Shown here: in pieces, positions 1 through 64,000 of the stretch
Layout of the letters: every line of letters begins with the position of its first letter
Numbering within the stretch: position 1 is the first letter of the stretch
From: Euzebya rosea
GTDB taxonomy: Bacteria; Actinomycetota; Nitriliruptoria; Euzebyales; Euzebyaceae
Length of the DNA: 64,000 bases
Reading direction: 5' to 3'
Assembly: GCF_003073135.1 (NCBI RefSeq)
Contig: NZ_PGDQ01000022.1
Span: forward strand, 1-64,000
Position numbers and translations under genes: made by a program
The notes under the pieces: generated by a model
Told to the model about the DNA's origin: nothing
Databases searched by the model: none
What the model saw: only the letters and a program-made list of their open reading frames with translations

Positions 1-254
1 GCCGCCAGGGGGTGGGTGCGTTGGACGCCTCGTGCAGGTGGGGATCGCACACGCCGTCGGGTGGGGGTCGGCCACGCCGCCAGGGGGTGGGTGCGTTGGA
101 CGCCTCGTGCGGGTGGGGATGGGGCACGGGGTCGGCGGTCGTGTGCCATGACAGGCCTCGGCGGGTGGGGATCGCACACGCCGCGAGGGGGTGGGTGCGT
201 TGGATGCCCGGTGGGGGTGGGGATCGCACACGCCGCCGAGTGGGGGTCGTCCAC
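1..254. repeat. Imperfect tandem repeat, about 75-bp unit
   Basis: Three copies of a G-rich unit are visible. Copy 1 is 1-75. Copy 2 begins at 76 and is enlarged by an internal divergent insert. Copy 3 is 180-254. Each copy carries GGGGGTGGGTGCGTTGGA followed by a GTGGGGATCGCACACGCC-like segment. Frames run open through the area, but they look like by-products of high GC rather than a gene: no signal, domain or ribosome site is seen. The repeat lies just past the stop of the amine oxidase gene and may continue beyond the left edge. Confidence 0.75.
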
Positions 255-274
255 GCGGGGTCAGGTGGGCGGGG

Positions 275-1951
275 TCAGCGCGGGCGGCGCGGGTAGTACC
301 GCGGGGCCAGCTCGACCTGCATCCGCACGCCGGTGGAGTGCCACAGCTCCGGCCCCTCCTCGGCGGTGTGCGGCAGGAACCCGCGGTACCACAGCGAGAT
401 GTCGGCGCCGTCCAGCGAGGCGCCGTCGTTGTAGCCCAGGTCCACGAGCGCGGGCAGTCGCCACGTCCCCTGCTCGCGGCTGTCGACGACCCGACCCGAC
501 ACCACGTTGGTCGCGTACAGCTCCTCGGGCACGACCTGTCCCGGCACGTTCCACGACCCGTCGTCGAACGCCAGGTGCACGGTGTCGCCGGTCACCGTGT
601 CCGTGACGGCCCACTCGTGGCCCACAGCGGAATCGGCCGGCGCGTCGAACTCGGTGTCCAGCACCTCCAGCTCACCCGAGGGCAGCCGGCGGGTGATGAC
701 GTCGTCGGCGGGCCCCGCCAGGTCCACGTCGAACCGCCAGAAGGGGTAGTGCACGTGGTCGAACTCGCACTGAAGGCCCTTGGCGAACGTGTGCGCGTCC
801 AGCTGCCCGTCGGCGGACAGGTACCAGCTCTGGTACAGCACGTAGTTGCCGAGGGTGTCGAGGATGCCGAACTCCAGCCAGGACTGCCCGAGCTGCTCGA
901 ACTCCCGGATCACGACCTCGGCGTCGTCGGCCCAGTACACCGGGGTCAGCCCGCCGGTCAGGCCCAGCCGGTCGACGAACGGACCGCAGGTGTCCTCTGG
1001 CTGGGTCCCCGGTGGATGGTCGTAGAAGACCGTCATCGCCGGCATGCTCACCCGGTCGAACACGGGGATGCCCTCGTAGGTGACCGAGGACAACGAGATG
1101 CCGTCGTCGCGGCCGCTGAGGTCGAAGTCCAGCGACCACCCGTGCCAGTCACGGTGTCCGCGGTACTCCGTGGCCTCCCCCGCGCTGCGCCGGGGTGACG
1201 GGGTGGCCCCCGTGCCGTCCTGCGGCGGTGCCTCGACCCGCGACCTGACCACCTCCCCGGCGGTCAGGTCCACCCACGCCACGAGCTCCGGACGCGAGTC
1301 GACGTCGACGTGGAAGCTCGTGTAGGCCATGCGGGTGGGGTAGGGCCGCCCGTCGGGCTCGAGCGCGTGGATCGTGTAGCCCTCCAGCACCTCGACCCGA
1401 TCGTGACCGGCCGCCCGCCAGTGGTCGCGGGACACCTCGACCGCCCGCGCACGCTCGTCGGCGGTCATCGGCGGCTGCCACTCCCCGGCCGGGATCGACT
1501 CCACCGAGACGACCCTTCCGTCGGCCACGGTTGCCAGCACCGACGCCGCGGGCTCGTGGCCGTACAGCGTCACCACGCTGGCGTCGGGCAGCGCACCCTT
1601 GTCACCGACACGCTCGACGCCGACCACCTCGACCCGTTCGCCGGCGGCGTCACGCACGTCCGGATCGGCCAGCGCGAGCCCGACCGCACCGTCGGAGGTG
1701 ACCTCGGCGCGGACCGTGGCGGGGGTGGCCGGATCACCCGGGACGGCTCGCACGTGGGTGGCGTCGCGTGGCTGGGGTGGGAAGCCGGCGGACCGGTCGG
1801 TGAACCGGCTGTGCTCGTCGTGGCGACCGGGGGTCGGGGGGTCCGCAGCCGTCGCCAGCCCCGCCGCCACGACCAGCGCCGTGACCAGCGCCGTGACCAG
1901 CACAACGGTGGACAACCGGCGCCGTGTCCGGGGACGGAACATCGGGGGCAT
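275..1951 (-). CDS. Secreted copper amine oxidase-like protein
   Basis: The 558-residue product resembles copper/topaquinone amine oxidases, which oxidatively deaminate primary amines to aldehydes with release of H2O2. A signal peptide covers about residues 1-36. TLGNY at 366-370 matches the cofactor motif T-x-x-N-Y, so Tyr370 is the likely topaquinone precursor; the usual acidic residue after it is Val. HVH at 399-401 matches the paired copper ligands, and His528 or His538 could be the third. The protein is shorter than the roughly 640 residues usual for the family, and the segment that normally carries the catalytic aspartate is shortened and hard to align, so activity is not certain. An AGGAAGG ribosome site lies six bases before the ATG. 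It is divergent from the antiporter at 2105. Function of the fold is fairly sure; substrate is unknown. Confidence 0.8.
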   Translation of the reverse strand: MPPMFRPRTRRRLSTVVLVTALVTALVVAAGLATAADPPTPGRHDEHSRFTDRSAGFPPQPRDATHVRAVPGDPATPATVRAEVTSDGAVGLALADPDVRDAAGERVEVVGVERVGDKGALPDASVVTLYGHEPAASVLATVADGRVVSVESIPAGEWQPPMTADERARAVEVSRDHWRAAGHDRVEVLEGYTIHALEPDGRPYPTRMAYTSFHVDVDSRPELVAWVDLTAGEVVRSRVEAPPQDGTGATPSPRRSAGEATEYRGHRDWHGWSLDFDLSGRDDGISLSSVTYEGIPVFDRVSMPAMTVFYDHPPGTQPEDTCGPFVDRLGLTGGLTPVYWADDAEVVIREFEQLGQSWLEFGILDTLGNYVLYQSWYLSADGQLDAHTFAKGLQCEFDHVHYPFWRFDVDLAGPADDVITRRLPSGELEVLDTEFDAPADSAVGHEWAVTDTVTGDTVHLAFDDGSWNVPGQVVPEELYATNVVSGRVVDSREQGTWRLPALVDLGYNDGASLDGADISLWYRGFLPHTAEEGPELWHSTGVRMQVELAPRYYPRRPR

Positions 1952-2104
1952 CGGGTGCCTTCCTGGTGGTGGCGCGGGCGGCGCCCAGCCTACGACGAAC
2001 GGCGCGGGGACGAACCGATGACAGCCTGGTGAAGTGCGATGCGCACACGCCCCTGCGTGCGATACGTTTCCGCCTCCACATCGCCGCTGAGAGGGAGCGC
2101 GAAG

Positions 2105-3514
2105 ATGCTAACCAGTGGGCAGGTAGTCGCGTTCATCCTGTTCGACATCGCGGTCATCCTGATCGCCGCCCGGTTGTGCGGCCTCGCCGCCAAGAAGGTC
2201 GGGCAACCGGCGGTCGTGGGCGAGATCATCGCCGGTGTCCTCCTCGGGCCGAGCCTGCTCGGCCCGACGTTGTTCGGGCTCGACTCGCCACCCGAGTTCC
2301 TGGCGTGCGGGGTGTCGTTGACCAACGCGGCAGGTGCGGCCATCGAGCCGGCCTCGATCACGAGCTGCCTGTTCCCGCCGCAGGCCCGGGCGGTCCTCAA
2401 CGGGATCGGCCAGCTGGCCCTGCTGCTGTTCATGTTCCTCGTGGGACTCGAGCTGGACTTCCGGCTGCTGAAGGGCAAGGCGGCCCAGATCGCCACGGTC
2501 GCCGTCGGGGTGGTTGCCATCCCGATCGTCGTCGGCTTCCTGATCAGCCCGATCCTGTACAACGAGACCTTCGTCTTCGACGTCGACACGGTCTCGAGCA
2601 CCGGCTTCGCCCTCTTCATCGGCGCGTTCATCTCCATCACGGCGCTGCCGGTCATGGCACGGATCCTGCAGGAGAAGGGCCTGTCGGCCAGCCCCCTGGC
2701 GGCGGTCGGGGTTGCCGCTGCTGCCGTGGTCACCGTGCTGATGTTCATGCTCGTGGCCGTCGCCGCGGGGGTCTCGGCCGGCACGTCGACCGGCACGCTG
2801 GGCACGAAGCTCGGCCTGGCCGTGCTGTACCTCGTCCTGATGATGGTCGTCGTCCGGCCCCTGCTGGAGCGCTACGTCGGCGAGCCCTACGAGGCGCGCG
2901 CCCAGAAGATCGGCCTGATCAACGCCAAGAAGACGTGGTCGGGCGTGGACGAGTTCGCGCCGGCAGGTGCCGGTGAAGCCCTCTCCCACGGCATGTTCGC
3001 CTGGATCCTCATCCTCGTGTTCACGTCCGGGTGGGTCGCCCACATCCTCGGGATCAACGTCATCGTGGGCGGCTTCATGGCCGGGCTGGTCCTGCCGGTC
3101 CGCCAGGGACTGATCCGCGACATGACGGTGGAGCTGTTCGACACCGTCGCGGTCATCCTGCTGCCGATCTTCCTGGCCTTCGCCGGGCTCAACGCCGACT
3201 TCACGAAGCTCAGCGTCGACGCCATCCCCGGGCTGCTGGTGTTCGTGCTTGCCTGCATCGTGGCGAAGTGGGGCGGTGCGGCGGCCCTCGGCAAGGTGGC
3301 GGGGCTGTCGGGCCGGGACAGCAACCTCCTCGGGATCCTCATGAACTGCAGGGGCCTCCTGCCGCTCGTGGTGGGCCTGGTCGGCCTGCAGGGACAGGTG
3401 ATCAGCCCGGTCATGAACGTGGCCGCGGTCACCATGGCCCTGATCACCACCGCGATGACCGGTCCGCTGTTCGACCGCTTCAACCGCGTGCCGTCCGAGG
3501 AGGTCGCGGTCTGA
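2105..3514 (+). CDS. CPA2-family cation:proton antiporter
   Basis: The 469-residue integral membrane protein belongs to the CPA2 (KefB/GerN/NapA-like) sodium or potassium/proton exchangers. About twelve hydrophobic segments are visible. The first has the family-typical GQPAVVGEIIAGVLLGPS run near residues 33-50, and a LLFMFLVGLELD segment follows near 110-120. The ATG at 2105 is preferred over upstream in-frame starts because it follows GAGAGGGAGC and begins directly with a membrane helix. A soluble-looking loop after the second helix holds two cysteines and is longer than usual. No C-terminal RCK/TrkA domain is present. Ion specificity cannot be read from the sequence. Confidence 0.9.
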   Translation: MLTSGQVVAFILFDIAVILIAARLCGLAAKKVGQPAVVGEIIAGVLLGPSLLGPTLFGLDSPPEFLACGVSLTNAAGAAIEPASITSCLFPPQARAVLNGIGQLALLLFMFLVGLELDFRLLKGKAAQIATVAVGVVAIPIVVGFLISPILYNETFVFDVDTVSSTGFALFIGAFISITALPVMARILQEKGLSASPLAAVGVAAAAVVTVLMFMLVAVAAGVSAGTSTGTLGTKLGLAVLYLVLMMVVVRPLLERYVGEPYEARAQKIGLINAKKTWSGVDEFAPAGAGEALSHGMFAWILILVFTSGWVAHILGINVIVGGFMAGLVLPVRQGLIRDMTVELFDTVAVILLPIFLAFAGLNADFTKLSVDAIPGLLVFVLACIVAKWGGAAALGKVAGLSGRDSNLLGILMNCRGLLPLVVGLVGLQGQVISPVMNVAAVTMALITTAMTGPLFDRFNRVPSEEVAV

Positions 3515-3636
3515 CATGACGACCCCCTCGCTCGGTTTCGTCACCGGTTTGTCCGTCCCGGGACCCCACCCGCGTTCTATGTTTCGACAGGTCTCCCTCG
3601 AGGGGCGACACAACGGCTGGAGAGAGGCACCTTCCC

Positions 3637-5229
3637 ATGGTCGACGGTAGCGAGACGATCACGTTCAACCCACAGAGCGGCCAGCCCGTCCAGGGCGGCG
3701 GCGCAGGCGGCGGTGACCTGACCGACCAGATGATCGCCACCGACTGGTGGACCGATCAGATGCTGGCCGACGCGGGCATCCCGATCTACGACGTGCCGTT
3801 CGTCACCGTCGGTGGCGGGATCGGGTCGTTCGTGATGGCGGACTACCTGCGCATCGCCGGTGTCCCGCTGGAGAACATCAAGGTCCTCACCAACATCGAC
3901 CGGCCGTACCAGACCTACCAGTTCCTCTGCAAGAACTCCCAGATCCCGTCGCAGGAGCGGCTGCGGTCGGACTCCGCGGCCACGCCCGACAACATCTGGG
4001 GGTTCCCCGGATACGCCATCCGCGAGGGCTGGAAGGACAAGAACCTGCGGCCGTGGATCAACGTCTTCACCGAACCGGTGATCGATGACTTCTACACCCC
4101 GCGTGCCGGTGACGTGTTCTCCTCCATGGACCGCGAGGCCGCACGGATCCGCTGGCAGGGCATGCTCGCCAAGGGCCAGGTCCGCATGGTCCGCCGCCGG
4201 CAGGAGGGCGGCTACTTCACCATCCTCACCCCGCCGACGGGCACCACCCGCACCAAGCGCATCGCCTACCGCAGTCACTTCGTGCACCTCTCTGTCGGCT
4301 ACCCCGGCCTGCGGTACCTGCGCGACCTGCAGGCGTACCGCGAGACCTACGAGGACTACCGGACCGTCGTCAACGCCTACGAGCCGCACGAACACGTCTA
4401 CGAGGACCTCAAGCGTCGACCCGGCGTCGTCATGATCCGTGGTGCCGGCATCGTCGCCAGCCGCATCCTCCAGCGCTTGGTCGACGACCGCGACTACCAC
4501 GGTGCGCAGACGACGATCATGCACCTGTTCCGCACCTACCGGACCCAGCCGAAGATCGACAAGAAGTGGGGCGGCGGCAAGCAGGAGGTCCGCCACGGGT
4601 GGGCCTACCAGGGCTTCAACGTCACCAAGGCCTCGTGGGGCGGCCAGCACCGCTTCAAGCTGCTGGAGCTGGAGGGGCAGGAGCGCAAGGACTTCATCGA
4701 CTACATCGGTGGCGGCGCCCACACGCCCCGTCGCAAGGACTGGCGCGAGCAGATCGACCGGGGCCTGCAGCAGGGCTTCTATCGCCAGCACGTCGGCACC
4801 GTCGACAAGGTCGTGCCCGGCCCCGACGGCGAGTCGGTGGTCTCCACGGTCAAGGGGCAGGACGGGTCGGTCACCGACATCGCGGTGCGCTACATCATCG
4901 ACTGCACCGGCCTTGTCGGGTCGCCCCGTGACCACCGCGTCCTGGCCGACCTGCTCGACCACGGCGGCGCCGGGGAGAACGTGATCGGCCGGCTGGACTG
5001 CGAGCCGAACTTCGAGATCAGGGGCACCCGGTCGGGCGCCGGGAAGATGTACGCCGGTGGGGCGTCCACCGCCGGTTCCTACTACGGCGGCGTCGACTCC
5101 TTCCTCGGGTTGCAGTACACCGCCCAGCAGATCTACCTGGACCTCCAGAAGCAGGGCTTCTGCTCGAGGATCGGTCCGGGACGCAGCTTCTCGCAATGGC
5201 TCAAGTGGGCCCGGAACAAGACCATCTAG
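3637..5229 (+). CDS. FAD-dependent oxidoreductase-like protein
   Basis: A soluble 530-residue protein. A glycine-rich dinucleotide motif (GGGIGSF, residues 59-65) follows a predicted beta strand. A second nucleotide-like motif, RGAGIVASRI, is near residue 267, and a late strand ending in DCTG (near 424) is the usual third FAD contact of flavoprotein monooxygenase/lycopene-cyclase-like folds. No catalytic family could be assigned. Start at 3637 is supported by GGAGAGAGG ten bases upstream. The next gene follows after 13 bases with its own AGGAGGGGG site, so the two are probably co-transcribed with the kinase and FHA genes. This suggests a redox partner in a phospho-signalling module, which is inference. 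Confidence 0.7.
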   Translation: MVDGSETITFNPQSGQPVQGGGAGGGDLTDQMIATDWWTDQMLADAGIPIYDVPFVTVGGGIGSFVMADYLRIAGVPLENIKVLTNIDRPYQTYQFLCKNSQIPSQERLRSDSAATPDNIWGFPGYAIREGWKDKNLRPWINVFTEPVIDDFYTPRAGDVFSSMDREAARIRWQGMLAKGQVRMVRRRQEGGYFTILTPPTGTTRTKRIAYRSHFVHLSVGYPGLRYLRDLQAYRETYEDYRTVVNAYEPHEHVYEDLKRRPGVVMIRGAGIVASRILQRLVDDRDYHGAQTTIMHLFRTYRTQPKIDKKWGGGKQEVRHGWAYQGFNVTKASWGGQHRFKLLELEGQERKDFIDYIGGGAHTPRRKDWREQIDRGLQQGFYRQHVGTVDKVVPGPDGESVVSTVKGQDGSVTDIAVRYIIDCTGLVGSPRDHRVLADLLDHGGAGENVIGRLDCEPNFEIRGTRSGAGKMYAGGASTAGSYYGGVDSFLGLQYTAQQIYLDLQKQGFCSRIGPGRSFSQWLKWARNKTI

Positions 5230-5242
5230 GAGGGGGACGACC

Positions 5243-5698
5243 ATGACTCCGACCATCAGCGGCCGCATCCAGAGCAAGCTGTTCCTGCTGCTCGTCATCG
5301 GCCCGATCTGGAACGCGTTCCTGGTGCTGTTCTTCGACGGCGGCTGGCTGGACAACTGGTGGGCCACCATCCAGGTCCTGCTGTGGACCGCCGGCCTCGG
5401 CATCCTCTGGGAGCTGCTGTGGCACGCACTGCAGCAGACCCGCTGGGAGAAGGACTGGCCCATCATGTTCGGGTTGCTGCAGTTCATCCCCGAGGGGGTG
5501 CTCGTGTTCTTCGTCGTGTCCTCCAGCTTTCTCGGCCTGATCGCCGGCAGCGGCATGGGGGGCGGTGACAGCGGCGTGGGTACCGGGCCGTTCCTCTGGT
5601 CGTTCATCACGACCGTCCTGGTCACGTGGACCTGGATCAACGGGCCGCACAGGATCTTCTTCATCAGGTGGCGCTTCGAGGGTGGCCGCTTTGTGTAG
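5243..5698 (+). CDS. Four-helix membrane protein of unknown function
   Basis: A 151-residue hydrophobic protein with about four transmembrane segments (approx. residues 11-30, 38-60, 74-105 and 122-140). A Gly/Ser-rich loop (GSGMGGGDSGVG) lies between the third and fourth, and the fourth ends in WTWINGPHR. A strong AGGAGGGGG site precedes the ATG, which lies 13 bases after the flavoprotein gene. I do not recognise the family. Position between an FAD protein and a kinase/FHA pair suggests a membrane partner of that unit, for example a quinone- or electron-linked component, but nothing in the sequence proves it. Confidence 0.8.
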   Translation: MTPTISGRIQSKLFLLLVIGPIWNAFLVLFFDGGWLDNWWATIQVLLWTAGLGILWELLWHALQQTRWEKDWPIMFGLLQFIPEGVLVFFVVSSSFLGLIAGSGMGGGDSGVGTGPFLWSFITTVLVTWTWINGPHRIFFIRWRFEGGRFV

Positions 5699-5758
5699 GG
5701 TCGCGGCCATCGTCCGGACCGCCGCGGCGCGTTCGGGCACGACGTCGAGGGAGCAGTG

Positions 5759-6580
5759 ATGAGTCTTATCGCCGGATATCAGACGATGGAGGCGCTGGGC
5801 GGGGGCAGCCATGGCCAGGTCCACAAGGCGATGCCACCAGAACGCCTCGGGCTGGGCGGTGCCGAACCCGTGGCGCTCAAGGTCTTCGACCGTGCCACCG
5901 ACCACGCCGAGTTCGAGCGCGTGGTCGAGGAGGTCAAGGTCTACGCCGCCGCCGCGTCGGGATGCGAGCAGCTCGCACCCATGTACGACGTCGGCCGTCA
6001 CGGCGAACGCCTGTACCTCGCCATGGCCTTCTACCCGATGGGATCCCTCGCCAGCCGCCGCGGTGAGATGAACCCCATCGACGTCGTGAAGGTCATGGCC
6101 GACGCCGCCCGCGGCGCCCACGCCCTCCACGAGGCCGGGATGGTCCACCGCGAGATCAAGCCTGCCAACGTCTTCCTCACCGGACAGAGCACCGGCGTGC
6201 TGGCCGACCTCGGCCTGGCCCACGTGGTCTCGCCGGGGCAGACCGTGACCGGACTCGGCGTGTCCTCGCTGGCCACCATGGAGCCGGGGCTGGTCCGGGG
6301 CGAGACCTCGGCACGTGCATCCGACATCTGGTCGCTCGGTGCCACGCTGCACTGGGGGCTGACCGGACACGGCGTGTTCGCCAACCTGCCCGAGTCCAAC
6401 CTGATCGCCGCGCTGCGGCACATCATGACGGCCACCCCCGACGTGCAGGGCGACGGCCTGCCCGAACCGGTGCAGGCGATACTCCGACGTTGCCTGGCCG
6501 CCGACCGGATGGAGCGGTACGGCACCGCCCAGGAACTGGCGGATGACCTCGACGAGGTGGAAGGACTGGTCAACGCATGA
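5759..6580 (+). CDS. Ser/Thr protein kinase-like protein with HRE in place of HRD
   Basis: A 273-residue bacterial eukaryote-like kinase domain and little else. Visible features are a glycine-rich loop (LGGGSHGQVHKA, residues 13-24), the beta-3 lysine in VALKVF (Lys41), the catalytic loop VHREIKPANVFL (129-140) and DLG (150-152). The catalytic aspartate of HRD is Glu, although the following K-P-A-N is intact and the metal-binding Asp150 is kept. It may be a weak kinase or a pseudokinase scaffold. No transmembrane helix or PASTA extracellular domain is present, unlike PknB. The ATG at 5759 is preferred to the GTG at 5756 because GAGGGAG is five bases away. It overlaps the FHA gene by four bases (ATGA), so the two are coupled. 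Confidence 0.87.
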   Translation: MSLIAGYQTMEALGGGSHGQVHKAMPPERLGLGGAEPVALKVFDRATDHAEFERVVEEVKVYAAAASGCEQLAPMYDVGRHGERLYLAMAFYPMGSLASRRGEMNPIDVVKVMADAARGAHALHEAGMVHREIKPANVFLTGQSTGVLADLGLAHVVSPGQTVTGLGVSSLATMEPGLVRGETSARASDIWSLGATLHWGLTGHGVFANLPESNLIAALRHIMTATPDVQGDGLPEPVQAILRRCLAADRMERYGTAQELADDLDEVEGLVNA

Positions 6581-8058
6581 GCGACGAAGGCGTGCACGTC
6601 ATCATCCGGCAGGGCAACGGCATCGTGGCCCGCTACGGCGCGGGGGTCATGGCCATCCTCCCCGGGGGCAGCGACGGTGTGCAGCAGGACCTGCTGGACG
6701 CCATGCGCGAGGCCTGCGAGGGCCAGGACCTGCCGGGCCGCCAGATGGCCCGGCGGCTGGTCGGCATCCTCAGCCAGGCCGAGCCCGACGACGTCCCTCC
6801 CTTCGGTGCCTGTGCACCGAACGAACGAGGGTGGGCGGTCATCCTCCACCAGGGGGTTGCCCTCGAGGTCGACCAGGACGGCGGGCGCACGCGGCTGTCG
6901 GGGTTCGACGCCTCCACGTGGGTCGACCGGATCATCGACGGCAGCTTCGCCTCGATGACCCTGCTGCCCGACGGTGAGGAGGTCGGCGAGGTCGACAGCC
7001 GGTTCCGCTTCCAGGGTGGGCTGGTGCCCGGCAGCGGCGCCACGCTGCTGCTGGACGGGGCGGAGATGGCGCGGCCCACCGTCGGGGCCCGTGCGGACTC
7101 GCCGGACGCCCAGCCCGCGGCGCAGCCCGCAGCCCAAGCGGCACCGGCACCGGCTCCGGCCCCTGCACCGGTCCAGCCGATGGCCGCGCCCGTGCAGCAG
7201 CCCGCGCCGGTGCAGCAGCCCGCGCCGGTGCAGCAGCCCGCCCCCGTACAGCCCGTTGCCGCGCAGCCCCCGGCTCCCGCACCTGCGCCGGCCCAACCGG
7301 CCATGCAGGCACCCACGCCGGCACCGGAACCGGCACCGGCACCCGCCCCCGTGCCCGACGGCATGCCCGCCGACGACGAACCTCCCACGCTCATCCAGGC
7401 CCCCAACCGGGACGCGGACATGGAACCCTCCGCCGAGCAGCAGGAGCTGCCGGAGGAGGACGTGCCGTTCGAGAGCGTGTCCCTGATGGACATCGGGGCC
7501 GAGGCCAAGCGCGAGCCGCTGCCCGTGCTCAGCGCCGAGACGCCGAAGGAGGAGGTCGAGGACGACGGCGCGCCGCTGGTCCTCGGCGTGCTCTCCCCGG
7601 CCGGCTACTTCAACCACCCCGACGCCCTGTTCTGTGCGGTCACCGGCGTCTCCATGCTGCACCGCACCCACGTGCTCGTGCAGCGGCCCCGGCCGCCGCT
7701 CGGAGTGGTCGTCGCCGACGACGGGTCGACCTTCACGCTCAACAGCGACTACGTTGTCGGCCGCGAACCCGAGCGCGACCCGAAGGTCGAGGCCGACCAG
7801 GCCCGGCCGCTGAAGCTGCAGGACGCCGAGCGGTCCCTGTCGCGGGTGCACGCCGAGATCACGCTGGTCGACTGGGACGTCTTCGTCGTCGACCGTGGGT
7901 CGGCCAACGGCACCTACGTGCTGCCGCGCAACGGGCAGCAGTGGAAGCGGCTCGTTGCCGACACGCCGGAGAAGATCGCCCCGGGCACGCGCATCGCGTT
8001 CGGCAAGCGGGTGATGACCTTCGAGTCTCACCACCAGATCAACCAGGCCGCGTCCTGA
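6577..8058 (+). CDS. FHA-domain signalling protein with Pro/Ala linker
   Basis: A 493-residue soluble protein. The N-terminal domain (about 1-165) looks like the globular domain often found in actinobacterial FHA proteins next to kinases. A low-complexity Ala/Pro/Gln linker (about 178-265, with repeats of PVQQPA) follows, then an acidic stretch. A short GYFNHPDALFCAVTG segment resembles a zinc-ribbon that has lost cysteines. The C-terminal FHA domain (about 385-485) has the expected GRE, SRVHAEI and NGTYV motifs that bind phosphothreonine. Start/stop overlap with the kinase gene indicates that kinase and phospho-reader are made together. It probably docks on a partner phosphorylated by that kinase or another one. 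Confidence 0.9.
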   Translation: MSDEGVHVIIRQGNGIVARYGAGVMAILPGGSDGVQQDLLDAMREACEGQDLPGRQMARRLVGILSQAEPDDVPPFGACAPNERGWAVILHQGVALEVDQDGGRTRLSGFDASTWVDRIIDGSFASMTLLPDGEEVGEVDSRFRFQGGLVPGSGATLLLDGAEMARPTVGARADSPDAQPAAQPAAQAAPAPAPAPAPVQPMAAPVQQPAPVQQPAPVQQPAPVQPVAAQPPAPAPAPAQPAMQAPTPAPEPAPAPAPVPDGMPADDEPPTLIQAPNRDADMEPSAEQQELPEEDVPFESVSLMDIGAEAKREPLPVLSAETPKEEVEDDGAPLVLGVLSPAGYFNHPDALFCAVTGVSMLHRTHVLVQRPRPPLGVVVADDGSTFTLNSDYVVGREPERDPKVEADQARPLKLQDAERSLSRVHAEITLVDWDVFVVDRGSANGTYVLPRNGQQWKRLVADTPEKIAPGTRIAFGKRVMTFESHHQINQAAS

Positions 8059-8098
8059 CCAACCGGGTCCCGGCCGCAAATGAGGGAAGGACGCCGCG

Positions 8099-9388
8099 AT
8101 GGCTGACTTGTTCGAGAGTGCGACCGGGATCCTGGACGAGGCGCTGCGACACGCCAACGTCAGCGAGGACACCGTCGAGCGGCTGCGCCACCCGCGCAGC
8201 GCGCTCGCCGTCTCCATCCCGGTCCGGATGGACGACGGGTCGCTGAAGACCTTCCAGGGCTTCCGCGTCCGCTACAACGACGTGCGCGGCCCGGCGAAGG
8301 GCGGCATCCGCTTCCACCCGCAGGTCTCGCTGGACGAGGTCCAGACCCTGGCGTTCTGGATGACGATCAAGTGTGCGGTCGTCGACCTGCCCTACGGCGG
8401 TGGCAAGGGTGGCGTGATCGTCAACCCCAAGGAGATGTCGACCGCCGAGCTCGAACGGCTCAGCCGGGGCTACATCGACGGGGTGCACGACGCCATCGGT
8501 CCCGACATCGACATCCCCGCCCCCGACGTCTACACCAACGCCATGATCATGGGCTGGATGATGGACCAGTACTCCATCATCGAGCGCGGCAGGACGCCCG
8601 CCGTCATCACCGGCAAGCCGCTCGCGCTCGGTGGGTCCCTCGGTCGTGACACCGCAACCGCCGACGGGGGGTTCTTCGTCACCCAGGCGCTGCGCAGCAA
8701 GGTCTTCGACAGCGACCCGCCGACGGCCGCGGTCCAGGGCTTCGGCAACGCGGGCATGACCATGGCCGAGCTGCTGCACGCCGCGGGCTACAAGGTCGTG
8801 GCGGTCAGCGACTCCCAGGGCGGCATCCACAAGCCCGACGGCCTGCACATCCCGTCGGTGGCCAAGACCAAGCGCGAGTCGAGGGCACTGAAGGGCGTGT
8901 ACTGCGAGGGCACTGTCTGCGAGGTCGTCGAGCACGACCTCATCACCAACGACGAGCTCCTGGCCCTCGACGTCGACCTGCTCGTGCCGGCGGCACTCGA
9001 GAACGCCATCACCGTCGACAACGTCGACTCGGTCAAGGCGAAGATGATCGTGGAGCTGGCCAACGGCCCCATCACCCCCGACGCCGACCAGATCCTGCAC
9101 GACAAGGGGATCGTGGTGGTCCCCGACGTCCTGGCCAACGCCGGGGGCGTCACCGTGTCGTACTACGAGTGGGTCCAGAACCGCCAGGGCTACGCCTGGA
9201 CGGCGGAGAAGGTCCGCAGCCGCCTCGAGGAGCGCATGGTCACCGAGGCCGAACGCCTCTGGGGCTTCGCGGAGGAGAAGGGCGTGTCGTTGCGCATCGC
9301 GGCCTACGCGCAGGCGCTGGAGCGCATCGGCGGAGCGGTCGACGCCACGGGACACAAGGCCGACTACGCCCCGCTCGGGAACCGCTGA
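8099..9388 (+). CDS. gdhA: Glutamate dehydrogenase (Glu/Leu/Phe/Val family)
   Basis: A 429-residue cytosolic enzyme of the hexameric Glu/Leu/Phe/Val dehydrogenase family that interconverts glutamate and 2-oxoglutarate plus ammonia. Residues 63-73 hold GPAKGGIRFHP, and LPYGGGKGG at 97-105 contains the catalytic lysine (Lys103). The Rossmann motif GFGNAG is near 215-220. Length and motifs match the NAD-type GDH group rather than leucine or phenylalanine dehydrogenases, which are shorter. GGGAAGGA precedes the ATG, and a strong hairpin 18 bases past the stop closes the transcript. Confidence 0.93.
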   Translation: MADLFESATGILDEALRHANVSEDTVERLRHPRSALAVSIPVRMDDGSLKTFQGFRVRYNDVRGPAKGGIRFHPQVSLDEVQTLAFWMTIKCAVVDLPYGGGKGGVIVNPKEMSTAELERLSRGYIDGVHDAIGPDIDIPAPDVYTNAMIMGWMMDQYSIIERGRTPAVITGKPLALGGSLGRDTATADGGFFVTQALRSKVFDSDPPTAAVQGFGNAGMTMAELLHAAGYKVVAVSDSQGGIHKPDGLHIPSVAKTKRESRALKGVYCEGTVCEVVEHDLITNDELLALDVDLLVPAALENAITVDNVDSVKAKMIVELANGPITPDADQILHDKGIVVVPDVLANAGGVTVSYYEWVQNRQGYAWTAEKVRSRLEERMVTEAERLWGFAEEKGVSLRIAAYAQALERIGGAVDATGHKADYAPLGNR

Positions 9389-9406
9389 GGCCACGCCATC
9401 GGACGG

Positions 9407-9434
9407 ACCTCGTGCGCTGCCCAGCGCACGAGGT
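9407..9434 (+). terminator. Rho-independent-type hairpin after glutamate dehydrogenase
   Basis: A perfect inverted repeat with 12-base arms (ACCTCGTGCGCT and AGCGCACGAGGT) around a GCCC loop, followed by TCTTTC. It lies 18 bases after the stop codon. Confidence 0.85.
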
Positions 9435-9562
9435 TCTTTCGTGTGGCGAACAACCCACGAGGAAATCGGATGTTCGGGAGTCACAGGTATCGGGGAGTGT
9501 CGTTGTAGCTCCCGAAGACACCACCGCACTCCCGCGGTGTGACCGGAACGAAAGGCTCTCCG

Positions 9563-9877
9563 ATGCGCATCCTCGCCGCCGACCTGACCCGACACGGCAG
9601 CGGAGACGTGCTGGGTGGCCGGCTTCCGTCGGACCCTGCGCGACGTCCGGCTGCGGCGTCGACGTTGCTCGACAGGGCCGTCACCCGGTGGGCCGTGGGC
9701 GCGATGCGTGACGCGCTGGAGGCGACCGTCGAACGGATGCTGGCCGAGCAGACCGCGGTCGAGCCGCTGGACATGCGACTGCACATCTCGGCGCGGACCA
9801 TCACCGTCGAGGTCGGTCGGGCGCTCGCCGACCTGCCGATCCCACAGACGGCACCCACGACCCACGCGGCCGCCTGA
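9563..9877 (+). CDS. Small hypothetical protein
   Basis: A possible 104-residue protein without a recognised domain. The composition is ordinary for a soluble protein, with a probable helix (RAVTRWAVGAMRDALEATVERMLAEQ) in the middle, here described only by its position near residues 39-64. AAAGG lies about nine bases before the chosen ATG; a GTG at 9539 in the same frame is an alternative. It stands alone between the glutamate dehydrogenase terminator and a secreted-protein gene. Coding status is likely but not certain. Confidence 0.5.
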   Translation: MRILAADLTRHGSGDVLGGRLPSDPARRPAAASTLLDRAVTRWAVGAMRDALEATVERMLAEQTAVEPLDMRLHISARTITVEVGRALADLPIPQTAPTTHAAA

Positions 9878-9940
9878 GCCACGGGCCAACAACCCGGTCG
9901 GTGCAGGAGATCGCCGGGTCGGTGACGAACCACCCACCCG

Positions 9941-11353
9941 ATGACCACCTTTCGCGCCCGCCTGCTCGGCAGCTTCGCCGCCCTCCTGTTCGCCCTCGTC
10001 ACGGGGCCGGTGACCGCCACCGCCGGGCCGCTGATCGGCACGATCGGTCCGGCGTGGTTCGGGACCAGCAACACCAACCTGGACCTCAACATTCCGATCA
10101 ACTCCGGCACGGCCGGGGCGCGCGTGGTGGGCGAGCAGCTGTTCGTCACCGACCAGAACGGCCTGACCGTCTACGACATCAGCAACCCGTCGCTGCCGAT
10201 CCCGCAGGGGTTCGTCCCGATCCCGCAGCAGTACTACTTCACCGAGGAGGACGTCCCCTCCAACGGTGAGATCGCCCTCGTCGGCCAGTTCGGCGACCTG
10301 ACCCCGTCGATCCAGCTGAACGTCGTCGACGTCTCCCTGGACGACAACCCGGGCGGCCAGCCCACCGTCATCGGCACCCTCCCCGGGATGGACGAGCACA
10401 CCTTCGAGTGCGCCCGCGACTGCACCTACGCCTACGGCTCGGCCGGCTCGATCATCGACCTGACCGACCCCACCGCGCCCGAGGACATCGGCGACTGGAC
10501 CGACGCCGTCCGCGCTCGGGGTCACTCCTTCGGCAGGTCCACCCACGACGTGACCGAGGTCGTACCCGGCATCCTGCTGACCTCCTCCAACCCGATGTTC
10601 CTGCTGGACGTCCGCACCACCCCCGAGGCCCCCGAGGTCATCGGCGTCGGCAGCTTCACCGACAACCGCTTCATCCACGCCAACCTGTGGCCCTACCACG
10701 GTGACCTGCCCGACAACCCGGCCGACCCCAACGCCGAGGGATGGGAGCCGGACTGGGACGCCTTCGACCGGTTCGTGCTGGTCGGCGGCGAGACGGCTCC
10801 CCTGCCGTTCGCCTGCGATCAGGGCGACGGGGCGTTCATGACCATGGAGTGGGAGCGCACCGACACCGACCCCGTGCCCGACGGGCAGGCGGACTTCGTC
10901 GAGATGACCTTCGACCCGGCCAACGGGATCGGGGACGAGTACCGGCCCGATCCCGGCACCTTCGTCGACGGCGGATCCGCCTACAGCCAGTACTGCACCC
11001 ACTGGTTCACCACCCAGCCCGGCGGGTTCCACGACGGCGGCCTCCTGGCGATGGGCTGGTACGAGTACGGCGTCCGGTTCCTCGAGGTCGAGGAGGACGG
11101 ACGGATCACCGAGACCGGCTGGCTGATCCCCGCCGGCGGCTCGACCTCCGCCGCCTACTGGGTCGACGACGACACGGTGCTGACCGCGGACTACCAGCGC
11201 GGTGTCGACGTGCTGAGCTACGACGACGAGGTGGACCCCGACGACACCGAGATGGTGACGATGCCGGGCGTCCGCTTCGAACGCGCCATCATCCAGCGGC
11301 CGACCGTCCTCGAGGACTGGTACACCGGCTTCGGCTGCCCCCTCCCCAGCTGA
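9941..11353 (+). CDS. Secreted LVIVD-repeat-like beta-propeller protein
   Basis: A 470-residue exported protein with a signal peptide (about residues 1-28, ending in ATAG). Repeated strands of the type LFVTDQNGLTVYDISNPSLP and SIIDLTDPTAPEDIGDW match LVIVD-type propeller blades, found in many secreted bacterial proteins of unknown role. Several short acidic Asp/Glu-Pro clusters suggest calcium binding. Five cysteines are present, including a close pair ECARDC. No catalytic motif is seen. There is no good ribosome site at the ATG; the AGGAG at about 9905 is too far. It converges on the NAD kinase gene, 12 bases away. Confidence 0.75.
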   Translation: MTTFRARLLGSFAALLFALVTGPVTATAGPLIGTIGPAWFGTSNTNLDLNIPINSGTAGARVVGEQLFVTDQNGLTVYDISNPSLPIPQGFVPIPQQYYFTEEDVPSNGEIALVGQFGDLTPSIQLNVVDVSLDDNPGGQPTVIGTLPGMDEHTFECARDCTYAYGSAGSIIDLTDPTAPEDIGDWTDAVRARGHSFGRSTHDVTEVVPGILLTSSNPMFLLDVRTTPEAPEVIGVGSFTDNRFIHANLWPYHGDLPDNPADPNAEGWEPDWDAFDRFVLVGGETAPLPFACDQGDGAFMTMEWERTDTDPVPDGQADFVEMTFDPANGIGDEYRPDPGTFVDGGSAYSQYCTHWFTTQPGGFHDGGLLAMGWYEYGVRFLEVEEDGRITETGWLIPAGGSTSAAYWVDDDTVLTADYQRGVDVLSYDDEVDPDDTEMVTMPGVRFERAIIQRPTVLEDWYTGFGCPLPS

Positions 11354-11365
11354 GGGGGAGTGGGT

Positions 11366-12196
11366 TCAGCCGAACGCGAACTGCTCGGTGAGGATCCGCT
11401 CCTCGAGGTTGTGGTCGGCATCGAAGACGAGCTCGACGTGGGAGTCGGGGTCCTCGCGGATCTCCACGTCGGTCACGTTGCGGGCCTCGTTGTGGTCGGC
11501 GACCGCGCTGACCGGCCGCTTCCACCGCTCGTTGACCTCGACCCGGATCTTGACCGACGACGGCAGCAGGGCCCCTCGCCAGCGACGCGGGCGGAAGGCG
11601 CTGATCGGCGTCAGCGCCAGCAGCGGTGAGCCGATCGGGATGATCGGCCCGTGCGCGGACAGGTTGTAGGCCGTCGACCCCGCGGCGGTGGACACGATGA
11701 TCCCGTCGCAGATCAGCTCCTCCATGCGCTCCCGGTCGTTGATGAACAGCCGCAGCTTCGCGGCCTGCCGCTCCTGGCGGAGCATCGACACCTCGTTGAA
11801 GGCCACCGCGTCCAGGCGGTTGCCGCCGTCGGAGTTGGCTGTCATCCGCAGCGGGCGCAGGATCTGGTGCTGCCCGCGGGCCAACCGGTGGGGCAGGTCC
11901 TCGGCCTCGTAGGTGTTCATCAGGAAGCCGATGGTCCCGCGGTTCATCCCGAAGATCGGCGTCTGGAGCGCCATGTACCGGTGCATCGACTCGAGCATGA
12001 ACCCGTCGCCGCCGAGGGCGACGATGACCTCGGCCTCGTCGGGGGGCACGTTGCCGTAGCGGTCGACCAGCTCGGTCCTGGCCTCCTGGGCCGACTTCGC
12101 GCCGGACGCCACGAACGCGATGGCCTCGGGGACGGCCGGAGGGCGATCGGGATCGGGATCGATCGACGCGTGCTGGGGTCCGGTCGGGTAGGCCAC
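11366..12196 (-). CDS. nadK: NAD kinase
   Basis: A 276-residue enzyme that phosphorylates NAD to NADP. Conserved parts are GGDG (62-65), [10 protein letters not shown] (83-92), the NEV segment, and [20 protein letters not shown] in the C-terminal domain, all diagnostic of the family. The length is normal. The start is a GTG. It is divergent from a small membrane protein gene at 12317 and convergent with the LVIVD-like gene. Confidence 0.93.
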
Positions 12197-12316
12197 GTTG
12201 CCAAGCCTGCCAGATCCGTCCCGCCGATGAGGGACCCGGACCCCGAGGGAGTAGATTCAGCCGTACACACCGTGACATCGACCGCTCGGCAACCGCGCCG
12301 GCATGGGGGTTCCAGG

Positions 12317-12598
12317 ATGGACACCGACGAGCTGCCGTCGGCCGCGTTCGGCCTGCTGGCCATCGCGCTGTCGGCCGGCGCCGCACTCGGCGTGCTCCGT
12401 CCGGGCCCCGAGGGGATGGCCGACAACGTCCCGATCCTGGCCTTCGCCGGGCTGATCGCGGGAGTCGTCGGCCTCTACGTCGGCAAGACGCGGGGCTTCG
12501 GTCGCCAGCTGGCAACGGTCGGGGCGGCCGCAGGGCTGCTGGCCATCCTGCTGTTCGGCGGATCGATCGCCGTCGACGCCATCCTCAGCACCGCCTGA
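12317..12598 (+). CDS. Small membrane protein
   Basis: A 93-residue protein with three hydrophobic segments (about residues 9-27, 38-55 and 65-91) separated by short charged loops, including GKTRGFGRQ. I do not recognise the family. The ATG follows TTCCAGG; earlier in-frame codons overlap the promoter region of nadK and are less likely. The stop is six bases from the stop of the convergent G8 gene. Confidence 0.65.
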   Translation: MDTDELPSAAFGLLAIALSAGAALGVLRPGPEGMADNVPILAFAGLIAGVVGLYVGKTRGFGRQLATVGAAAGLLAILLFGGSIAVDAILSTA

Positions 12599-12603
12599 GT
12601 GTC

Positions 12604-15600
12604 CTATCCCGGGCCGGAGTTGCCGCAGAACGCCTCGGCGCACAGCTCCAGCCGCTGCCAGGTGCCCTTGTCGGCGATGTCGTCCAGGGTGTGGCGGACG
12701 TGGAGCAGCCCGGCTGCGCGATCGTGGACGTAGCCGACGTCGGTCGCGGCGGCGAGTGATCCCACGGCCGGGACCTCCTGCCACCGCCCCCAGCCGTCGT
12801 AGACGTGGGCCTCGGCGTGCGGCCACGGGATCGTCAGGTCGAGATGGCCCTCGACGATGCCGGCGATGATGACCTCGAGGTGGTCCGACGTGGGAGCACC
12901 CGTGCGCAGCCGGTAGGCCCGATCGACGAGCAGGTCGCCGTGGCCGCGCTCGGGTTCGTCGTCGGTGTCCAGCGCACCCTCGACCCCGTCGGACCGTGAC
13001 AACCAGGCCCCTCCCAACGAGCGGCCGTGCAGGTCACGGACGAGGGTCCAGGTCCGCTCGTACTCGGCGGGACAGGCATGGGCGCGGAGGTCCTCGCGCC
13101 AGGTGCACGCCGCGTCGCGCATCAGCGGGTGGTCGGAGGCCAGCAGCGCCGGCGCCCCCGAGATCGACCCGTCCACGTCGCGTACGGCAGCCGACCGATC
13201 GTCGACCGATCCGTCGTCGTCGGGTGGCTGCACGACGCGCAGCGGATGGGCGTTGACGAACCGTGCGCCGACGACCGACGACACCTGGTTGTTGTTGTGG
13301 GCGATGAACTCCATCGCGGCGCTGGGGTGCTGCCACGGATGGTCGCGTTCGGCGAAGTTGACGAACGTCACGTCCTCGATGCGCGAGGCGGAGTGGTAGA
13401 AGCCCACGCCGGTCTGGCGCCACGTGCGGTCCCCCGCGTTGGAGGTGGCGCCGACCACGACGGAGTCACGCAGCACCGAGTCCAGCCCGAGGAAGGCGAT
13501 GTCGTTCTCGGCGAACACCGCACCCTGGGTCTCGACGCCCTCCGACCACATGCCGAAGCTGCCGTTCTTCCACGCGACGGTGCCCTCCATGACCGCCGGG
13601 GTCGGCGGTTCGTAGTCCTCCACGAACACCCCGATGCCCCGCTTCCAGCCGGTCCCGCGTGAGGTGTGGGCGACGTTGTCACGGAACGTGCCGAAGGGAA
13701 GGTGGCGGATGTCCATGTCCACACCGGTGCTGAGCCCCGTGGGAGCCTCGGGCAGGTCGTACCAGAAGCCATGCCCGTCGGAGCCCGCGGCGGCGTTGTC
13801 CACCAGGTGGTTGGCCGGGTTGGTCACCCAGAACGTGGCCGGGGTGTCGTCGGATTCCAGGATCCGACGCCCGTCCTCGGGTCGGCGGGTCGAGAGGCCC
13901 AGGTTGCACCACAGGGCGTTGCCGACCTCCACACCGTCCTCGAAGAAGTAGCAGTGCCCCTGGGTCTCGTAGCCGACGGTGTCGCGCACCTCGACGTGGT
14001 TGCTGCCGTGGATCGTCAGGCACCGGTTGAAGGAGTGGTGGATCGACGCGCCGCGGACGTAGCTGCCCGAGGCGCTGCCCATCATGTGGAAGTGGATGGG
14101 GTAGCGCGCGAGGCGTCCGGACTGGCCGAGGCCGACGAACTCCGCGCCGGAGACGTGCAGGACCGATCCGCTGAAGACCATCACGTGGCCGCCCTGTCCG
14201 GTGGATCCGGCCTCGTCGGCGGAGCGGATCCGGACGTTGCGGGACAGGTTGCCGACTTCGGCGTGCTGGGCGATCGAGGCGCCGGCGAGCTCGTCGGTCT
14301 GGCCCCAGTGAGTGAACGACAGCGGACGGTCCAGCTCGACCGTGCGACCGTCGACGCCGACGACCGTGCGTTCCTCGGCCTCGTCGGGGTCCAGGCCGGT
14401 GGCCGCGACGACCACACGGTCACCGACGGCCCACCCGGGGGTGTCCTGCAGCTCCAGCCGGGTGGAGCCGGCGACCGCGGTGCGGGCCAGCCGTGTCCAT
14501 GGGTGCGCAGGGGCCTGTCCGTGGATGTCCAGCGTGCCGCCCTGCACGGCGATGGGACCGAAGCCGGCCCCGGCGATCTCGTCGCCCTGGCGGGGATGGA
14601 GGACCACGTCGACGCGACGGGTGAGCGGGGCGGCCTCCGTGCCGATGGCAAGCCGACCCTCGACCACGATCCAGTCGACCTCGATCGTCATGTCGACGTC
14701 CGCGACGGCCAACGTCCCGTCGACCTGGATGCCGCGCAGCACGGGGGGCTGGACGTCCAGCAGGACGGCCCGGTCGGCCGGGATGGTGACGGTGTCGCCG
14801 GCAGCGGGGACTCGTCCACCCCACGTCGCCGGGTCGGACCACGGCAGCGCGCCCTCGATCGGCGGTGCGGTGTTGCGAGCAGGGACCGCCGGCGGCATGT
14901 CGATGCCATCGATGTCCGACGCGGGCGGCGGGATGGCCTCGCCGGCGGGGACGTGGCCGGTCCGTATCGACTCCTCCACCTCCTCCGACAGCGCGGCGGT
15001 GCCGCCGACGAGGTGCGCGGTCGAGGCGACGCCTCGCTGGCCGTTCACGAACGAGGCGGTCTGGGGGGAGTGGCGCAGGGACGAGGGGTCGCTCAGCAGC
15101 AGGACGCCACCGGCACGTGCGACGGCGGGGCCGGCCACGAGCGCGTCCGGCCAGCTGCGGCCCGACGCGACCCACACCGAGGGGGTGTAGCCGTGCTCGT
15201 CGAGCTGTCGACGTGCGACCGCGATGGCGGTGTCGTACCGCGAGTCGCCGGCCACCCGGTCGACGTCACCCTCGACGAGGGCGTCCGCCGTGGCCTGCAC
15301 CGAAGCGGACACCGCAGCGGTCCCGCCGATCACCGTCAGGCTGCGCACGCCGCTGGCGGTGATGGCCTCGGCTGTCGCGGCGGGCAGCTCGTCGGTGGTG
15401 GTCAGGAAGATCGGCACCCCGAGCTCGGCGGCCCAGGCGGACGCCGACAGGGTGTCCGGCCAGCCGCGCTGTGGGTCGGCGTTGGCGCCCTCGACCAGCA
15501 GCCCATGGACGGCGCCGGTGGTCGACGCGACCTCGATGGCCACCTCGGCGAGCGTTGACCAGCCGTCGTCGGCACGGATGCGTCGGACGGAGGCGATGCC

Positions 15601-16005
15601 GGCGTCCAGGGCCTGACCGGCCACGGTGGCCGACAGCTCGCCCACGAGGATCGCGGTGCGGGACCCCAGCCGCTGGATCTCCTCCCCAGCGGCTGCGTCG
15701 AGGGCGTCGATGCCGGTCAGCAGGACCGGCGCGTCGAGCGCGGCAGCCAGTGGGGCGGCGGCCAGGGCGTCGGCGTAGTCGTCGGCGCGGGCCAGCACGA
15801 CCGTGTCGCTGCCGTCGCCGTTGACCGCGCGGGACACCTCCACGGCGGTGTGGGTGCGTGATGGGCCGGCGTGGCGGACCACCTCCAGCGGGCGGTCCTG
15901 GGCGATGGCTGGCGCAGCCGTCAGGAGCAGGGCCAGGACGAGCCCGATCAGGGGCAGCGTCGACCACCTCCCCAAGCGGCGTGCAGGGTCGTGTGTCGTC
16001 GTCAC
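12604..16005 (-). CDS. Secreted CWB2-anchored G8-domain beta-helix protein
   Basis: A 1133-residue exported protein. After a signal peptide (about 1-36) come CWB2 repeats (about 40-345, with the typical ARADDYADALAAAPLA and VGGTAALS segments) that attach proteins to the cell wall. A G8 domain follows (from about 386, starting PWSDPATWGG), then a long right-handed parallel beta-helix. RYPIHFHMMGSA near residue 635 is the hallmark of the CEMIP/TMEM2/PANDER-like group, whose animal members bind or cut hyaluronan. The bacterial substrate is unknown, but a surface polysaccharide lyase, hydrolase or binding role is plausible. It converges with the small membrane protein gene. Confidence 0.85.
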   Translation of the reverse strand: MTTTHDPARRLGRWSTLPLIGLVLALLLTAAPAIAQDRPLEVVRHAGPSRTHTAVEVSRAVNGDGSDTVVLARADDYADALAAAPLAAALDAPVLLTGIDALDAAAGEEIQRLGSRTAILVGELSATVAGQALDAGIASVRRIRADDGWSTLAEVAIEVASTTGAVHGLLVEGANADPQRGWPDTLSASAWAAELGVPIFLTTTDELPAATAEAITASGVRSLTVIGGTAAVSASVQATADALVEGDVDRVAGDSRYDTAIAVARRQLDEHGYTPSVWVASGRSWPDALVAGPAVARAGGVLLLSDPSSLRHSPQTASFVNGQRGVASTAHLVGGTAALSEEVEESIRTGHVPAGEAIPPPASDIDGIDMPPAVPARNTAPPIEGALPWSDPATWGGRVPAAGDTVTIPADRAVLLDVQPPVLRGIQVDGTLAVADVDMTIEVDWIVVEGRLAIGTEAAPLTRRVDVVLHPRQGDEIAGAGFGPIAVQGGTLDIHGQAPAHPWTRLARTAVAGSTRLELQDTPGWAVGDRVVVAATGLDPDEAEERTVVGVDGRTVELDRPLSFTHWGQTDELAGASIAQHAEVGNLSRNVRIRSADEAGSTGQGGHVMVFSGSVLHVSGAEFVGLGQSGRLARYPIHFHMMGSASGSYVRGASIHHSFNRCLTIHGSNHVEVRDTVGYETQGHCYFFEDGVEVGNALWCNLGLSTRRPEDGRRILESDDTPATFWVTNPANHLVDNAAAGSDGHGFWYDLPEAPTGLSTGVDMDIRHLPFGTFRDNVAHTSRGTGWKRGIGVFVEDYEPPTPAVMEGTVAWKNGSFGMWSEGVETQGAVFAENDIAFLGLDSVLRDSVVVGATSNAGDRTWRQTGVGFYHSASRIEDVTFVNFAERDHPWQHPSAAMEFIAHNNNQVSSVVGARFVNAHPLRVVQPPDDDGSVDDRSAAVRDVDGSISGAPALLASDHPLMRDAACTWREDLRAHACPAEYERTWTLVRDLHGRSLGGAWLSRSDGVEGALDTDDEPERGHGDLLVDRAYRLRTGAPTSDHLEVIIAGIVEGHLDLTIPWPHAEAHVYDGWGRWQEVPAVGSLAAATDVGYVHDRAAGLLHVRHTLDDIADKGTWQRLELCAEAFCGNSGPG

Positions 16006-16147
16006 ACCGGTGATATCGACATCCCGGCGTGATCCTTGACAGCCGTCGGCCCCGGGCGGGCGTCACGGCGACCTCTCCGGGGCCCCCTAGACTTGGACGC
16101 TCTGCGCCGTCACCATCCACAGAACCGGTGGCGGCATTGGGAGGATC

Positions 16148-17899
16148 TTGGACTACTCGCTGCTCATCATCGCGACCCTCGGGGGCGTCGCGATCCTCGT
16201 GGGGCACCTGTTCAAGCGCTTCGTCCCCGAGATCGTGGTGTTCCTGGCGCTCGGGGTGGCCATCGGCCCCGAGGGCCTGTCGTTGATCAACGAGGACAAC
16301 GTCAAGTCCCTCGAGCTGCTGACCCAGGTTGCGCTGGGTGCCGTGATCTTCCTGATCGGCGACCGCCTCAGGCTGGACGACCTGCGTGCCCAGCGCCTGC
16401 TGCTGGTCCCAATCAACACCGCGCAGGTGCTGCTGGCCGGCGTGCTGACCTTCTTCGCGGTGCAGGCTGCGGGGGCGGACACCGCCACGGCGCTGGTGCT
16501 GGGCCTGATCGCCACCGAGACGGGGGTCCTGACGGTCGCCGCGACGGTCAAGGAACAGCGCGCGAAGGGTCCGGCGACCGACCTGCTGCTGTCCTCCGTC
16601 GGCGTCACCAACGTCGCCACGGCCCTGCTGTTCGGGCTCTCCTTCCCCTTCATCCTGGCCAGCTCCGGACAGGCCGAGACCGCACAGACCATCCTCGTCT
16701 TCGGGCAGCTGGTCGTGCTGTCGACCCTGATCGGCCTCGTCGGCGGGTGGATCCTGCGCATGTTCTCCACGGCGCTGGAGACCTCGGGTGAGCTGCTGCT
16801 GTTCCTCCTGGTGGTCCTGACCGGCATCGTGGGCGCCGCCGTCGCGGTCGAGGGGTCGGTGGTGGTCTCCACGCTGATCGCCGGCCTGTACATCGCCAAC
16901 ACCGCGCCGTGGCTCGCCGACCGCCTCTTCGCGGCGATCCGCACCCTCGAGGCGCCGATCTACCTCGTCTTCTTCGTGGTGGCGGGCGCCGAGATCCACC
17001 TCGACGAGCTGACGCAGGTCGGCGTCATCGGCGCCGCCTACGCCATCGCCCGGGCGGTGGGCAAGCTCGGCGGCGCGGCCCTCGGTGGCCTCGCCGGTCG
17101 TGACTGGAAGCTCGGCTTCCGCACCGGTGCGGCGCTGCTGCCTCACGCCGGCATGGCCATCGCGCTGGTCGCCCTGGTCGTCGAGCAGGCGCCGGAGCTC
17201 GGCGGCACCGTCTCGGGTGTGGTGCTGGGGTCCATCGTGGTCTTCGAGCTGGCCGGGCCCATCGCCGCGCGGCGGGCCATCCGATCCTCCGGCGAGACCG
17301 GCAAGGGCGGTTCCGGCGAGGCGATCGAACCGATCCCCGAGGTGCTGTCCCACCGCTCGTTCGACCGGGTGCTCGTGCCCGTCGGGTCCGTCGACATCAT
17401 CCTCCCGCGGCTGCCCTTCCTGCTGGACCTCGTCGGGACGATGCGTGCCGAGCTGATCGCCGTCCACATCTCGCGACCCGGCACCGTCGAACCGGGGGCC
17501 GAACCCGAGGTGCTGCAGCTGGTCGAGGCCGTTGCTGCCGAACGCAACATCACGGTGCAGAAGGTCCACAAGGTCTCCGAGGCCGTCGCCCAGTCGCTGG
17601 TCGCCGCCGTGCGGGACCACGACGCCGAGCTGGTGGTGATGGGCGAACCGGCCCGGACGTCCCTGCTCGAACCCAGCCGCTGGGGCCTGATCTCCCAGCG
17701 GGTCGTGCGCGACGTCGACGTGCCGGTGCTCGTGTACCCCGTGGACCCCTCGGACCCGGAGAAGGTGCCCAGCGTCTACCTGCGTCGGGCCCAGCAGGCA
17801 CGTGCGCACGACGAGGGGGCACGCGGGGAAGCGGATCGGGTCGTCGGGGTCGACGACCCCGACGACGACCCCGAGTCGACCCACCCCGTGGAGGCCTGA
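16148..17899 (+). CDS. Cation:proton antiporter fused to a universal-stress-protein domain
   Basis: A 583-residue protein. The first ~385 residues form a CPA-type antiporter with about twelve membrane segments (LALGVAIGPEGLS in the second helix). The C-terminal part (about 395-540) is a UspA-like nucleotide-binding fold (RVLVPVG start, VVMGEP and a final VLVYPV strand). An acidic tail follows. The USP domain may let nucleotide or stress state gate transport; this is inferred from architecture. The start is TTG at 16148, set by GGGAGG just upstream and by the onset of the first membrane helix. Confidence 0.88.
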   Translation: MDYSLLIIATLGGVAILVGHLFKRFVPEIVVFLALGVAIGPEGLSLINEDNVKSLELLTQVALGAVIFLIGDRLRLDDLRAQRLLLVPINTAQVLLAGVLTFFAVQAAGADTATALVLGLIATETGVLTVAATVKEQRAKGPATDLLLSSVGVTNVATALLFGLSFPFILASSGQAETAQTILVFGQLVVLSTLIGLVGGWILRMFSTALETSGELLLFLLVVLTGIVGAAVAVEGSVVVSTLIAGLYIANTAPWLADRLFAAIRTLEAPIYLVFFVVAGAEIHLDELTQVGVIGAAYAIARAVGKLGGAALGGLAGRDWKLGFRTGAALLPHAGMAIALVALVVEQAPELGGTVSGVVLGSIVVFELAGPIAARRAIRSSGETGKGGSGEAIEPIPEVLSHRSFDRVLVPVGSVDIILPRLPFLLDLVGTMRAELIAVHISRPGTVEPGAEPEVLQLVEAVAAERNITVQKVHKVSEAVAQSLVAAVRDHDAELVVMGEPARTSLLEPSRWGLISQRVVRDVDVPVLVYPVDPSDPEKVPSVYLRRAQQARAHDEGARGEADRVVGVDDPDDDPESTHPVEA

Positions 17900-17982
17900 G
17901 CGGGGACGTCCTGCCGCGCGCTCGGACGGCCGGGCGGGGTGGGGCGCGGGGACCACGGCCATGCGCCACTAGAATCGGGCCC

Positions 17983-18627
17983 GTGGAGTTCAGCCCCGGA
18001 ACCGTCGGCACCCTGCTGATCGTCGCCATCCTGGCGTCGATCGGTGCCATCGTCGTGGGCGTGATGGCCATCCAGGGCGAACGTCGCGTGCGCGCCACCT
18101 ACAGCCGGTTCGCGCGCGGACGTCGCGAGGACGTCGTCACGCTGATCGGCATGCACATCGACGAGGTGCAACGCCTGCAGCAGGTCGTCCGTCGCCACCA
18201 GTCGCAGGCCAAGCAGCTGCGCGGGCTGGTCTCGCGGACCCTCAGCCGCATCGGCACCGTCCGCTACGACGCCTTCGACGACATGGGTGGGCGGCTGTCG
18301 TTCTCCATGGCGCTGCTGGACGAGCACGGTGACGGGATGGTCATCACGGCGATGAACGGGCGCGTGCAGACCCGCACCTACGCCAAGCCCGTGCAGGGTG
18401 GATCGTCCACGCACAACCTGTCGGAGGAAGAGGTCCAGGCCATCGAGCAGGCCATGGCCAGCGGTGCCCGCCGTGTCCAGGAGGTCGTCGCCATGCTGCC
18501 GACCGAGGACGACGTCGTGCCGGCCGCAGGGGACACCCGCGTGACCGCAGTCGCCGACCAGTCCCTGGAACACGACGACGGCTGGGACGGGCACGCCGCG
18601 GACCCCGTGGGGCAGTCGCCGCAGTGA
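17983..18627 (+). CDS. DUF4446 family protein
   Basis: A 214-residue protein with one N-terminal transmembrane helix (about 8-30), a coiled-coil-like stretch (about 60-85) and the conserved RYDAFDDMGGRLSFSMALLD segment typical of DUF4446. Function is unknown in the family. It overlaps pheA by four bases (GTGA), an arrangement that implies translational coupling. The start is GTG at 17983. The C-terminal tail is acidic and probably disordered. Confidence 0.88.
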   Translation: MEFSPGTVGTLLIVAILASIGAIVVGVMAIQGERRVRATYSRFARGRREDVVTLIGMHIDEVQRLQQVVRRHQSQAKQLRGLVSRTLSRIGTVRYDAFDDMGGRLSFSMALLDEHGDGMVITAMNGRVQTRTYAKPVQGGSSTHNLSEEEVQAIEQAMASGARRVQEVVAMLPTEDDVVPAAGDTRVTAVADQSLEHDDGWDGHAADPVGQSPQ

Positions 18628-19538
18628 CCGTCGTCTTCCTCGGACCGGAGGGCACCTTCACCGCCGCCGCTGCGGAGCTCGCGGCGCCCGGCGTGCCGCG
18701 CCTGCCCATGACGACGATCCCCGAGGTCGTCCGGGCCGTCCGCAACGGTGACGCAGCGGTCGGGGTCGTGCCCATCGAGAACTCCATCGAGGGGTCGGTC
18801 AACCTGACCCTCGACACGCTGGCCTTCGGCGAGCCCGGCGTCTACATCCGTCGCGAGATCACGATCCCGATCTCGATGAACCTGCTGGCGAGGCCCGGGA
18901 GGAGACTGGAGGACATCGTCGAGCTGCGCAGCCACCCGATGGCCATCCCCCAGTGCCGCGAGTGGCTGGACGCCAACCTGCCCGACGTCCGCCTCGTGCC
19001 ATCGGCGTCCACTGCCTACGCCGCGGAGGAGGTGTCGCGCGCCGACGGGACGGTCGCGGCGCTCGGGACGGCCCTGGCCGCCGACCGCTTCGACCTCGAC
19101 GTGCTGGCCAAGGACATCCAGGACCGGGACGGCAACACCACGCGGTTCGTCGTGCTGGGCACCCGCATGTCGATGCCGACCGGGGCGGACAAGACCTCCC
19201 TCGTCATCTTCTTCGGGGAGGACCGGCCGGGTCAGCTGATGCGGGTCCTCGACGAGTTCGCGCTGCGGTCGATCAACCTGACCAAGATCGAGTCACGGCC
19301 CACCAAGCAGCAGCTGGGCGAGTACTGCATCTTCATCGACCTGGCCGGGCACGTGACCGAGGCCCGGGTCGCCGAGGCGCTGCGGTCGGTGCACCGCCAC
19401 GTCGCCGACGTGCGGATCCTCGGGACCTACCCGCGGGCCGACCGGCTGGTGGCCGAGGCCAACGGGCCGGACTCCGAGGACGCCTACGCCGAGGCGTCCC
19501 TGTGGTTCCGGACGATCATCGACCGCATCGACTCCTGA
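18624..19538 (+). CDS. pheA: Prephenate dehydratase
   Basis: A 304-residue monofunctional enzyme that converts prephenate to phenylpyruvate in phenylalanine synthesis. The opening LGPEGTFT, PIENSIEGSV, and NTTRFVVLG (catalytic TRF) motifs are all present. A C-terminal ACT domain (about 190-270, containing ESRP) is the site of feedback control by phenylalanine in the family. GTG start overlapping DUF4446. Its position near serS is common in actinobacteria. Confidence 0.95.
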   Translation: MTVVFLGPEGTFTAAAAELAAPGVPRLPMTTIPEVVRAVRNGDAAVGVVPIENSIEGSVNLTLDTLAFGEPGVYIRREITIPISMNLLARPGRRLEDIVELRSHPMAIPQCREWLDANLPDVRLVPSASTAYAAEEVSRADGTVAALGTALAADRFDLDVLAKDIQDRDGNTTRFVVLGTRMSMPTGADKTSLVIFFGEDRPGQLMRVLDEFALRSINLTKIESRPTKQQLGEYCIFIDLAGHVTEARVAEALRSVHRHVADVRILGTYPRADRLVAEANGPDSEDAYAEASLWFRTIIDRIDS

Positions 19539-19632
19539 GGTCGCGTTCTGCGTTCGGGGGCGTCCCGTCCTGCGCGGACGGACGGTGCCGCCGTGTTGTG
19601 CTGGCTCCCCAACCGGGGCAGGCTTGCGTCAC

Positions 19633-21012
19633 ATGCGTGTGAGTCGGTGTTCCGCGAGGACCCGTCCTTCCCCCCTCACAGCGCCCATCAGCTCGCTCGT
19701 CGGGACGCTCGTCGTCGCGCTCGTGGCCCTGCTGTTGCCGGGGGGCGGTCGGGACGTTGCCCATGCCCAGTCCTCCACCGAGCTCCGCGAACAGCAGGAA
19801 CAGGTCGAGGACCAGCTCGAGGGTGCACGTGACGCCGAGGCCGGCATCGCCGAGGAGCTCGAGGGTGCCGCCGAGGTCCGCCAGGAGGTCGAGGGCGAGC
19901 TCGCCGACGCCACCGCACGGGTCGACGAGGTGCTCATCGAGATCGAGCGGGTCGAGGACGAGCAGGCCGGGCTGCAGCGCGAGGTCGCGGACCTGTCGGT
20001 CGAGGCTGCGGAGACCCGCGCCTCGTTGACCACCCAGATCCGCACCCTGTACATGCAGGGCGCTGCGGAGAGCTTCATCGTCGCCCTCGACGCGCAGGCC
20101 GCCCAGGAGGTGGGGGTGCGATCCCACTACCTGGAGGCGCTGTCGCGGGGTGACCGGGCCCGGCTGGAGGTCCTGGGCAACGTGACGACCCAGCTGGAGG
20201 CCCGCGAGGCCGACCTGCTGCGGGTCACCGAGGAGCTCGATGCCCTTCGCGCCGACGCCGAGGAGGCCCAGTCCGCGCTGGACCGCGAGCTGTTCGTCGC
20301 CGCCGGCTACGAGGCGGAGGTCGCCCAGCAGCTGGCCGACGCCGAGGGCGAGGCCCGGCGGCTGGCCAACGAGGCCACCCAGCTCGCTGCTGCCGCTGCG
20401 GCGGCGGAGCAGGCGGAGGAAGAGGAACGCCAGCGCGCCATCGCCGCGGCGGAGGAAGCCGAACGCCGGGCCCAGGCGGCGGCCGCTGCCTCGGCAGCCG
20501 CGGCCGCGGAGGCCGCGCAGAACGCCAGCAGCGGCGGGTCCTCCGGGGACTCGGCCTCAGGTGGGTCCTCGAGCGGCGGATCCTCCAGCGGTGGCTCGGC
20601 ACCGGTCAGCAGCGACGGCAAGGCCTGCCCACAGGACAACCCGCGGTCGTTCACCGACACCTGGGGCGCACCGAGGTCGGGCGGGCGCAGCCACCAGGGC
20701 ACCGACATCTTCGGGGCCCGCGGCGGCAACGTGTTCGCCATCGTCGACGGGACCGTGGCCTTCACCCGGTCCGGCGGCATCGCCGGGCTCTTCCTCGGCC
20801 TGCAGGGCGACGACGGGAACCTGTACTACTACATCCACCTCCAGGACTTCGTCGCGTCGTCGGGGCAGCGCGTCAGCGCCGGACAGCTGATCGCCCACAA
20901 CGGCGACACCGGCAACGCTCGTGGTACGACTCCCCACATCCACTTCGAGCTGCACCCCGGTGGGGGAGCGGCGGTGAACCCCTATCCCCTCCTCAGGGCG
21001 GTGTGCGGCTAG
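19633..21012 (+). CDS. Secreted M23-family endopeptidase with coiled coil
   Basis: A 459-residue exported protein. A signal peptide covers about 1-46 (cleavage near AHAQ). A long coiled coil rich in Glu, Ala and Arg follows (about 47-300), then a Gly/Ser linker and a C-terminal M23 (LytM) domain. Zinc ligands are visible as HQGTD and HIHFELH, so the peptidase looks active rather than EnvC-like degenerate. It likely trims peptidoglycan cross-bridges at the cell surface. The ATG at 19633 places the signal peptide sensibly. The MscS gene begins three bases past the stop, suggesting an operon linking wall remodelling and osmotic relief. Confidence 0.88.
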   Translation: MRVSRCSARTRPSPLTAPISSLVGTLVVALVALLLPGGGRDVAHAQSSTELREQQEQVEDQLEGARDAEAGIAEELEGAAEVRQEVEGELADATARVDEVLIEIERVEDEQAGLQREVADLSVEAAETRASLTTQIRTLYMQGAAESFIVALDAQAAQEVGVRSHYLEALSRGDRARLEVLGNVTTQLEAREADLLRVTEELDALRADAEEAQSALDRELFVAAGYEAEVAQQLADAEGEARRLANEATQLAAAAAAAEQAEEEERQRAIAAAEEAERRAQAAAAASAAAAAEAAQNASSGGSSGDSASGGSSSGGSSSGGSAPVSSDGKACPQDNPRSFTDTWGAPRSGGRSHQGTDIFGARGGNVFAIVDGTVAFTRSGGIAGLFLGLQGDDGNLYYYIHLQDFVASSGQRVSAGQLIAHNGDTGNARGTTPHIHFELHPGGGAAVNPYPLLRAVCG

Positions 21013-21015
21013 ACG

Positions 21016-21957
21016 ATGAACATCTTCCTTGCCCAGTCCGAGGCCGAGGACGTCATCAGCGACGAGCTGAACAACATCCTCGAGAACGCCCCGTCGACAC
21101 CCGGCGAGGCGCTCGAGGTCATCGTCAGCAAGTTCCAGTCGCTGTGGACCGGGATGCTGCAGAGCCTGCCGATCATCATGATCGGCCTGGTCGTCTTCCT
21201 CGTGCTGTACGTCGTGGCGCGGGTCGTCAGCCGGGGCTTCGGGCACACGCTGGAGAAGACCAACGCCGACCCGGTCGTCAGCCGGCTGCTGACGCGGGTC
21301 CTCAAGACGATCCTCGTGATGGTCGCGGCCCTGTTCGCCCTGTCCACGATGGGCGTGGCCATCGGCAACGTCGTGACGTTCCTGGCTGTGCTCGGCTTCG
21401 CGGTGGGCCTGGCCGTGCAGGGGATCCTCGAGAACTTCGTGGCCGGCGTGATCCTGCTGATGCGCAAGCCGTTCCGGGCGGGTGACCAGATCATCACCGG
21501 TGACTTCGAGGGCACCGTCGACGACGTCGACTTCAGGGTGACGGCGCTGATCGGCTACGACGGCACGAGGCAGCTGATCCCCAACGGGCAGGTGTACTCC
21601 AACCCGCTGGTGAACCTCACCGGTGCGGGCAAGCGGCGCAGCACCGTCACCGTCGGCGTGGACTACCGCGACGACCACGACGAGGCCCGTGAGGTCATCC
21701 GCGCCGCGCTGGTGGGACTGGAGGGGGTCCTCGAGGACCCCGCGCCCGAGGTGCTGCTGACCGAGCTCGGCGACTCCAGCGTCAACTTCGAGGTCCGGTA
21801 CTGGACCGAGCCGAGCATCCGCTCGGTGCGCCACACCCAGGACCGGGTGCTCGCCGCAGTCAAGACTGCCGTCGAGGGCGCCGGCATGACGATCCCCTGG
21901 CCCATCCGCACCCTAGTGGTCGACGGCCCCGTGGACGTGGGGCAGCGTCCGGACTAG
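21016..21957 (+). CDS. MscS-family mechanosensitive channel
   Basis: A 313-residue protein with three membrane segments, including the pore helix VGLAVQGILENFVAGVILL (near 135-153), and a cytosolic beta domain containing RAGDQI and LIPNGQVYSNPLVN, all typical of small-conductance MscS channels that release solutes on hypo-osmotic shock. The N-terminal region before the first helix is polar and about 50 residues long. The start is three bases after the M23 gene with no clear ribosome site, so translation is probably coupled. Confidence 0.92.
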   Translation: MNIFLAQSEAEDVISDELNNILENAPSTPGEALEVIVSKFQSLWTGMLQSLPIIMIGLVVFLVLYVVARVVSRGFGHTLEKTNADPVVSRLLTRVLKTILVMVAALFALSTMGVAIGNVVTFLAVLGFAVGLAVQGILENFVAGVILLMRKPFRAGDQIITGDFEGTVDDVDFRVTALIGYDGTRQLIPNGQVYSNPLVNLTGAGKRRSTVTVGVDYRDDHDEAREVIRAALVGLEGVLEDPAPEVLLTELGDSSVNFEVRYWTEPSIRSVRHTQDRVLAAVKTAVEGAGMTIPWPIRTLVVDGPVDVGQRPD

Positions 21958-22060
21958 TCAATCGAGGGCCCCGGATACGGTCATTTCGAGGGGTGCCGCA
22001 CACCGGTCGGGCACGAGACAGTGCGTACGTCCGCAGTCGATCGTTCCCTCAGGAGCCCCC

Positions 22061-23668
22061 ATGCTTCGCCGTCCTGCCCTGCGCGTGGCCCTGCCCGCAG
22101 CCCTCCTCGTCCTGTTGCTCGTCACGACCGCCCTGCCGGGTGGTGCCCAGACCGAGCTGCCCTCGGTCGAGGACCTCCTCGGCGAGGTCGGCGAGCTCGA
22201 GGGGCTCAACGCCCTCGACCCGATCCTGAACCCCGTGTCGGAGCTGGTGCTGACGACCCTGGCCACCATCGACGACACGCTCGCGGACGCCCCGCTCGTC
22301 AACGCGCTCGCCCTCGGCGGCGACGACGCGATCGACGCAGGTGTGGCCTTCTCCCAGGCCACGTTCCCCGACGGTGCCGGCACCGCAATCCTGTCGCGAG
22401 AGGACCTCTTCGCCGACGGGTTCTCCTCCGGGGCCTTCCAGGGCGTCAACGACGCGCCGCTGCTGTTCACCGACTCCGACGACCTCGACCCGCGCACCGG
22501 CCTGGAGCTGATGCGGCTGGGCATGACCGACATCACGATCCTCGGTGGTGACCGCGCGTTGAACCCGCTGGTCGTCCAGAAGCTGGAGATCGCCGGTCTC
22601 ACCGTGACTCGCGTCGGCGGCCCGACCCGAGTGGAGACGGCCGTCGAAACCGCCCGAGCGACCAACCCCGGCGCCACCACGGCGCTGCTGGTCCGCGCCT
22701 ACCCCGACGCCGGACAGCCCGACGACCAGGCCTACGCCGACCTGCTCGCGGCCGGCCCCTACGCCGCGGAGAACGGGTGGCCGATCCTGATGACGCCGTC
22801 GGACGGCCTGCACCCGGCGACCGCCGAGTACCTGTCCAGCAGCACCATCACCGACGTCGTCATCATCGGTGGCACCGGGGCCGTGTCGCAGGCGACCGAG
22901 GACGCCGTCACGGCGCTCGGCCTGTCCGCGAGCCGTGTGGCCGGTGACAACCGCTACGCCACTGCCGTCGCCATCGCCAACGCCCGCGGCTTCACGTCGT
23001 CGGCGGATGCCGACCGCCTGATCCTGGCCGAGAGCCGTGCCCGCGACGACGTGTGGGCGCCCGGGTTCGCCGCCACCGCCCACGGCACCGAGCACGCCGC
23101 GCCGGTCCTGCTCGTGGACGGCCTGACGATCCCGGCGGAGACCCTCACCTTCGTGCTGGAGGGGATGGTCGCCAACCTCCTCGACGGCGGTCCTGCCGTG
23201 ATCTGCGCCAGCTTCGTGGACTCCCTCGCGTGCCGGGCGGTGGCGCTGCTCATGGTGGGCAACGTCGCTGGCGCGCTCGAGCTCGTCTCCGGGCTGCTGG
23301 ACATGATCGGCGGCTTGCCCATCCTCGGTGACCTGCTGACCGACCTGGGGCTGGCCGGCCTGCTGCCGGGTGTCCTGCAGAGCCTCACCGAGGCCCTCGA
23401 GCAGGCGGGTGCCACGACGGAGACCCTCGAGAACCTGCTCGGTGCGGTCGCCAGCGGCGATCCTGCCGCCGCCCAGGCAGCCCTCGAGGAGGCTGCCGGC
23501 AGCGTCGGTGAGGACGTGACCGACCTGGTCGGTGGTGCCCTCGGTGGCCTGCTCGGCGGTGGGTCCGGCGGATCCGACGGGTCGGGTGGATCCGGGGACG
23601 AGGACGGCTCGGACGGCGGCAACCCCGTCGACGACCTGCTCGGTGGCCTGCTCGGTGGCGGCAACTAG
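22061..23668 (+). CDS. Secreted CWB2-repeat protein with Gly/Ser/Asp tail
   Basis: A 535-residue exported protein. After the signal peptide (about 1-28) and a short linker come three CWB2-type repeats (about 80-350, with ILGGDRALN and VVIIGGTGAVSQ segments). The C-terminal part is a helical, hydrophobic-rich region with Gly/Leu repeats (LLGGLLGGG) and a Gly/Ser/Asp tail. Unlike the other three CWB2 proteins in the window, it has no recognisable effector domain, so it may be a structural wall protein. CAGGAG precedes the ATG. Two hairpins follow the stop. Confidence 0.85.
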   Translation: MLRRPALRVALPAALLVLLLVTTALPGGAQTELPSVEDLLGEVGELEGLNALDPILNPVSELVLTTLATIDDTLADAPLVNALALGGDDAIDAGVAFSQATFPDGAGTAILSREDLFADGFSSGAFQGVNDAPLLFTDSDDLDPRTGLELMRLGMTDITILGGDRALNPLVVQKLEIAGLTVTRVGGPTRVETAVETARATNPGATTALLVRAYPDAGQPDDQAYADLLAAGPYAAENGWPILMTPSDGLHPATAEYLSSSTITDVVIIGGTGAVSQATEDAVTALGLSASRVAGDNRYATAVAIANARGFTSSADADRLILAESRARDDVWAPGFAATAHGTEHAAPVLLVDGLTIPAETLTFVLEGMVANLLDGGPAVICASFVDSLACRAVALLMVGNVAGALELVSGLLDMIGGLPILGDLLTDLGLAGLLPGVLQSLTEALEQAGATTETLENLLGAVASGDPAAAQAALEEAAGSVGEDVTDLVGGALGGLLGGGSGGSDGSGGSGDEDGSDGGNPVDDLLGGLLGGGN

Positions 23669-23677
23669 ACACACCTT

Positions 23678-23712
23678 CCGTGACGGCCCGACCGCTGGTC
23701 CGGCCGTCACGG
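23678..23712 (+). terminator. Hairpin after CWB2 gene (first of two)
   Basis: Inverted repeat with 11-base arms CCGTGACGGCC and GGCCGTCACGG, ten bases past the stop codon. No T tract follows, as is common in high-GC actinobacteria. Confidence 0.65.
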
Positions 23713-23720
23713 TCCCACCT

Positions 23721-23757
23721 CGACGCCCCGCTCGACCGCTGGTCGGGCGGGGCGTCG
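23721..23757 (+). terminator. Hairpin between CWB2 gene and serS (second of two)
   Basis: Inverted repeat with arms CGACGCCCCGC and GCGGGGCGTCG. It lies 35 bases before serS, so it could also be part of the serS leader. Confidence 0.5.
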
Positions 23758-23791
23758 CGTTCGGTCCGGGGACCGCATACCCTCCCTCATC

Positions 23792-25066
23792 GTGATCGAC
23801 CTCAAGGCACTCCGCTCCGCCCCCGACGACTTCCGCGCACCGCTTGCCAGGCGAGGCGTCTCCTCCGAGACCATCGACCGGCTGCTGGAGATCGACGAGC
23901 AGCGCCGTGCGCTGATGACCCAGGCGCAGGACCTGCGGGCCGAGCAGAAGCAGTTCGGTCGGCGGATCGGACAGGCCACCCCGGAGGAACGTCCGGCCCT
24001 CATCGAGGAGTCGGGCACCTTCAGCGCCCGCATCGAGGCCCTGGAGACCGACGAGGCGGCACTCGAGGCCGAGCAGAACGCCATCCTGCTGACCATCCCC
24101 AACGTCCCGCACCCCGAGGCCCCCGACGGCGTCGACGACGACGATGCGGTCGAGGTCCAGCAGTTCGGCGACAAGCCGGCGTTCGACTTCGACCCCGTCG
24201 ACCACGTCGCGCTCGGTGAGGCCCTCGGCATCCTCGACATCGAGCGGGCGGTCAAGGTCTCGGGCAGCCGGTTCGCGTTCCTGCTGGGCGACGCGGTGTT
24301 CCTGGAGTTCGCCCTCGTCCGCTACGCCATGGACATCATCGCCGGGCACGGGTTCACCCCGGTCATCCCGCCCGTCCTGACGCGCGAGGAGGCGCTGTTC
24401 GGCACCGCCTTCCTGCCCGGGTCCGCCGATCAGATCTACAAGGTCCCCGAGGACGACCTGTACCTCGTCGGGACCGCCGAGGTGCCGCTGGCCGGCATGC
24501 ACATGGACGAGATCTTCGAGGCCGACCAGCTGCCGCTGCGCTACGGCGGCTTCTCCACCTGCTTCCGTCGCGAGGCCGGGACCTACGGCAAGGACACCTC
24601 CGGGATCTTCCGAGTGCACCAGTTCGACAAGGTCGAGATGTTCAGCTGGGTGACGCCGGAGGACAGCTGGGAGGAGCACGAACGGCTGCGGGCCATCCAG
24701 ACGGAGGTCCTCAGCGGCCTGGGCCTGCACGGACGCGTGGTCGACATCGCGGTGGGGGACCTGGGTGACTCCGCGGCCCGGAAGTACGACCAGGAGGTCT
24801 GGCTGCCCGGACAGGGTCGTTACCGAGAGCTGACGTCGGCATCCAACTGCACCGACTACCAGGCCCGTCGACTGAAGGCCCGGTACCGCACCGACGACGG
24901 CACCCGCACGGTGCACACCCTCAACGGGACCGCCTGCGCGGTCGGCCGCACCATCATCGCGGTCCTGGAGACCCACCAGCAGGCCGACGGGTCCATCGTG
25001 CTGCCCGAGGTACTAGTCCAAATGATGGGCAAGGAACGGCTCGTCCCCGTACGCACCCAGGGATAG
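23792..25066 (+). CDS. serS: Seryl-tRNA synthetase
   Basis: A 424-residue class II synthetase charging tRNA-Ser. The N-terminal coiled-coil arm (about 30-100) that grips the tRNA is present. Motif 2 (CFRREAGTYGKDTSGIFRVH) and motif 3 (NGTACAVGRTI) are intact. The start is GTG. Length is normal for bacteria. Confidence 0.96.
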   Translation: MIDLKALRSAPDDFRAPLARRGVSSETIDRLLEIDEQRRALMTQAQDLRAEQKQFGRRIGQATPEERPALIEESGTFSARIEALETDEAALEAEQNAILLTIPNVPHPEAPDGVDDDDAVEVQQFGDKPAFDFDPVDHVALGEALGILDIERAVKVSGSRFAFLLGDAVFLEFALVRYAMDIIAGHGFTPVIPPVLTREEALFGTAFLPGSADQIYKVPEDDLYLVGTAEVPLAGMHMDEIFEADQLPLRYGGFSTCFRREAGTYGKDTSGIFRVHQFDKVEMFSWVTPEDSWEEHERLRAIQTEVLSGLGLHGRVVDIAVGDLGDSAARKYDQEVWLPGQGRYRELTSASNCTDYQARRLKARYRTDDGTRTVHTLNGTACAVGRTIIAVLETHQQADGSIVLPEVLVQMMGKERLVPVRTQG

Positions 25067-25137
25067 CATGACAAGCAGGGCGGACTGCGGTCCGAGGGGG
25101 TGGTCTGCACAGAACATCCCCCACCTCCAGGAGCACC

Positions 25138-26565
25138 GTGACCCTGCCGCCCCCGTCCGAGTCATCCCTGGGTTGGGTCGCTCGTCAGGCCAGCCTGTCG
25201 ACCACCCCGGCAGCGTTGCTGGACGTGGTGATGCAGGGCATGGCCGTCACGGGTGTGTCGCTGGTCGACGTCAGCGACCCCGGTAGCTCGCGGACGATCG
25301 CCAGGGTCGGTGACACCGACGGCGAGCTCGAGCCGTTTCCGCTCCCGGGCTTCACCGAGACCCTGCAGGTGGGCTGGGCGAGGCGGATCGACGACCCCGA
25401 CGTGATCCAGACCCTGGTCGGCATCGTGGCGGTCAACCGGGACCGACAGCGACTGGCCGCGCGCCTGGCAGAGGTGCAGGAGCGCAGCGACACCGCCCAG
25501 GCCCTGGCCCACATGGGCGACTACGAGTGGGACATCGTCAAGGGGGCCGTGACGTGGTCCGACGAGCTGTTCCGGATCTACGGGCTCGAGCCGCAGTCGG
25601 AGACCATCACCTACGACCGGTTCATCGGGATGATCCACCCCGACGACCAGGAACGAATCCGCGCCATCCACGCCGAGGCCTACCGCACGACCGAGGCCTA
25701 CGCGATGACCGAACGGATCGTGCGCCCCGACGGTGACGTCCGGGTCCTGGAGAGCCAGGGGACCGTCGACACCGACGAACACGGCAACCCCATCCGCATG
25801 CGCGGGTCGTGCCTGGACGTCACCGTCCGCGTCCGTGCAGAGGAAGCGCTGCGCAAGAGCATCGAGGACGTCGTCCAGCTCGACATGCGGCTGCAGGAGA
25901 CCCGCCGCCGACGACGGCAGGCCGTGGAGATCAACGACAACGTCATCCAGCGGTTGACCAGCGCCCTGCTGGCCCTGGAGGCGGGCCGAGGCGAGGCCGC
26001 CGGGGAGTACCTGTCGCGCGTGCTGGCCGATGCCCGGCACATGATGGTCGACCTGCTGGACCAGGGTCACGAGCCGCTCGGCTCCGGCGACCTCGTCCGG
26101 GAGTCGGCGGCGATGCTCGAGACCCTCTTCGACGAGCCACTGCCCCCGGCCGAGCAGTCCGGGTCCGGCCGTGCCGGGGCCATCCGGGTCCTCCTCGTCG
26201 ACGACGCGCTGGACCTGCGTTTCCTCCTGCGGCTCAACCTGGAACGCGACAGCCGCTTCGTGGTCGTCGGTGAGGCCGGCGACGGGAGGGAAGCGGTCGA
26301 GCAGGCAGCAGCCCTCCAGCCCGACGTGGTGCTCCTCGACGTCGCCATGCCCGTCATGGACGGTCTCACCGCGCTGCCGTTGGTCCGGCAGGCTGCGCCG
26401 GGCTCGACCGTCATCATGCTCAGCGGTTTTGCCCGTGACCACCTGGCCGAACGAAGCCTCAGTGCAGGCGCGGCTGCCTACGTGGAGAAGGGCGAGGCCG
26501 TGGCCGACGTCGTCGGCACGATCCTCGCCCACGGGTCGACGGTGGCGCCGACGCGGTCCCCCTGA
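25138..26565 (+). CDS. PAS/receiver-domain signalling protein with degenerate histidine box
   Basis: A 475-residue cytosolic regulator. An N-terminal region (about 1-105) is GAF-like or unassigned. A PAS domain follows (about 120-230, ending in the PAC-type signature RVLESQG...MRGSCLDVT). The helical segment near 260-310 looks like a HisKA_3 dimerisation helix, but the box reads EINDNVIQRL, with Asn where the phospho-acceptor His of E-[LI]-H-D would be, and no ATPase domain is present. A receiver domain (about 350-460) has DD, the acceptor Asp in VVLLDVAMP and the conserved Lys in VEKGE. It cannot be a kinase itself; it probably receives a phosphate or senses a ligand. CAGGAG precedes the GTG. 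Confidence 0.82.
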   Translation: MTLPPPSESSLGWVARQASLSTTPAALLDVVMQGMAVTGVSLVDVSDPGSSRTIARVGDTDGELEPFPLPGFTETLQVGWARRIDDPDVIQTLVGIVAVNRDRQRLAARLAEVQERSDTAQALAHMGDYEWDIVKGAVTWSDELFRIYGLEPQSETITYDRFIGMIHPDDQERIRAIHAEAYRTTEAYAMTERIVRPDGDVRVLESQGTVDTDEHGNPIRMRGSCLDVTVRVRAEEALRKSIEDVVQLDMRLQETRRRRRQAVEINDNVIQRLTSALLALEAGRGEAAGEYLSRVLADARHMMVDLLDQGHEPLGSGDLVRESAAMLETLFDEPLPPAEQSGSGRAGAIRVLLVDDALDLRFLLRLNLERDSRFVVVGEAGDGREAVEQAAALQPDVVLLDVAMPVMDGLTALPLVRQAAPGSTVIMLSGFARDHLAERSLSAGAAAYVEKGEAVADVVGTILAHGSTVAPTRSP

Positions 26566-26577
26566 CTCGGCGGGGGC

Positions 26578-27735
26578 CTACAGGCCCATGCCGCGGCCGA
26601 TGATCTCCTTCATGATCTCCGTGGTGCCGCCGTAGATGGTCTGCACGCGGCTGTCGACGTAGGCACGGGCCACCGGGTATTCGGTCATGTAGCCGTAGCC
26701 GCCGTGCAGCTGCAGGCACCGGTCGATGGCGTTGACCTGCATCTCCGTGGTCCACCACTTCGCCATCGCGGCGTGCTCGATGGACAGCTCGCCGGCGTTG
26801 TGCAGGTCCAGGCATCGGTCCATGAACACCCGCCCGAGCTCGATCCTCGTGCGCAGCTCGGCCATGACGAAGCGGCTGTTCTGGAACGACCCGACGTTGC
26901 GTCCGAACGCCTTTCGGGAGGTGATGTAGGCGTGGGTCTCCTCGAAGATCGCCTCGGCCGCCGACACGGCGGTGCAAGCGATCGACAGTCGCTCCTGGGG
27001 CAGGTTGCCGACGAGGTAGAGGAACCCCATGCCCTCCTCGCCGAGCAGCTGGCTGGCCGGCACCCGGCAGTCGTCGAAGAACAGCTCGGAGGTGTCCTGG
27101 GCCTTCATGCCGACCTTGTCGAGGTTGCGCCCGCGGGCGAAGCCGGGGGTGTCGGCATCGACCAGCAGCAGCGACAGGCCCTTGTGGGGGTCGTCGCTGG
27201 TCCGGACCACCGTGATGACCATGTCGGCCATCTGCCCGTTGGAGATGAACGTCTTGGCGCCGTTGACCACGTAGTCCGCACCGTCGCGAACCGCCGAGGT
27301 CTTGATACCCGACAGGTCCGATCCGGTGTTGGGTTCGGTCATGGCGATGGCGGTGATGCACTCGCCGCTGACCATCCTCGGCAGGTAGCGGGCCTTCTGC
27401 TCGTCGTTGCCGTACCGCATGACGTAGGGGAGGTTGATGTCGGTGTGGACCGCGAACCCGGGGCCGGACGATCCGACGCGGACCTGCTCCTCGTTGATGA
27501 TGGCGTTGAAGCGGAAGTCGTCGACCCCGGTGCCCCCGTACTCCTCGGGGGCGGCCATGCACAGCAGCCCGGCCTCACCGGCGGCCAGCCACACGTCACG
27601 GTCGACCTGTCCTGCCGCAGCCCACTCCTCGTTGTGCGGCGCGACCTCCTTCTCCATGAACCGGCGGGCCATCTGCTGGAAGTGCAGGTGCTCCTCGTCC
27701 AGGCCGGTGCGGGGCATCCAGTTGATCGTGCTCAT
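26578..27735 (-). CDS. Acyl-CoA dehydrogenase
   Basis: A 385-residue flavoenzyme that introduces the alpha-beta double bond into an acyl-CoA. AMTEPNTGSDLSG and the C-terminal YGGTTEIMKEIIGRGM segment are characteristic. It is the second gene after a TetR regulator (four-base ATGA overlap), so one operon under that regulator is likely. Substrate chain length or branching cannot be told. The ATG at 27735 begins MSTINWMPRTGLDEEH, as in relatives; the open frame upstream is not part of it. Confidence 0.93.
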   Translation of the reverse strand: MSTINWMPRTGLDEEHLHFQQMARRFMEKEVAPHNEEWAAAGQVDRDVWLAAGEAGLLCMAAPEEYGGTGVDDFRFNAIINEEQVRVGSSGPGFAVHTDINLPYVMRYGNDEQKARYLPRMVSGECITAIAMTEPNTGSDLSGIKTSAVRDGADYVVNGAKTFISNGQMADMVITVVRTSDDPHKGLSLLLVDADTPGFARGRNLDKVGMKAQDTSELFFDDCRVPASQLLGEEGMGFLYLVGNLPQERLSIACTAVSAAEAIFEETHAYITSRKAFGRNVGSFQNSRFVMAELRTRIELGRVFMDRCLDLHNAGELSIEHAAMAKWWTTEMQVNAIDRCLQLHGGYGYMTEYPVARAYVDSRVQTIYGGTTEIMKEIIGRGMGL

Positions 27736-28364
27736 GGTCGGGTCCTCTGGGGGTCGTGGTTCATCATCTGGCAGAAGGTGTCGGTGGTGGCGCGGACCAT
27801 CCGGCGTTCCCACCGGGCGTCGTCGCGCAGCAGCGCGGTCAGCGCCGCGCCACGGAACGTCTGCAGGGCGTGGTCCAGGGCCGCCCTGAACGTGGGGTCC
27901 TCGGGGTGCGGCTCGCCCAGCACATCGGCGATGACCGTCCGTGCGTCGGCGCCGAGGCGCCGTTCGTGGACGACCAGCGCGTCGCGGAGCGTGTCGTCGG
28001 TGCGGGCGGCGACCCACAGCTCGGTCGCGGCGGCGAACAGCGGTCCGCTCATCGTCGACCACAGCAACCCCATGCCGGCGGCGCAACGATCGGCCGGGGA
28101 GTCCAGCTTCGTGGCCTGCTCGGTGAACCACCGCCCGCGCCTGACCGCGAGGTGGGCGACCGCGTCCATCAGCAGCTCCTGCTTGGACGGGAAGTGGTGG
28201 ATCAGGGCACCACGGCTGACCCCGGCCAGCTCCTGCACCCGAGCGGTGGTGGTCGCCGTGTAGCCGTCGTCCACGAGGCTCTCGACGGTGGCGTCGAGGA
28301 TCTTCGCGCGGGTGCGCAGCGCGCGCTGCTGGAGGGGGACGTTCGGGGCGTCGGCGGCAGCCAT
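27732..28364 (-). CDS. TetR-family transcriptional regulator
   Basis: A 210-residue repressor with an N-terminal helix-turn-helix (about 15-62: TRAKILDATVESL, then VQELAGVSRGALIHHFPSKQELL). The C-terminal ligand-binding domain has no known specificity. It is encoded upstream of an acyl-CoA dehydrogenase with which it overlaps, so acyl-CoA or a fatty-acid-like inducer is likely. An imperfect palindrome 30 bases upstream of the start is a candidate autoregulatory operator. Confidence 0.92.
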   Translation of the reverse strand: MAAADAPNVPLQQRALRTRAKILDATVESLVDDGYTATTTARVQELAGVSRGALIHHFPSKQELLMDAVAHLAVRRGRWFTEQATKLDSPADRCAAGMGLLWSTMSGPLFAAATELWVAARTDDTLRDALVVHERRLGADARTVIADVLGEPHPEDPTFRAALDHALQTFRGAALTALLRDDARWERRMVRATTDTFCQMMNHDPQRTRP

Positions 28365-28393
28365 CTGACGCGCAGCCTAGGCAGCGCGCCACC

Positions 28394-28415
28394 AAACAGT
28401 CAACTTGGTCGGTTT
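28394..28415. promoter_or_regulatory. Candidate TetR operator
   Basis: A 22-base AT-richer imperfect palindrome, arms AAACAGTCAAC and TTGGTCGGTTT, seven of eleven positions symmetric. It lies 30 bases upstream of the TetR start and immediately before the stop of the permease gene. Confidence 0.45.
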
Positions 28416-28418
28416 TGC

Positions 28419-29264
28419 TCAGGTGGCCCGGGCAGTCCGTCCCGAGCGGATGCGGTCGGCGACCTCGCGACCCGTCAGGACGATGAAGAACATCGCCACC
28501 GACGTGCCCGACATGGCGGCCGAGCCGGCCAGGTCGAGGTGGTAGCTGAGCTCCAGGCCGATCACCACCGCGGCCCACCCGAGCACCGTGGACACGACCA
28601 TGATCGTGGGGACACGGCGCACCAGCAGGGTGGCCGTGGCGGCCGGGGCGACCAGCAGCCCGAACACCAGCAGGCTGCCGACGGTCCGGAAGGCGGTCAC
28701 CACGACCAAGCCGATGAGGGCCAGCAGCACCGCCCTGGCCACGGCCGGCCGCAGGCCCAGCAGCTGGGCCTTGCGCTCGTCGAAGGACAGGACGAGGAAG
28801 GCGCGGTATCCCAGCACCGACGCCAGCACGGCGATCGTCGCGGCGACGCCCTGGAGGATCAGGTCGGAGGACGTCACGCCCAGCACATCACCGAACAGGA
28901 ACGCCGTGACGTCCACGGCGAAGGACCCCGACCGCGAGATGATCGCGACACCGAGCGACAACATCCCCGCGAACAGCAGTCCCGTCCCGGTGTCCTCGGG
29001 CAGCCGCGCCCGGGAGCTGACGAAGGACACGCCACCGATCGTCAGGGCTGCGGCGATGGCGGCGCCGATGGTCAGGTCGACCCCCACCAGCGCGGCAACG
29101 GCGATGCCCGGGATGACCCCGTGGGCGAGGGCGTCGCCCATGAACGCCAGCGATCGCAGCACGACCCAGACGCCCACGGTGCCGCACATCGTCGCGACGA
29201 GCAGGCCGGCGACCAGCCCTCGCTGGGTGAAGCCGGCCGCGAAGGGCTCGAGCAGGAAGTCCAT
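28419..29264 (-). CDS. Metal-type ABC transporter permease (ZnuB/AztB-like)
   Basis: A 281-residue membrane protein of the ABC-3 permease family for zinc, manganese or iron uptake, with about eight membrane segments. The segment SLAFMGDALAHGVIPGIAVA is the family signature. The ATG at 29264 begins MDFLLEPFA. No ATPase or binding protein gene lies within the window next to it; the gene is flanked by a divergent secreted-protein gene and by the TetR gene. It may work with components encoded elsewhere. Confidence 0.85.
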   Translation of the reverse strand: MDFLLEPFAAGFTQRGLVAGLLVATMCGTVGVWVVLRSLAFMGDALAHGVIPGIAVAALVGVDLTIGAAIAAALTIGGVSFVSSRARLPEDTGTGLLFAGMLSLGVAIISRSGSFAVDVTAFLFGDVLGVTSSDLILQGVAATIAVLASVLGYRAFLVLSFDERKAQLLGLRPAVARAVLLALIGLVVVTAFRTVGSLLVFGLLVAPAATATLLVRRVPTIMVVSTVLGWAAVVIGLELSYHLDLAGSAAMSGTSVAMFFIVLTGREVADRIRSGRTARAT

Positions 29265-29391
29265 GTGCAGGGGGAGGGTATGCGCGATGGGCGGACGCGC
29301 CCACAGCGGAACGGCGTGTTCGTGCAGGACTCCGGGGCTGCCGTGTCGAAGCATCGGCCGACCCCCCATGTTGGTTTCCCAGAGGACTGTC

Positions 29392-31206
29392 GTGTTGTCC
29401 AGCGTCCATGCCCGGACCGCCGTCGCCACCCTGCTCGTGGCCCTGCTCGTCGCCACCGCGACCAGCGCGGGCGCAGCACCCCTGCCCGTGGCTACATCGG
29501 ACGCCTCGTGCGTCCCCAGCGCGGCCGTCACCGACGCCACGATCGAGGTCGTCGCGGGTCGCCGGACCATTGTCGTCGACGATCCGGTCCTGATCGGCGG
29601 CGGTCGGACGAGGCTCCTGGGTGTCGGCGAGGCCTGGTGCGATGCGACCGCGGTGAACACCTGGCTGGCCGCGGGTGCGACGTTGACGACGGAGGAACGT
29701 GCGCTGGCCGCGGCGACCGTGCTGGCCACGCCGAACTTCGTCGACCTCCGCTGGTCCGACGTGCGCACCGTCGACGGGACGGTGCACGCCGTCTCGCACG
29801 CGCGGACCAACGGGGTGGTGGCCGAGTGGACCGTGGTCATGGACCAGGAGGGGCTGCGCGAGGCCCGGTGGACCGCCGTGGACTTCGCGGTCCCGCCGGT
29901 GGCGCCCGACCACGGGGGACTGACCGCCCTGCCGGGCGCGTCCATGGGCTTCCGTCGCGGCGGCGATGGCCTGGTCCACGCCGTTGACGACCCCCTCTCC
30001 GCACTCGACCAGCCGGAGATCGTCACGCGGGGCACCGCCTCCGACGGCTTCGAGATCCTGGTCTCCGCGGGCGACACCACGATCAGCCCGGACCTGGAGG
30101 ACGACACGGGGATCCGCGAAGCGGACTTCTACCGCTCGGTCCGGGACTGGAGCCTCGACAACTACGAGGAGTTCCTGCTCTGGGGGCTGGACAACCGGCT
30201 GCCCGGCGCCCAGGGCACCGTCTTCGTCGACGACGCCCTGAGCCTGTTCTGCATCGCGTGCACGGTCGCCACCGACACCTTCAACGTGCACCTCTCCAGC
30301 CAGGCGGTGTACTTCCAGTCCCAGCTCGGCATGCACTACACCGAGGAGGCCCTCGGGTTCAGGACGATCCTCGGGCACGAGATCTTCCACAACGTCCAGC
30401 ACGGGTACGCCGAGCTGTCCGGCAACGAGTCGTTGTCCCCGGCCTTCGCCGAGGGGACGGCTCGCATGCAGGAGTCGCTCCACCTGTACTCCGAGGCGTC
30501 CTACATCCCCGGAAGCCCGCTGTACCAGCGATCGGCGCAGGGATGCAACGGGTTCCAGGGCAACTCGCCCGACAAGGCCTTCGGCGAGGGACCGTTCAAC
30601 GGCCATGCCGAGGACGCCTGCTTGTTCTGGATGTCCTGGTACGGCCGGAACGGCATCGATCGCCTCGTCCGCCTGCTGGAGGAGTCAGCCACCGGCGGGC
30701 CGACGGGAAGTGACTTCAGCAAGACCGTCGGCGGGCTCGGTACCGCCTCCGGTCGGTCGCTCAGCAGCAACCTGCTGACGTTCGCGGTCTCTGCCATCAC
30801 GGGGCAGGGGTACGGCTGGCGGTCCCCATCCGACGAGTTCTCGGAGTACCGGGACTGGGGTGCGCATCTCGCCCGATGGCACGTTCGCCAGCTGCCCGTC
30901 GGCAACCGCTATGACCGCACGCTGGGTGACGGCGGCGTCATGGCGGCAGAGATCACGGGGTCGGCGTCGCTGGACTTCCGCGGTCCGGTCGACGCCCACC
31001 TGATCACCGTGACCGACCACGGGTCCGTGCACGTGGAAAAGATTCCCAGCAGGCGTCAGGTGCACGTTGGAGCGGACGAGCGCGCGTTCGTCGTCCTGCT
31101 CAACCCGGACTTCGGCTCGGTGTCGGCCACGATCCTGTGGGGAATGGCACCCAACGCCAACGACGAGTGGTTCGGGCCCGTGACGCCGCCCGGTGCACGT
31201 TCCTGA
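29392..31206 (+). CDS. Secreted putative zinc metallopeptidase (HExxH)
   Basis: A 604-residue exported protein with a signal peptide (about 1-28). HEIFHNVQHGYAE starts at His329 and contains HExxH, with a further glutamate (FAEGTA) about 22 residues on, the spacing expected of a gluzincin third ligand. The surroundings are rich in Trp, Tyr and Asn, but I cannot name a peptidase family. The GTG at 29392 is preferred because AGAGGA lies five bases away; an ATG at 29368 is possible. It sits 118 bases before three surface-protein genes on the same strand, which suggests a role in their processing or in surface nutrient release. Confidence 0.72.
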   Translation: MLSSVHARTAVATLLVALLVATATSAGAAPLPVATSDASCVPSAAVTDATIEVVAGRRTIVVDDPVLIGGGRTRLLGVGEAWCDATAVNTWLAAGATLTTEERALAAATVLATPNFVDLRWSDVRTVDGTVHAVSHARTNGVVAEWTVVMDQEGLREARWTAVDFAVPPVAPDHGGLTALPGASMGFRRGGDGLVHAVDDPLSALDQPEIVTRGTASDGFEILVSAGDTTISPDLEDDTGIREADFYRSVRDWSLDNYEEFLLWGLDNRLPGAQGTVFVDDALSLFCIACTVATDTFNVHLSSQAVYFQSQLGMHYTEEALGFRTILGHEIFHNVQHGYAELSGNESLSPAFAEGTARMQESLHLYSEASYIPGSPLYQRSAQGCNGFQGNSPDKAFGEGPFNGHAEDACLFWMSWYGRNGIDRLVRLLEESATGGPTGSDFSKTVGGLGTASGRSLSSNLLTFAVSAITGQGYGWRSPSDEFSEYRDWGAHLARWHVRQLPVGNRYDRTLGDGGVMAAEITGSASLDFRGPVDAHLITVTDHGSVHVEKIPSRRQVHVGADERAFVVLLNPDFGSVSATILWGMAPNANDEWFGPVTPPGARS

Positions 31207-31208
31207 AA

Positions 31209-31248
31209 CGGTTCCTCGTGAAAACTACTCGTTTGTGGTAGCAGGAAC
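31209..31248 (+). promoter_or_regulatory. Stem-loop between HExxH gene and first tandem surface-protein gene
   Basis: Inverted repeat with outer arms GGTTCCT and AGGAACC and an inner CTAC/GTAG pair. The segment is AT-richer than its surroundings. It may be a terminator for the HExxH gene or an mRNA leader structure for the next gene; no T tract follows. Confidence 0.4.
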
Positions 31249-31324
31249 CGCCGCAGTGCACGGCGAACCATCCCTGCGAGGACCCGCACGTCGACGGGTC
31301 GCCACCACTCGAAGGGACCCGGCC

Positions 31325-34105
31325 ATGAAGAGCCGCAGGATGTTCACGAAGCCACTGGCACTGCTGGCGGCTGTTGTCATGGCGTACGCCTTGTTGCCCG
31401 CCCTCAGCGCGTCCGCCGCGCCGCCGTCCTCAGCGACGCTGAACACCGCCAGCGTGTTCCCGGGACAGGGCAAGTCCTTCACCCTCACCGTCCGCAACGA
31501 CGCGAACCCCCTGTCCCTGGGGGCCCTGGAGCGCATCAACTTCGTCCGCGTGACTCCCCCGGCGCTGCTGCTGAACGAGGGGTGCCCCACGATCTCGCCC
31601 GCCAGCACCTGGACGTGCACCTCCCACCGAGGCGGGTTCTATGACCTCAGCGGCGGCACCATCGCCGCCGGTCAGTCACTGGCGATCACCTTCGCTGGTG
31701 ACATCGGCGCACCCAACACCGCCAACCAGACCCAACCGTTCGTGGTGGATGTGTCGGACCAGGGTGGGGCGAACAACACGTTCACCCGCCTCCCGGCGCT
31801 GAACCTGACGGTCAAGGTCCTCGACCTGCTCGCTGGTTCCATCGCGGAGACGTCGCCGAACACCGACGGGATCACCACCCGAGGACAGACGGTCGGTGGC
31901 CAGTTCCAGGCGATCAGCTACGCCAGGCAGCCCATCACCATCACCCCGACGGTCAACGGTGCCGCACAGACGGCCGTCACCCTGCCCGGCATCGGGGCCG
32001 CAGCAGTCGAGGGCAGCACGACCAGCACCCCCGTCCCGTTCACCGTGTCGACGACGGCCGCGCTGTCCCCCCGGACGGCGAACCTGCCGATCACCGCGTC
32101 GGTCACGTCCAGCGGATCCTCTGCCGGTCCGCTCACCGGCAACTTCACCGCCGAGGCCCAGGCCTACCTCGTGCCCGACCTCGACTCGGTGCAGCCCAAG
32201 GTGGTCCGCTCCTCGCAGAAGGACAACGACGGCACCCACATCGGCGGCTTCAGCTACGACATCTCCATCGACGCGGAGAAGCTGAACATCCCGACGATGC
32301 AGACGGCACCGACCGCAACGCTGGAGCTCAGTGGTCCCGGCGCGCCGGCGGGCCAGCTGCCGGCCACCATCACGTGGTCCAACGGTGGCGCGTGGGCCGA
32401 GGGGGCCATCGCGACCTTCACGGTCGCCAACGTGGCGATCAACAGCGCCGTCGACACCGGGGTGCTCAACGGCACCCTGCGGCTGGCCGGCGGCACCGAC
32501 GACAACCTGTTCCCCTACTCCCAGACGATCCCGCTGCCGAGCCTGATCCTGATCGACAACATCGCCCCGATCATCCAGAACTTCGACATCGCGATCCCCT
32601 CCGGACAGTTCCAGGTCAAGGCCGGCGACACGATCGTCCTGTCGGGCGACATCGACGACCCCCAGAACAGCCCGAGCCTGGACCTGGCGATCACCGGTAC
32701 GGTCACCAACAAGCTGACGATGCAGCAGAGCGACCCCATCACCGTCTTCGCCAACCCGTCGTTCACGGGTGACAGCTTCTCGGTGTCCTACCAGATGCCG
32801 GCCACCGTGCCCTTCGGCGGCGTCCAGACGCCCCTTCCCGAGTTCGCGCTCTTCACTGCCGACGCGTCCCTGTCCGACGTCGCCAACAACCAGAGCACCG
32901 CATCGGGGGACATCGACATCGACAACGCGGTTCCGACGGTTCGGATCGCCACCCTCCAGGACGACCAGTTCGACGGGCAGGACAACTTCCCCGGCGCTCG
33001 GTACTACATCGAGGTCGAGCTGACCAACGACTACAACAAGGACGACGGCACCAGCCTCATCGCTGGTGGCTGCAACCCGCTGTCGTGGGACCAGGACGAG
33101 ACCAGCGTCATCGGGGTCTACTACTCCAACGGTGCCCGCTGCCAGAACGGTGTGGCCGGTCCGGACAACAAGCGCGTGCTCGCGCTGCTGTCGGACCTCG
33201 ACCCGAACTTCCCGTACCAGATCGAGTTCGACTCCGGGGTCCTCCTGCACGACGACATGTTCGACGGTGCCGCCAACGAGGTCCTCAACTTCGTGGCGCA
33301 GACGATCACCACGATCGCCCCGCCGAACCCGCTGTTCAGCCAGCTGCAGCGGTACGACACCGACGCCAACGACGGCTCCTACGAGACCGTCACCGTCTAT
33401 GGCGACCCCGAGAACAACGACCGGGTCGTCCACGTCAACGCCGGTGGTCCCGCGGCGACATCGGGCAGCAAGGTCCCGCATGTCACCGTGGGTGCCGCAT
33501 CCACCGCGTTCGAGGTCCGCGTCCTCGACCAGGCGGGCAACACGCTGTACCGCGTGCCGGCTCCGACGGTCAACGACAACGACCAGACCACCCTCGACCT
33601 GCCGATCCCGGCGCTGCTTGGTGACTGCGAGAGCGGTACCCAGGGCCAGGGCACCATCGTCGGCGAGAACTGCGAGCTGACCCGCTTCGTGACGTTCTTC
33701 AACCCCAACGCCGCCAGTGGATCGCGGTTCTCCCTCGAGCCGCTGAAGCTGACGGTCGTGCTCGACCAGGTCCTGCCGCAGATCTCCTCGGCGGCCATGT
33801 CCGGGAGCGACGCGGTGAACGTTGGGTACAACGAGGCGTTGGCCGGCGGACGCAACTCCAACCAGGACTGGGCCACGGTCCAGGTGAACCCCGACGCCAA
33901 CCAGCAGCAGGACGACTTCCTGTTCCGTCCGGTGCAGGACGTCGCCAACGGTGCCAACGGTGCCAGCCGCGTCCTGTCGGGCCTCCTGCTGGACTCCCGA
34001 GTGGGCCTGTACGGCGTGTCGTTCCTCTACAACGGCGCTCCGCTGGAGCTGTACCAGGACCTGGCCGGAAACCGCACGTCGACCGACGTGATCTTCCAGA
34101 GCTAG
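31325..34105 (+). CDS. Tandem secreted surface protein A, unrecognised family
   Basis: A 926-residue exported protein and the first of three tandem paralogues. Signal peptide about 1-31 (cleavage near ASAA). The rest reads as beta-rich Ig-like modules: VFPGQGKSFTLTVRND near the start, then conserved blocks VRVTPPA, SHRGGFYD, DLDSV.P.VVRSS.KD, and IDNIAPII. Three cysteine pairs are shared with the paralogues (GC..WTC, GGC...RC, DC...NC). The tail GYNEALAGGRN and the final LAGNRTSTDVIFQS are also shared. There is no LPxTG, CWB2 or membrane anchor. AAGGGA lies seven bases before the ATG. An S-layer or fibre subunit is plausible; nothing enzymatic is visible. Confidence 0.8.
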   Translation: MKSRRMFTKPLALLAAVVMAYALLPALSASAAPPSSATLNTASVFPGQGKSFTLTVRNDANPLSLGALERINFVRVTPPALLLNEGCPTISPASTWTCTSHRGGFYDLSGGTIAAGQSLAITFAGDIGAPNTANQTQPFVVDVSDQGGANNTFTRLPALNLTVKVLDLLAGSIAETSPNTDGITTRGQTVGGQFQAISYARQPITITPTVNGAAQTAVTLPGIGAAAVEGSTTSTPVPFTVSTTAALSPRTANLPITASVTSSGSSAGPLTGNFTAEAQAYLVPDLDSVQPKVVRSSQKDNDGTHIGGFSYDISIDAEKLNIPTMQTAPTATLELSGPGAPAGQLPATITWSNGGAWAEGAIATFTVANVAINSAVDTGVLNGTLRLAGGTDDNLFPYSQTIPLPSLILIDNIAPIIQNFDIAIPSGQFQVKAGDTIVLSGDIDDPQNSPSLDLAITGTVTNKLTMQQSDPITVFANPSFTGDSFSVSYQMPATVPFGGVQTPLPEFALFTADASLSDVANNQSTASGDIDIDNAVPTVRIATLQDDQFDGQDNFPGARYYIEVELTNDYNKDDGTSLIAGGCNPLSWDQDETSVIGVYYSNGARCQNGVAGPDNKRVLALLSDLDPNFPYQIEFDSGVLLHDDMFDGAANEVLNFVAQTITTIAPPNPLFSQLQRYDTDANDGSYETVTVYGDPENNDRVVHVNAGGPAATSGSKVPHVTVGAASTAFEVRVLDQAGNTLYRVPAPTVNDNDQTTLDLPIPALLGDCESGTQGQGTIVGENCELTRFVTFFNPNAASGSRFSLEPLKLTVVLDQVLPQISSAAMSGSDAVNVGYNEALAGGRNSNQDWATVQVNPDANQQQDDFLFRPVQDVANGANGASRVLSGLLLDSRVGLYGVSFLYNGAPLELYQDLAGNRTSTDVIFQS

Positions 34106-34121
34106 GCACCTCGACATCAGG

Positions 34122-34147
34122 AGGCCCGGACCGAACGGTCCGGGCCT
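34122..34147 (+). terminator. Terminator after tandem surface protein A
   Basis: Arms AGGCCCGGACC and GGTCCGGGCCT around GAAC, followed by TCTCCCTTTT. It is 16 bases past the stop and separates the transcript of A from that of B, at least partly. Confidence 0.85.
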
Positions 34148-34303
34148 TCTCCCTTTTCCTGCCCCCGCGGGGCGGTTTGTCGCGATCCGCGCAATTGTCC
34201 GGCACTCGCGGGAGGAATGACGTCACCGGCCGTCGAACCCCCGCACCAGAGACGTCCGGAACGGGCGGGAGCCGACCACCCCAGACGGGAACGGGAGCAG
34301 ATC

Positions 34304-37093
34304 ATGTTGAAGAAGTGTTTGTCAGTCGTCGGGCTCATCGCCCTTGCGCTCGGGCTGCTGCCCGCGCTGAGCGCCATGGCCGCACCTGCCGCGACCGTGT
34401 CGCTGGATGCCACCGACGTCTTCCCGGGGGCAGGCCAGGACTTCACCATCACGGTGGAGAACGACGCGAACCCGCTGACCAGCGCCCAGGACGTCATCGA
34501 CTACGTCCGGGTCACCCCGCCGGCCATGCTGCTGGGCGACAGCTGCCCGACCGTGTCGGGCTGGTCCTGCGTCTCCCACCGCGGAGGGTTCTACGACTTC
34601 GAGCCGACCGGCACCCCCGACATTCAGGGGCGCTTGGGCATCGTCCCCGGTGGATCGCTGGACATCACCTTCACCGCTGACATCGGCGCCCCCCAGAGCG
34701 CCGACCAGACCCAGAACTTCGTCGTGGACATCTCCGACGAAGGTGGCGCCAACGGCTCGTTCGACCGCTACGCCAACCTGGACCTCACGGTGCACGTGCT
34801 CGACCTCGTGGCCGGCTCCATCCTCGAGACGTCCACCCCGGCGGACAACACCGCCACCCGCGGGCAGACCATCGATGCCCGGTTCACCGCCACGTCCTAC
34901 GCGCGGCAGGACATCACGGTGACGCCCCTGATCGACGGCACCCCCGGTGCCCCCGTCACCCTCCCCGGCATCGGTGCGCTCGGCACGGCCGGTGACGCCG
35001 TCGACACCGACGTGGCCTTCGACTACACCACCACGGGTGGTCGGACCCCTCGCTCGGCCACCCCGACCGTCACCGTCGGCCTCGACACGGGCGGCGCCAG
35101 CGACGCCGGCACGATCACGGGCACCTTCACCATCCAGGGCGAGCCCTACCTGCAGGCCGACCTCGACAGCGTCGCCCCCGAGGTGGTGCGGTCGTCCCGC
35201 AAGGACGGCACGGGCGCCCACATCGGTGGCTTCGACTACGACTTCACCTTCGACCTCGACAAGCTGAACATCCCGACGGTGGCCGACGCGACGGCCACGT
35301 TCGCCCTGCAGGGCGCGACCACCGGCCCGTTCGCCGCGGCCAGCACGACCCTGTCGTGGGACGGCGCCCCGTGGGCCGAGAACAGCGTGGCCACCGTCAC
35401 CGCTGCCGGGGTCACCATCGACGCCGACATCGACACCGAGGCCCTCACCGGCACCCTGACCCTGTCCGGCGGGACCGACAGCAACGGGCACCCCTACAGC
35501 CAGACGATCTCGCTGCCGAGCATCGTCCTCATCGACAACCTCGCCCCGCTCATCCAGGACTTCGAGGTCGAGATCCCCTCGGGGCAGCTGCAGATCAAGT
35601 CGGGTGACGTCATCACCTTCACCGGTGACATCGTCGACCCGCAGAGCTCGCCGACCCTGGACTTCGTCATCAGCGGGACCGTGACCGACAAGGTGACCCT
35701 GCAGCAGAGCGAGCCCTTCGAGATCCACGCCGAGCCCGAGTTCAGCGGGACCAGCTTCAGCGTCGACTGGACCGTGCCGGACGAGGTCGGCTTCGGCGGC
35801 TCCGACGTCGCCGTCCCGGACTTCTCCTCCCTCGCGGCGTCCGCCAGCATCACCGACGTCGCCGGCAACGCCAGCGACGCCGACCTGACCCAGGACATCG
35901 ACAACGCCGACCCGGCGGCCGTCCTCGCCGCGCTGGCCGACAGCACTGCCACCGACGCCCCCGACATCGCCTCCGGGCCGCTCGCGGGCCGCTACTACGT
36001 CGAGGTCGAGCTGGCCAACGACTACGTCGGCCCCAACGGCGAGAGCCTGCTGACCGGTGGCTGCAACGCCTCCACCTGGCGCCTCGCCGGTGCCACCGTC
36101 GAGGGCGTCTACTACTCCGACGGGTCGGCCTGCCGCAACGGCCAGCCCGGCCCGGACGACAAGCGCATCATCACCGTCTTCGAGGACCTCGACCCCGACC
36201 GGTCCTACGAGCTGACCTACGACAACGGCAGCCTGCTCAGCGACGCCCTCCAGGACGGCGCCGACAACACCCTGCTGCAGGACGCCATCGACACCATCAC
36301 CCGGATCGCCCCGCGCAACCCGGTCTTCACCACCCTCGAGCGGTACGACAGCGACGCCGACGACGGGTCCTTCGAGCAGGTCACCGTCTACGGCGACCCC
36401 GGCAACAACGACCGCATGGTGCACCTCAACCGTGGTGGCGTGGCCGGCGCGACCGGCACGCAGGCACCGCACGTGACCGTGGGTGCGGCCTCCTCGGTGT
36501 ACGAGGTCCACGTCCGCGACGGCGCCGGCAACACCCTCTACGTCGTCGCCGACCCCGAGGTCGACGACAACGACCAGGTGACCGTCGACCTGCCGGTCAT
36601 CGCCGACATCGCCGACTGCGACACCGGCGTCGGAACCGGCGTCGTCGTGGGCGACGACTGCCACCTGACCCGGTTCGTCACCTTCCACAACCCCTTCGCG
36701 GAGGCCGGTTCCCAGTTCAGCGTCGACCCGCTGAAGCTGACCGTCGTGCTCGACCAGGTCGTCCCCCGGATCGCCGCCGCCGCCTTCGACGGCAGCGACG
36801 CGGTCGACGTCGGGTACAACGAGATCCTGGCCGGCGGCCGGAACGCCAACCAGGACTGGGCGACCGTCCAGGTCAACCCCGACGCCGGCCAGCAGCAGGA
36901 CGACTTCCTCTACCGGCCGGTGAACAGCGTCGACAACGGGGCGAACGCGTCGTCCCGCGTGCTGTCCGGCCTGATGCTGGACTCCCGCGTCGGCCTGTAC
37001 GGCGTGTCGTTCCTCTACAACGGTGACCCGCTGGACCTCTACGAGGACCTCGCGGGCAACCGCACCCTCGAGGACGTCATCTTCCAGAGCTAG
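34304..37093 (+). CDS. Tandem secreted surface protein B, unrecognised family
   Basis: A 929-residue paralogue of the flanking genes with the same plan: signal peptide (about 1-25), VFPGAGQDFTITVEND, SHRGGFYDF, DLDSVAPEVVRSSRKD, IDNLAPLI, GGCN with a downstream SACRNG, a GYNEILAGGRN tail and the same final LAGNRTLEDVIFQS. The six paired cysteines are kept. Compared with A it is richer in Asp and Glu. The ATG at 34304 follows GGGAG at a spacing of six; an upstream ATG at 34217 is too near its purine run. No anchor is present. The mature protein is predicted to be acidic, as is common for S-layer proteins, but this is only suggestive. Confidence 0.8.
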   Translation: MLKKCLSVVGLIALALGLLPALSAMAAPAATVSLDATDVFPGAGQDFTITVENDANPLTSAQDVIDYVRVTPPAMLLGDSCPTVSGWSCVSHRGGFYDFEPTGTPDIQGRLGIVPGGSLDITFTADIGAPQSADQTQNFVVDISDEGGANGSFDRYANLDLTVHVLDLVAGSILETSTPADNTATRGQTIDARFTATSYARQDITVTPLIDGTPGAPVTLPGIGALGTAGDAVDTDVAFDYTTTGGRTPRSATPTVTVGLDTGGASDAGTITGTFTIQGEPYLQADLDSVAPEVVRSSRKDGTGAHIGGFDYDFTFDLDKLNIPTVADATATFALQGATTGPFAAASTTLSWDGAPWAENSVATVTAAGVTIDADIDTEALTGTLTLSGGTDSNGHPYSQTISLPSIVLIDNLAPLIQDFEVEIPSGQLQIKSGDVITFTGDIVDPQSSPTLDFVISGTVTDKVTLQQSEPFEIHAEPEFSGTSFSVDWTVPDEVGFGGSDVAVPDFSSLAASASITDVAGNASDADLTQDIDNADPAAVLAALADSTATDAPDIASGPLAGRYYVEVELANDYVGPNGESLLTGGCNASTWRLAGATVEGVYYSDGSACRNGQPGPDDKRIITVFEDLDPDRSYELTYDNGSLLSDALQDGADNTLLQDAIDTITRIAPRNPVFTTLERYDSDADDGSFEQVTVYGDPGNNDRMVHLNRGGVAGATGTQAPHVTVGAASSVYEVHVRDGAGNTLYVVADPEVDDNDQVTVDLPVIADIADCDTGVGTGVVVGDDCHLTRFVTFHNPFAEAGSQFSVDPLKLTVVLDQVVPRIAAAAFDGSDAVDVGYNEILAGGRNANQDWATVQVNPDAGQQQDDFLYRPVNSVDNGANASSRVLSGLMLDSRVGLYGVSFLYNGDPLDLYEDLAGNRTLEDVIFQS

Positions 37094-37109
37094 CCGGTCC
37101 CGGACCCGC

Positions 37110-37148
37110 GCGACGGCCCGACCCACCCACGTGGGCTCGGGTCGTCGC
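37110..37148 (+). terminator. Terminator after tandem surface protein B
   Basis: Imperfect stem with arms GCGACGGCCCGACCCAC and GTGGGCTCGGGTCGTCGC (one mismatch, one bulge), then CTTTT. Confidence 0.8.
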
Positions 37149-37188
37149 CTTTTCGGACTGACCCGGACTTCCACGTAACGCACGGGGC

Positions 37189-37207
37189 CCCCGCTCGTTG
37201 AGCGGGG
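37189..37207 (+). promoter_or_regulatory. Small leader hairpin before surface protein C
   Basis: Arms CCCCGCT and AGCGGGG around CGTTG, 42 bases before the start codon of the third tandem gene. It may stabilise the leader of an abundant mRNA; this is inference. Confidence 0.4.
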
Positions 37208-37248
37208 TGAAGCAAGTTTCTTCCCCCCTACTTCCGGGAGTGTGTGCG

Positions 37249-40029
37249 ATGTTCAAGCGTCTGGTTGCGGTCGTCGGACTGGCGGTGATGGCGTTCGGGC
37301 TGCTGCCCGCGGTGATCGCCTCGGCAGCCCCCGCGGCGTCCGCCTCGATCGACAGGTCCACCGTCTTCCCCGGCACGGACAAGGCCTTCACGGTCACCGT
37401 CCGCAACGGCGAGTCGCCCCTGTTCGCCCCGACCGAGACGATCGACTACATCCGGGTCACCCCTCCGGCGATCCTGCTCGACGAGGCATGCCCGGCCGTC
37501 TCCGGCTGGAACTGCGTGTCCCATCGTGGCGGCTTCTACGACTTCACGCCGGTGGGCGGCGGACTGGGCCTGACGGGCCTGGCTCCCGGCGCGACCCTCG
37601 ACATCCCCTTCACCGGACGGGTCGGTGCACCCAACAGCGCCGAGCAGACGCAGGCCTTCGTCGTCGACGTCTCCGGTGACGGCGGCGCGAACGGCACCTT
37701 CGACCGCCTGCCCGGCCTGAACGTCACCGTCAAGGTCCTGCAGCTGGTCTCCGGTTCCATCGTCGAGGTCGCCAACGGCGTCGTCGGCGACGGGGTGGCC
37801 ACCCGTGGCCAGACGATCACCGCGCGCTTCACGGCCCGCAGCTTCGCCCGCAACGGCATCTCGGTCGTCCCCACCATCAACTCCATCGCGCGCCCCGCCG
37901 TCACCGTTGCCGGCATCGGCGCCACGGCGGTCGAGGGCACGACCAAGGACACCAACGTCACCTTCACCTTCTCCACCCAGCGAGGCATCACGCCGGAGCA
38001 GGCCGCCGAGGCCCTGTCCGTCAGCATCGCCTCGGCCGGCGCCACCGCCGGGCCACTGACCGGCAGCTTCACCGTCCAGGGGGAGGCCTACCTCGAGGTG
38101 GACCTCGACTCCCTGTCCGACCCCGTCGTGCGGTCATCCCGCAAGGACAGCAACGGCAACCACGACGGCGGCGTCACCTACGACCTGACCCTCGAGGCGG
38201 AGAAGCTGAACCTGCCGACGGTCACCGGCGCCTCCGCCAGCCTGCAGCTGACCGGACCGGGCGGCCCCTACACCGCTCCGGCAACGATCAGCTGGGACGG
38301 CACCCCCTGGGCGAAGAACTCCGTCGCCACCTTCGAGTTCGCCCCCATCACCATCAACGCCGACGTCCCGACCGGCGTCCTCAACGGCACCCTGACCCTG
38401 TCCGGCGGCACCGACTCCAACGGCTTCGCCTACAGCCAGACCATCCCGCTGGCGAACCTGATCCTGATCGACAACATCGCGCCGATCATCGAACGCTTCG
38501 ACCTGTACCTCCCGGCCGGGCAGCTCCAGGGCAAGGCCGGCGACGCCCTCGACTTCGACGGCGAGATCTCCGACGAGCAGGGCAACACCGTCCTCCCCGA
38601 TGACCTGACCGTCACCGCTCGCGTCCGCAACAACCTGACGATGGCCACCTCCGACCCGATCCCCGTCACCGTCAACGGCTCCGGGACCGCCTTCAGCGGC
38701 ACGTTCGTCCTGCCCGACAGCGTCCCCACCAACAACGGCACCGCGTCCATGCCCCTGCCCGACTTCGGCCTGGTGACGCTCGAGGCCGACCTGACCGACG
38801 CAGCCGGCAACGGCTCCGGCGCCTTCGCCGACGCCGACATCGACAACGCCGTCCCCGTCATCAAGGAGGCCGCGCTGGTCGACGGCAACGCCGAGGACAC
38901 CGTGGACCCGCTGGGCCAGACCGGCGGCCGCTACTACGTCTCGGTCGAGCTGACCAACGACTACAACGACGCCGACGGCACGTCCGTCATCGCCGGTGGC
39001 TGCGCTCCCTCCTCCTGGGACGTCGACGAGACCACCGTCGTCGCGGTCTTCTACTCCAACGGGCAGTCGTGCCAGTCCGGTGTCGCCGGCCCCGACAACA
39101 TCCGCATCCTGGGCCTGCTCAGCACCATCGACCCGAACTTCCCCTACCAGGTCACCTACGACGGCAGCGGCCTGCTGGCCGACGACCTGCACGACGGTGC
39201 GAACAACCTGGTCGACTTCCTGCAGGACGTGACCTTCACCCGCATCGCCCCCGCCAACCCGCTGTTCAACCAGCTGCAGCGCTACGACACCGACGCCAAC
39301 GACGGCAGCTACGAGACCGTCGGCCCGCTGGGTGACCCCAACAACAACGACTTCGTGTTCCACGTCAACCGCGGTGGCCAGCCCGGTACGCAGACCCCCC
39401 ACATCACCGTGGGTGCGGCCTCCGCTGCCTACGACATCGTCGTCACCGACGAGCTCGGCAACCGCCTCTTCACCGAGACCGCACCGACCGTGGACGGGGA
39501 CGGGTTCACCACCATCGACATCCCGCTCCCGACCAACACCAACGGCTGCGACACCGGGGCCGGAACCGGCACCCTGGTCGGCCCCAACTGCGAGCTGACC
39601 CGTCGCATCACCTTCTTCAACCCCAACGCCGCACCCGGCAGCCAGTTCTCGGCGATCCCGCTGAACCTGACCATGGTGCTGGACCAGACCGTCCCGGCCA
39701 TCGTCGCCTCGACCCTGTCGGGTGACGCCAGCCAGGTCACCGTCGGCTACAACGAGAGCCTGGCCGGCGGTCGCAACGCCAACCAGGACTGGGCCACGGT
39801 CCAGCGCAACCCCGACGCCGGCCAGCAGCAGGACGAGTTCCTCTACCGCGGTGTGTTCGACGTCCAGCAGGGCGAGACCGCCAGCACCCGGGTGCTGTCG
39901 GGCCTGAGCATCGACAACCGTGTCCCGCTGTACGGCGTGTCCTACCTCTTCCAGGGCACCGACGCCCTCGACGTGTACGAGGACCTCGCCGGCAACCGCA
40001 GCGCGACCGACGTGATCTTCGCCAGCTAG
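37249..40029 (+). CDS. Tandem secreted surface protein C, unrecognised family
   Basis: A 926-residue paralogue with signal peptide (about 1-25, cleavage near ASAA), VFPGTDKAFTVTVRNG, SHRGGFYDF, DLDSLSDPVVRSSRKD, IDNIAPII, the GGC..SSW and QSCQSG cysteine pair, the NGCDTG...NCELTR pair, GYNESLAGGRN and the closing LAGNRSATDVIFAS. Codon third positions are almost always C or G and the gene has a good GGGAG site at a spacing of eight, which would fit high expression. Like A and B it lacks a covalent or membrane anchor, so it must be held by self-assembly or by another protein such as the 1709-residue neighbour. Confidence 0.8.
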   Translation: MFKRLVAVVGLAVMAFGLLPAVIASAAPAASASIDRSTVFPGTDKAFTVTVRNGESPLFAPTETIDYIRVTPPAILLDEACPAVSGWNCVSHRGGFYDFTPVGGGLGLTGLAPGATLDIPFTGRVGAPNSAEQTQAFVVDVSGDGGANGTFDRLPGLNVTVKVLQLVSGSIVEVANGVVGDGVATRGQTITARFTARSFARNGISVVPTINSIARPAVTVAGIGATAVEGTTKDTNVTFTFSTQRGITPEQAAEALSVSIASAGATAGPLTGSFTVQGEAYLEVDLDSLSDPVVRSSRKDSNGNHDGGVTYDLTLEAEKLNLPTVTGASASLQLTGPGGPYTAPATISWDGTPWAKNSVATFEFAPITINADVPTGVLNGTLTLSGGTDSNGFAYSQTIPLANLILIDNIAPIIERFDLYLPAGQLQGKAGDALDFDGEISDEQGNTVLPDDLTVTARVRNNLTMATSDPIPVTVNGSGTAFSGTFVLPDSVPTNNGTASMPLPDFGLVTLEADLTDAAGNGSGAFADADIDNAVPVIKEAALVDGNAEDTVDPLGQTGGRYYVSVELTNDYNDADGTSVIAGGCAPSSWDVDETTVVAVFYSNGQSCQSGVAGPDNIRILGLLSTIDPNFPYQVTYDGSGLLADDLHDGANNLVDFLQDVTFTRIAPANPLFNQLQRYDTDANDGSYETVGPLGDPNNNDFVFHVNRGGQPGTQTPHITVGAASAAYDIVVTDELGNRLFTETAPTVDGDGFTTIDIPLPTNTNGCDTGAGTGTLVGPNCELTRRITFFNPNAAPGSQFSAIPLNLTMVLDQTVPAIVASTLSGDASQVTVGYNESLAGGRNANQDWATVQRNPDAGQQQDEFLYRGVFDVQQGETASTRVLSGLSIDNRVPLYGVSYLFQGTDALDVYEDLAGNRSATDVIFAS

Positions 40030-40050
40030 GTCACCGTTGCCCCACGAACC

Positions 40051-40082
40051 CACGACCCGGCCGTACCAGCGGCCGGGTCGTG
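40051..40082 (+). terminator. Hairpin after tandem surface protein C
   Basis: Perfect inverted repeat with 13-base arms CACGACCCGGCCG and CGGCCGGGTCGTG around TACCAG, 21 bases past the stop. No T tract, so termination may be incomplete. Confidence 0.75.
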
Positions 40083-40143
40083 GACGTCTGTGACCTGACT
40101 CCCCATGGGGCAAGGCAGTACCATCGAAGGCCAGTCACGGGGC

Positions 40144-43100
40144 ATGGGCAAGGACACATTGACTTTCCTACGGTTTTTCGCAGTCACGACCGTCCTGGTG
40201 CTCGGGTTCGGGCTCCTGCCCACTCCCGTGCTCGCGCAGGGCCAGATCACCATCACCGACTCCGCGGGGAAGCCGTCGGTGCGTCGCGGCAGCACCCTGG
40301 AGTTCAGCGGGTCCGGCCTTCCCGACGGCCAGATCAGCCGTGCGGTCTTCCTGGCGCTCGCACCGGACGGTTCCGTGGAGGCCGAGCAGCAGATCGCGGG
40401 GCGCAACCGCACCGCGGCGGAGTCGCCCGAGGAGAACATCATCGTCCAGAACGGGTCGCTCAGCGGCAAGGGCACGCTGAACTGCCTGTTCGACGATCCG
40501 AGCGGGTGCGCCATCAACCACGGCGAGGTCGACGCCGTCCAGCTCGAGATCGTGGTCAACGGGCAGGTGTTCCGCAGCAACACCCTCGACGTGGACTACA
40601 ACGCGCCCCGCTGGGTCGCCGCCGTGACCCGGTCGTCCAACGAGATCGTCGTGATCTTCTCCGAACCCGTCGTGGTCCGCTCCACCGTCGGCGGCATCCC
40701 CCAGTCGGACTCCGCGGCTGACTGGACCGTCCGGACCGCATCGGGGACCAACGTGCCCGTCACCGCGGTGCAGCAGGAGGAACGGGACTGTCCCAACCTC
40801 GACAGCGGCTGCACCAGGATCCTCAGGTTGGCCAGCGGCGGGGGCGAGGACGTCGTCTACACCGTCACCTACGACCCCGAGAGCGTACGGGGACGGTACG
40901 GCGACCGGGCGGGGAACCCGATCACCAACATCGGTGCCGAGCGCACGATGACGACGACCGACAACATCCGCCCGGCCGTGCCGCAGATCGACCGGGTCAA
41001 CGGGGTCGCCACCAGCGAGAACGGCGACGGGAGCCCCGTCGTTGTCGTCGGCAACCGCAACCCCGTCGAGGTGCAGCTCTCCAACCTCAACCCCAACCAC
41101 CAGCTGACCCTGTTCGGGATCGTGGGTGGGCAGCGCCAGCAGCTGACCATCGAGCCGGCCAGCCCATCCGTCGACCTGCTGGGTCGCACCACGGTCAGCG
41201 CCACGCTGCCGCGGCCCAGCGGGCAGTCCACCCAGGACCGGGTGTTCACCCTCCTCGCGGTCGCGACCGACCCGTCGGGCAACTCCTCGGAGGACCGCAA
41301 CCAGCAGACCGCGTCCGAACGCGAGGACGGCGACTTCAACCCGACCGCCTACCACCTGGACACCATCGTCCCGTTCGTCCTGGACGCCGTGATCGACCCC
41401 CAGGACCCCAACACGGTCGTCGTGACCCTGTCCGAGCCGGTCACGCCCGACGGCAACGCCGGACGGTGGCGGATCCTGGACCAGGCCGTCACCGCCACGG
41501 GCACGGGGGCAACACGACGGCTGACCGCTTCCGCCCCGGTCAACGCCGCGGCCTCGGTGTCCTGGTCGCCCACCGACACCCGGTACCGGGACAAGGCCAC
41601 CAACGCGCTCGAGCAGTTCACCCGCCCCCTCGGCGGACAGCTGCCGGACATCCTGCCGCCCATCGTCCAGCAGCCGTCAGGCGACCCGCGGTACATCGCG
41701 GCCGAGCAGGTCACCGTGTCCGGCACGCTCCGGCCAGCGCAGGACGCCAGCACCATCACCGAGGTCGCCGTCGAGCAGGTCGGCGGCAGCGTAACCGACA
41801 CCGCTGAGGTCGCCGCGGACCGCAGCTGGTCGGTCGACATGCCGCTGGGCGCCGACGGGCTGTACCGGTTCTCCGCCCGCGCCCGGGACATCTTCGGCCA
41901 GACGAGCAGCGCGGCGCTGTCGGGTGAGATCGTGCACGACGCCACGGCCCCCGTCCTCGACCTGACCTATCCGCCGCCTCCCAGCAGCGGCATCGGTGGC
42001 CTCTTCGGCGGCGACCCCCAGGAGGAGCATCCGCAAGGGCAGCCGTTGCGCCTGGACTACGACCTGACCGAGGCCAACCACGACCGCGTGGACGTCGTCG
42101 TGACGTTCGCGGACGGGTCGACGGAGACCCACACCACCGCCAACCGGTCGTCGTTCGAGGTGCCGGTGCCGGAGGGGTACGCCGGCGACCTGTTCGTGGA
42201 GGTGCAGGCACACGACCTCGCCGGCAACGCGGGCAACGTGGCGGAGGGCGCCGTCGAGGTCCTCGCCGGCACCATCGGGCCCGACCGCGTCGAGCTCGTC
42301 GCCAACAGGACCGGCGACGTGCGGGTGGAGCTGGAGTTCGGCGTCGACCTGGCCGGCAGCACGATCGCCCTCGACTGGGCTGCCAGCGACGGGATCGAGC
42401 AGCCCGGCGAGACCGACACCCCGGACCGCACCCCGCTGTCGGCCAACCGCGCCGGCTCGGTCGTCACCCTGACGTTCGTGCAGCCGTTCCCGTCGACACC
42501 GGGCGACCCCAACGCCACGCCACGGATCGCCTTCGACCAGAGCCTCGGGAGCCTCCGGGGCGCAGGGGACGAGCGGATCCTGCTGCCCGGCAACACCATC
42601 GCGGAGGAGCACTTCCTGCCCGCCGACCCGACCATCAGCGGCGTGCCGGCCGGACCGGTCAGCACCGCCGCCGATGCGCCCGACGGGACGGACTGCACCA
42701 CCGGCACGGAGTCGGGCCAGCCCGTCGAGGGGTGCCCCTACACGTGGACCCTGAACGGGACGACGGACGGCTCGGCGCTGCCGAACACCTACCGCGTGTT
42801 CCGGACCGCGCCGATGGTGTTCGCCCAGCAGCAGGACCGCGCGCTGTTCGAGGGGACCGCAGGGACCGACGGGCGCTTCCGCTTCACCGTCCCGCTGCAC
42901 GCCAACACCGAGAACGGCTTCCGGGTCGAGGTCATCGACCCGAACGGCAACGAGGCCGAGGCACCTGCCACGTTCTCCATCGTCGAGGACTCCCTGCCGC
43001 CGGAGCTCGTGTCGCTGGTCGCCGGCTACGACGCCGGCGCGACCGAGATCGAGATCCTCTACGCCTTCGACGAACGGGTCGTCGACGTCGACCTCGTGTG

Positions 43101-45273
43101 GATCGACGCCGACGGGGACGAACGACCGATCACGCCGGCCAACCACGGGCCGAGCAGCGAGGACGGCCGCTCCGGCTCCTACACCTGGACGATCCCCGAC
43201 TCCGTCGACCTCGCGACCATGGGTGGCGTCGTCATCCGGGGTCGTGGCACCGACGTCGCGGGCAACGTCGGTGACTACGAGAACGCCAGCCTGACCGCCC
43301 TGCCACGACTGCTGAGTGCAGAGACCGACGGCCTGTCGACCATCACCGTGCGCACGTCCGAACCGGTGACCACGACCGCCGACGGACCCGCCGGGTTCAG
43401 GTTGCTGAACGGCCCGGGTGTCCGCACCACGACGGCCGACGGCACCCTCATCACCCTCTCCCTCAACGACGAGCTGCAGAGCGGCTCGACGATCGTGCAG
43501 TACACCGGCGACGGCGGCTGGGCCGCCCCGGACGGACGGCCCCTCGTGGCCGGTCAGCTGTCGGTCGACCTGCGCACGATCTTCCCCGTCACCGGCCTGG
43601 TCGCGGGACCCAACGCCGCGGGGGGCGCGAACCTGTCCTTCGTCGACGAGCGCAACCCGGCTGCCATGGTGGCCGGGTACGAGGTCGCGCGTGACGGGGA
43701 GGTCGTCACCGTCCTGCCCCGCGGGGAGCGCTTCTTCGCCGACGCCGACCTCGCGCCAGGCCTGCACACCTACACCGTGACCGTCGTCGGCTCCGGTGGA
43801 CTCCGCAGCGAGCCGCGTGCGGTGAGCGTGACGCTGGGGGCCGGCCCCGACGGCGACGGGACCGACGGTGGCACCGGCTATCCGCCGGGTTCGGGGATCG
43901 AGGTCGACTGCCCGTTCCCGGCAGCGCCGAACGTGACCCCCGACGGGGGCGGTGTCCTGTCCTGCGACGGGCGCTTCGCCGTGATCGTCCCGGCTGGCGT
44001 CATCGGCGAGGCGGCCTATGGCCGCATCGTGCGACGCGAGACCGTGCCCGTGGACGGGTTCCAGTCGGTGACATCGCTGTACCAGCTCGCGCTCGTCGCC
44101 GACGACGACGACTTCACCACCATCGATGCCTTCGACGGGTACGTCGAGGCCAGCGTGCGGGGGGTCGAGAACCTCCTCGCGGAGGCCGTCGTCGAGCGCG
44201 TCGCCATCAGTCGACTCCACGACACCGGTGCACACGACGAGCTCGGCACCCGCGTGGGACGCGAGTCCGCAGGGGCGTCCTTCGTGACGGTCGGCACCTT
44301 CGGCCTCGAGGAAGCCGACGGGGCCACCCTGCGGGTCTACGGCCCGGACCCGGCGATCACACCGGATCGCTTCGCCACCGCTGCAGGGTTGTCGCAGACG
44401 CAGTTCGCCTCCGCGGGCGCCGCGGTGCTGGCCCGCGCTGACGACTACCCCGACGCGCTTGCCGCCGCCACCCTCGCGGCCCAGGTCGGCGGACCGGTGC
44501 TGCTGACCCGGACCGACGACCTCCCCACCACGACGCTCCTCGAGCTCGAGCGGCTCGACGTCGACCAGGTCGTCCTGGCCGGTGGCACCGCAGCGGTGTC
44601 CGACGGGGTCGCCTCGACCCTCGGCACGATGGGCATCGACGTCGTGCGTGTCGACGGGCCGACGCGATTCCACACCGCTGCGGCGATCGCCACGCGGACC
44701 GGGTCCGTCGACGACCACGCCTACCTGGCCACGGCCGTCAACTTCGCTGACGCCCTGGCAGCCAGCGCCCCTGCGGCCGCACTGGGCCGGCCGATCCTGC
44801 TGACCCACCCCGACCGCCTGGCCGAGGAAGCGCTCGGCGCCCTCCTGGAGCTGGGGATCACCGACGTGACCATCGTGGGTGGGACTGCGGCGATCGACGA
44901 CGCCGTCGCCGAGGCGCTCCGGGCTGCCGGGTTCGCCGTCGACCGCGTCGCGGGCCTCACCCGCTACGAGACGGCGGTTGCCCTTGCTGGCCAGCTGGCC
45001 GCCGGTGGCCAGCTCGACATGCGCCGCCCGCTGGTCGCCTCGGGCGACGGTGACGGCGTGACCTCGCCTGACGCGCTGGCTGCCGGACCCATCGCGGCCC
45101 GCCACGGGAGCCCGCTCGTGCTGACGCCGCGGTCGGTCGTTCCCGATGTCGTCGTCGACCTGCTGTCGTCCTCCTCCGGCCTCCGTGGGCTGATGCTCGC
45201 CGGCGGGCCCGTCGCGGTCAGCGACGACGTCAGGGCGGCGCTGGACGACGCGGCACCGCCAACAGCGGACTAG
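40144..45273 (+). CDS. Giant secreted Ig-like protein with three C-terminal CWB2 repeats
   Basis: A 1709-residue exported protein. Signal peptide about 1-32 (ends VLAQ). The N-terminal domain begins ITITDSAGKPSVRRGSTLEFSG. A series of Ig-like/bacterial adhesin-like domains follows, many starting with a D-x-x-x-P motif. A fibronectin III-like domain lies near 1140-1240, followed by a beta domain with a cysteine pair. The last ~310 residues are three CWB2 repeats (LARADDYPDALAAATLAAQV, VLAGGTAAVSD, VDGPTRFHTAAAIA). It therefore carries a wall anchor that the three upstream paralogues lack. The ATG at 40144 is chosen because the signal peptide then starts at once; an ATG at 40105 is in frame. 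Role in anchoring or capping the A-C proteins is inference. Confidence 0.82.
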   Translation: MGKDTLTFLRFFAVTTVLVLGFGLLPTPVLAQGQITITDSAGKPSVRRGSTLEFSGSGLPDGQISRAVFLALAPDGSVEAEQQIAGRNRTAAESPEENIIVQNGSLSGKGTLNCLFDDPSGCAINHGEVDAVQLEIVVNGQVFRSNTLDVDYNAPRWVAAVTRSSNEIVVIFSEPVVVRSTVGGIPQSDSAADWTVRTASGTNVPVTAVQQEERDCPNLDSGCTRILRLASGGGEDVVYTVTYDPESVRGRYGDRAGNPITNIGAERTMTTTDNIRPAVPQIDRVNGVATSENGDGSPVVVVGNRNPVEVQLSNLNPNHQLTLFGIVGGQRQQLTIEPASPSVDLLGRTTVSATLPRPSGQSTQDRVFTLLAVATDPSGNSSEDRNQQTASEREDGDFNPTAYHLDTIVPFVLDAVIDPQDPNTVVVTLSEPVTPDGNAGRWRILDQAVTATGTGATRRLTASAPVNAAASVSWSPTDTRYRDKATNALEQFTRPLGGQLPDILPPIVQQPSGDPRYIAAEQVTVSGTLRPAQDASTITEVAVEQVGGSVTDTAEVAADRSWSVDMPLGADGLYRFSARARDIFGQTSSAALSGEIVHDATAPVLDLTYPPPPSSGIGGLFGGDPQEEHPQGQPLRLDYDLTEANHDRVDVVVTFADGSTETHTTANRSSFEVPVPEGYAGDLFVEVQAHDLAGNAGNVAEGAVEVLAGTIGPDRVELVANRTGDVRVELEFGVDLAGSTIALDWAASDGIEQPGETDTPDRTPLSANRAGSVVTLTFVQPFPSTPGDPNATPRIAFDQSLGSLRGAGDERILLPGNTIAEEHFLPADPTISGVPAGPVSTAADAPDGTDCTTGTESGQPVEGCPYTWTLNGTTDGSALPNTYRVFRTAPMVFAQQQDRALFEGTAGTDGRFRFTVPLHANTENGFRVEVIDPNGNEAEAPATFSIVEDSLPPELVSLVAGYDAGATEIEILYAFDERVVDVDLVWIDADGDERPITPANHGPSSEDGRSGSYTWTIPDSVDLATMGGVVIRGRGTDVAGNVGDYENASLTALPRLLSAETDGLSTITVRTSEPVTTTADGPAGFRLLNGPGVRTTTADGTLITLSLNDELQSGSTIVQYTGDGGWAAPDGRPLVAGQLSVDLRTIFPVTGLVAGPNAAGGANLSFVDERNPAAMVAGYEVARDGEVVTVLPRGERFFADADLAPGLHTYTVTVVGSGGLRSEPRAVSVTLGAGPDGDGTDGGTGYPPGSGIEVDCPFPAAPNVTPDGGGVLSCDGRFAVIVPAGVIGEAAYGRIVRRETVPVDGFQSVTSLYQLALVADDDDFTTIDAFDGYVEASVRGVENLLAEAVVERVAISRLHDTGAHDELGTRVGRESAGASFVTVGTFGLEEADGATLRVYGPDPAITPDRFATAAGLSQTQFASAGAAVLARADDYPDALAAATLAAQVGGPVLLTRTDDLPTTTLLELERLDVDQVVLAGGTAAVSDGVASTLGTMGIDVVRVDGPTRFHTAAAIATRTGSVDDHAYLATAVNFADALAASAPAAALGRPILLTHPDRLAEEALGALLELGITDVTIVGGTAAIDDAVAEALRAAGFAVDRVAGLTRYETAVALAGQLAAGGQLDMRRPLVASGDGDGVTSPDALAAGPIAARHGSPLVLTPRSVVPDVVVDLLSSSSGLRGLMLAGGPVAVSDDVRAALDDAAPPTAD

Positions 45274-45385
45274 GGCCGGACCGCACGCGTCGCAGCGATC
45301 CCTCCTCGGCGTGTCCGGGGACAGGGCGCCACCGGCAGGTCCTCGTCCCCGCCACCCGAGGGGCCCGGACGGTACGGTTGGCGAG

Positions 45386-45910
45386 ATGGATCCACGACTG
45401 AAGCGACTGGTACGGATCGCCCGGGACGTGGTCGTCCCGGCCCTGCGGAAGGCGGCCCGGGACCGCCGCGACGCTGCGCGCACACCTGGTGCCCACGCGC
45501 ATGCTCCCTCGCCGTCACCGCACGTCGATGCACGGCGCGGTGAGGTCGACACCGCCACCGCCAGGCCGAGGGTCGCCTACGCCCCCGCCCGCGACGACGA
45601 CGCCGACCCGGGCGAGGTCGTCTGGGCCTGGGTGCCCTACGAGGACGACCCGACGCAGGGCAAGGACCGTCCCCTGCTGGTCATCGGCCACATCGAGGAC
45701 GACGTGGCCGCCCTGGCGCTGACCTCGCGGGCACACGACGACCGCCATCACCATCCGCTGGGGACGGGCCCTTGGGACAGCCGCGGACGTCCGTCGTGGA
45801 TCAAGCTCGATCGGTTGCTGCGGCTGGATCCCGACGCGATCCGTCGCGAGGGTGCGGTGCTGGACAAGGACCGCTTCGACGACGTGGTCGCCGCGTGGGA
45901 GGCCTACTGA
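45386..45910 (+). CDS. PemK/MazF-like protein with long N-terminal extension
   Basis: A 174-residue protein. The last ~100 residues (from about 75) contain GEVVWAWVPYEDDPTQGKDRPLLVIG, which matches the PemK/MazF-like fold seen in many actinobacterial homologues that often stand alone without an antitoxin. The first ~70 residues are basic and then low-complexity (Ala, Pro, His), with a possible amphipathic helix at 1-28. No antitoxin gene is adjacent. The next gene begins two bases past the stop, so the two are probably co-transcribed. Toxicity is not shown by the sequence. Confidence 0.75.
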   Translation: MDPRLKRLVRIARDVVVPALRKAARDRRDAARTPGAHAHAPSPSPHVDARRGEVDTATARPRVAYAPARDDDADPGEVVWAWVPYEDDPTQGKDRPLLVIGHIEDDVAALALTSRAHDDRHHHPLGTGPWDSRGRPSWIKLDRLLRLDPDAIRREGAVLDKDRFDDVVAAWEAY

Positions 45911-45911
45911 G

Positions 45912-46808
45912 GTGAGTACCGAACCCGGACTGCACCGGACGTACCTCTACGCGTCCGGGACGAAGCCGCGCGCCATGGCGCGGGCGATCGCCTCCGAGGC
46001 CGACGCCGTCATCCTCGACCTCGAGGACTCCGTGGCGCCGGAGGACAAGGTCGCTGCTCGAGGTGCGGTCGCCGACTTCGTGGCCGACCGCGCGGGCGGG
46101 GCCACGTGCGACGTGCACGTGCGGGTCAACCGCTGGGCCGACGGGTTCGACATCGACGACGTGCGCGCGGTGGTCCAGCCCGGCGTGACCGCGCTGCGGC
46201 TGCCGAAGGTGCAGTCCGTCGACGAGGTCCGCAGCTTGGATGCCCTGGTGGTGGAGCTGGAGGCCGCGGCCGGCATGGCGTCGGGCACGATCGGCTTCTA
46301 CCCGACCGTTGAGACGGCGTCGGGGGCGATGCTGCTGGGGCCCGTCCTCGAGGCCACGACCCGGACCCGTCGGGCCGCGTTCGGGGCCAGTGACTTCGTC
46401 GCCGACATCTCCGCCTCGGGCAACGACGACCTGGCGACGCTGCACGTCCGCTCCCACATCGTCATGGTCTCGCGGGCCACCGGGAAGGGCATGCCGATCG
46501 ACAGCGTGTTCGGTCACATCGACGATGTCGCTGGCCTGGTGGCCAGCGCCAAGCGGGCCAAGTCCCTGGGCTTCTTCGGCAAGTCCGTGATCCACCCCTC
46601 ACAGGTCGGTCCCGTCAACGACGTCTTCACCCCCGACCGAGCGGCCCGGAACTGGGCGCGCCAGATCGTCGCCAGCCTCGGGGAGGCCGAGGTGCACCGC
46701 TCGGGCCTGCTGATGGTCGACGACGAGCTGCTGGACCCCGGACTGGTGCAGCGGGCACGTGCGATCGTCCGGCTCGTCGACCGCATCGAGGGCGCTCGAC
46801 CGGAGTGA
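45912..46808 (+). CDS. HpcH/HpaI aldolase / citrate lyase beta-like protein
   Basis: A 298-residue TIM-barrel enzyme of the CitE-like family that makes or cleaves C-C bonds next to acyl-CoA thioesters. The LDLEDSVAPEDK segment (about 36-47) and FYPTVETASG (about 124-133) hold the acidic metal-binding residues. No citrate lyase alpha or gamma genes are near, so it is a stand-alone CitE-like protein, for example a malyl-, citramalyl- or beta-methylmalyl-CoA lyase relative. GTG start, two bases after the PemK-like gene. Confidence 0.9.
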   Translation: MSTEPGLHRTYLYASGTKPRAMARAIASEADAVILDLEDSVAPEDKVAARGAVADFVADRAGGATCDVHVRVNRWADGFDIDDVRAVVQPGVTALRLPKVQSVDEVRSLDALVVELEAAAGMASGTIGFYPTVETASGAMLLGPVLEATTRTRRAAFGASDFVADISASGNDDLATLHVRSHIVMVSRATGKGMPIDSVFGHIDDVAGLVASAKRAKSLGFFGKSVIHPSQVGPVNDVFTPDRAARNWARQIVASLGEAEVHRSGLLMVDDELLDPGLVQRARAIVRLVDRIEGARPE

Positions 46809-46834
46809 CTGGTTAGTCGGTGTCAGTCCGGGTT

Positions 46835-46860
46835 GTTTGAGTGGCGTACGCACGGGGCAT
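46835..46860 (+). promoter_or_regulatory. Candidate stress-sigma promoter (GTTT-N16-GGGCAT)
   Basis: GTTT at 46835 and GGGCAT at 46855-46860, 52 bases before the small membrane protein start. It is similar to SigB-type promoters described in actinobacteria (GTTT-N14-17-GGGTAT). A near-identical arrangement precedes csbD. Confidence 0.3.
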
Positions 46861-46912
46861 CCCATGCAGCAGACCGGTCCTGACAGTTCCCCGAACGAAA
46901 GAGGTGTATCAA

Positions 46913-47068
46913 GTGATTACCCTCGGCATCATCCTGCTGCTGATCGGCGTCCTCGCCGGTATCCCGATCCTGACCACCATCGGTACGATCCTGCTGGTCG
47001 TCGGTGTGGTCCTGTTCCTGGCTGGCCGCCTCGGCCACGCCATCGGTGGGCGGGCCCACTACTACTAG
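46913..47068 (+). CDS. Small hydrophobic membrane protein (DUF6131-like)
   Basis: A 51-residue protein with two membrane helices (ITLGIILLLIGVLAG and ILLVVGVVLFLAGRLG) and a C-terminal AIGGRAHYY tail. It resembles the small DUF6131-type proteins of actinobacteria; no function is known. The GTG at 46913 is fixed by AAAGAGG at a spacing of eight. The candidate stress promoter upstream would suit a protein induced in stationary phase or by envelope stress. Confidence 0.75.
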   Translation: MITLGIILLLIGVLAGIPILTTIGTILLVVGVVLFLAGRLGHAIGGRAHYY

Positions 47069-47111
47069 GACGGGCGCGGCGCGGACACGATCCAGCGCCC
47101 CCGCACGGCTT

Positions 47112-47141
47112 CGGCCCCGACCGCATCTGCGGTCGGGGCCG
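47112..47141 (+). terminator. Hairpin after small membrane protein
   Basis: Arms CGGCCCCGACCGCA and TGCGGTCGGGGCCG, nearly touching, 44 bases past the stop. No clear T tract follows. Confidence 0.7.
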
Positions 47142-47196
47142 CGTCATGTCCGGACCCGCACCTCCGGGCCGCGGCGTGCGTTAGCGTGTCGCACCC

Positions 47197-48780
47197 ATGG
47201 ACCGGACACGGCTGCAGCACGTCGCCCAGGCACCGACGAACCCCCGCCGGGCGCGTCCCGACGGCCGGGCCTTCGACGTCGCCGACCTCTACACCGACGG
47301 GCCGTTGCCGGTGGAGGCCACCGGGGACGCCGGCACGCTGCCGCTGGACGAGAAGCTCCGCCAGGCCTACTTCTGGATCGTCAACCGGGCCGTCATCAGC
47401 CCGCACTACGACCTGGACTTCCACGACGGACCCTCGCCGTCCTGGCGGTTCGGTGAGTCCGCCACGGAGGTCACGCTGCCGAGCGGGCAGAGCTACTCCT
47501 CCTTCGTGCTGCTGCCGCTGCTCAACTTCGCCGTCCGCGCCCGATGCCTGCTGGTCGGGGGCCCCGGCCGGGGAAAGACCGCCACGGCCACCCTGCTCGG
47601 GGTGCTCGCGGGGCACTCGCTGACCGACGTCCGTCGCGGCATGCAGCACGGCCACCCGCAGATGACCATCGCCGACCTGCTCGGCAACCCGCTGCCGGCC
47701 GACCTCGTCAGCGCCACCTCCACCGCCGACATCCGCATCGCCTGGCGGTCGTGGCTGGACATGCGGGTGCGGATCGTCGACGAGTACAACCGCATCCCGA
47801 CCCGAACCCAGTCGGCGCTGCTGACGTTGATGGGCGACGGGTACGCCGAGATGCTGGACCAGGTCAAGGAATGCCCCGAGGGGGCGTGGTTCCTGACCGC
47901 CAACGACGACGCCGGCGGAGGGACCTACAAGGTCATCGAGGCGCTTCGCGACCGCATCGACGTGACCGTCAAGGCGCTGGCGTTCAACCCGCGGTTCCTC
48001 GGTGCGCTGCTGGACCGGATCGAGGCCGGCTACCGGCCAGCGGAGGTGGTTCCCGAGCAGCTGGTCTTCACCAGCGACGAGCAGGACCGCATGCACGCGG
48101 AGATCCTGGCCGTGCCGATCCCCGAGGGCATCCGCCGTCGCCTGGAGTTCTTCGCCAGCCAGTTCGAGTTCGCCGAGTCCGCCGCCACGGTCCTGGAGTA
48201 CCAGACCAAGGACACCATCCGCCTGGCCGGCATCGAGCGGCACCTGCTGGACGACGACACCGGCACCGACCGGCTGGCCGACCTCGGCGTGCAGACCCTC
48301 AACGGCCTGTCGGTCCGCGCGCTGATGACGATCATGACGTTCGCCAAGGCGATGGCGTGGTTCCGGGGGATGGCGGCGGTGCAGCTCGACGACGTCCGCC
48401 ACGTGCTCGGGTTCGTGCTGCACGACCGGCTGGTGCCGGACCTCGACGCGCCGTTCTTCGAGGCCGAGGGAAACGCGGCGCTGCGGGCGGACCGCGTCGG
48501 CTGGATCCGGCGGCTGTTCGACCTGTCGTGCGCGGACTTCGACCGGCAGGGTCGCGACGAGGACGATCCGGTGTCGGCCCTCCTCGCGGAGTTCGACGCC
48601 GGCATCGACGGGCTGACCGAGTCGGTCACCCGCGAGCGGCTGACCCGCATCGAGGGCCTGCTGGCGTCGTGGGCCAGGGGCAAGAAGCTCTACGGGACGG
48701 TCTACGACGACGTCCTGGCGCTGAAGTACCTGCATCAGCGCTACACCAACTACCTGGCCTGGCTGCGGTGGCGGGGGTGA
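47197..48780 (+). CDS. MoxR-type AAA+ ATPase
   Basis: A 527-residue ATPase, first gene of a five-gene operon. Walker A GGPGRGKT is at 121-128 and Walker B appears as RIVDEYNRIP with an adjacent polar sensor region (FLTANDD). The N-terminal ~110 residues precede the AAA module and the C-terminal ~150 residues are helical, longer than in plain MoxR proteins. MoxR ATPases act with VWA-domain partners as chaperones that remodel or activate targets; a VWA gene lies two genes on. The stop overlaps the next GTG start (GTGA). Confidence 0.9.
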   Translation: MDRTRLQHVAQAPTNPRRARPDGRAFDVADLYTDGPLPVEATGDAGTLPLDEKLRQAYFWIVNRAVISPHYDLDFHDGPSPSWRFGESATEVTLPSGQSYSSFVLLPLLNFAVRARCLLVGGPGRGKTATATLLGVLAGHSLTDVRRGMQHGHPQMTIADLLGNPLPADLVSATSTADIRIAWRSWLDMRVRIVDEYNRIPTRTQSALLTLMGDGYAEMLDQVKECPEGAWFLTANDDAGGGTYKVIEALRDRIDVTVKALAFNPRFLGALLDRIEAGYRPAEVVPEQLVFTSDEQDRMHAEILAVPIPEGIRRRLEFFASQFEFAESAATVLEYQTKDTIRLAGIERHLLDDDTGTDRLADLGVQTLNGLSVRALMTIMTFAKAMAWFRGMAAVQLDDVRHVLGFVLHDRLVPDLDAPFFEAEGNAALRADRVGWIRRLFDLSCADFDRQGRDEDDPVSALLAEFDAGIDGLTESVTRERLTRIEGLLASWARGKKLYGTVYDDVLALKYLHQRYTNYLAWLRWRG

Positions 48781-49784
48781 CGTCGGCGGTCGGGTCGGCG
48801 CTCGGGACCGTGCTGAGGGATCGGCGCGACCGGTTCAACGCCCTGGCCGTCGAGGCCCGGCTGCTCGGTGGCGGCTTCGCCGAGGAGGCGTTCACCGACG
48901 CCCTGCGGGGACCGGTCGACGCCCTTGCCGAAGCGGTGGACCGGGTCGACCACACCGCGGTCGGCCCGACGGTGGAGGCCGCCTACCGGGCGGCGCTGAC
49001 GCTGACCAGCCGGGGCGTGGAGGTCGTCGGCCGCGGAGGCGACGCAGCCGAGGAACCGGTGGCAGCCGTCTGGGCGCGACTGCCGGAGATGGCCGGTCTG
49101 GTCGCCGCCGACCCCGTCCGTGTGCTCGGGTCGGTGACCAACGCGACGTTGTCGGTGGCCGCGACGCCCGGGGTCGACGTCGCGGGGTGGGTCGACCGGA
49201 TCGGTGCCCTCGGCGCGAGGCTGGCGGGGGAGGGGATGGCCGGCGTCGGTCCGTGGCTGGCAGCCGGGCGGGTGGCGGCGTGGACCTGCGGCATGGCGCA
49301 CCAGCGCGACACCGCCCTGGCGGCGATCGATGGGCTCCCGCCCTCGGTGGTTGCAATGGCCGTCGGCCTGGACGAGGTCGACCTCGCGTCGTGGACACCG
49401 ACCGACCGCTGGTCCCGCCCGCCGGCCCCCGCTGACCGGGACGACCACGGGTACGTGGTCGGGCGTCCCGTCGGGGGCTTCGTCGGGTTCGGGGGGCCCT
49501 TCACCCGACCGCCCCGCGTGTGGGTCGACCAGCACGGCGCCATCCACGCCACCGGCGGCCCCGACGACGGGGTCTGGCGGATGCACGCCGACGCGTTCGG
49601 CACCACCCTCCTGCGCGCCTCCCACGGCACCGTCCCCGTCGGTCCCGGCAGGGTCGACCACTGGCCCCCCACGCCCATCCCGCGGGTCACCTCGCTCGCC
49701 GCCACCGACGACACGTTCGCCGTCACCACCTCGGCCAGCCACCGGATCGCCGTCACGGGCCGGACCGACAGGGTGTCGGCGTGA
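48777..49784 (+). CDS. Unknown protein of the MoxR-VWA operon
   Basis: A 335-residue protein with no recognised domain. The first ~180 residues are Ala-rich and helical. The C-terminal ~150 residues contain short beta repeats such as RPPRVWVDQHGAIHAT and VWRMHADAFGTTLLR, ending in FAVTTSASHRIAVTG, which may be a small propeller-like or beta-sandwich domain. Some MoxR-VWA systems encode a beta-propeller (bpX) component at this place, but I cannot confirm the match. GTG start overlapping the ATPase stop; its own stop overlaps the next start. Confidence 0.75.
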   Translation: MTSAVGSALGTVLRDRRDRFNALAVEARLLGGGFAEEAFTDALRGPVDALAEAVDRVDHTAVGPTVEAAYRAALTLTSRGVEVVGRGGDAAEEPVAAVWARLPEMAGLVAADPVRVLGSVTNATLSVAATPGVDVAGWVDRIGALGARLAGEGMAGVGPWLAAGRVAAWTCGMAHQRDTALAAIDGLPPSVVAMAVGLDEVDLASWTPTDRWSRPPAPADRDDHGYVVGRPVGGFVGFGGPFTRPPRVWVDQHGAIHATGGPDDGVWRMHADAFGTTLLRASHGTVPVGPGRVDHWPPTPIPRVTSLAATDDTFAVTTSASHRIAVTGRTDRVSA

Positions 49785-51562
49785 GGGGTCGTGCGGTCCC
49801 CACCGAGCTGGTGGAGGCATGGCAGGACCGCTGGTCCGACGCGCTCGGGCTGTGGAGCCGCTTCACCAGGCTGCGCCCCCCGACCCTGTGCACCACCTCG
49901 TCGGCGGCCCGGCGGGAGGGGCTGCGCGACAGCTTCGCCATGATCAGGCTGGCCGACCAGTCCGTCGTCGTCGACCTGCAGCGGATCGTCGCCCTCGGGC
50001 TGGCCGACCGACCCCTGGAGGTCCTCGGCCACGAGATCGGCCACCACATCGCCGCGCCGGCGTCGGTCACCACCTCCGCCCGGGTGATCGCACGCATGCG
50101 AGTGGCGCTCCCCGGGGTCGAGCACACCGCGCCGATGCTGGCCAACCTCTACGCCGACCTGCTGATCAACGACCGCCTGCAGCGCGACCGGGGGCTCGCC
50201 GTCCACGAGCTGTACCGGGCCATCGCCGCGGCGAGCAGGTCGACACCGACGCCCCTGTGGCGGATGTACCTGCGGACCTACGAGATCCTCTGGGCGCTGC
50301 AGGGCGGCACGCTGACCGACGCCGACCCCGGCACGCCGTTGGCGTCGCGCATCGAGGGTGATGCCCAGCTCTGTGCCCGCCTGGTCCGCAGCTACGCCAG
50401 CCAGTGGGCGGACGGCGCCGGCCGGTTCGCCGCACTCTGCTTCGGCTACCTCGAGGCCGACGGCGACGGCTCGCTCGACCCCGCAGGGGTATGGGACGAC
50501 GCCACCACCGCCGGTGCCGGTGCACGGATCCCCCCGGGGCTGGCCGCCCCCGACCCGGAGGAGGAGGCCGGTGCCATCCACCCGGCGCTGGACCCCGCCC
50601 TCAACGGCCTCGGCCGAACCACGAGCGACGCCACGGCCCCGGCCGACGTCACCGGACCGCCGCGGGTCGACCCGGGCAGCACCGCCTCCGCCGGCCAGCA
50701 CCGCGAACCGTTCGAGTACGGCGAGATCCTCCGGGCCCTCGGGATGGACCTGACCGGCCACGAGGTGGCCGTCCGCTACTACCGCGAGCTGGCCCAGCGC
50801 CACCTCGTCCCGTTCCCCACCCGTCCCGACACGACGCCCGGCGAGGTCCTGCCGGAGGGCTTCGAACCGTGGACGCCCGGCGAACCGCTCGCCGACATCG
50901 ACTGGCTGCAGACGGTCCTGACCAGCCCCACGGTCATCCCGGGCGTGACCACGGTGCAGCGCGTCCACGGGGTCGACGACATGGCGCCGCCGGCCCCCGT
51001 ACCGGTCGACCTCGACATCTACATCGACTCGTCCGGCTCGATGCCCAACCCCCAGCAACGCCTGTCCTACCCGGCGCTGGCCGGCACCGTGCTGGTCCTC
51101 TCGGCGCTGCGAGCCGGTGCCCGGGTCCAGGCCACCCTGTGGAGCGGCGCCCAGCAGTTCCAGACCACCGACGGGTTCACCGAGGACCGCGACGCGATCC
51201 TCAGGGTGGTCCTCGGGCACATCGGTGGGGGCACCGCGTTCCCCCTCCACGTCCTGCGCGACACCTACCGAAACCGGCGGGACGACGACCGACCCGCCCA
51301 CATCCTGGTCGTCTCCGATGACGGGGTGACCACGATCTTCAACGACGACGAGGAGGGCACCCCGGGGCGCGAGGTACAGGCAACCGCGCTTCGTCGGGCC
51401 CGCGGCGGCGGGACATGGGTGCTGGAGCTGTTCGGCCGTCCCGCCGGGATCGACGAGGCCCGCGACCTGGGCTGGACGATCGAGGAGGTCGACGACCTCG
51501 AGGGCCTTGTCGCCTTCGCGCGACGCTTCGCCCGGGCCACCTACGCCGGGACGCCGGCGTGA
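49781..51562 (+). CDS. HExxH metallopeptidase-like + VWA-domain protein
   Basis: A 593-residue protein joining two functions. Near the N-terminus VLGHEIGHHIAA has the zinc-binding HExxH motif (His84, Glu85, His88). The C-terminal part is a VWA domain with the metal-ion-dependent adhesion site DSSGS (Asp416, Ser418, Ser420) and a later GGGTAF loop. The middle ~290-380 is acidic and linker-like. VWA plus MoxR is a classic chaperone couple; the peptidase-like motif suggests an output of regulated proteolysis or a structural zinc site. It recalls DUF2201-type metallopeptidase/VWA proteins, but the motif differs, so the family is uncertain. GTGA overlaps on both sides. Confidence 0.83.
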   Translation: MRGRAVPTELVEAWQDRWSDALGLWSRFTRLRPPTLCTTSSAARREGLRDSFAMIRLADQSVVVDLQRIVALGLADRPLEVLGHEIGHHIAAPASVTTSARVIARMRVALPGVEHTAPMLANLYADLLINDRLQRDRGLAVHELYRAIAAASRSTPTPLWRMYLRTYEILWALQGGTLTDADPGTPLASRIEGDAQLCARLVRSYASQWADGAGRFAALCFGYLEADGDGSLDPAGVWDDATTAGAGARIPPGLAAPDPEEEAGAIHPALDPALNGLGRTTSDATAPADVTGPPRVDPGSTASAGQHREPFEYGEILRALGMDLTGHEVAVRYYRELAQRHLVPFPTRPDTTPGEVLPEGFEPWTPGEPLADIDWLQTVLTSPTVIPGVTTVQRVHGVDDMAPPAPVPVDLDIYIDSSGSMPNPQQRLSYPALAGTVLVLSALRAGARVQATLWSGAQQFQTTDGFTEDRDAILRVVLGHIGGGTAFPLHVLRDTYRNRRDDDRPAHILVVSDDGVTTIFNDDEEGTPGREVQATALRRARGGGTWVLELFGRPAGIDEARDLGWTIEEVDDLEGLVAFARRFARATYAGTPA

Positions 51563-52125
51563 GCCCCGCAGCCGGGCCGCCCGTCCAGCGCCTGACCAGG
51601 CGGCTGGCCGAAACCCCCTCGGCCTTCCTCGGCCCCGTCGACGTCGCGGCGGTCCTCTCCGACGTGCTGGCCGACCTGGGACACGAACCGCTGTCGGAGG
51701 AGTGGCTGGACGCGCTGACGCCGCAACGCCCGTCCGAGGCGCAGGTGGGGTGGCTGCGGACCTGCGCCGTCGTCGCCTGGCTGGTGGCCGATCCGCAGGT
51801 CGGCGCGATCACCAGCACCCACGCCGTCCTGCGCCTGCTCGGCGGGGACCTGCACACCGTCGCCGAACACGTGCGTGCCGAGGACTTCGTCGGGGAGGAC
51901 GATCGACGGGAGGAGCTGGCCCGGCTGCTGCTGCGCGCGGCCGGTGTGGTCCCCGCCGGTGAGACCGAGACCCAGGCCGCCGACCGGCTGGCGACGCTGG
52001 ACACCGCCACGCGGCTGCGCGTCATCGCCGAGGCCCGCGCCGCCGAAGCGCACACCGCGAAGGTCCGGCAGGCGCTGGCCCGCAAGCGGGCGCAGGAAGC
52101 CGCCGCCAAGGCCACCAGGGAATGA
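51559..52125 (+). CDS. Helical unknown protein of the MoxR-VWA operon
   Basis: A 188-residue, mostly helical soluble protein. PVQRLTRRLAETPSAFL opens it; residues ~130-188 form a long charged helix ending in Lys/Arg/Ala-rich sequence (ARKRAQEAAAKATRE). No family is recognised. It starts with GTG overlapping the VWA gene and is followed after 13 bases by the adenylate-forming enzyme. Within the operon it is a candidate adaptor or substrate of the ATPase. Confidence 0.75.
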   Translation: MSPAAGPPVQRLTRRLAETPSAFLGPVDVAAVLSDVLADLGHEPLSEEWLDALTPQRPSEAQVGWLRTCAVVAWLVADPQVGAITSTHAVLRLLGGDLHTVAEHVRAEDFVGEDDRREELARLLLRAAGVVPAGETETQAADRLATLDTATRLRVIAEARAAEAHTAKVRQALARKRAQEAAAKATRE

Positions 52126-52138
52126 GGTGTCGTCGCCG

Positions 52139-53458
52139 ATGAGCACCCTGCCCGACCACATCACCCCGTCAGGGGCCGAGGCCTACCGGACGCTCGTCGA
52201 AGCGCCCGGCTCCCCGATTTGGACCCACCCGCGGGAGGATCGCCTGACCCCGGCGATGCGACGCGAGGTGCAGGCCTTCGCCGCCCTCGTCAGGACGCAC
52301 CCCCCGGCGTGGCACCCCGGCCGGCAGCCGGCGTGGCTGGACCCGTGGCTCGAGCGGATCTGGGGCCACGTCCCCGCCCTCGCCCGACGCGGACCCCGGC
52401 CGCCGAACCTCGGCGACATCACCCCGACGAGCCGATCCGACCTGGCCGCCGACCCCGCCGCCCACGTCCCCGACGACATCGCCCTGGACGAGCTGCTGGC
52501 CTACTCGACCTCCGGGACGGCCAGCGCACCGATGACGGTCCCCAGCCACCCGGTCACCACCGCCTCCTACTACCCGCTGCTGCGCCATGCCGCCTCCTGG
52601 ATCGTCGACGTCGACCTCAGGCCGGACCACCTCGACTGGGTCACCGTCATCAGCCAGGAGGTCGGGGGCTACGTCATCCCGTCGTGGTCCTCGACCACCG
52701 GGACCCTGACGGCCCAGATCTCCCTGCACGCCGATCGCTGGCGAACACCCGCCGACATCGGCACGTTCCTCGCCGACCACGACCCCCGGGTGATCACCGG
52801 CGACCCGGTGGCCTTCGACGTGCTGCTGGAGCTCGATCCGTCCATCCACCCACAGCTGCTGGTGTCGACGGCGTCGGCGCTGTCGGCGGGGCTGCGCGAA
52901 CGGCTGGAGACACGGTTCGGCGCACCGGTGCTGGACGTGCTGTCGCTGACCGAGACGGGACCGGTCGCGGTGTCGACGACCGCGGGTGGACCCCACCGGC
53001 TGGTGCAGCCACGACTGTTCGTGGAGACCCTGCGGCCGGACGGATCGCCGACAGCGGAGGGCGAACAGGGTGAGATCGTGCTGACCGGCGGGATGAACCG
53101 TGCCCTGCCGCTGGTCCGCTACCGCACCGGGGACCGGGCGACCCTCCGCTGGACGCCGGACGCGACCGCACCCGTGCTGGACGACGTCGAGGGCAGGCCC
53201 GTCGTGGTGTTCAGGACCCTGGACGGCGGTCGGGTCAACAGCCATTCGGTCACCGTGGCGTTGCGTCCCCTGGCGCTGCCACGCCTCACCCTCCACCAGG
53301 ACGGCGACGGTGGGCTGATCCTCGGGCTCGACGACCCCGACGGCCCCGACGCCACACGCGCCCTGACCCTCCTCGGCGAGCTCTTCCCGGGCAGCCCGAT
53401 CGCCGTCGTCGCCGTGCCGACGGACCGTGCGAAGGTCGTGCCCTACTCGACGGACTGA
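52139..53458 (+). CDS. Adenylate-forming (PaaK-like AMP-ligase) enzyme
   Basis: A 439-residue enzyme of the ANL/PaaK-like family. The phosphate-binding motif YSTSGTASAPM (about 124-134), LSLTETGPV and RYRTGDRATL match the core A3, A5 and A7-type motifs, so it should activate a carboxylate as acyl-AMP. No acyl-CoA or carrier-protein partner is near. The C-terminal domain is short. As last gene of the MoxR-VWA operon it may modify a protein or small molecule; substrate is unknown. The ATG lies 13 bases after the helical gene. Confidence 0.82.
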   Translation: MSTLPDHITPSGAEAYRTLVEAPGSPIWTHPREDRLTPAMRREVQAFAALVRTHPPAWHPGRQPAWLDPWLERIWGHVPALARRGPRPPNLGDITPTSRSDLAADPAAHVPDDIALDELLAYSTSGTASAPMTVPSHPVTTASYYPLLRHAASWIVDVDLRPDHLDWVTVISQEVGGYVIPSWSSTTGTLTAQISLHADRWRTPADIGTFLADHDPRVITGDPVAFDVLLELDPSIHPQLLVSTASALSAGLRERLETRFGAPVLDVLSLTETGPVAVSTTAGGPHRLVQPRLFVETLRPDGSPTAEGEQGEIVLTGGMNRALPLVRYRTGDRATLRWTPDATAPVLDDVEGRPVVVFRTLDGGRVNSHSVTVALRPLALPRLTLHQDGDGGLILGLDDPDGPDATRALTLLGELFPGSPIAVVAVPTDRAKVVPYSTD

Positions 53459-53480
53459 ACGCGGGGGAGTCCGGACGCAC

Positions 53481-53508
53481 GAGGGGCCGGCCCGTGGGCC
53501 GGCCCCTC
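53481..53508. terminator. Bidirectional hairpin between convergent operons
   Basis: Arms GAGGGGCCGGCCC and GGGCCGGCCCCTC with a two-base centre, between the stops of the AMP-ligase gene (23 bases) and the convergent CWB2 gene (22 bases). Confidence 0.8.
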
Positions 53509-53530
53509 TCCAACGACGATCCGCTGCCGA

Positions 53531-56149
53531 TCAGCCCGTGGGCGCCAGGCGGTGCTGGTTGGCGACGCCGACGGTCCCGCCCCCCGGCAGGTCGTCGCCG
53601 GCCCGCCTGACCTCGATGGTCGCGACGTCGGGATCGGCGTCCGCCAGCGCGGTCTCGAACACGTCGGGCGTGACCTCGGTGCCGTCGACGTAGTAGCGGT
53701 TCTGGACGCTACCGCCGTCCCGGAACGGGTCGCCGGTGTACGGCAGGTCGTTGTACACGGTGCCGTCGGCCGTCACCACGTCGTAGGACGGCGACGTCGC
53801 GGCCGTCTGGACGTCGGTCGGGCTGCCCGACAGGAACTGGTTGACCAGCTCGACCCGCTGGGGCGTCTCGCTGGAGGCCGGCACGACCGTCACCCGGTCA
53901 CCGGGCGACCAGGCCTCCTGCAGGTCACCGATCGTCGACAGCACACCGTCCACGACGTACGTGCCACCGGTCAGGTCGATGGTCCGCGTGACCGGGCCCT
54001 GGCCGGGAACCAGGAGGTCGACCTGCCCCGCGTCGCTGAGGTCGTAGAACTGGGTCGCCAGACCGGTGGTACCAGCCGCGATCGCGTTGACCAGGCTGAA
54101 GACCTCGACGTCGTCCTGCCGCGAGTAGGTCAGCACGTCGCCCTCGCTGAGCGCGAGGTCGAACTGGGAGTAGTCCGCGGCGACGCCGTCGACCTCGTAG
54201 TCGTACGACGGACCGTCGTTGGCCTCGAACCGCAGGTCGCTGCTGTGGAAGGGCACGTCGCCGAGCATCGGCGAGTCCGGCAGCCCGCCCGAGTCGATGC
54301 GCATCTGCAGGCCGAAGGACCCGTCGAAGGTGGCGAAGTCGAAGACCGGGCCCGACACCGAGGCGTTGGTGAGGTCGATGGTCGGCACCTCGGCCGCGGT
54401 CTGACCGAGGACGACGGTGTCACCCTCGTTGATGTCCTCCTCGAGGCTGGACAGCGGCGCGTTCACCCCGTCGACGGTGTACAGCCCGCCGGGCAGGTCG
54501 AAGGTTCGAAGCTCCACGCCCGACACGGGCTCGATGATGTCGGCCTGTCCGCCGATGAGGTCCACGTTGCCGACGACGCCGCTGGTGTAGTCCAGCGGGT
54601 CGATGTTGACCAGGGAGTGCTCGACACCCCCCTGCGCGAACCCGCTGCCGTTGTTGCTGACCACGTCACCGACGGTGGCCTGCTGCAGGAACACCGCCTC
54701 GCTGGCCGGCTGCCCGTCGACGAGGAACGTGTCGTCGGTGCCGATGGTGACCAGGACCTCCTCGAGGCCGGGGACGTAGGCGTAGGCCTCGCCGAGGTTG
54801 GCGGTCAGGATGCCGCCGTCGGCGGGGACGATGGTGTAGGTGGCCGTGTCGACCTGGGTCGACCCGCCGGGCAGGTCGAGGGTCACGGTCACGACGCACG
54901 ACGTCGTCGGAGGACCGGCGATGGCCACGTCGGTGGTGCCGGACACCGGGGTGTCGGCGATGCAGTCACCGGTGGCGGTGCCGGCCTCGGCGTTCTCGCC
55001 GACGATGGCGATCTCCACGGTGCTGCCGACCGGGATGGTGGCGCCGCTGGCCGGGGTGAAGGTGACGTCCGCCTGTGGCGGCAGCCCCCGGGTCACACGG
55101 GCGAGCTCGCACGTGGACGGCAGCGTCGCGCAGGTCAGGACCGCGTTGTCGAAGAAGTCGGTCTGGGCGAACCCGCCGGGCGGGGTCAGGAAGTCCGTCG
55201 TGGAGCCCGGAAGGCCGTCGCCGTTGGCAAGCACGATCGGGGCGTCGAACTCCGCGGAGTGGGCGGCAGCGGCGAAGCCCCCGGCCCATGCGTCCTCGGC
55301 CTGGCCCTCGACGAGGATGACCCGGCCGGCGTCGCTGGCGTTGTCCACGCCACGCATCTCCGCGACCGCGATGGCCGTGTCGAAGCGGGTCGGGCCGGCG
55401 ACCCGGGTCGTGGCGATGCCCATCTCCTCGAGCTCGTTCTCGACGGTCTCGGAGATCGCGGCAGTGCCACCCATGATCATCATCGTGTCGATGGAGGACC
55501 GCTCGAGGTAGGCCCGCACGCTGCCCGGGAGGGTGTCGGTGGGGGTCAGCAGGATCGGCCACCCCTCGTCCGCGGCCCACCCGCCGGCAGCGAGGGAGTC
55601 CGCGAACGCCTGTGACGCATCGGTGCTGCCCTCGGCTGCGAAGCCACGAGCGAGCAGGGCCGTGTTGGCGGTGGGCGCCTCGACCTCGGCGATGTTGATG
55701 GCGGTCTCGAAGCGGGTGGGGCCCGACCGACGGGTCACCTGGTAGTCCGCGGCGAGCTCCCGCTCCACATCGGCCGACAGGGCCGCCTCGCCGCCGAGCA
55801 GCACGACCTCCGACGGGTCGTAGGTGGCCAGCAGGTCGCGCACGCGCTGGGAGATCGGACCCTCCGTGGGCACGAGCAGCAGGGGCGCCTCGGCCTGCAT
55901 GACCGCGCTCGCCATGTTGTCGGCGAACTGGTCCTCGCGGCCGATGAGCACCCGCTGGGTGGGGCCGTCGAAGGTGGCCTCGGCCAGGCGGGAGACGATC
56001 TCGACGGTGTCGAGCGTCTCGCCCTCCTTGATCACCGAGATGGTGTCACTGACATCGGCGGCGGCGGGGATCGCCAGCGGCAGCACCAGCAGGGCCGCCA
56101 ACAGGATCACCACGCCTCGGACTCGCGTGGACAACAACGATGCAGACAT
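53531..56149 (-). CDS. Secreted CWB2 protein with five repeated C-terminal modules
   Basis: An 872-residue exported protein. Signal peptide about 1-31. Residues ~35-345 hold CWB2 repeats (VVLLGGEAALS, TMMIMGGTAAIS). An Ig-like domain (about 365-465, Cys pair) follows. The remainder carries five modules of about 80-95 residues, each with an aromatic-x-VDG core (FLVDGQ, YTVDGV, YEVDGV, YVVDGV, YYVDGT) followed by a GD-x-V segment. I do not recognise the module. GAGGGAG lies before the ATG. A wall-associated adhesin or sensor is possible. Confidence 0.83.
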   Translation of the reverse strand: MSASLLSTRVRGVVILLAALLVLPLAIPAAADVSDTISVIKEGETLDTVEIVSRLAEATFDGPTQRVLIGREDQFADNMASAVMQAEAPLLLVPTEGPISQRVRDLLATYDPSEVVLLGGEAALSADVERELAADYQVTRRSGPTRFETAINIAEVEAPTANTALLARGFAAEGSTDASQAFADSLAAGGWAADEGWPILLTPTDTLPGSVRAYLERSSIDTMMIMGGTAAISETVENELEEMGIATTRVAGPTRFDTAIAVAEMRGVDNASDAGRVILVEGQAEDAWAGGFAAAAHSAEFDAPIVLANGDGLPGSTTDFLTPPGGFAQTDFFDNAVLTCATLPSTCELARVTRGLPPQADVTFTPASGATIPVGSTVEIAIVGENAEAGTATGDCIADTPVSGTTDVAIAGPPTTSCVVTVTLDLPGGSTQVDTATYTIVPADGGILTANLGEAYAYVPGLEEVLVTIGTDDTFLVDGQPASEAVFLQQATVGDVVSNNGSGFAQGGVEHSLVNIDPLDYTSGVVGNVDLIGGQADIIEPVSGVELRTFDLPGGLYTVDGVNAPLSSLEEDINEGDTVVLGQTAAEVPTIDLTNASVSGPVFDFATFDGSFGLQMRIDSGGLPDSPMLGDVPFHSSDLRFEANDGPSYDYEVDGVAADYSQFDLALSEGDVLTYSRQDDVEVFSLVNAIAAGTTGLATQFYDLSDAGQVDLLVPGQGPVTRTIDLTGGTYVVDGVLSTIGDLQEAWSPGDRVTVVPASSETPQRVELVNQFLSGSPTDVQTAATSPSYDVVTADGTVYNDLPYTGDPFRDGGSVQNRYYVDGTEVTPDVFETALADADPDVATIEVRRAGDDLPGGGTVGVANQHRLAPTG

Positions 56150-56324
56150 GTCTGGCTCCCTCGGGGTACGAAACCGGCGATCACGGACAAGGACGTCCGG
56201 AAACGGGCAACCCTCGTGCCCGTCGCCGATACGTGATCCTCGCACATCGGACCTGATACGTGCCGCGTGCACATCCGATACCAGTCCCGGGGGCGTCAGC
56301 GCCCGTTCGTCAGCGCGCCGTTGG

Positions 56325-57542
56325 TCAGCGCAGCCGCTGCTGGGGAGGGGCGAGCTTGGTCGGGCCGACTCGCTCGACACCCGGGTCCGGCTCGACCCGG
56401 TACAGCGCGTCCTCGAGGTCGTCGAAGGCCTCCCCCGGGCGGGGCTTCTCCAGCCGCAGCTCGCTGTCCTGCATGGCCGCGAGTCCGGCCTGCAGCCGAC
56501 GCATCACCGCGTTGACCAGCCAGAGGGGCTGGTACACCACGACGCTGCCTGCCCAGGCGCACATCTGCTCCATCACGTCCCAGCCGAGGACGACGGGGAA
56601 CTCGCCGTAGACCTCCCAGTGGTCGGAGTCCGGCAGCTCGCGCGCCTCGAACTGGCTGATGTTGAACTGGTTGCGATCGGCCATGATCCGGTAGAGGTCG
56701 TGCATGACGACCAGGTGCAGCGGTTCGGTGCGCAGCTGCACCGGCTCGGCGAGCGGGGGCATGTCCGCATCCCGGACGCGCTGGATGCGCTCGAGGGCGA
56801 ACTGGCGTTCCTCGCCCGGGGTGCCGTCGTCGTCGACCTCCACGCAGATGGCCTTCATCGCCGGGCCGGTGGGCACGTAGGTGACGGGGACCAGCAGGTA
56901 GGTCTTGGTGCGGCCCGAGTTCATCGAGTGGTACTCCACGGTGACCGGCGTGCGGGTCGTCCGTGCACGTTCGAAGCGCTGCATGTCCGCCGTGCCCAGG
57001 CGCATCGTGCGGCTGCCGACGGCCCCGGACGTGGCCCCCACGCCCGGCAGCAGCCCGTCGAGCACCTGCATGGCGTGGCCGACCAGCGGGGTCGGCTGGC
57101 GGGCGACGAGGGTCTTGAGGTGCCCGAGCGCCGTGCGCTGCAGGTCGTCCAGCAGCGGGAGCGGCTGGGTCAGCCGGTGCACGTCGCCGTCGCTGACCAC
57201 GGGCAGCGCGGCGGCATGGTCACCACCCCGCTTGCCGGTGGCCCGCAGGTCACGCAGACGGTTCTCCAGGTCGCTGGCGCCGACCCAGCCCACCTGGCGC
57301 ATGGCCCGCAGCACCGACTTGGTGTCGGCGGGGCCTGCCGCCAGGCATCGCAGGATGGCGACACGCTGGCCGTCGCTGAACCGTGCGGAGGGGCGGGGGT
57401 GCGCGTCGACGTACCGCTCGGCGATCGACCGCCAGACCGGGTCGTCGGGGTCGCCGATCGCGCGCCCCTCCCAGTCAGCGACGTCGCGCGCATCGACCTT
57501 GATCGGTCCCGCATCGGTGTCCACCACGATTCCGTGTCCCAT
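56325..57542 (-). CDS. WYL-domain-like protein
   Basis: A 405-residue soluble protein. A central part (about 190-270: RTPVTVEYHSMNSGRTKTYLLVPVTYVPTG) resembles the ligand-sensing WYL fold of bacterial regulators, and an N-terminal winged-helix-like section (about 45-110) could bind DNA or RNA. The C-terminal ~130 residues are unassigned. The ATG at 57542 begins MGHGIVVDTDAG; there is no clear ribosome site. It is 40 bases downstream of the reductase gene on the same strand and so may share its transcript. Confidence 0.6.
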   Translation of the reverse strand: MGHGIVVDTDAGPIKVDARDVADWEGRAIGDPDDPVWRSIAERYVDAHPRPSARFSDGQRVAILRCLAAGPADTKSVLRAMRQVGWVGASDLENRLRDLRATGKRGGDHAAALPVVSDGDVHRLTQPLPLLDDLQRTALGHLKTLVARQPTPLVGHAMQVLDGLLPGVGATSGAVGSRTMRLGTADMQRFERARTTRTPVTVEYHSMNSGRTKTYLLVPVTYVPTGPAMKAICVEVDDDGTPGEERQFALERIQRVRDADMPPLAEPVQLRTEPLHLVVMHDLYRIMADRNQFNISQFEARELPDSDHWEVYGEFPVVLGWDVMEQMCAWAGSVVVYQPLWLVNAVMRRLQAGLAAMQDSELRLEKPRPGEAFDDLEDALYRVEPDPGVERVGPTKLAPPQQRLR

Positions 57543-57582
57543 GGGGGGCAGTATCGCGGCCGGCAAGGGCAGGGTCAGGTGA

Positions 57583-58317
57583 TCAGCGGTACTCGGGGTT
57601 GTCGGGGAAGCCGAACCGTTCGCCGTCGGCCCACGCCGACTGCTGGTTGCCGTACGCAGGGATGCCACCGGCGTCCTTCAGCATGCGCGCGGTGTGCAGC
57701 AGGTTCCACGTCATGAACGTGGTGTTCTTGTTGGTGAAGTTGCTGTCGAACCCGGCGGGGGTGCCGCCGCCCTCGGGGACGTCGCCGTAGCTGGGGCCGG
57801 GCCCGACCTCGCCGATCCATCCGGCGTCGGCCTGGGGTGGGATCGTGTAGCCGAGGTGCTGCAGTGAGTAGAGCACTCCCATCGACACGTGCTTGATGCC
57901 GTCCTCGTTGCCGGTGACCAGGCAGCCACCGGCGCGGCCGTAGTAGGCGTACTGGCCCTGCTCGTTGAGCTTCCCGGACCAGCCGTACAGCCGCTCGATG
58001 GCCAGGCTGCAGACCGACGAGTGCTGGCCCAGCCAGATCGGGGTGCCGATGACGAGGATGTCGGCGGCCATGACCGCCTCCTGCACCTCCGGCCATGCGT
58101 CGGTGTCCCAGCCGTGCTCGGTCATGTCGGGATACACGCCATAGGCGATGTCGAGGTCGGCGAGTCGGATGGTCTCGCAGCCGACCCCCACCCCTTCCAT
58201 GATGGCGATGGACCGGTCCATCAGGTCCTGGGTGTGGGACTTCTCGCTGGATCGCTTCAACGAGCAGTTGAGGTACACCGCAGACAGGTCGTCGTAGCTG
58301 GCGGGAGGGGTGGGCAT
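57583..58317 (-). CDS. Flavodoxin-fold NAD(P)H-dependent oxidoreductase
   Basis: A 244-residue protein of the NADPH-dependent FMN reductase/flavodoxin-like family. YLNCSLKRSSEKSHT (about 14-28) is the FMN phosphate loop, and LVIGTPIWLGQHSS (about 91-104) the second FMN contact. Such enzymes reduce quinones, azo compounds or FMN. It is divergent from csbD with 163 bases between, including a hairpin at about 58354-58386. Confidence 0.88.
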   Translation of the reverse strand: MPTPPASYDDLSAVYLNCSLKRSSEKSHTQDLMDRSIAIMEGVGVGCETIRLADLDIAYGVYPDMTEHGWDTDAWPEVQEAVMAADILVIGTPIWLGQHSSVCSLAIERLYGWSGKLNEQGQYAYYGRAGGCLVTGNEDGIKHVSMGVLYSLQHLGYTIPPQADAGWIGEVGPGPSYGDVPEGGGTPAGFDSNFTNKNTTFMTWNLLHTARMLKDAGGIPAYGNQQSAWADGERFGFPDNPEYR

Positions 58318-58353
58318 GAGGAACTCCTGTGTGGGCCGCGTGCCTCCGGGTCT

Positions 58354-58386
58354 ACACCCGCCGGGATGCCGGCGGAACCCGGGTGT
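58354..58386. promoter_or_regulatory. Hairpin in divergent reductase/csbD region
   Basis: Outer arms ACACCCG and CGGGTGT with an inner CCGG/CCGG core. It lies between two divergent starts and may be a regulatory site or a leader structure; no function can be assigned. Confidence 0.35.
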
Positions 58387-58407
58387 GGGAAATCGGACGA
58401 TCGGACG

Positions 58408-58433
58408 GTGTGAAGCCCGACGTCACAGGGCAT
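58408..58433 (+). promoter_or_regulatory. Candidate stress-sigma promoter before csbD (GTGT-N16-GGGCAT)
   Basis: GTGT at 58408 and GGGCAT at 58428-58433, 47 bases before the csbD start. It resembles the element before the small membrane protein at 46913, with the same 16-base spacing and the same GGGCAT box. Confidence 0.3.
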
Positions 58434-58480
58434 CCCCATCCCCGAGGGCAACCACACCCGCACCGACCGAGGACGATGAC

Positions 58481-58720
58481 ATGTCCAGCAACGAGCAGAA
58501 CACCAAGACCGGTATCGAAGGCGTCGTCGAGGACGCCAAGGGCAAGCTGAAGGAGGCCGCCGGCATCATCACCGACGACGAGTCGTTGAAGCAGGAGGGC
58601 GCCGCCCAGCAGCGCAAGGCCGAAGCCCAGCGCGACGTGGTCAAGAAGGAAGCGGAGGCCGAGAAGGCCCGCGCGGAGGCCGACGCCCACGAGGCCGAGC
58701 AGCGCCTCCACCAGCGCTAG
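58481..58720 (+). CDS. CsbD-family stress protein
   Basis: A 79-residue hydrophilic, charged protein. The segment GIEGVVEDAKGKLKEAAGII matches the CsbD family, small SigB-type general-stress proteins of unknown function. The remainder is a Glu/Ala/Lys-rich helix. GAGGA precedes the ATG. The candidate stress promoter upstream agrees with the known regulation of the family. Confidence 0.92.
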   Translation: MSSNEQNTKTGIEGVVEDAKGKLKEAAGIITDDESLKQEGAAQQRKAEAQRDVVKKEAEAEKARAEADAHEAEQRLHQR

Positions 58721-58721
58721 G

Positions 58722-58772
58722 CCCCAACCCTGAGCGCTGGGACCCAACCCCCAGCGCTGGGACCCAACCCCT
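58722..58772. repeat. Short tandem repeat after csbD, about 20-bp unit
   Basis: Two and a half copies of a GACCCAACCCCCAGCGCTGG-like 20-base unit directly after the csbD stop. It is non-coding. Confidence 0.7.
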
Positions 58773-58783
58773 CGAGGAAGCCC

Positions 58784-58818
58784 GAGCCCGCCGGCGCACG
58801 TCCCGCCCCGGCGGGCTC
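58784..58818. terminator. Hairpin between csbD and lysyl-oxidase-like gene
   Basis: Arms GAGCCCGCCGG and CCGGCGGGCTC with a 13-base loop. Genes on both sides converge on it. Confidence 0.7.
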
Positions 58819-58835
58819 GTCACGTCCGACCCCGG

Positions 58836-60272
58836 TCAGCGGGGCAGCAGCTGCAGCTGGTCGGGGGTGGCGCCACCCACCAGCCATGCCTCCGGGTACT
58901 GCCCGCGGTTGTCCTGCATCACGACCTTGTCGGGGTCGAGGTGGGAGGACCCTCGGCCACGCTCGAGGATCGTGATCTCGTTGCCCTCGATCGACAGCAG
59001 GGCGTAGGAGGCGTTGTCGGTGTCGTCGGTCTCCTGCACGTTGTCGAGGACGTCGACGGTCGCCCGCACCACGTAGGTGCCGTCCGGCTGGCCCGAGAAG
59101 TCCACGAACTGCCCGGGCCGCTGCCAGCGGTAGAAGTCACCCCAGCCCGCCGTGATGCCCATGGCGCCGTCGCCGGCGATCGCGAAGCAGCTGCCGGACT
59201 GCTGTGCGCCCAGCGCGCCCTGTTCGTCCTGGTCGAAGGCCTCCCAGTCGCCGTAGCCCTGATCCGCGGGGCAGAAGCCGGACTTGTGGCCGACCCCGGC
59301 TGGCGCGACCGTGCCGGCCGCGTCGTCGACCGACAGCAGCTCGTAGAACAGGATGTCGGTGTAGTGGTAGTGGCCGTGGGTCGCGTGGTACTCGTAGCTG
59401 CCGGCGTCCCGTTCGGTCGTGGTGCCGTCGCTGTGGTGGACGACCTGGGTCATCTCCACCAGCCGGTCCCGGTCGTTGATCGCGCGGTCGAGGATCGGGA
59501 AGCGCAGGTCGAAGTGGCCGTCGCCGACGTTGTGCGGTCCTGCGGTGAAGCGCAGGCAGCGGGTCAGCAGGGTCGGGTCGTCGTTTCGGGTGGGATCGCT
59601 GGCCTCCTGCACCTCGTCGGCCGTGCACGAGTACAACGGCTGGCCGTCGACGACGACCGGCGGGTTCTGGTCGTCGCCGGCGAGGAACATCGAGTTGGCG
59701 GGGTTGATGGGGGCGGCGAACCCGAACTCGAACGGCGGGGTGACCCGCAGGTTGGGCAGCAGCTCGCCTTCGGGCTCCGTGGGGGTCGCCAGGCCCGCCC
59801 GCAGGCGCACGATCGTGCCGGCGGTGCGGATCGGCGTCAGCTCGATCGTCCATCGACCCACCGTCGGGGCGTCGAAGGCCACTCCCTCGGAGTAGGTGTT
59901 GTGCGACGCCTGGGTCGCCGTCTCGCCGTCCGGTCCGGTCACGGTCAGGCTGAAGTCGTCCTGGCGGTAGGGGTTGTCGAAGTCCACGCGCAGCTGGCTG
60001 GTGGACTCCGCCACCTGTACCGACCAGGTGAACACCAGCCCGTCGTCGCACGTGGGCGGCGCCGACACGTTGGCCGCCGACGGCTCACCGTCGCAGGTGA
60101 AGAACGGCGTCTCCCAGAACGTGGCCGGCACCTTCCCGTCGAGCAGGCCGACCGGGCCGGACTCGACCGTGCCGAGGTGGCGGTGTTCGGTGTGGCCGTC
60201 GTCCTCGCCGAGGGCGGGCTGGGCCACCATCGCGAGGAGGAGCAGGCAGGACAGGAGGGTGGTCGTACGCAT
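58836..60272 (-). CDS. Secreted lysyl-oxidase-family protein
   Basis: A 478-residue exported protein. Signal peptide about 1-22. Residues ~172-430 align with the lysyl oxidase (LOX) family: the copper site appears as HATHGHYHY (His296, 299, 301 and 303). The GHKSGFC segment puts Lys330 in the place of the LTQ-cofactor lysine. A WGDFYRW segment about 60 residues later is in the usual place of the partner tyrosine, and a final VQETDDTDN run is also typical. LOX enzymes oxidise amines such as protein lysines to aldehydes that cross-link. Start may instead be the GTG at 60278, which has a better ribosome-site spacing. Bacterial members are poorly studied. Confidence 0.85.
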   Translation of the reverse strand: MRTTTLLSCLLLLAMVAQPALGEDDGHTEHRHLGTVESGPVGLLDGKVPATFWETPFFTCDGEPSAANVSAPPTCDDGLVFTWSVQVAESTSQLRVDFDNPYRQDDFSLTVTGPDGETATQASHNTYSEGVAFDAPTVGRWTIELTPIRTAGTIVRLRAGLATPTEPEGELLPNLRVTPPFEFGFAAPINPANSMFLAGDDQNPPVVVDGQPLYSCTADEVQEASDPTRNDDPTLLTRCLRFTAGPHNVGDGHFDLRFPILDRAINDRDRLVEMTQVVHHSDGTTTERDAGSYEYHATHGHYHYTDILFYELLSVDDAAGTVAPAGVGHKSGFCPADQGYGDWEAFDQDEQGALGAQQSGSCFAIAGDGAMGITAGWGDFYRWQRPGQFVDFSGQPDGTYVVRATVDVLDNVQETDDTDNASYALLSIEGNEITILERGRGSSHLDPDKVVMQDNRGQYPEAWLVGGATPDQLQLLPR

Positions 60273-60367
60273 GTCCACGTCATTCGTCTCCCGCGAGGAC
60301 CGGACCTGCCCTCGTTGTGCTACGTCTCGATGACGGTCTCGTGACGCGGGGCCCGGTCCAGGGCCGG

Positions 60368-61309
60368 TCAGCGCCCGGCGGCCTGCAGCGCCATCCGTGC
60401 CAGGTCCTCGGCGCCATCGGCCCCCCAGCCGTGCAGCATCCCACGCCACCGGTCGGGCACCGCCGACGCGCCCCATCGGGCGCCCAGCAGCTGACCGGCG
60501 ATCGCGGCGACCGTGTCGGTGTCGTGCCCGATCCGCACGGCGGCCTCCAGCGTCGACGGCAGGTGCCCCTTCGGCCGGTCCTCGGGGACGGGGGTGTGGA
60601 CGATCGCCGACCACGCCGCCTGCAGCGCCGTGACGACGAACCCGTTGCCCTGCCCGAACCGCTTGGGCGGGCCGGCCTCCGCGTCGTCGATGCGCTGGGC
60701 CCACCATGCCGCACGGTCCGCCGGCAGCTGCGTCAGGCCGGCACGGACGTCCAGCACCTCGTGGCGCACCGCCCGGTCGATCGCGATGGACCAGATGACG
60801 CAGCCCTCGGCGGCCAGCGGGTCGCCGTGGGTCAGCAGGCTGACGCGCGTGGCCAGGTCAACGATCGCGGCGTCGTCGCCCAGGGCGGGCAACGGCACCG
60901 GGGAGGTCCGCATCAGGCTGCCGTTGCCGGCCGCGCCCCGCGGGTTCCGGGCGAAGTACTCCGCCGCCGACGCCGTCAGCCGGTCGGCGGTGACGGCGTG
61001 ACGCAGCACCGCGCCCGTCGAGGCACCGACGTCCTTGGGTCCGCCGGCCATCCAGTCGAGGAACCGTTGGCCGATGGCCAGGACGTCGGTCGAGCCGGAC
61101 GCCAGCACGCCGAGGATCCCCGCCGCCTGGGCGGTGTCGTCGGTCCACTCGCCGGGGGCGAATCCGAACGGCCCGCCGCCGCGCATCTCGATCGGCTCGT
61201 CGGCCGTGGGGACGGTGAACTCGTAGCCGGCACCCAGGGCGTCGCCGGCCGCACCCCCGACCACTGCCCCGGCGATGCGATCCTCGAGGGTGTCCGCTTG
61301 GGGCATCAC
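60368..61309 (-). CDS. ADP-ribosylglycohydrolase (DraG/ARH-like) family protein
   Basis: A 313-residue hydrolase of the DraG/ARH fold, which uses two magnesium ions to remove ADP-ribose from proteins or small molecules. AGDALGAGYEF, WTDDTAQA, AGNGSLMRTSP and GHDTDTVAAIAGQLLGARWG contain the metal-binding and substrate residues. Length is typical. It lies after the VOC gene (two bases apart), so it is in an operon with it. Confidence 0.93.
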   Translation of the reverse strand: MMPQADTLEDRIAGAVVGGAAGDALGAGYEFTVPTADEPIEMRGGGPFGFAPGEWTDDTAQAAGILGVLASGSTDVLAIGQRFLDWMAGGPKDVGASTGAVLRHAVTADRLTASAAEYFARNPRGAAGNGSLMRTSPVPLPALGDDAAIVDLATRVSLLTHGDPLAAEGCVIWSIAIDRAVRHEVLDVRAGLTQLPADRAAWWAQRIDDAEAGPPKRFGQGNGFVVTALQAAWSAIVHTPVPEDRPKGHLPSTLEAAVRIGHDTDTVAAIAGQLLGARWGASAVPDRWRGMLHGWGADGAEDLARMALQAAGR

Positions 61310-61311
61310 GA

Positions 61312-61728
61312 TCAGAAGAACTGGTCGATCAGGATGTCGTTGCCGTCCGGATCGGTCAGGGTGATGCTGGCCGGCCCCGCCTCGCCGTCGGCGGTGGTCG
61401 TCAGGGTCAGGCCGGCATCCTGCAGCCGCTCCTGGATGACCCGCACGTCGGTGAAGGACTCCAGCTTCGCCATGCCGTTGGTCAGGCCCGGGTTGAAGGT
61501 CAGGATGTTGCGCTCGAACATGCCGTGGAACAGCCCGATGGTGCTCTCGCCGTTCTTGAGGATCACCCAGCCCTCGTCGGCGTCACCACCGGTGACGACG
61601 AACCCGAGCGCCTCGTAGAAGCGTCGGGACGCATCGAGGTCGGCCACGGCCAGCGAGATCGAGAACGCGCCGAGCTCCAGGGTGCTGGGCAGCTCGGCGG
61701 GTGGGTCGGGAAACGGGGCATCGTCCAT
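61312..61728 (-). CDS. VOC (glyoxalase/bleomycin-resistance)-family protein
   Basis: A 138-residue protein with the paired beta-alpha-beta-beta-beta modules of the VOC superfamily ([20 protein letters not shown] and the closing [15 protein letters not shown]). Such proteins bind a metal and act on small substrates or sequester them; no specific substrate is indicated. It is adjacent to the ADP-ribosylglycohydrolase. Confidence 0.9.
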
Positions 61729-61750
61729 GCCGTCGATCCTCGCAGGCGGC

Positions 61751-62578
61751 TCAGCTGCCGTCGACGGGTGCGACGAAGACCGTCAGCGGACGATGCGGGT
61801 CGCCTGCGTCGACCTGCTCGATCCACCAGCGACCGTCCTCCGATGTCCATGCCGTCAGGCCCACGGGGACCGGCTGCCCGGGGAACCGGGCCTCGCCGGC
61901 ATGGTCGAGCGACGACAGCGACGCGGTGATCGCGTCCGCGCCGACCCAGGGCGGGCGCTCGGGGTTGTCCTGCAGGTCGATGTCGGTCGGCAGGTCGTCG
62001 GTGACCTCCGCGACGGTGTGGTCCAGCAGCGTGGCGATGTCGTTGCCCAGGCGCCGGCAGAACACCTCCGCCAGCGACCGCAGGTACCAGCGCTGGGCCA
62101 CGGGTGGGGCGTTGAACCGCCGCCACAGGTCGTCGCCCAGCAGCAGTCGGTCGCTGGCGATGGCGCGGGCGTTGTGCAGCTTGTCGGCAACCGACACCCG
62201 GAGGCTGGGCTCGGGTACCGTCTCCAGGTGGGCCAGGTAGGCGACCTTGCGATGGCGCCACGGGGGCTTGGGATGGGTGTCGGCGTCGGTGCAGTCGACC
62301 ACGATGCGTGCGACGTCCTCGCCGAAGCGCGCGGCGATGCCCGCGGCGTCGATGCGGTCCGGCTGGTCCTCCAGGGCGTCGTGCAGCAGTGCGGCGATGG
62401 CTTCGTCCTCGGTGCAGCCGGGTTGCTGGACGAGGAACGACGCCGTACCCAGGAGGTGGGACACGTACGGGATGCCCGAGTCCTTCCGGGACTGGTCGCG
62501 ATGCAGCTCGGCGGCCAGCGCCACGGCGTCGGCGAACCGGGGGCCCAGGACGAGGTGCGGATCGGTCTCGTCAGCCAC
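61751..62578 (-). CDS. HD-domain phosphohydrolase (MESH1/SpoT-like)
   Basis: A 275-residue protein whose first ~170 residues form an HD domain of the RelA/SpoT hydrolase type: [27 protein letters not shown], and [10 protein letters not shown] hold the metal-binding His/Asp residues. There is no synthetase domain. MESH1-like small hydrolases cleave (p)ppGpp or NADPH; this remains inference. The C-terminal ~80 residues are unassigned. Confidence 0.85.
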
Positions 62579-62714
62579 GGCAGGCCCCCGTGGTCTCGAC
62601 GGCGTCGGCGAAGAACTGCTCGGACACGTGGCGCTCGATTCGGCTCGGGGCTGACGTCGATCGCCAACCTACCCAGCCGCAGAGGGACGCTCACGGTCGC
62701 ACGTCGAACTGTTC

Positions 62715-62730
62715 TCAACCAGCTGGTTGA
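62715..62730. promoter_or_regulatory. Perfect palindromic operator 1
   Basis: TCAACCAGCTGGTTGA is a perfect 16-base palindrome, 63 bases upstream of the ArsR start. It overlaps a TTGACA (62727-62732) that could be a -35 box. It shares the CAACCA/TGGTTG core with operator 2. Confidence 0.8.
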
Positions 62731-62732
62731 CA
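62727..62732 (+). promoter_or_regulatory. Candidate -35 box (TTGACA)
   Basis: A consensus TTGACA overlapping operator 1. About 17 bases downstream the CAGCTT at 62750-62755 would be a weak -10. Binding at operator 1 would block the polymerase. Confidence 0.4.
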
Positions 62733-62757
62733 ACGCGACTGCGGTCCGTCAGCTTGT

Positions 62758-62777
62758 GTTCAACCACATGGTTGAAC
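62758..62777. promoter_or_regulatory. Palindromic operator 2
   Basis: GTTCAACCA and TGGTTGAAC arms around CA; centre 45 bases from that of operator 1, about four helical turns. It lies just upstream of the ArsR ribosome site. Confidence 0.75.
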
Positions 62778-62792
62778 AACGAGAGGACGGAC

Positions 62793-63140
62793 GTGACGGC
62801 CGAGCAGCTGTCCAAGGTGTTCGCGGCGCTCGCCGATCCCACCCGACGGGACATCGTGGCCCGCCTCACCGACGGCGACGCGACGGTGAACGAGCTCGCC
62901 GAGCCCTACGACGTGACCCTCCAGGCGGTTTCCAAGCACGTCAAGGTGCTGCAGGACGCCGGGCTGGTGAGCCGTCGCCGCGACGCGCAGCGACGGCCGG
63001 TGCACCTGGAGGCGGAGGTGTTCGACCTGATGACCAAGTGGATCGAGCGGTACCGCAGGCAGGCCGAGGACCGGTACCGCCGTCTCGATGACGTCCTCGC
63101 CGACATGACCGACCCAGACCGCACAGGAGACACACCGTGA
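62793..63140 (+). CDS. ArsR-family transcriptional regulator
   Basis: A 115-residue winged-helix repressor (FAALADPTRRDIVARL, then VNELAEPYDVTLQAVSKHVKVLQDAGLV). It has no cysteine metal site, so it is of the type paired with AHSA1/SRPBCC proteins rather than a metal sensor. GTG start after GAGAGGA at a spacing of five. Two palindromes upstream probably bind it. It overlaps the AHSA1 gene by four bases. Confidence 0.93.
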   Translation: MTAEQLSKVFAALADPTRRDIVARLTDGDATVNELAEPYDVTLQAVSKHVKVLQDAGLVSRRRDAQRRPVHLEAEVFDLMTKWIERYRRQAEDRYRRLDDVLADMTDPDRTGDTP

Positions 63141-63622
63141 CCAGCGTCCGAACCAACGACACCCAGATCATCGTCGACGAGCACGTGCCGCTCGTCCGGA
63201 TCATCCGGGAGTTCGATGCCCCGCCCGACAGGGTCTTCGCCGCCCACACCGACCCCGCCCTCGTCGTCCGGTGGCTCGGGCCCCGAGACCTGACGTTGAC
63301 CATCGACACGTGGGACTGCCGCCGGGGAGGGGAGTACCGCTACATCCACGCCCGCGACGGCGAGGAGTACGCCTTCCATGGAAGCTTCCACGACGTCCGC
63401 TCGAACGAGCGGATCGTCCAGACCTTCACCTTCGAGGGGATGCCCGACAGCGTGGCGCTGGAGACCCTGGTCCTCGAGGACCTCGTCGACGGCCGGACCA
63501 GGCTGACCAGCACGTCGCTGGTGGAGTCCTTCGAGGATCGGGACGCCTTCATCGCCTCGGGCATGGAGCAGGGCGTGAGTGAGAGCTACGAACGGCTCGA
63601 CGAGCTGTTCGTCGGCCAGTAG
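63137..63622 (+). CDS. SRPBCC/AHSA1-family protein
   Basis: A 161-residue protein of the START/Bet v1-like AHSA1 group (VRIIREFDAPPDRVFAAHTDPALVVRWLGP, then GGEYRYIHARDGEEYAFHG). Such proteins hold a hydrophobic ligand and are often co-encoded with ArsR regulators, as here. GTG start overlapping ArsR. Ligand unknown. Confidence 0.92.
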   Translation: MTSVRTNDTQIIVDEHVPLVRIIREFDAPPDRVFAAHTDPALVVRWLGPRDLTLTIDTWDCRRGGEYRYIHARDGEEYAFHGSFHDVRSNERIVQTFTFEGMPDSVALETLVLEDLVDGRTRLTSTSLVESFEDRDAFIASGMEQGVSESYERLDELFVGQ

Positions 63623-63638
63623 GACGGCGGCCGCCCCC

Positions 63639-63668
63639 GACCCCCGTCCCGACTCGAGGACGGGGGTC
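63639..63668. terminator. Bidirectional hairpin after AHSA1 gene
   Basis: Arms GACCCCCGTCC and GGACGGGGGTC around CGACTCGA, between convergent genes. Confidence 0.8.
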
Positions 63669-63678
63669 CGGCGGTTCC

Positions 63679-64000
63679 TCAGCCGGAGGGGACCACGTGC
63701 AGGTCGCCGGCGCCTGTCTCGAAGGCGGTGGCGTTGCCGATCGTGGTGCCCGCGATGTTCTGCAGTGCCTCGGTGGTGAAGAAGGCCTGGTGGGCGGTGA
63801 CGAGCACGTTGGGGAAGCTCAGGAGCCGAGCGAAGGTGTCGTCGGTCAGGACCTCCTCGGAGTGGTCCTCGAAGAACAGGTCCGCCTCCTCCTCGTAGAC
63901 GTCGATCGCCAGGCCGCCGAGGTGGCCGGACTTCAGCGCCTCGACCGCCGCGGCGGCATCCACGAGCCCGCCGCGTGAGGTGTTGACCACCAGCGCTCCC
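63679..64000 (-). CDS. D-lactate/2-hydroxyacid dehydrogenase, C-terminal part
   Basis: Only the last 107 residues are inside the window; the 5' end lies to the right. [25 protein letters not shown] and [15 protein letters not shown] match D-lactate dehydrogenase (LdhA-like) proteins; the AH of TAHQAFFT is the catalytic histidine region. The normal C-terminal end is present, so the gene is not damaged in the visible part. Confidence 0.9.

Follow-up and report, generated by a model that had tools for sequence, protein, structure and literature searches.

The window analysed here is a 64,000-nucleotide stretch of DNA from Euzebya rosea, in which five ORFs on the plus strand form an operon spanning positions 47197-53458. 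A MoxR-type AAA+ ATPase of 527 aa (47197..48780) is followed by ORF2 (335 aa, 48777..49784), a 593-aa protein with a zincin-like HExxH motif and a C-terminal VWA domain (49781..51562), ORF4 (188 aa, 51559..52125), and a PaaK-like adenylate-forming enzyme of 439 aa (52139..53458), referred to below as the ligase. The first four genes are joined by GTGA overlaps at 48777, 49781, and 51559, and the ligase starts 13 nt downstream of ORF4. A perfect 14-bp hairpin upstream of the operon (47112..47141, plus strand; arms 100% complementary; -34.2 kcal/mol, z -3.75) probably terminates the preceding gene, and a perfect 13-bp hairpin located 23 nt past the ligase stop (53481..53508, plus strand; -30.3 kcal/mol, z -4.91) is the probable end of the transcript. 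Thus, the tight five-gene operon with three GTGA junctions that had been proposed in a preliminary description was borne out, with a strong hairpin on both flanks. No RNA element at the locus matched Rfam. Comparison with a congener indicated that all five genes are under purifying selection (dN/dS 0.08-0.22), and three of the five proteins had no family in the Pfam copy used.

The encoded proteins

The AAA+ protein exceeded the Pfam cut-offs of AAA_3 (PF07726, 28.0 vs 27 bits) and AAA_lid_2 (PF17863, 32.7 vs 22.7 bits). Its motifs are Walker A GGPGRGKT, Walker B DE, sensor 1 N236, and R374; Walker A was invariant in 28/28 AAA+ proteins and the remaining AAA motifs were conserved. The AAA_3 core, the lid, the Walker motifs, the sensors, and the Arg finger are those that mark the MoxR class. 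The VWA domain of the third protein was below the Pfam cut-off by sequence (E 0.12) but was clear by fold, and the VWA domains of NorD and Rpn10 were among the best matches. Its MIDAS (DxSxS-T-D) is complete, and all five residues (D416, S418, S420, T485, and D513) were found in 32/32 homologues. With the VWA fold, the MIDAS, and an adjoining MoxR gene, this protein has the features of a MoxR partner, and the MoxR-VWA couple named in the preliminary description is supported by the Pfam AAA match, the VWA fold match, the MIDAS, and the gene order.

The peptidase-like motif that had been described as fused to the VWA was also confirmed: a zincin-like HExxH (H84, E85, H88) lies N-terminal to the VWA and was retained in all 32 homologues of the five-gene type, while it was lost in 3/3 distant AAA+VWA pairs that lack these partners. 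D126 is invariant and is a candidate third metal ligand. The window protein had no Pfam peptidase match, and one member matched M48 at E 0.01. DUF2201 proteins (PF13203/PF09967), which carry a zincin-like domain before a VWA-like domain and usually occur with MoxR, resemble the module in this respect. However, none of 10 module VWA proteins matched PF13203 or PF09967 at E<=1, so membership of this family was rejected, and a search of the window's own genome found no DUF2201 protein. NorQ-NorD, a MoxR AAA+ protein with a VWA partner that inserts FeB into nitric oxide reductase, is similar in pairing a MoxR-type ATPase with a VWA protein whose MIDAS is complete and whose N-terminal domain is long. 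But NorQ-NorD has no counterpart of ORF2, ORF4, or the ligase, the module was not seen next to an NO reductase, and we know of no HExxH in NorD.

ORF2 has a helical N-terminal half followed by a small beta domain, carries the motif GxFxGFGGxFxxPP, and is the fastest-evolving and most variable member (21-32% identity by alignment). The structure prediction suggested for ORF2 in the preliminary description gave AlphaFold2 pLDDT 72 (modest confidence; the models were built on only 9-10 sequences), and the small beta domain matched partial beta-propellers only weakly (E 0.09). A bpX propeller was therefore rejected for ORF2, which had no Pfam family. ORF4, which also had no Pfam family, is apparently helical, with a composition rich in Ala, Arg, and Glu and the motif RREEL..R in the alignment; it adjoins the ligase in nearly all loci, except that an extra DUF6483 gene separates the two in L002 and L006.

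The ligase profile matched solved structures of PaaK phenylacetate-CoA ligases at E 4e-20. The window protein contains TSG, ETG, RYRTGD, R353, and the C-terminal K432, and the key motif residues (TSG, ETG, YxTGD, and GR) were kept in 27-28 of 28 proteins. By motifs and lysine the enzyme belongs to the ANL/PaaK adenylate-forming enzymes, in line with the acyl-AMP-forming activity originally proposed. This A10-type lysine was present in the window ligase and most others, but was missing in the Leptospirales loci L099-L102 and was not seen in L097, which means that adenylation need not be catalysed by every copy. PaaK-type phenylacetate-CoA ligases and DVU_1553-family AMP ligases share the fold and motifs, but the module ligase fell below every NCBIfam cut-off, including those of the DVU_1553 family (E 8e-18) and TIGR02155 (PaaK; 33 vs 646 bits), and the operon contains no ring-cleavage, CoA-pathway, or carrier-protein gene.

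Distribution, inheritance, and the question of defence

All five genes recur in an unchanged order in the window's genus, Acidimicrobiia, Pseudonocardiaceae, Chloroflexota, Leptospirales, and Panacagrimonas and its order, a conservation that covers four phyla (Actinomycetota, Chloroflexota, Leptospirales, and Gammaproteobacteria). Because this order recurs in many genomes and dN/dS is 0.08-0.22, the linkage goes beyond chance. The VWA protein and ORF4 picked out the identical 12 of 297 Pseudonocardiaceae genomes (Fisher 2e-20, a count that ignores phylogeny), the ligase was common to every complete locus, and the VWA architecture was unchanged throughout. The main groups were common to the VWA and ligase trees, and in the gene trees the window's genus clustered with Acidimicrobiia and a gammaproteobacterial order, which indicates that the module moves between phyla as a unit. 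The genes were not scattered among relatives, nor did the ligase and VWA genes belong to separate operons, and the proposal of one functional unit is thus supported by conserved order and co-inheritance. The MoxR-VWA-ligase module is a real and apparently undescribed unit; our literature search found no paper on a system that joins MoxR with NadR/PnuC, or with an AMP ligase and radical SAM. Stray ORFs with genus-wide conservation around the Pseudonocardiaceae loci were discarded, since most of them were artefacts of the wrong frame or reflected synteny.

Conflict systems with a MoxR-vWA couple at their core have been proposed, for which effector swapping between relatives is a criterion (PMC7159879). 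The ternary systems of Kaur et al. 2020 (PMC7159879) likewise combine MoxR and vWA with further conserved proteins, and in some of them a peptide-processing unit of radical SAM and a separate zincin lies close by. The tie to these systems that had been suggested was not supported: the five proteins had no Pfam match to VMAP, iSTAND, FtsH, or bpX, and we found no C-terminal effector domain on the VWA protein and no exchange of effectors between loci. Moreover, the zincin of the module is N-terminal on the VWA protein itself, an AMP ligase is present, and the P-loop is the canonical GGPGRGKT, whereas the FtsH/propeller types often have GXXXTAKS. A search with PADLOC models covering the five genes and ten neighbours gave no match to the five proteins beyond IetA at E 0.044, and no copies of the module were found on 72,556 plasmids, 50,697 phages, or viral contigs. 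The chromosomal places are stable, and several Pseudonocardiaceae loci lie near uvrB. Location in defence islands was rejected on these searches.

An anti-phage or cell-suicide system, in which ORF2 senses, MoxR-VWA sets the threshold, either the zincin or the ligase serves as effector, and NAD salvage repairs NAD loss, could draw on the published role of MoxR-vWA couples, the patchy distribution with transfer between phyla, the rapid evolution of ORF2, and a SIR2-domain gene about 2 kb downstream in L001. But we consider it quite unlikely in view of the PADLOC and mobile-element results, the proximity to uvrB, and a ligase that stays constant in every complete locus where conflict systems swap effectors. 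A maturation or metabolic device is more likely than virus defence.

Association with NAD salvage

A link of the module to nicotinamide-riboside/NAD salvage is new here and had not been foreseen. NadR lies directly 3' of the ligase in Leptospirales, Chloroflexota, and the Panacagrimonas order, sometimes with PnuC, and in L099 and L101 the NadR start overlaps the ligase stop codon. Counting unlinked copies, strong NadR matches were found in 20/25 module-positive and 3/55 module-negative genomes. For groups sampled in both states the figures were 15/19 and 3/55 (CMH p 1e-8; Chloroflexota row (1,3,0,8)), and within Leptospirales they were 10/11 and 0/18 with unlinked cases included, a signal that possibly reflects few events; these co-occurrence counts take no account of phylogeny. 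Most unlinked NadR copies were beside PnuC. NadR itself resembles the ordinary bifunctional enzyme. NadR was absent from the module-bearing genomes G199, G803, G806, and G198.

The association might be incidental, with lineages needing NAD salvage for other reasons and the gene order inherited or co-moved by chance. This would agree with the unlinked salvage genes of the window's genus and Pseudonocardiaceae, with the few independent events in Leptospirales, and with the congener G951, which has NadR and no module. In the window's genome NadR is on another contig, and PnuC-NadR is not part of the locus. However, adjacency in three phyla, the two overlaps of stop and start codons, and the Leptospirales contrast make coincidence unlikely.

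Possible functions of the module

Our best reading, which we regard as a serious possibility somewhat short of an even chance, is a machine for maturation or activation that is built on MoxR-VWA and coupled both to acid activation and to NAD metabolism. By analogy with NorQD, which inserts metal by twisting NorD (PMC13036017), a MoxR AAA+ hexamer would use ATP to pull the VWA protein, which may hold a client through its MIDAS site, and the pulling would remodel the client (or else the ligase). In the same VWA protein, the zincin-like domain would bind zinc and probably cut or open the client, with ORF2 and ORF4 as putative adaptors. The PaaK-like enzyme may convert a carboxylic acid into acyl-AMP, activated for transfer either to the client or to a small molecule. 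The process as a whole could either draw on or feed the nicotinamide nucleotide pool, and we propose that this is why the module and NadR, often together with PnuC, are inherited jointly. A more specific form, which is somewhat unlikely, is that of an undescribed five-protein, ATP-driven machine crossing phyla as a unit, in which MoxR-VWA-zincin and the acyl-adenylate-forming enzyme act on an NAD-dependent or nicotinamide-linked client and make a new protein or cofactor modification; in one version, the ligase step would consume or yield nicotinamide nucleotides recycled by NadR.

MoxR-VWA pairs are widespread and clients are known for few, so a compact module with constant extra parts and a tie to NAD offers a handle on a new client and on chaperone-coupled chemistry of a new kind. 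The module also contributes three protein families that lack an entry in the Pfam copy used.

General chaperone roles have been described for MoxR proteins (PMC3893208), and together with the conserved zincin and AAA+ sites they would suit a protein-quality or stress system, in which clients are unfolded by MoxR-VWA for the zincin to act on, while acylation by the ligase serves to tag or repair proteins. Yet few genomes carry the module even inside a family (12/297), unlike general quality-control systems, and NadR is left unexplained, so we hold this to be quite improbable. Slightly less doubtful, but still clearly unlikely, is a biosynthetic or cofactor pathway, in which the ligase, NadR, and a radical SAM enzyme make a small molecule, derived from nicotinamide or of another kind, that MoxR-VWA-zincin inserts, or a metal in its place, into one enzyme, like NorQD and chelatases. 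The adjacency of NadR and PnuC and the NorD fold match point that way, but no constant target enzyme is encoded beside the module, NadR appears ordinary, and a radical SAM gene accompanies just 3 of some 30 loci, and the search used detected none in the window's genome. A RiPP pathway (zincin, radical SAM, and ligase) was rejected on the same three loci and for want of a precursor gene between the genes of L007. These three loci (L003, L007, and L094) belong to two lineages, and the best NCBIfam matches of their radical SAM proteins, none of which reached the cut-off, include maturases of haem and metallo-cofactors, which is in favour of the cofactor pathway; the extra gene also fits a modification pathway.

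Layout and selection of the operon

The five genes are all on the + strand, in the order AAA+ (47197-48780), ORF2 (335 aa; 48777-49784), VWA protein (49781-51562), ORF4 (188 aa; 51559-52125) and PaaK-like ligase (52139-53458). Junctions 1-3 are GTGA overlaps, in full agreement with the preliminary description, and the fourth junction, ORF4-ligase, is a 13-nt gap. Strong hairpins flank the operon (47112-47141 and 53481-53508). Comparison of the window with the congener's locus (L093) gave dN/dS of 0.075 for AAA+, 0.21 for ORF2, 0.11 for VWA, 0.20 for ORF4 and 0.22 for the ligase, which points to purifying selection on each of the five genes. Very large, probably secreted CWB2 cell-wall-binding-repeat proteins are also encoded on both sides (40105-45273 and 53531-56380). 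An HpcH-type aldolase gene in the window lies just downstream of a MazF/PemK-type toxin gene (45311-45910; Pfam E 7e-11), and the product of 58836-60707 combines a lysyl-oxidase domain with a pre-peptidase C-terminal domain.

Occurrence in other genomes

A protein search brought up nine loci, spread over Acidimicrobiia, Chloroflexi, Leptospiraceae, Panacagrimonas, Labedaea, Actinokineospora and uncultured bacteria. The five genes had been described as a possible functional unit, and for the genes found there the order was identical in 9/9 loci, of which L002 begins at a contig end and L004 has its ligase cut by one. Whole-genome searches found the module in 12 of 297 Pseudonocardiaceae, 11/30 genomes in the order to which the Leptospiraceae genome belongs, 2/85 in that of Panacagrimonas, 4/28 in that of genome G202 and two of the four in the window's genus; one clear match was found among 301 genomes drawn from the phylum of the Chloroflexi genome G200, a list that shares genomes with the G202-order list. 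Searching Pseudonocardiaceae with ORF4 recovered the 12 genomes already identified there and, in addition, a fragment and a marginal match. The VWA and ligase trees had the same main groups, and in both the window clustered with Acidimicrobiia, apart from Pseudonocardiaceae (in the VWA tree also with the Panacagrimonas group), so the five genes move together.

Several loci carried additional genes. A radical SAM gene lies between VWA and ORF4 in L007 (9758-10723) and L094 (8770-9735), its protein probably bearing a C-terminal SPASM-like cysteine region, and a DUF6483 protein gene lies between ORF4 and ligase in L002 (2638-3306) and L006 (10418-11098), two uncultured genomes placed with Chloroflexota. 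In Leptospiraceae, a lipoprotein gene is directly upstream of the AAA+ gene (L096 6472-8277, L095 13095-14936, L005 3549-5366), and the product, scanned in L096, has its own VWA and a CsgG-like domain. At the Leptospirales locus L098 (9090-11856), only ORF2 and VWA of the module remain nearby, with HExxH intact.

Properties of the encoded proteins

The AAA+ protein belongs to the MoxR type (PF07726 and PF17863 above the Pfam cut-off). ORF2, ORF4 and the VWA protein had no above-cut-off Pfam family. The proposed HExxH-VWA fusion held up in the third protein: Rpn10 and NorD VWA domains were among the best Foldseek matches, the complete MIDAS (D416, S418, S420, T485, D513) was invariant in 32 homologues, and the HExxH motif, HEIGHH in the N-terminal half, was present in 32/32 five-gene-type homologues. 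Invariant D126 is a candidate third metal ligand. HExxH was gone from all three distant AAA+ plus VWA pairs checked (L058-L060), which have no ORF2, ORF4 or ligase; these actinobacterial pairs, at about 30% identity, retain MIDAS and a degenerate zincin motif.

The fifth protein was under every NCBIfam cut-off, and its profile matched solved phenylacetate-CoA ligases (E 4e-20), in agreement with the earlier PaaK-like assignment. The window's ligase and most related ones retain the C-terminal A10-type lysine; it was not seen in the L097 ligase and is missing, with other motifs retained, from one Leptospirales subgroup (L099-L102), where NadR is directly downstream of the ligase. ORF2 was predicted to be helical and to end in a small beta domain, which resembled partial propellers only weakly (E 0.09). 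ORF4 and ligase were duplicated together in the Chloroflexi locus L003, the second ORF4 being frameshifted, which suggests that they act as a pair. The L003 region 3' of the first ligase (11822-15246) holds a NadR gene for the NMN-adenylyltransferase part only, a radical SAM gene and the second ORF4 and ligase, and a proline-racemase-like gene separates ORF2 from VWA.

Link to NAD salvage and possible role

NadR follows the ligase in Leptospirales (L095, L097, L099-L102), the Panacagrimonas order (L007, L094) and L003, and three of these loci have PnuC in between; in L099 and L101 the stop codon of the ligase gene overlaps the start codon of NadR. NadR lies away from the module in four Leptospirales and in the actinobacterial genomes, mostly adjoining PnuC. 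Strong NadR matches (E < 1e-20, a threshold we set) were found in 20 of 25 module-positive vs 3 of 55 module-negative genomes, counts uncorrected for phylogeny and excluding module-negative Pseudonocardiaceae. By lineage, the counts were 10/11 vs 0/18 in Leptospirales, 2/2 vs 2/27 (both kinase half only) in the Panacagrimonas order, 2/2 vs 1/2 in the window's genus and 1/4 vs 0/8 in the order of G202. The lineage-stratified association had p 1e-8, phylogeny not being accounted for, and part of it could reflect a lifestyle that depends on salvage. This link to NAD is new; none of the papers searched joins MoxR with NadR and PnuC.

The preliminary description had compared the operon with published MoxR-vWA conflict systems. 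Each of the four ternary types of Kaur et al. 2020 has its defining component, VMAP, iSTAND, FtsH or a beta-propeller (PMC7159879), and none of these was found in the module; the words "acyl" and "adenylat" are absent from the main text of that paper. The module is constant in composition, rare and stably placed in chromosomes; together with the NAD link, this favours maturation or activation of a client, or a cofactor pathway, over conflict. The ligase and the zincin-like domain fused to VWA would provide the chemistry, and ORF2/ORF4 may provide specificity. In L001, roughly 2 kb separate the module from a downstream SIR2-domain gene (about 13400-14932) that has a ThsA/STALD match (E 5e-31) and a macro-like N-terminal part.
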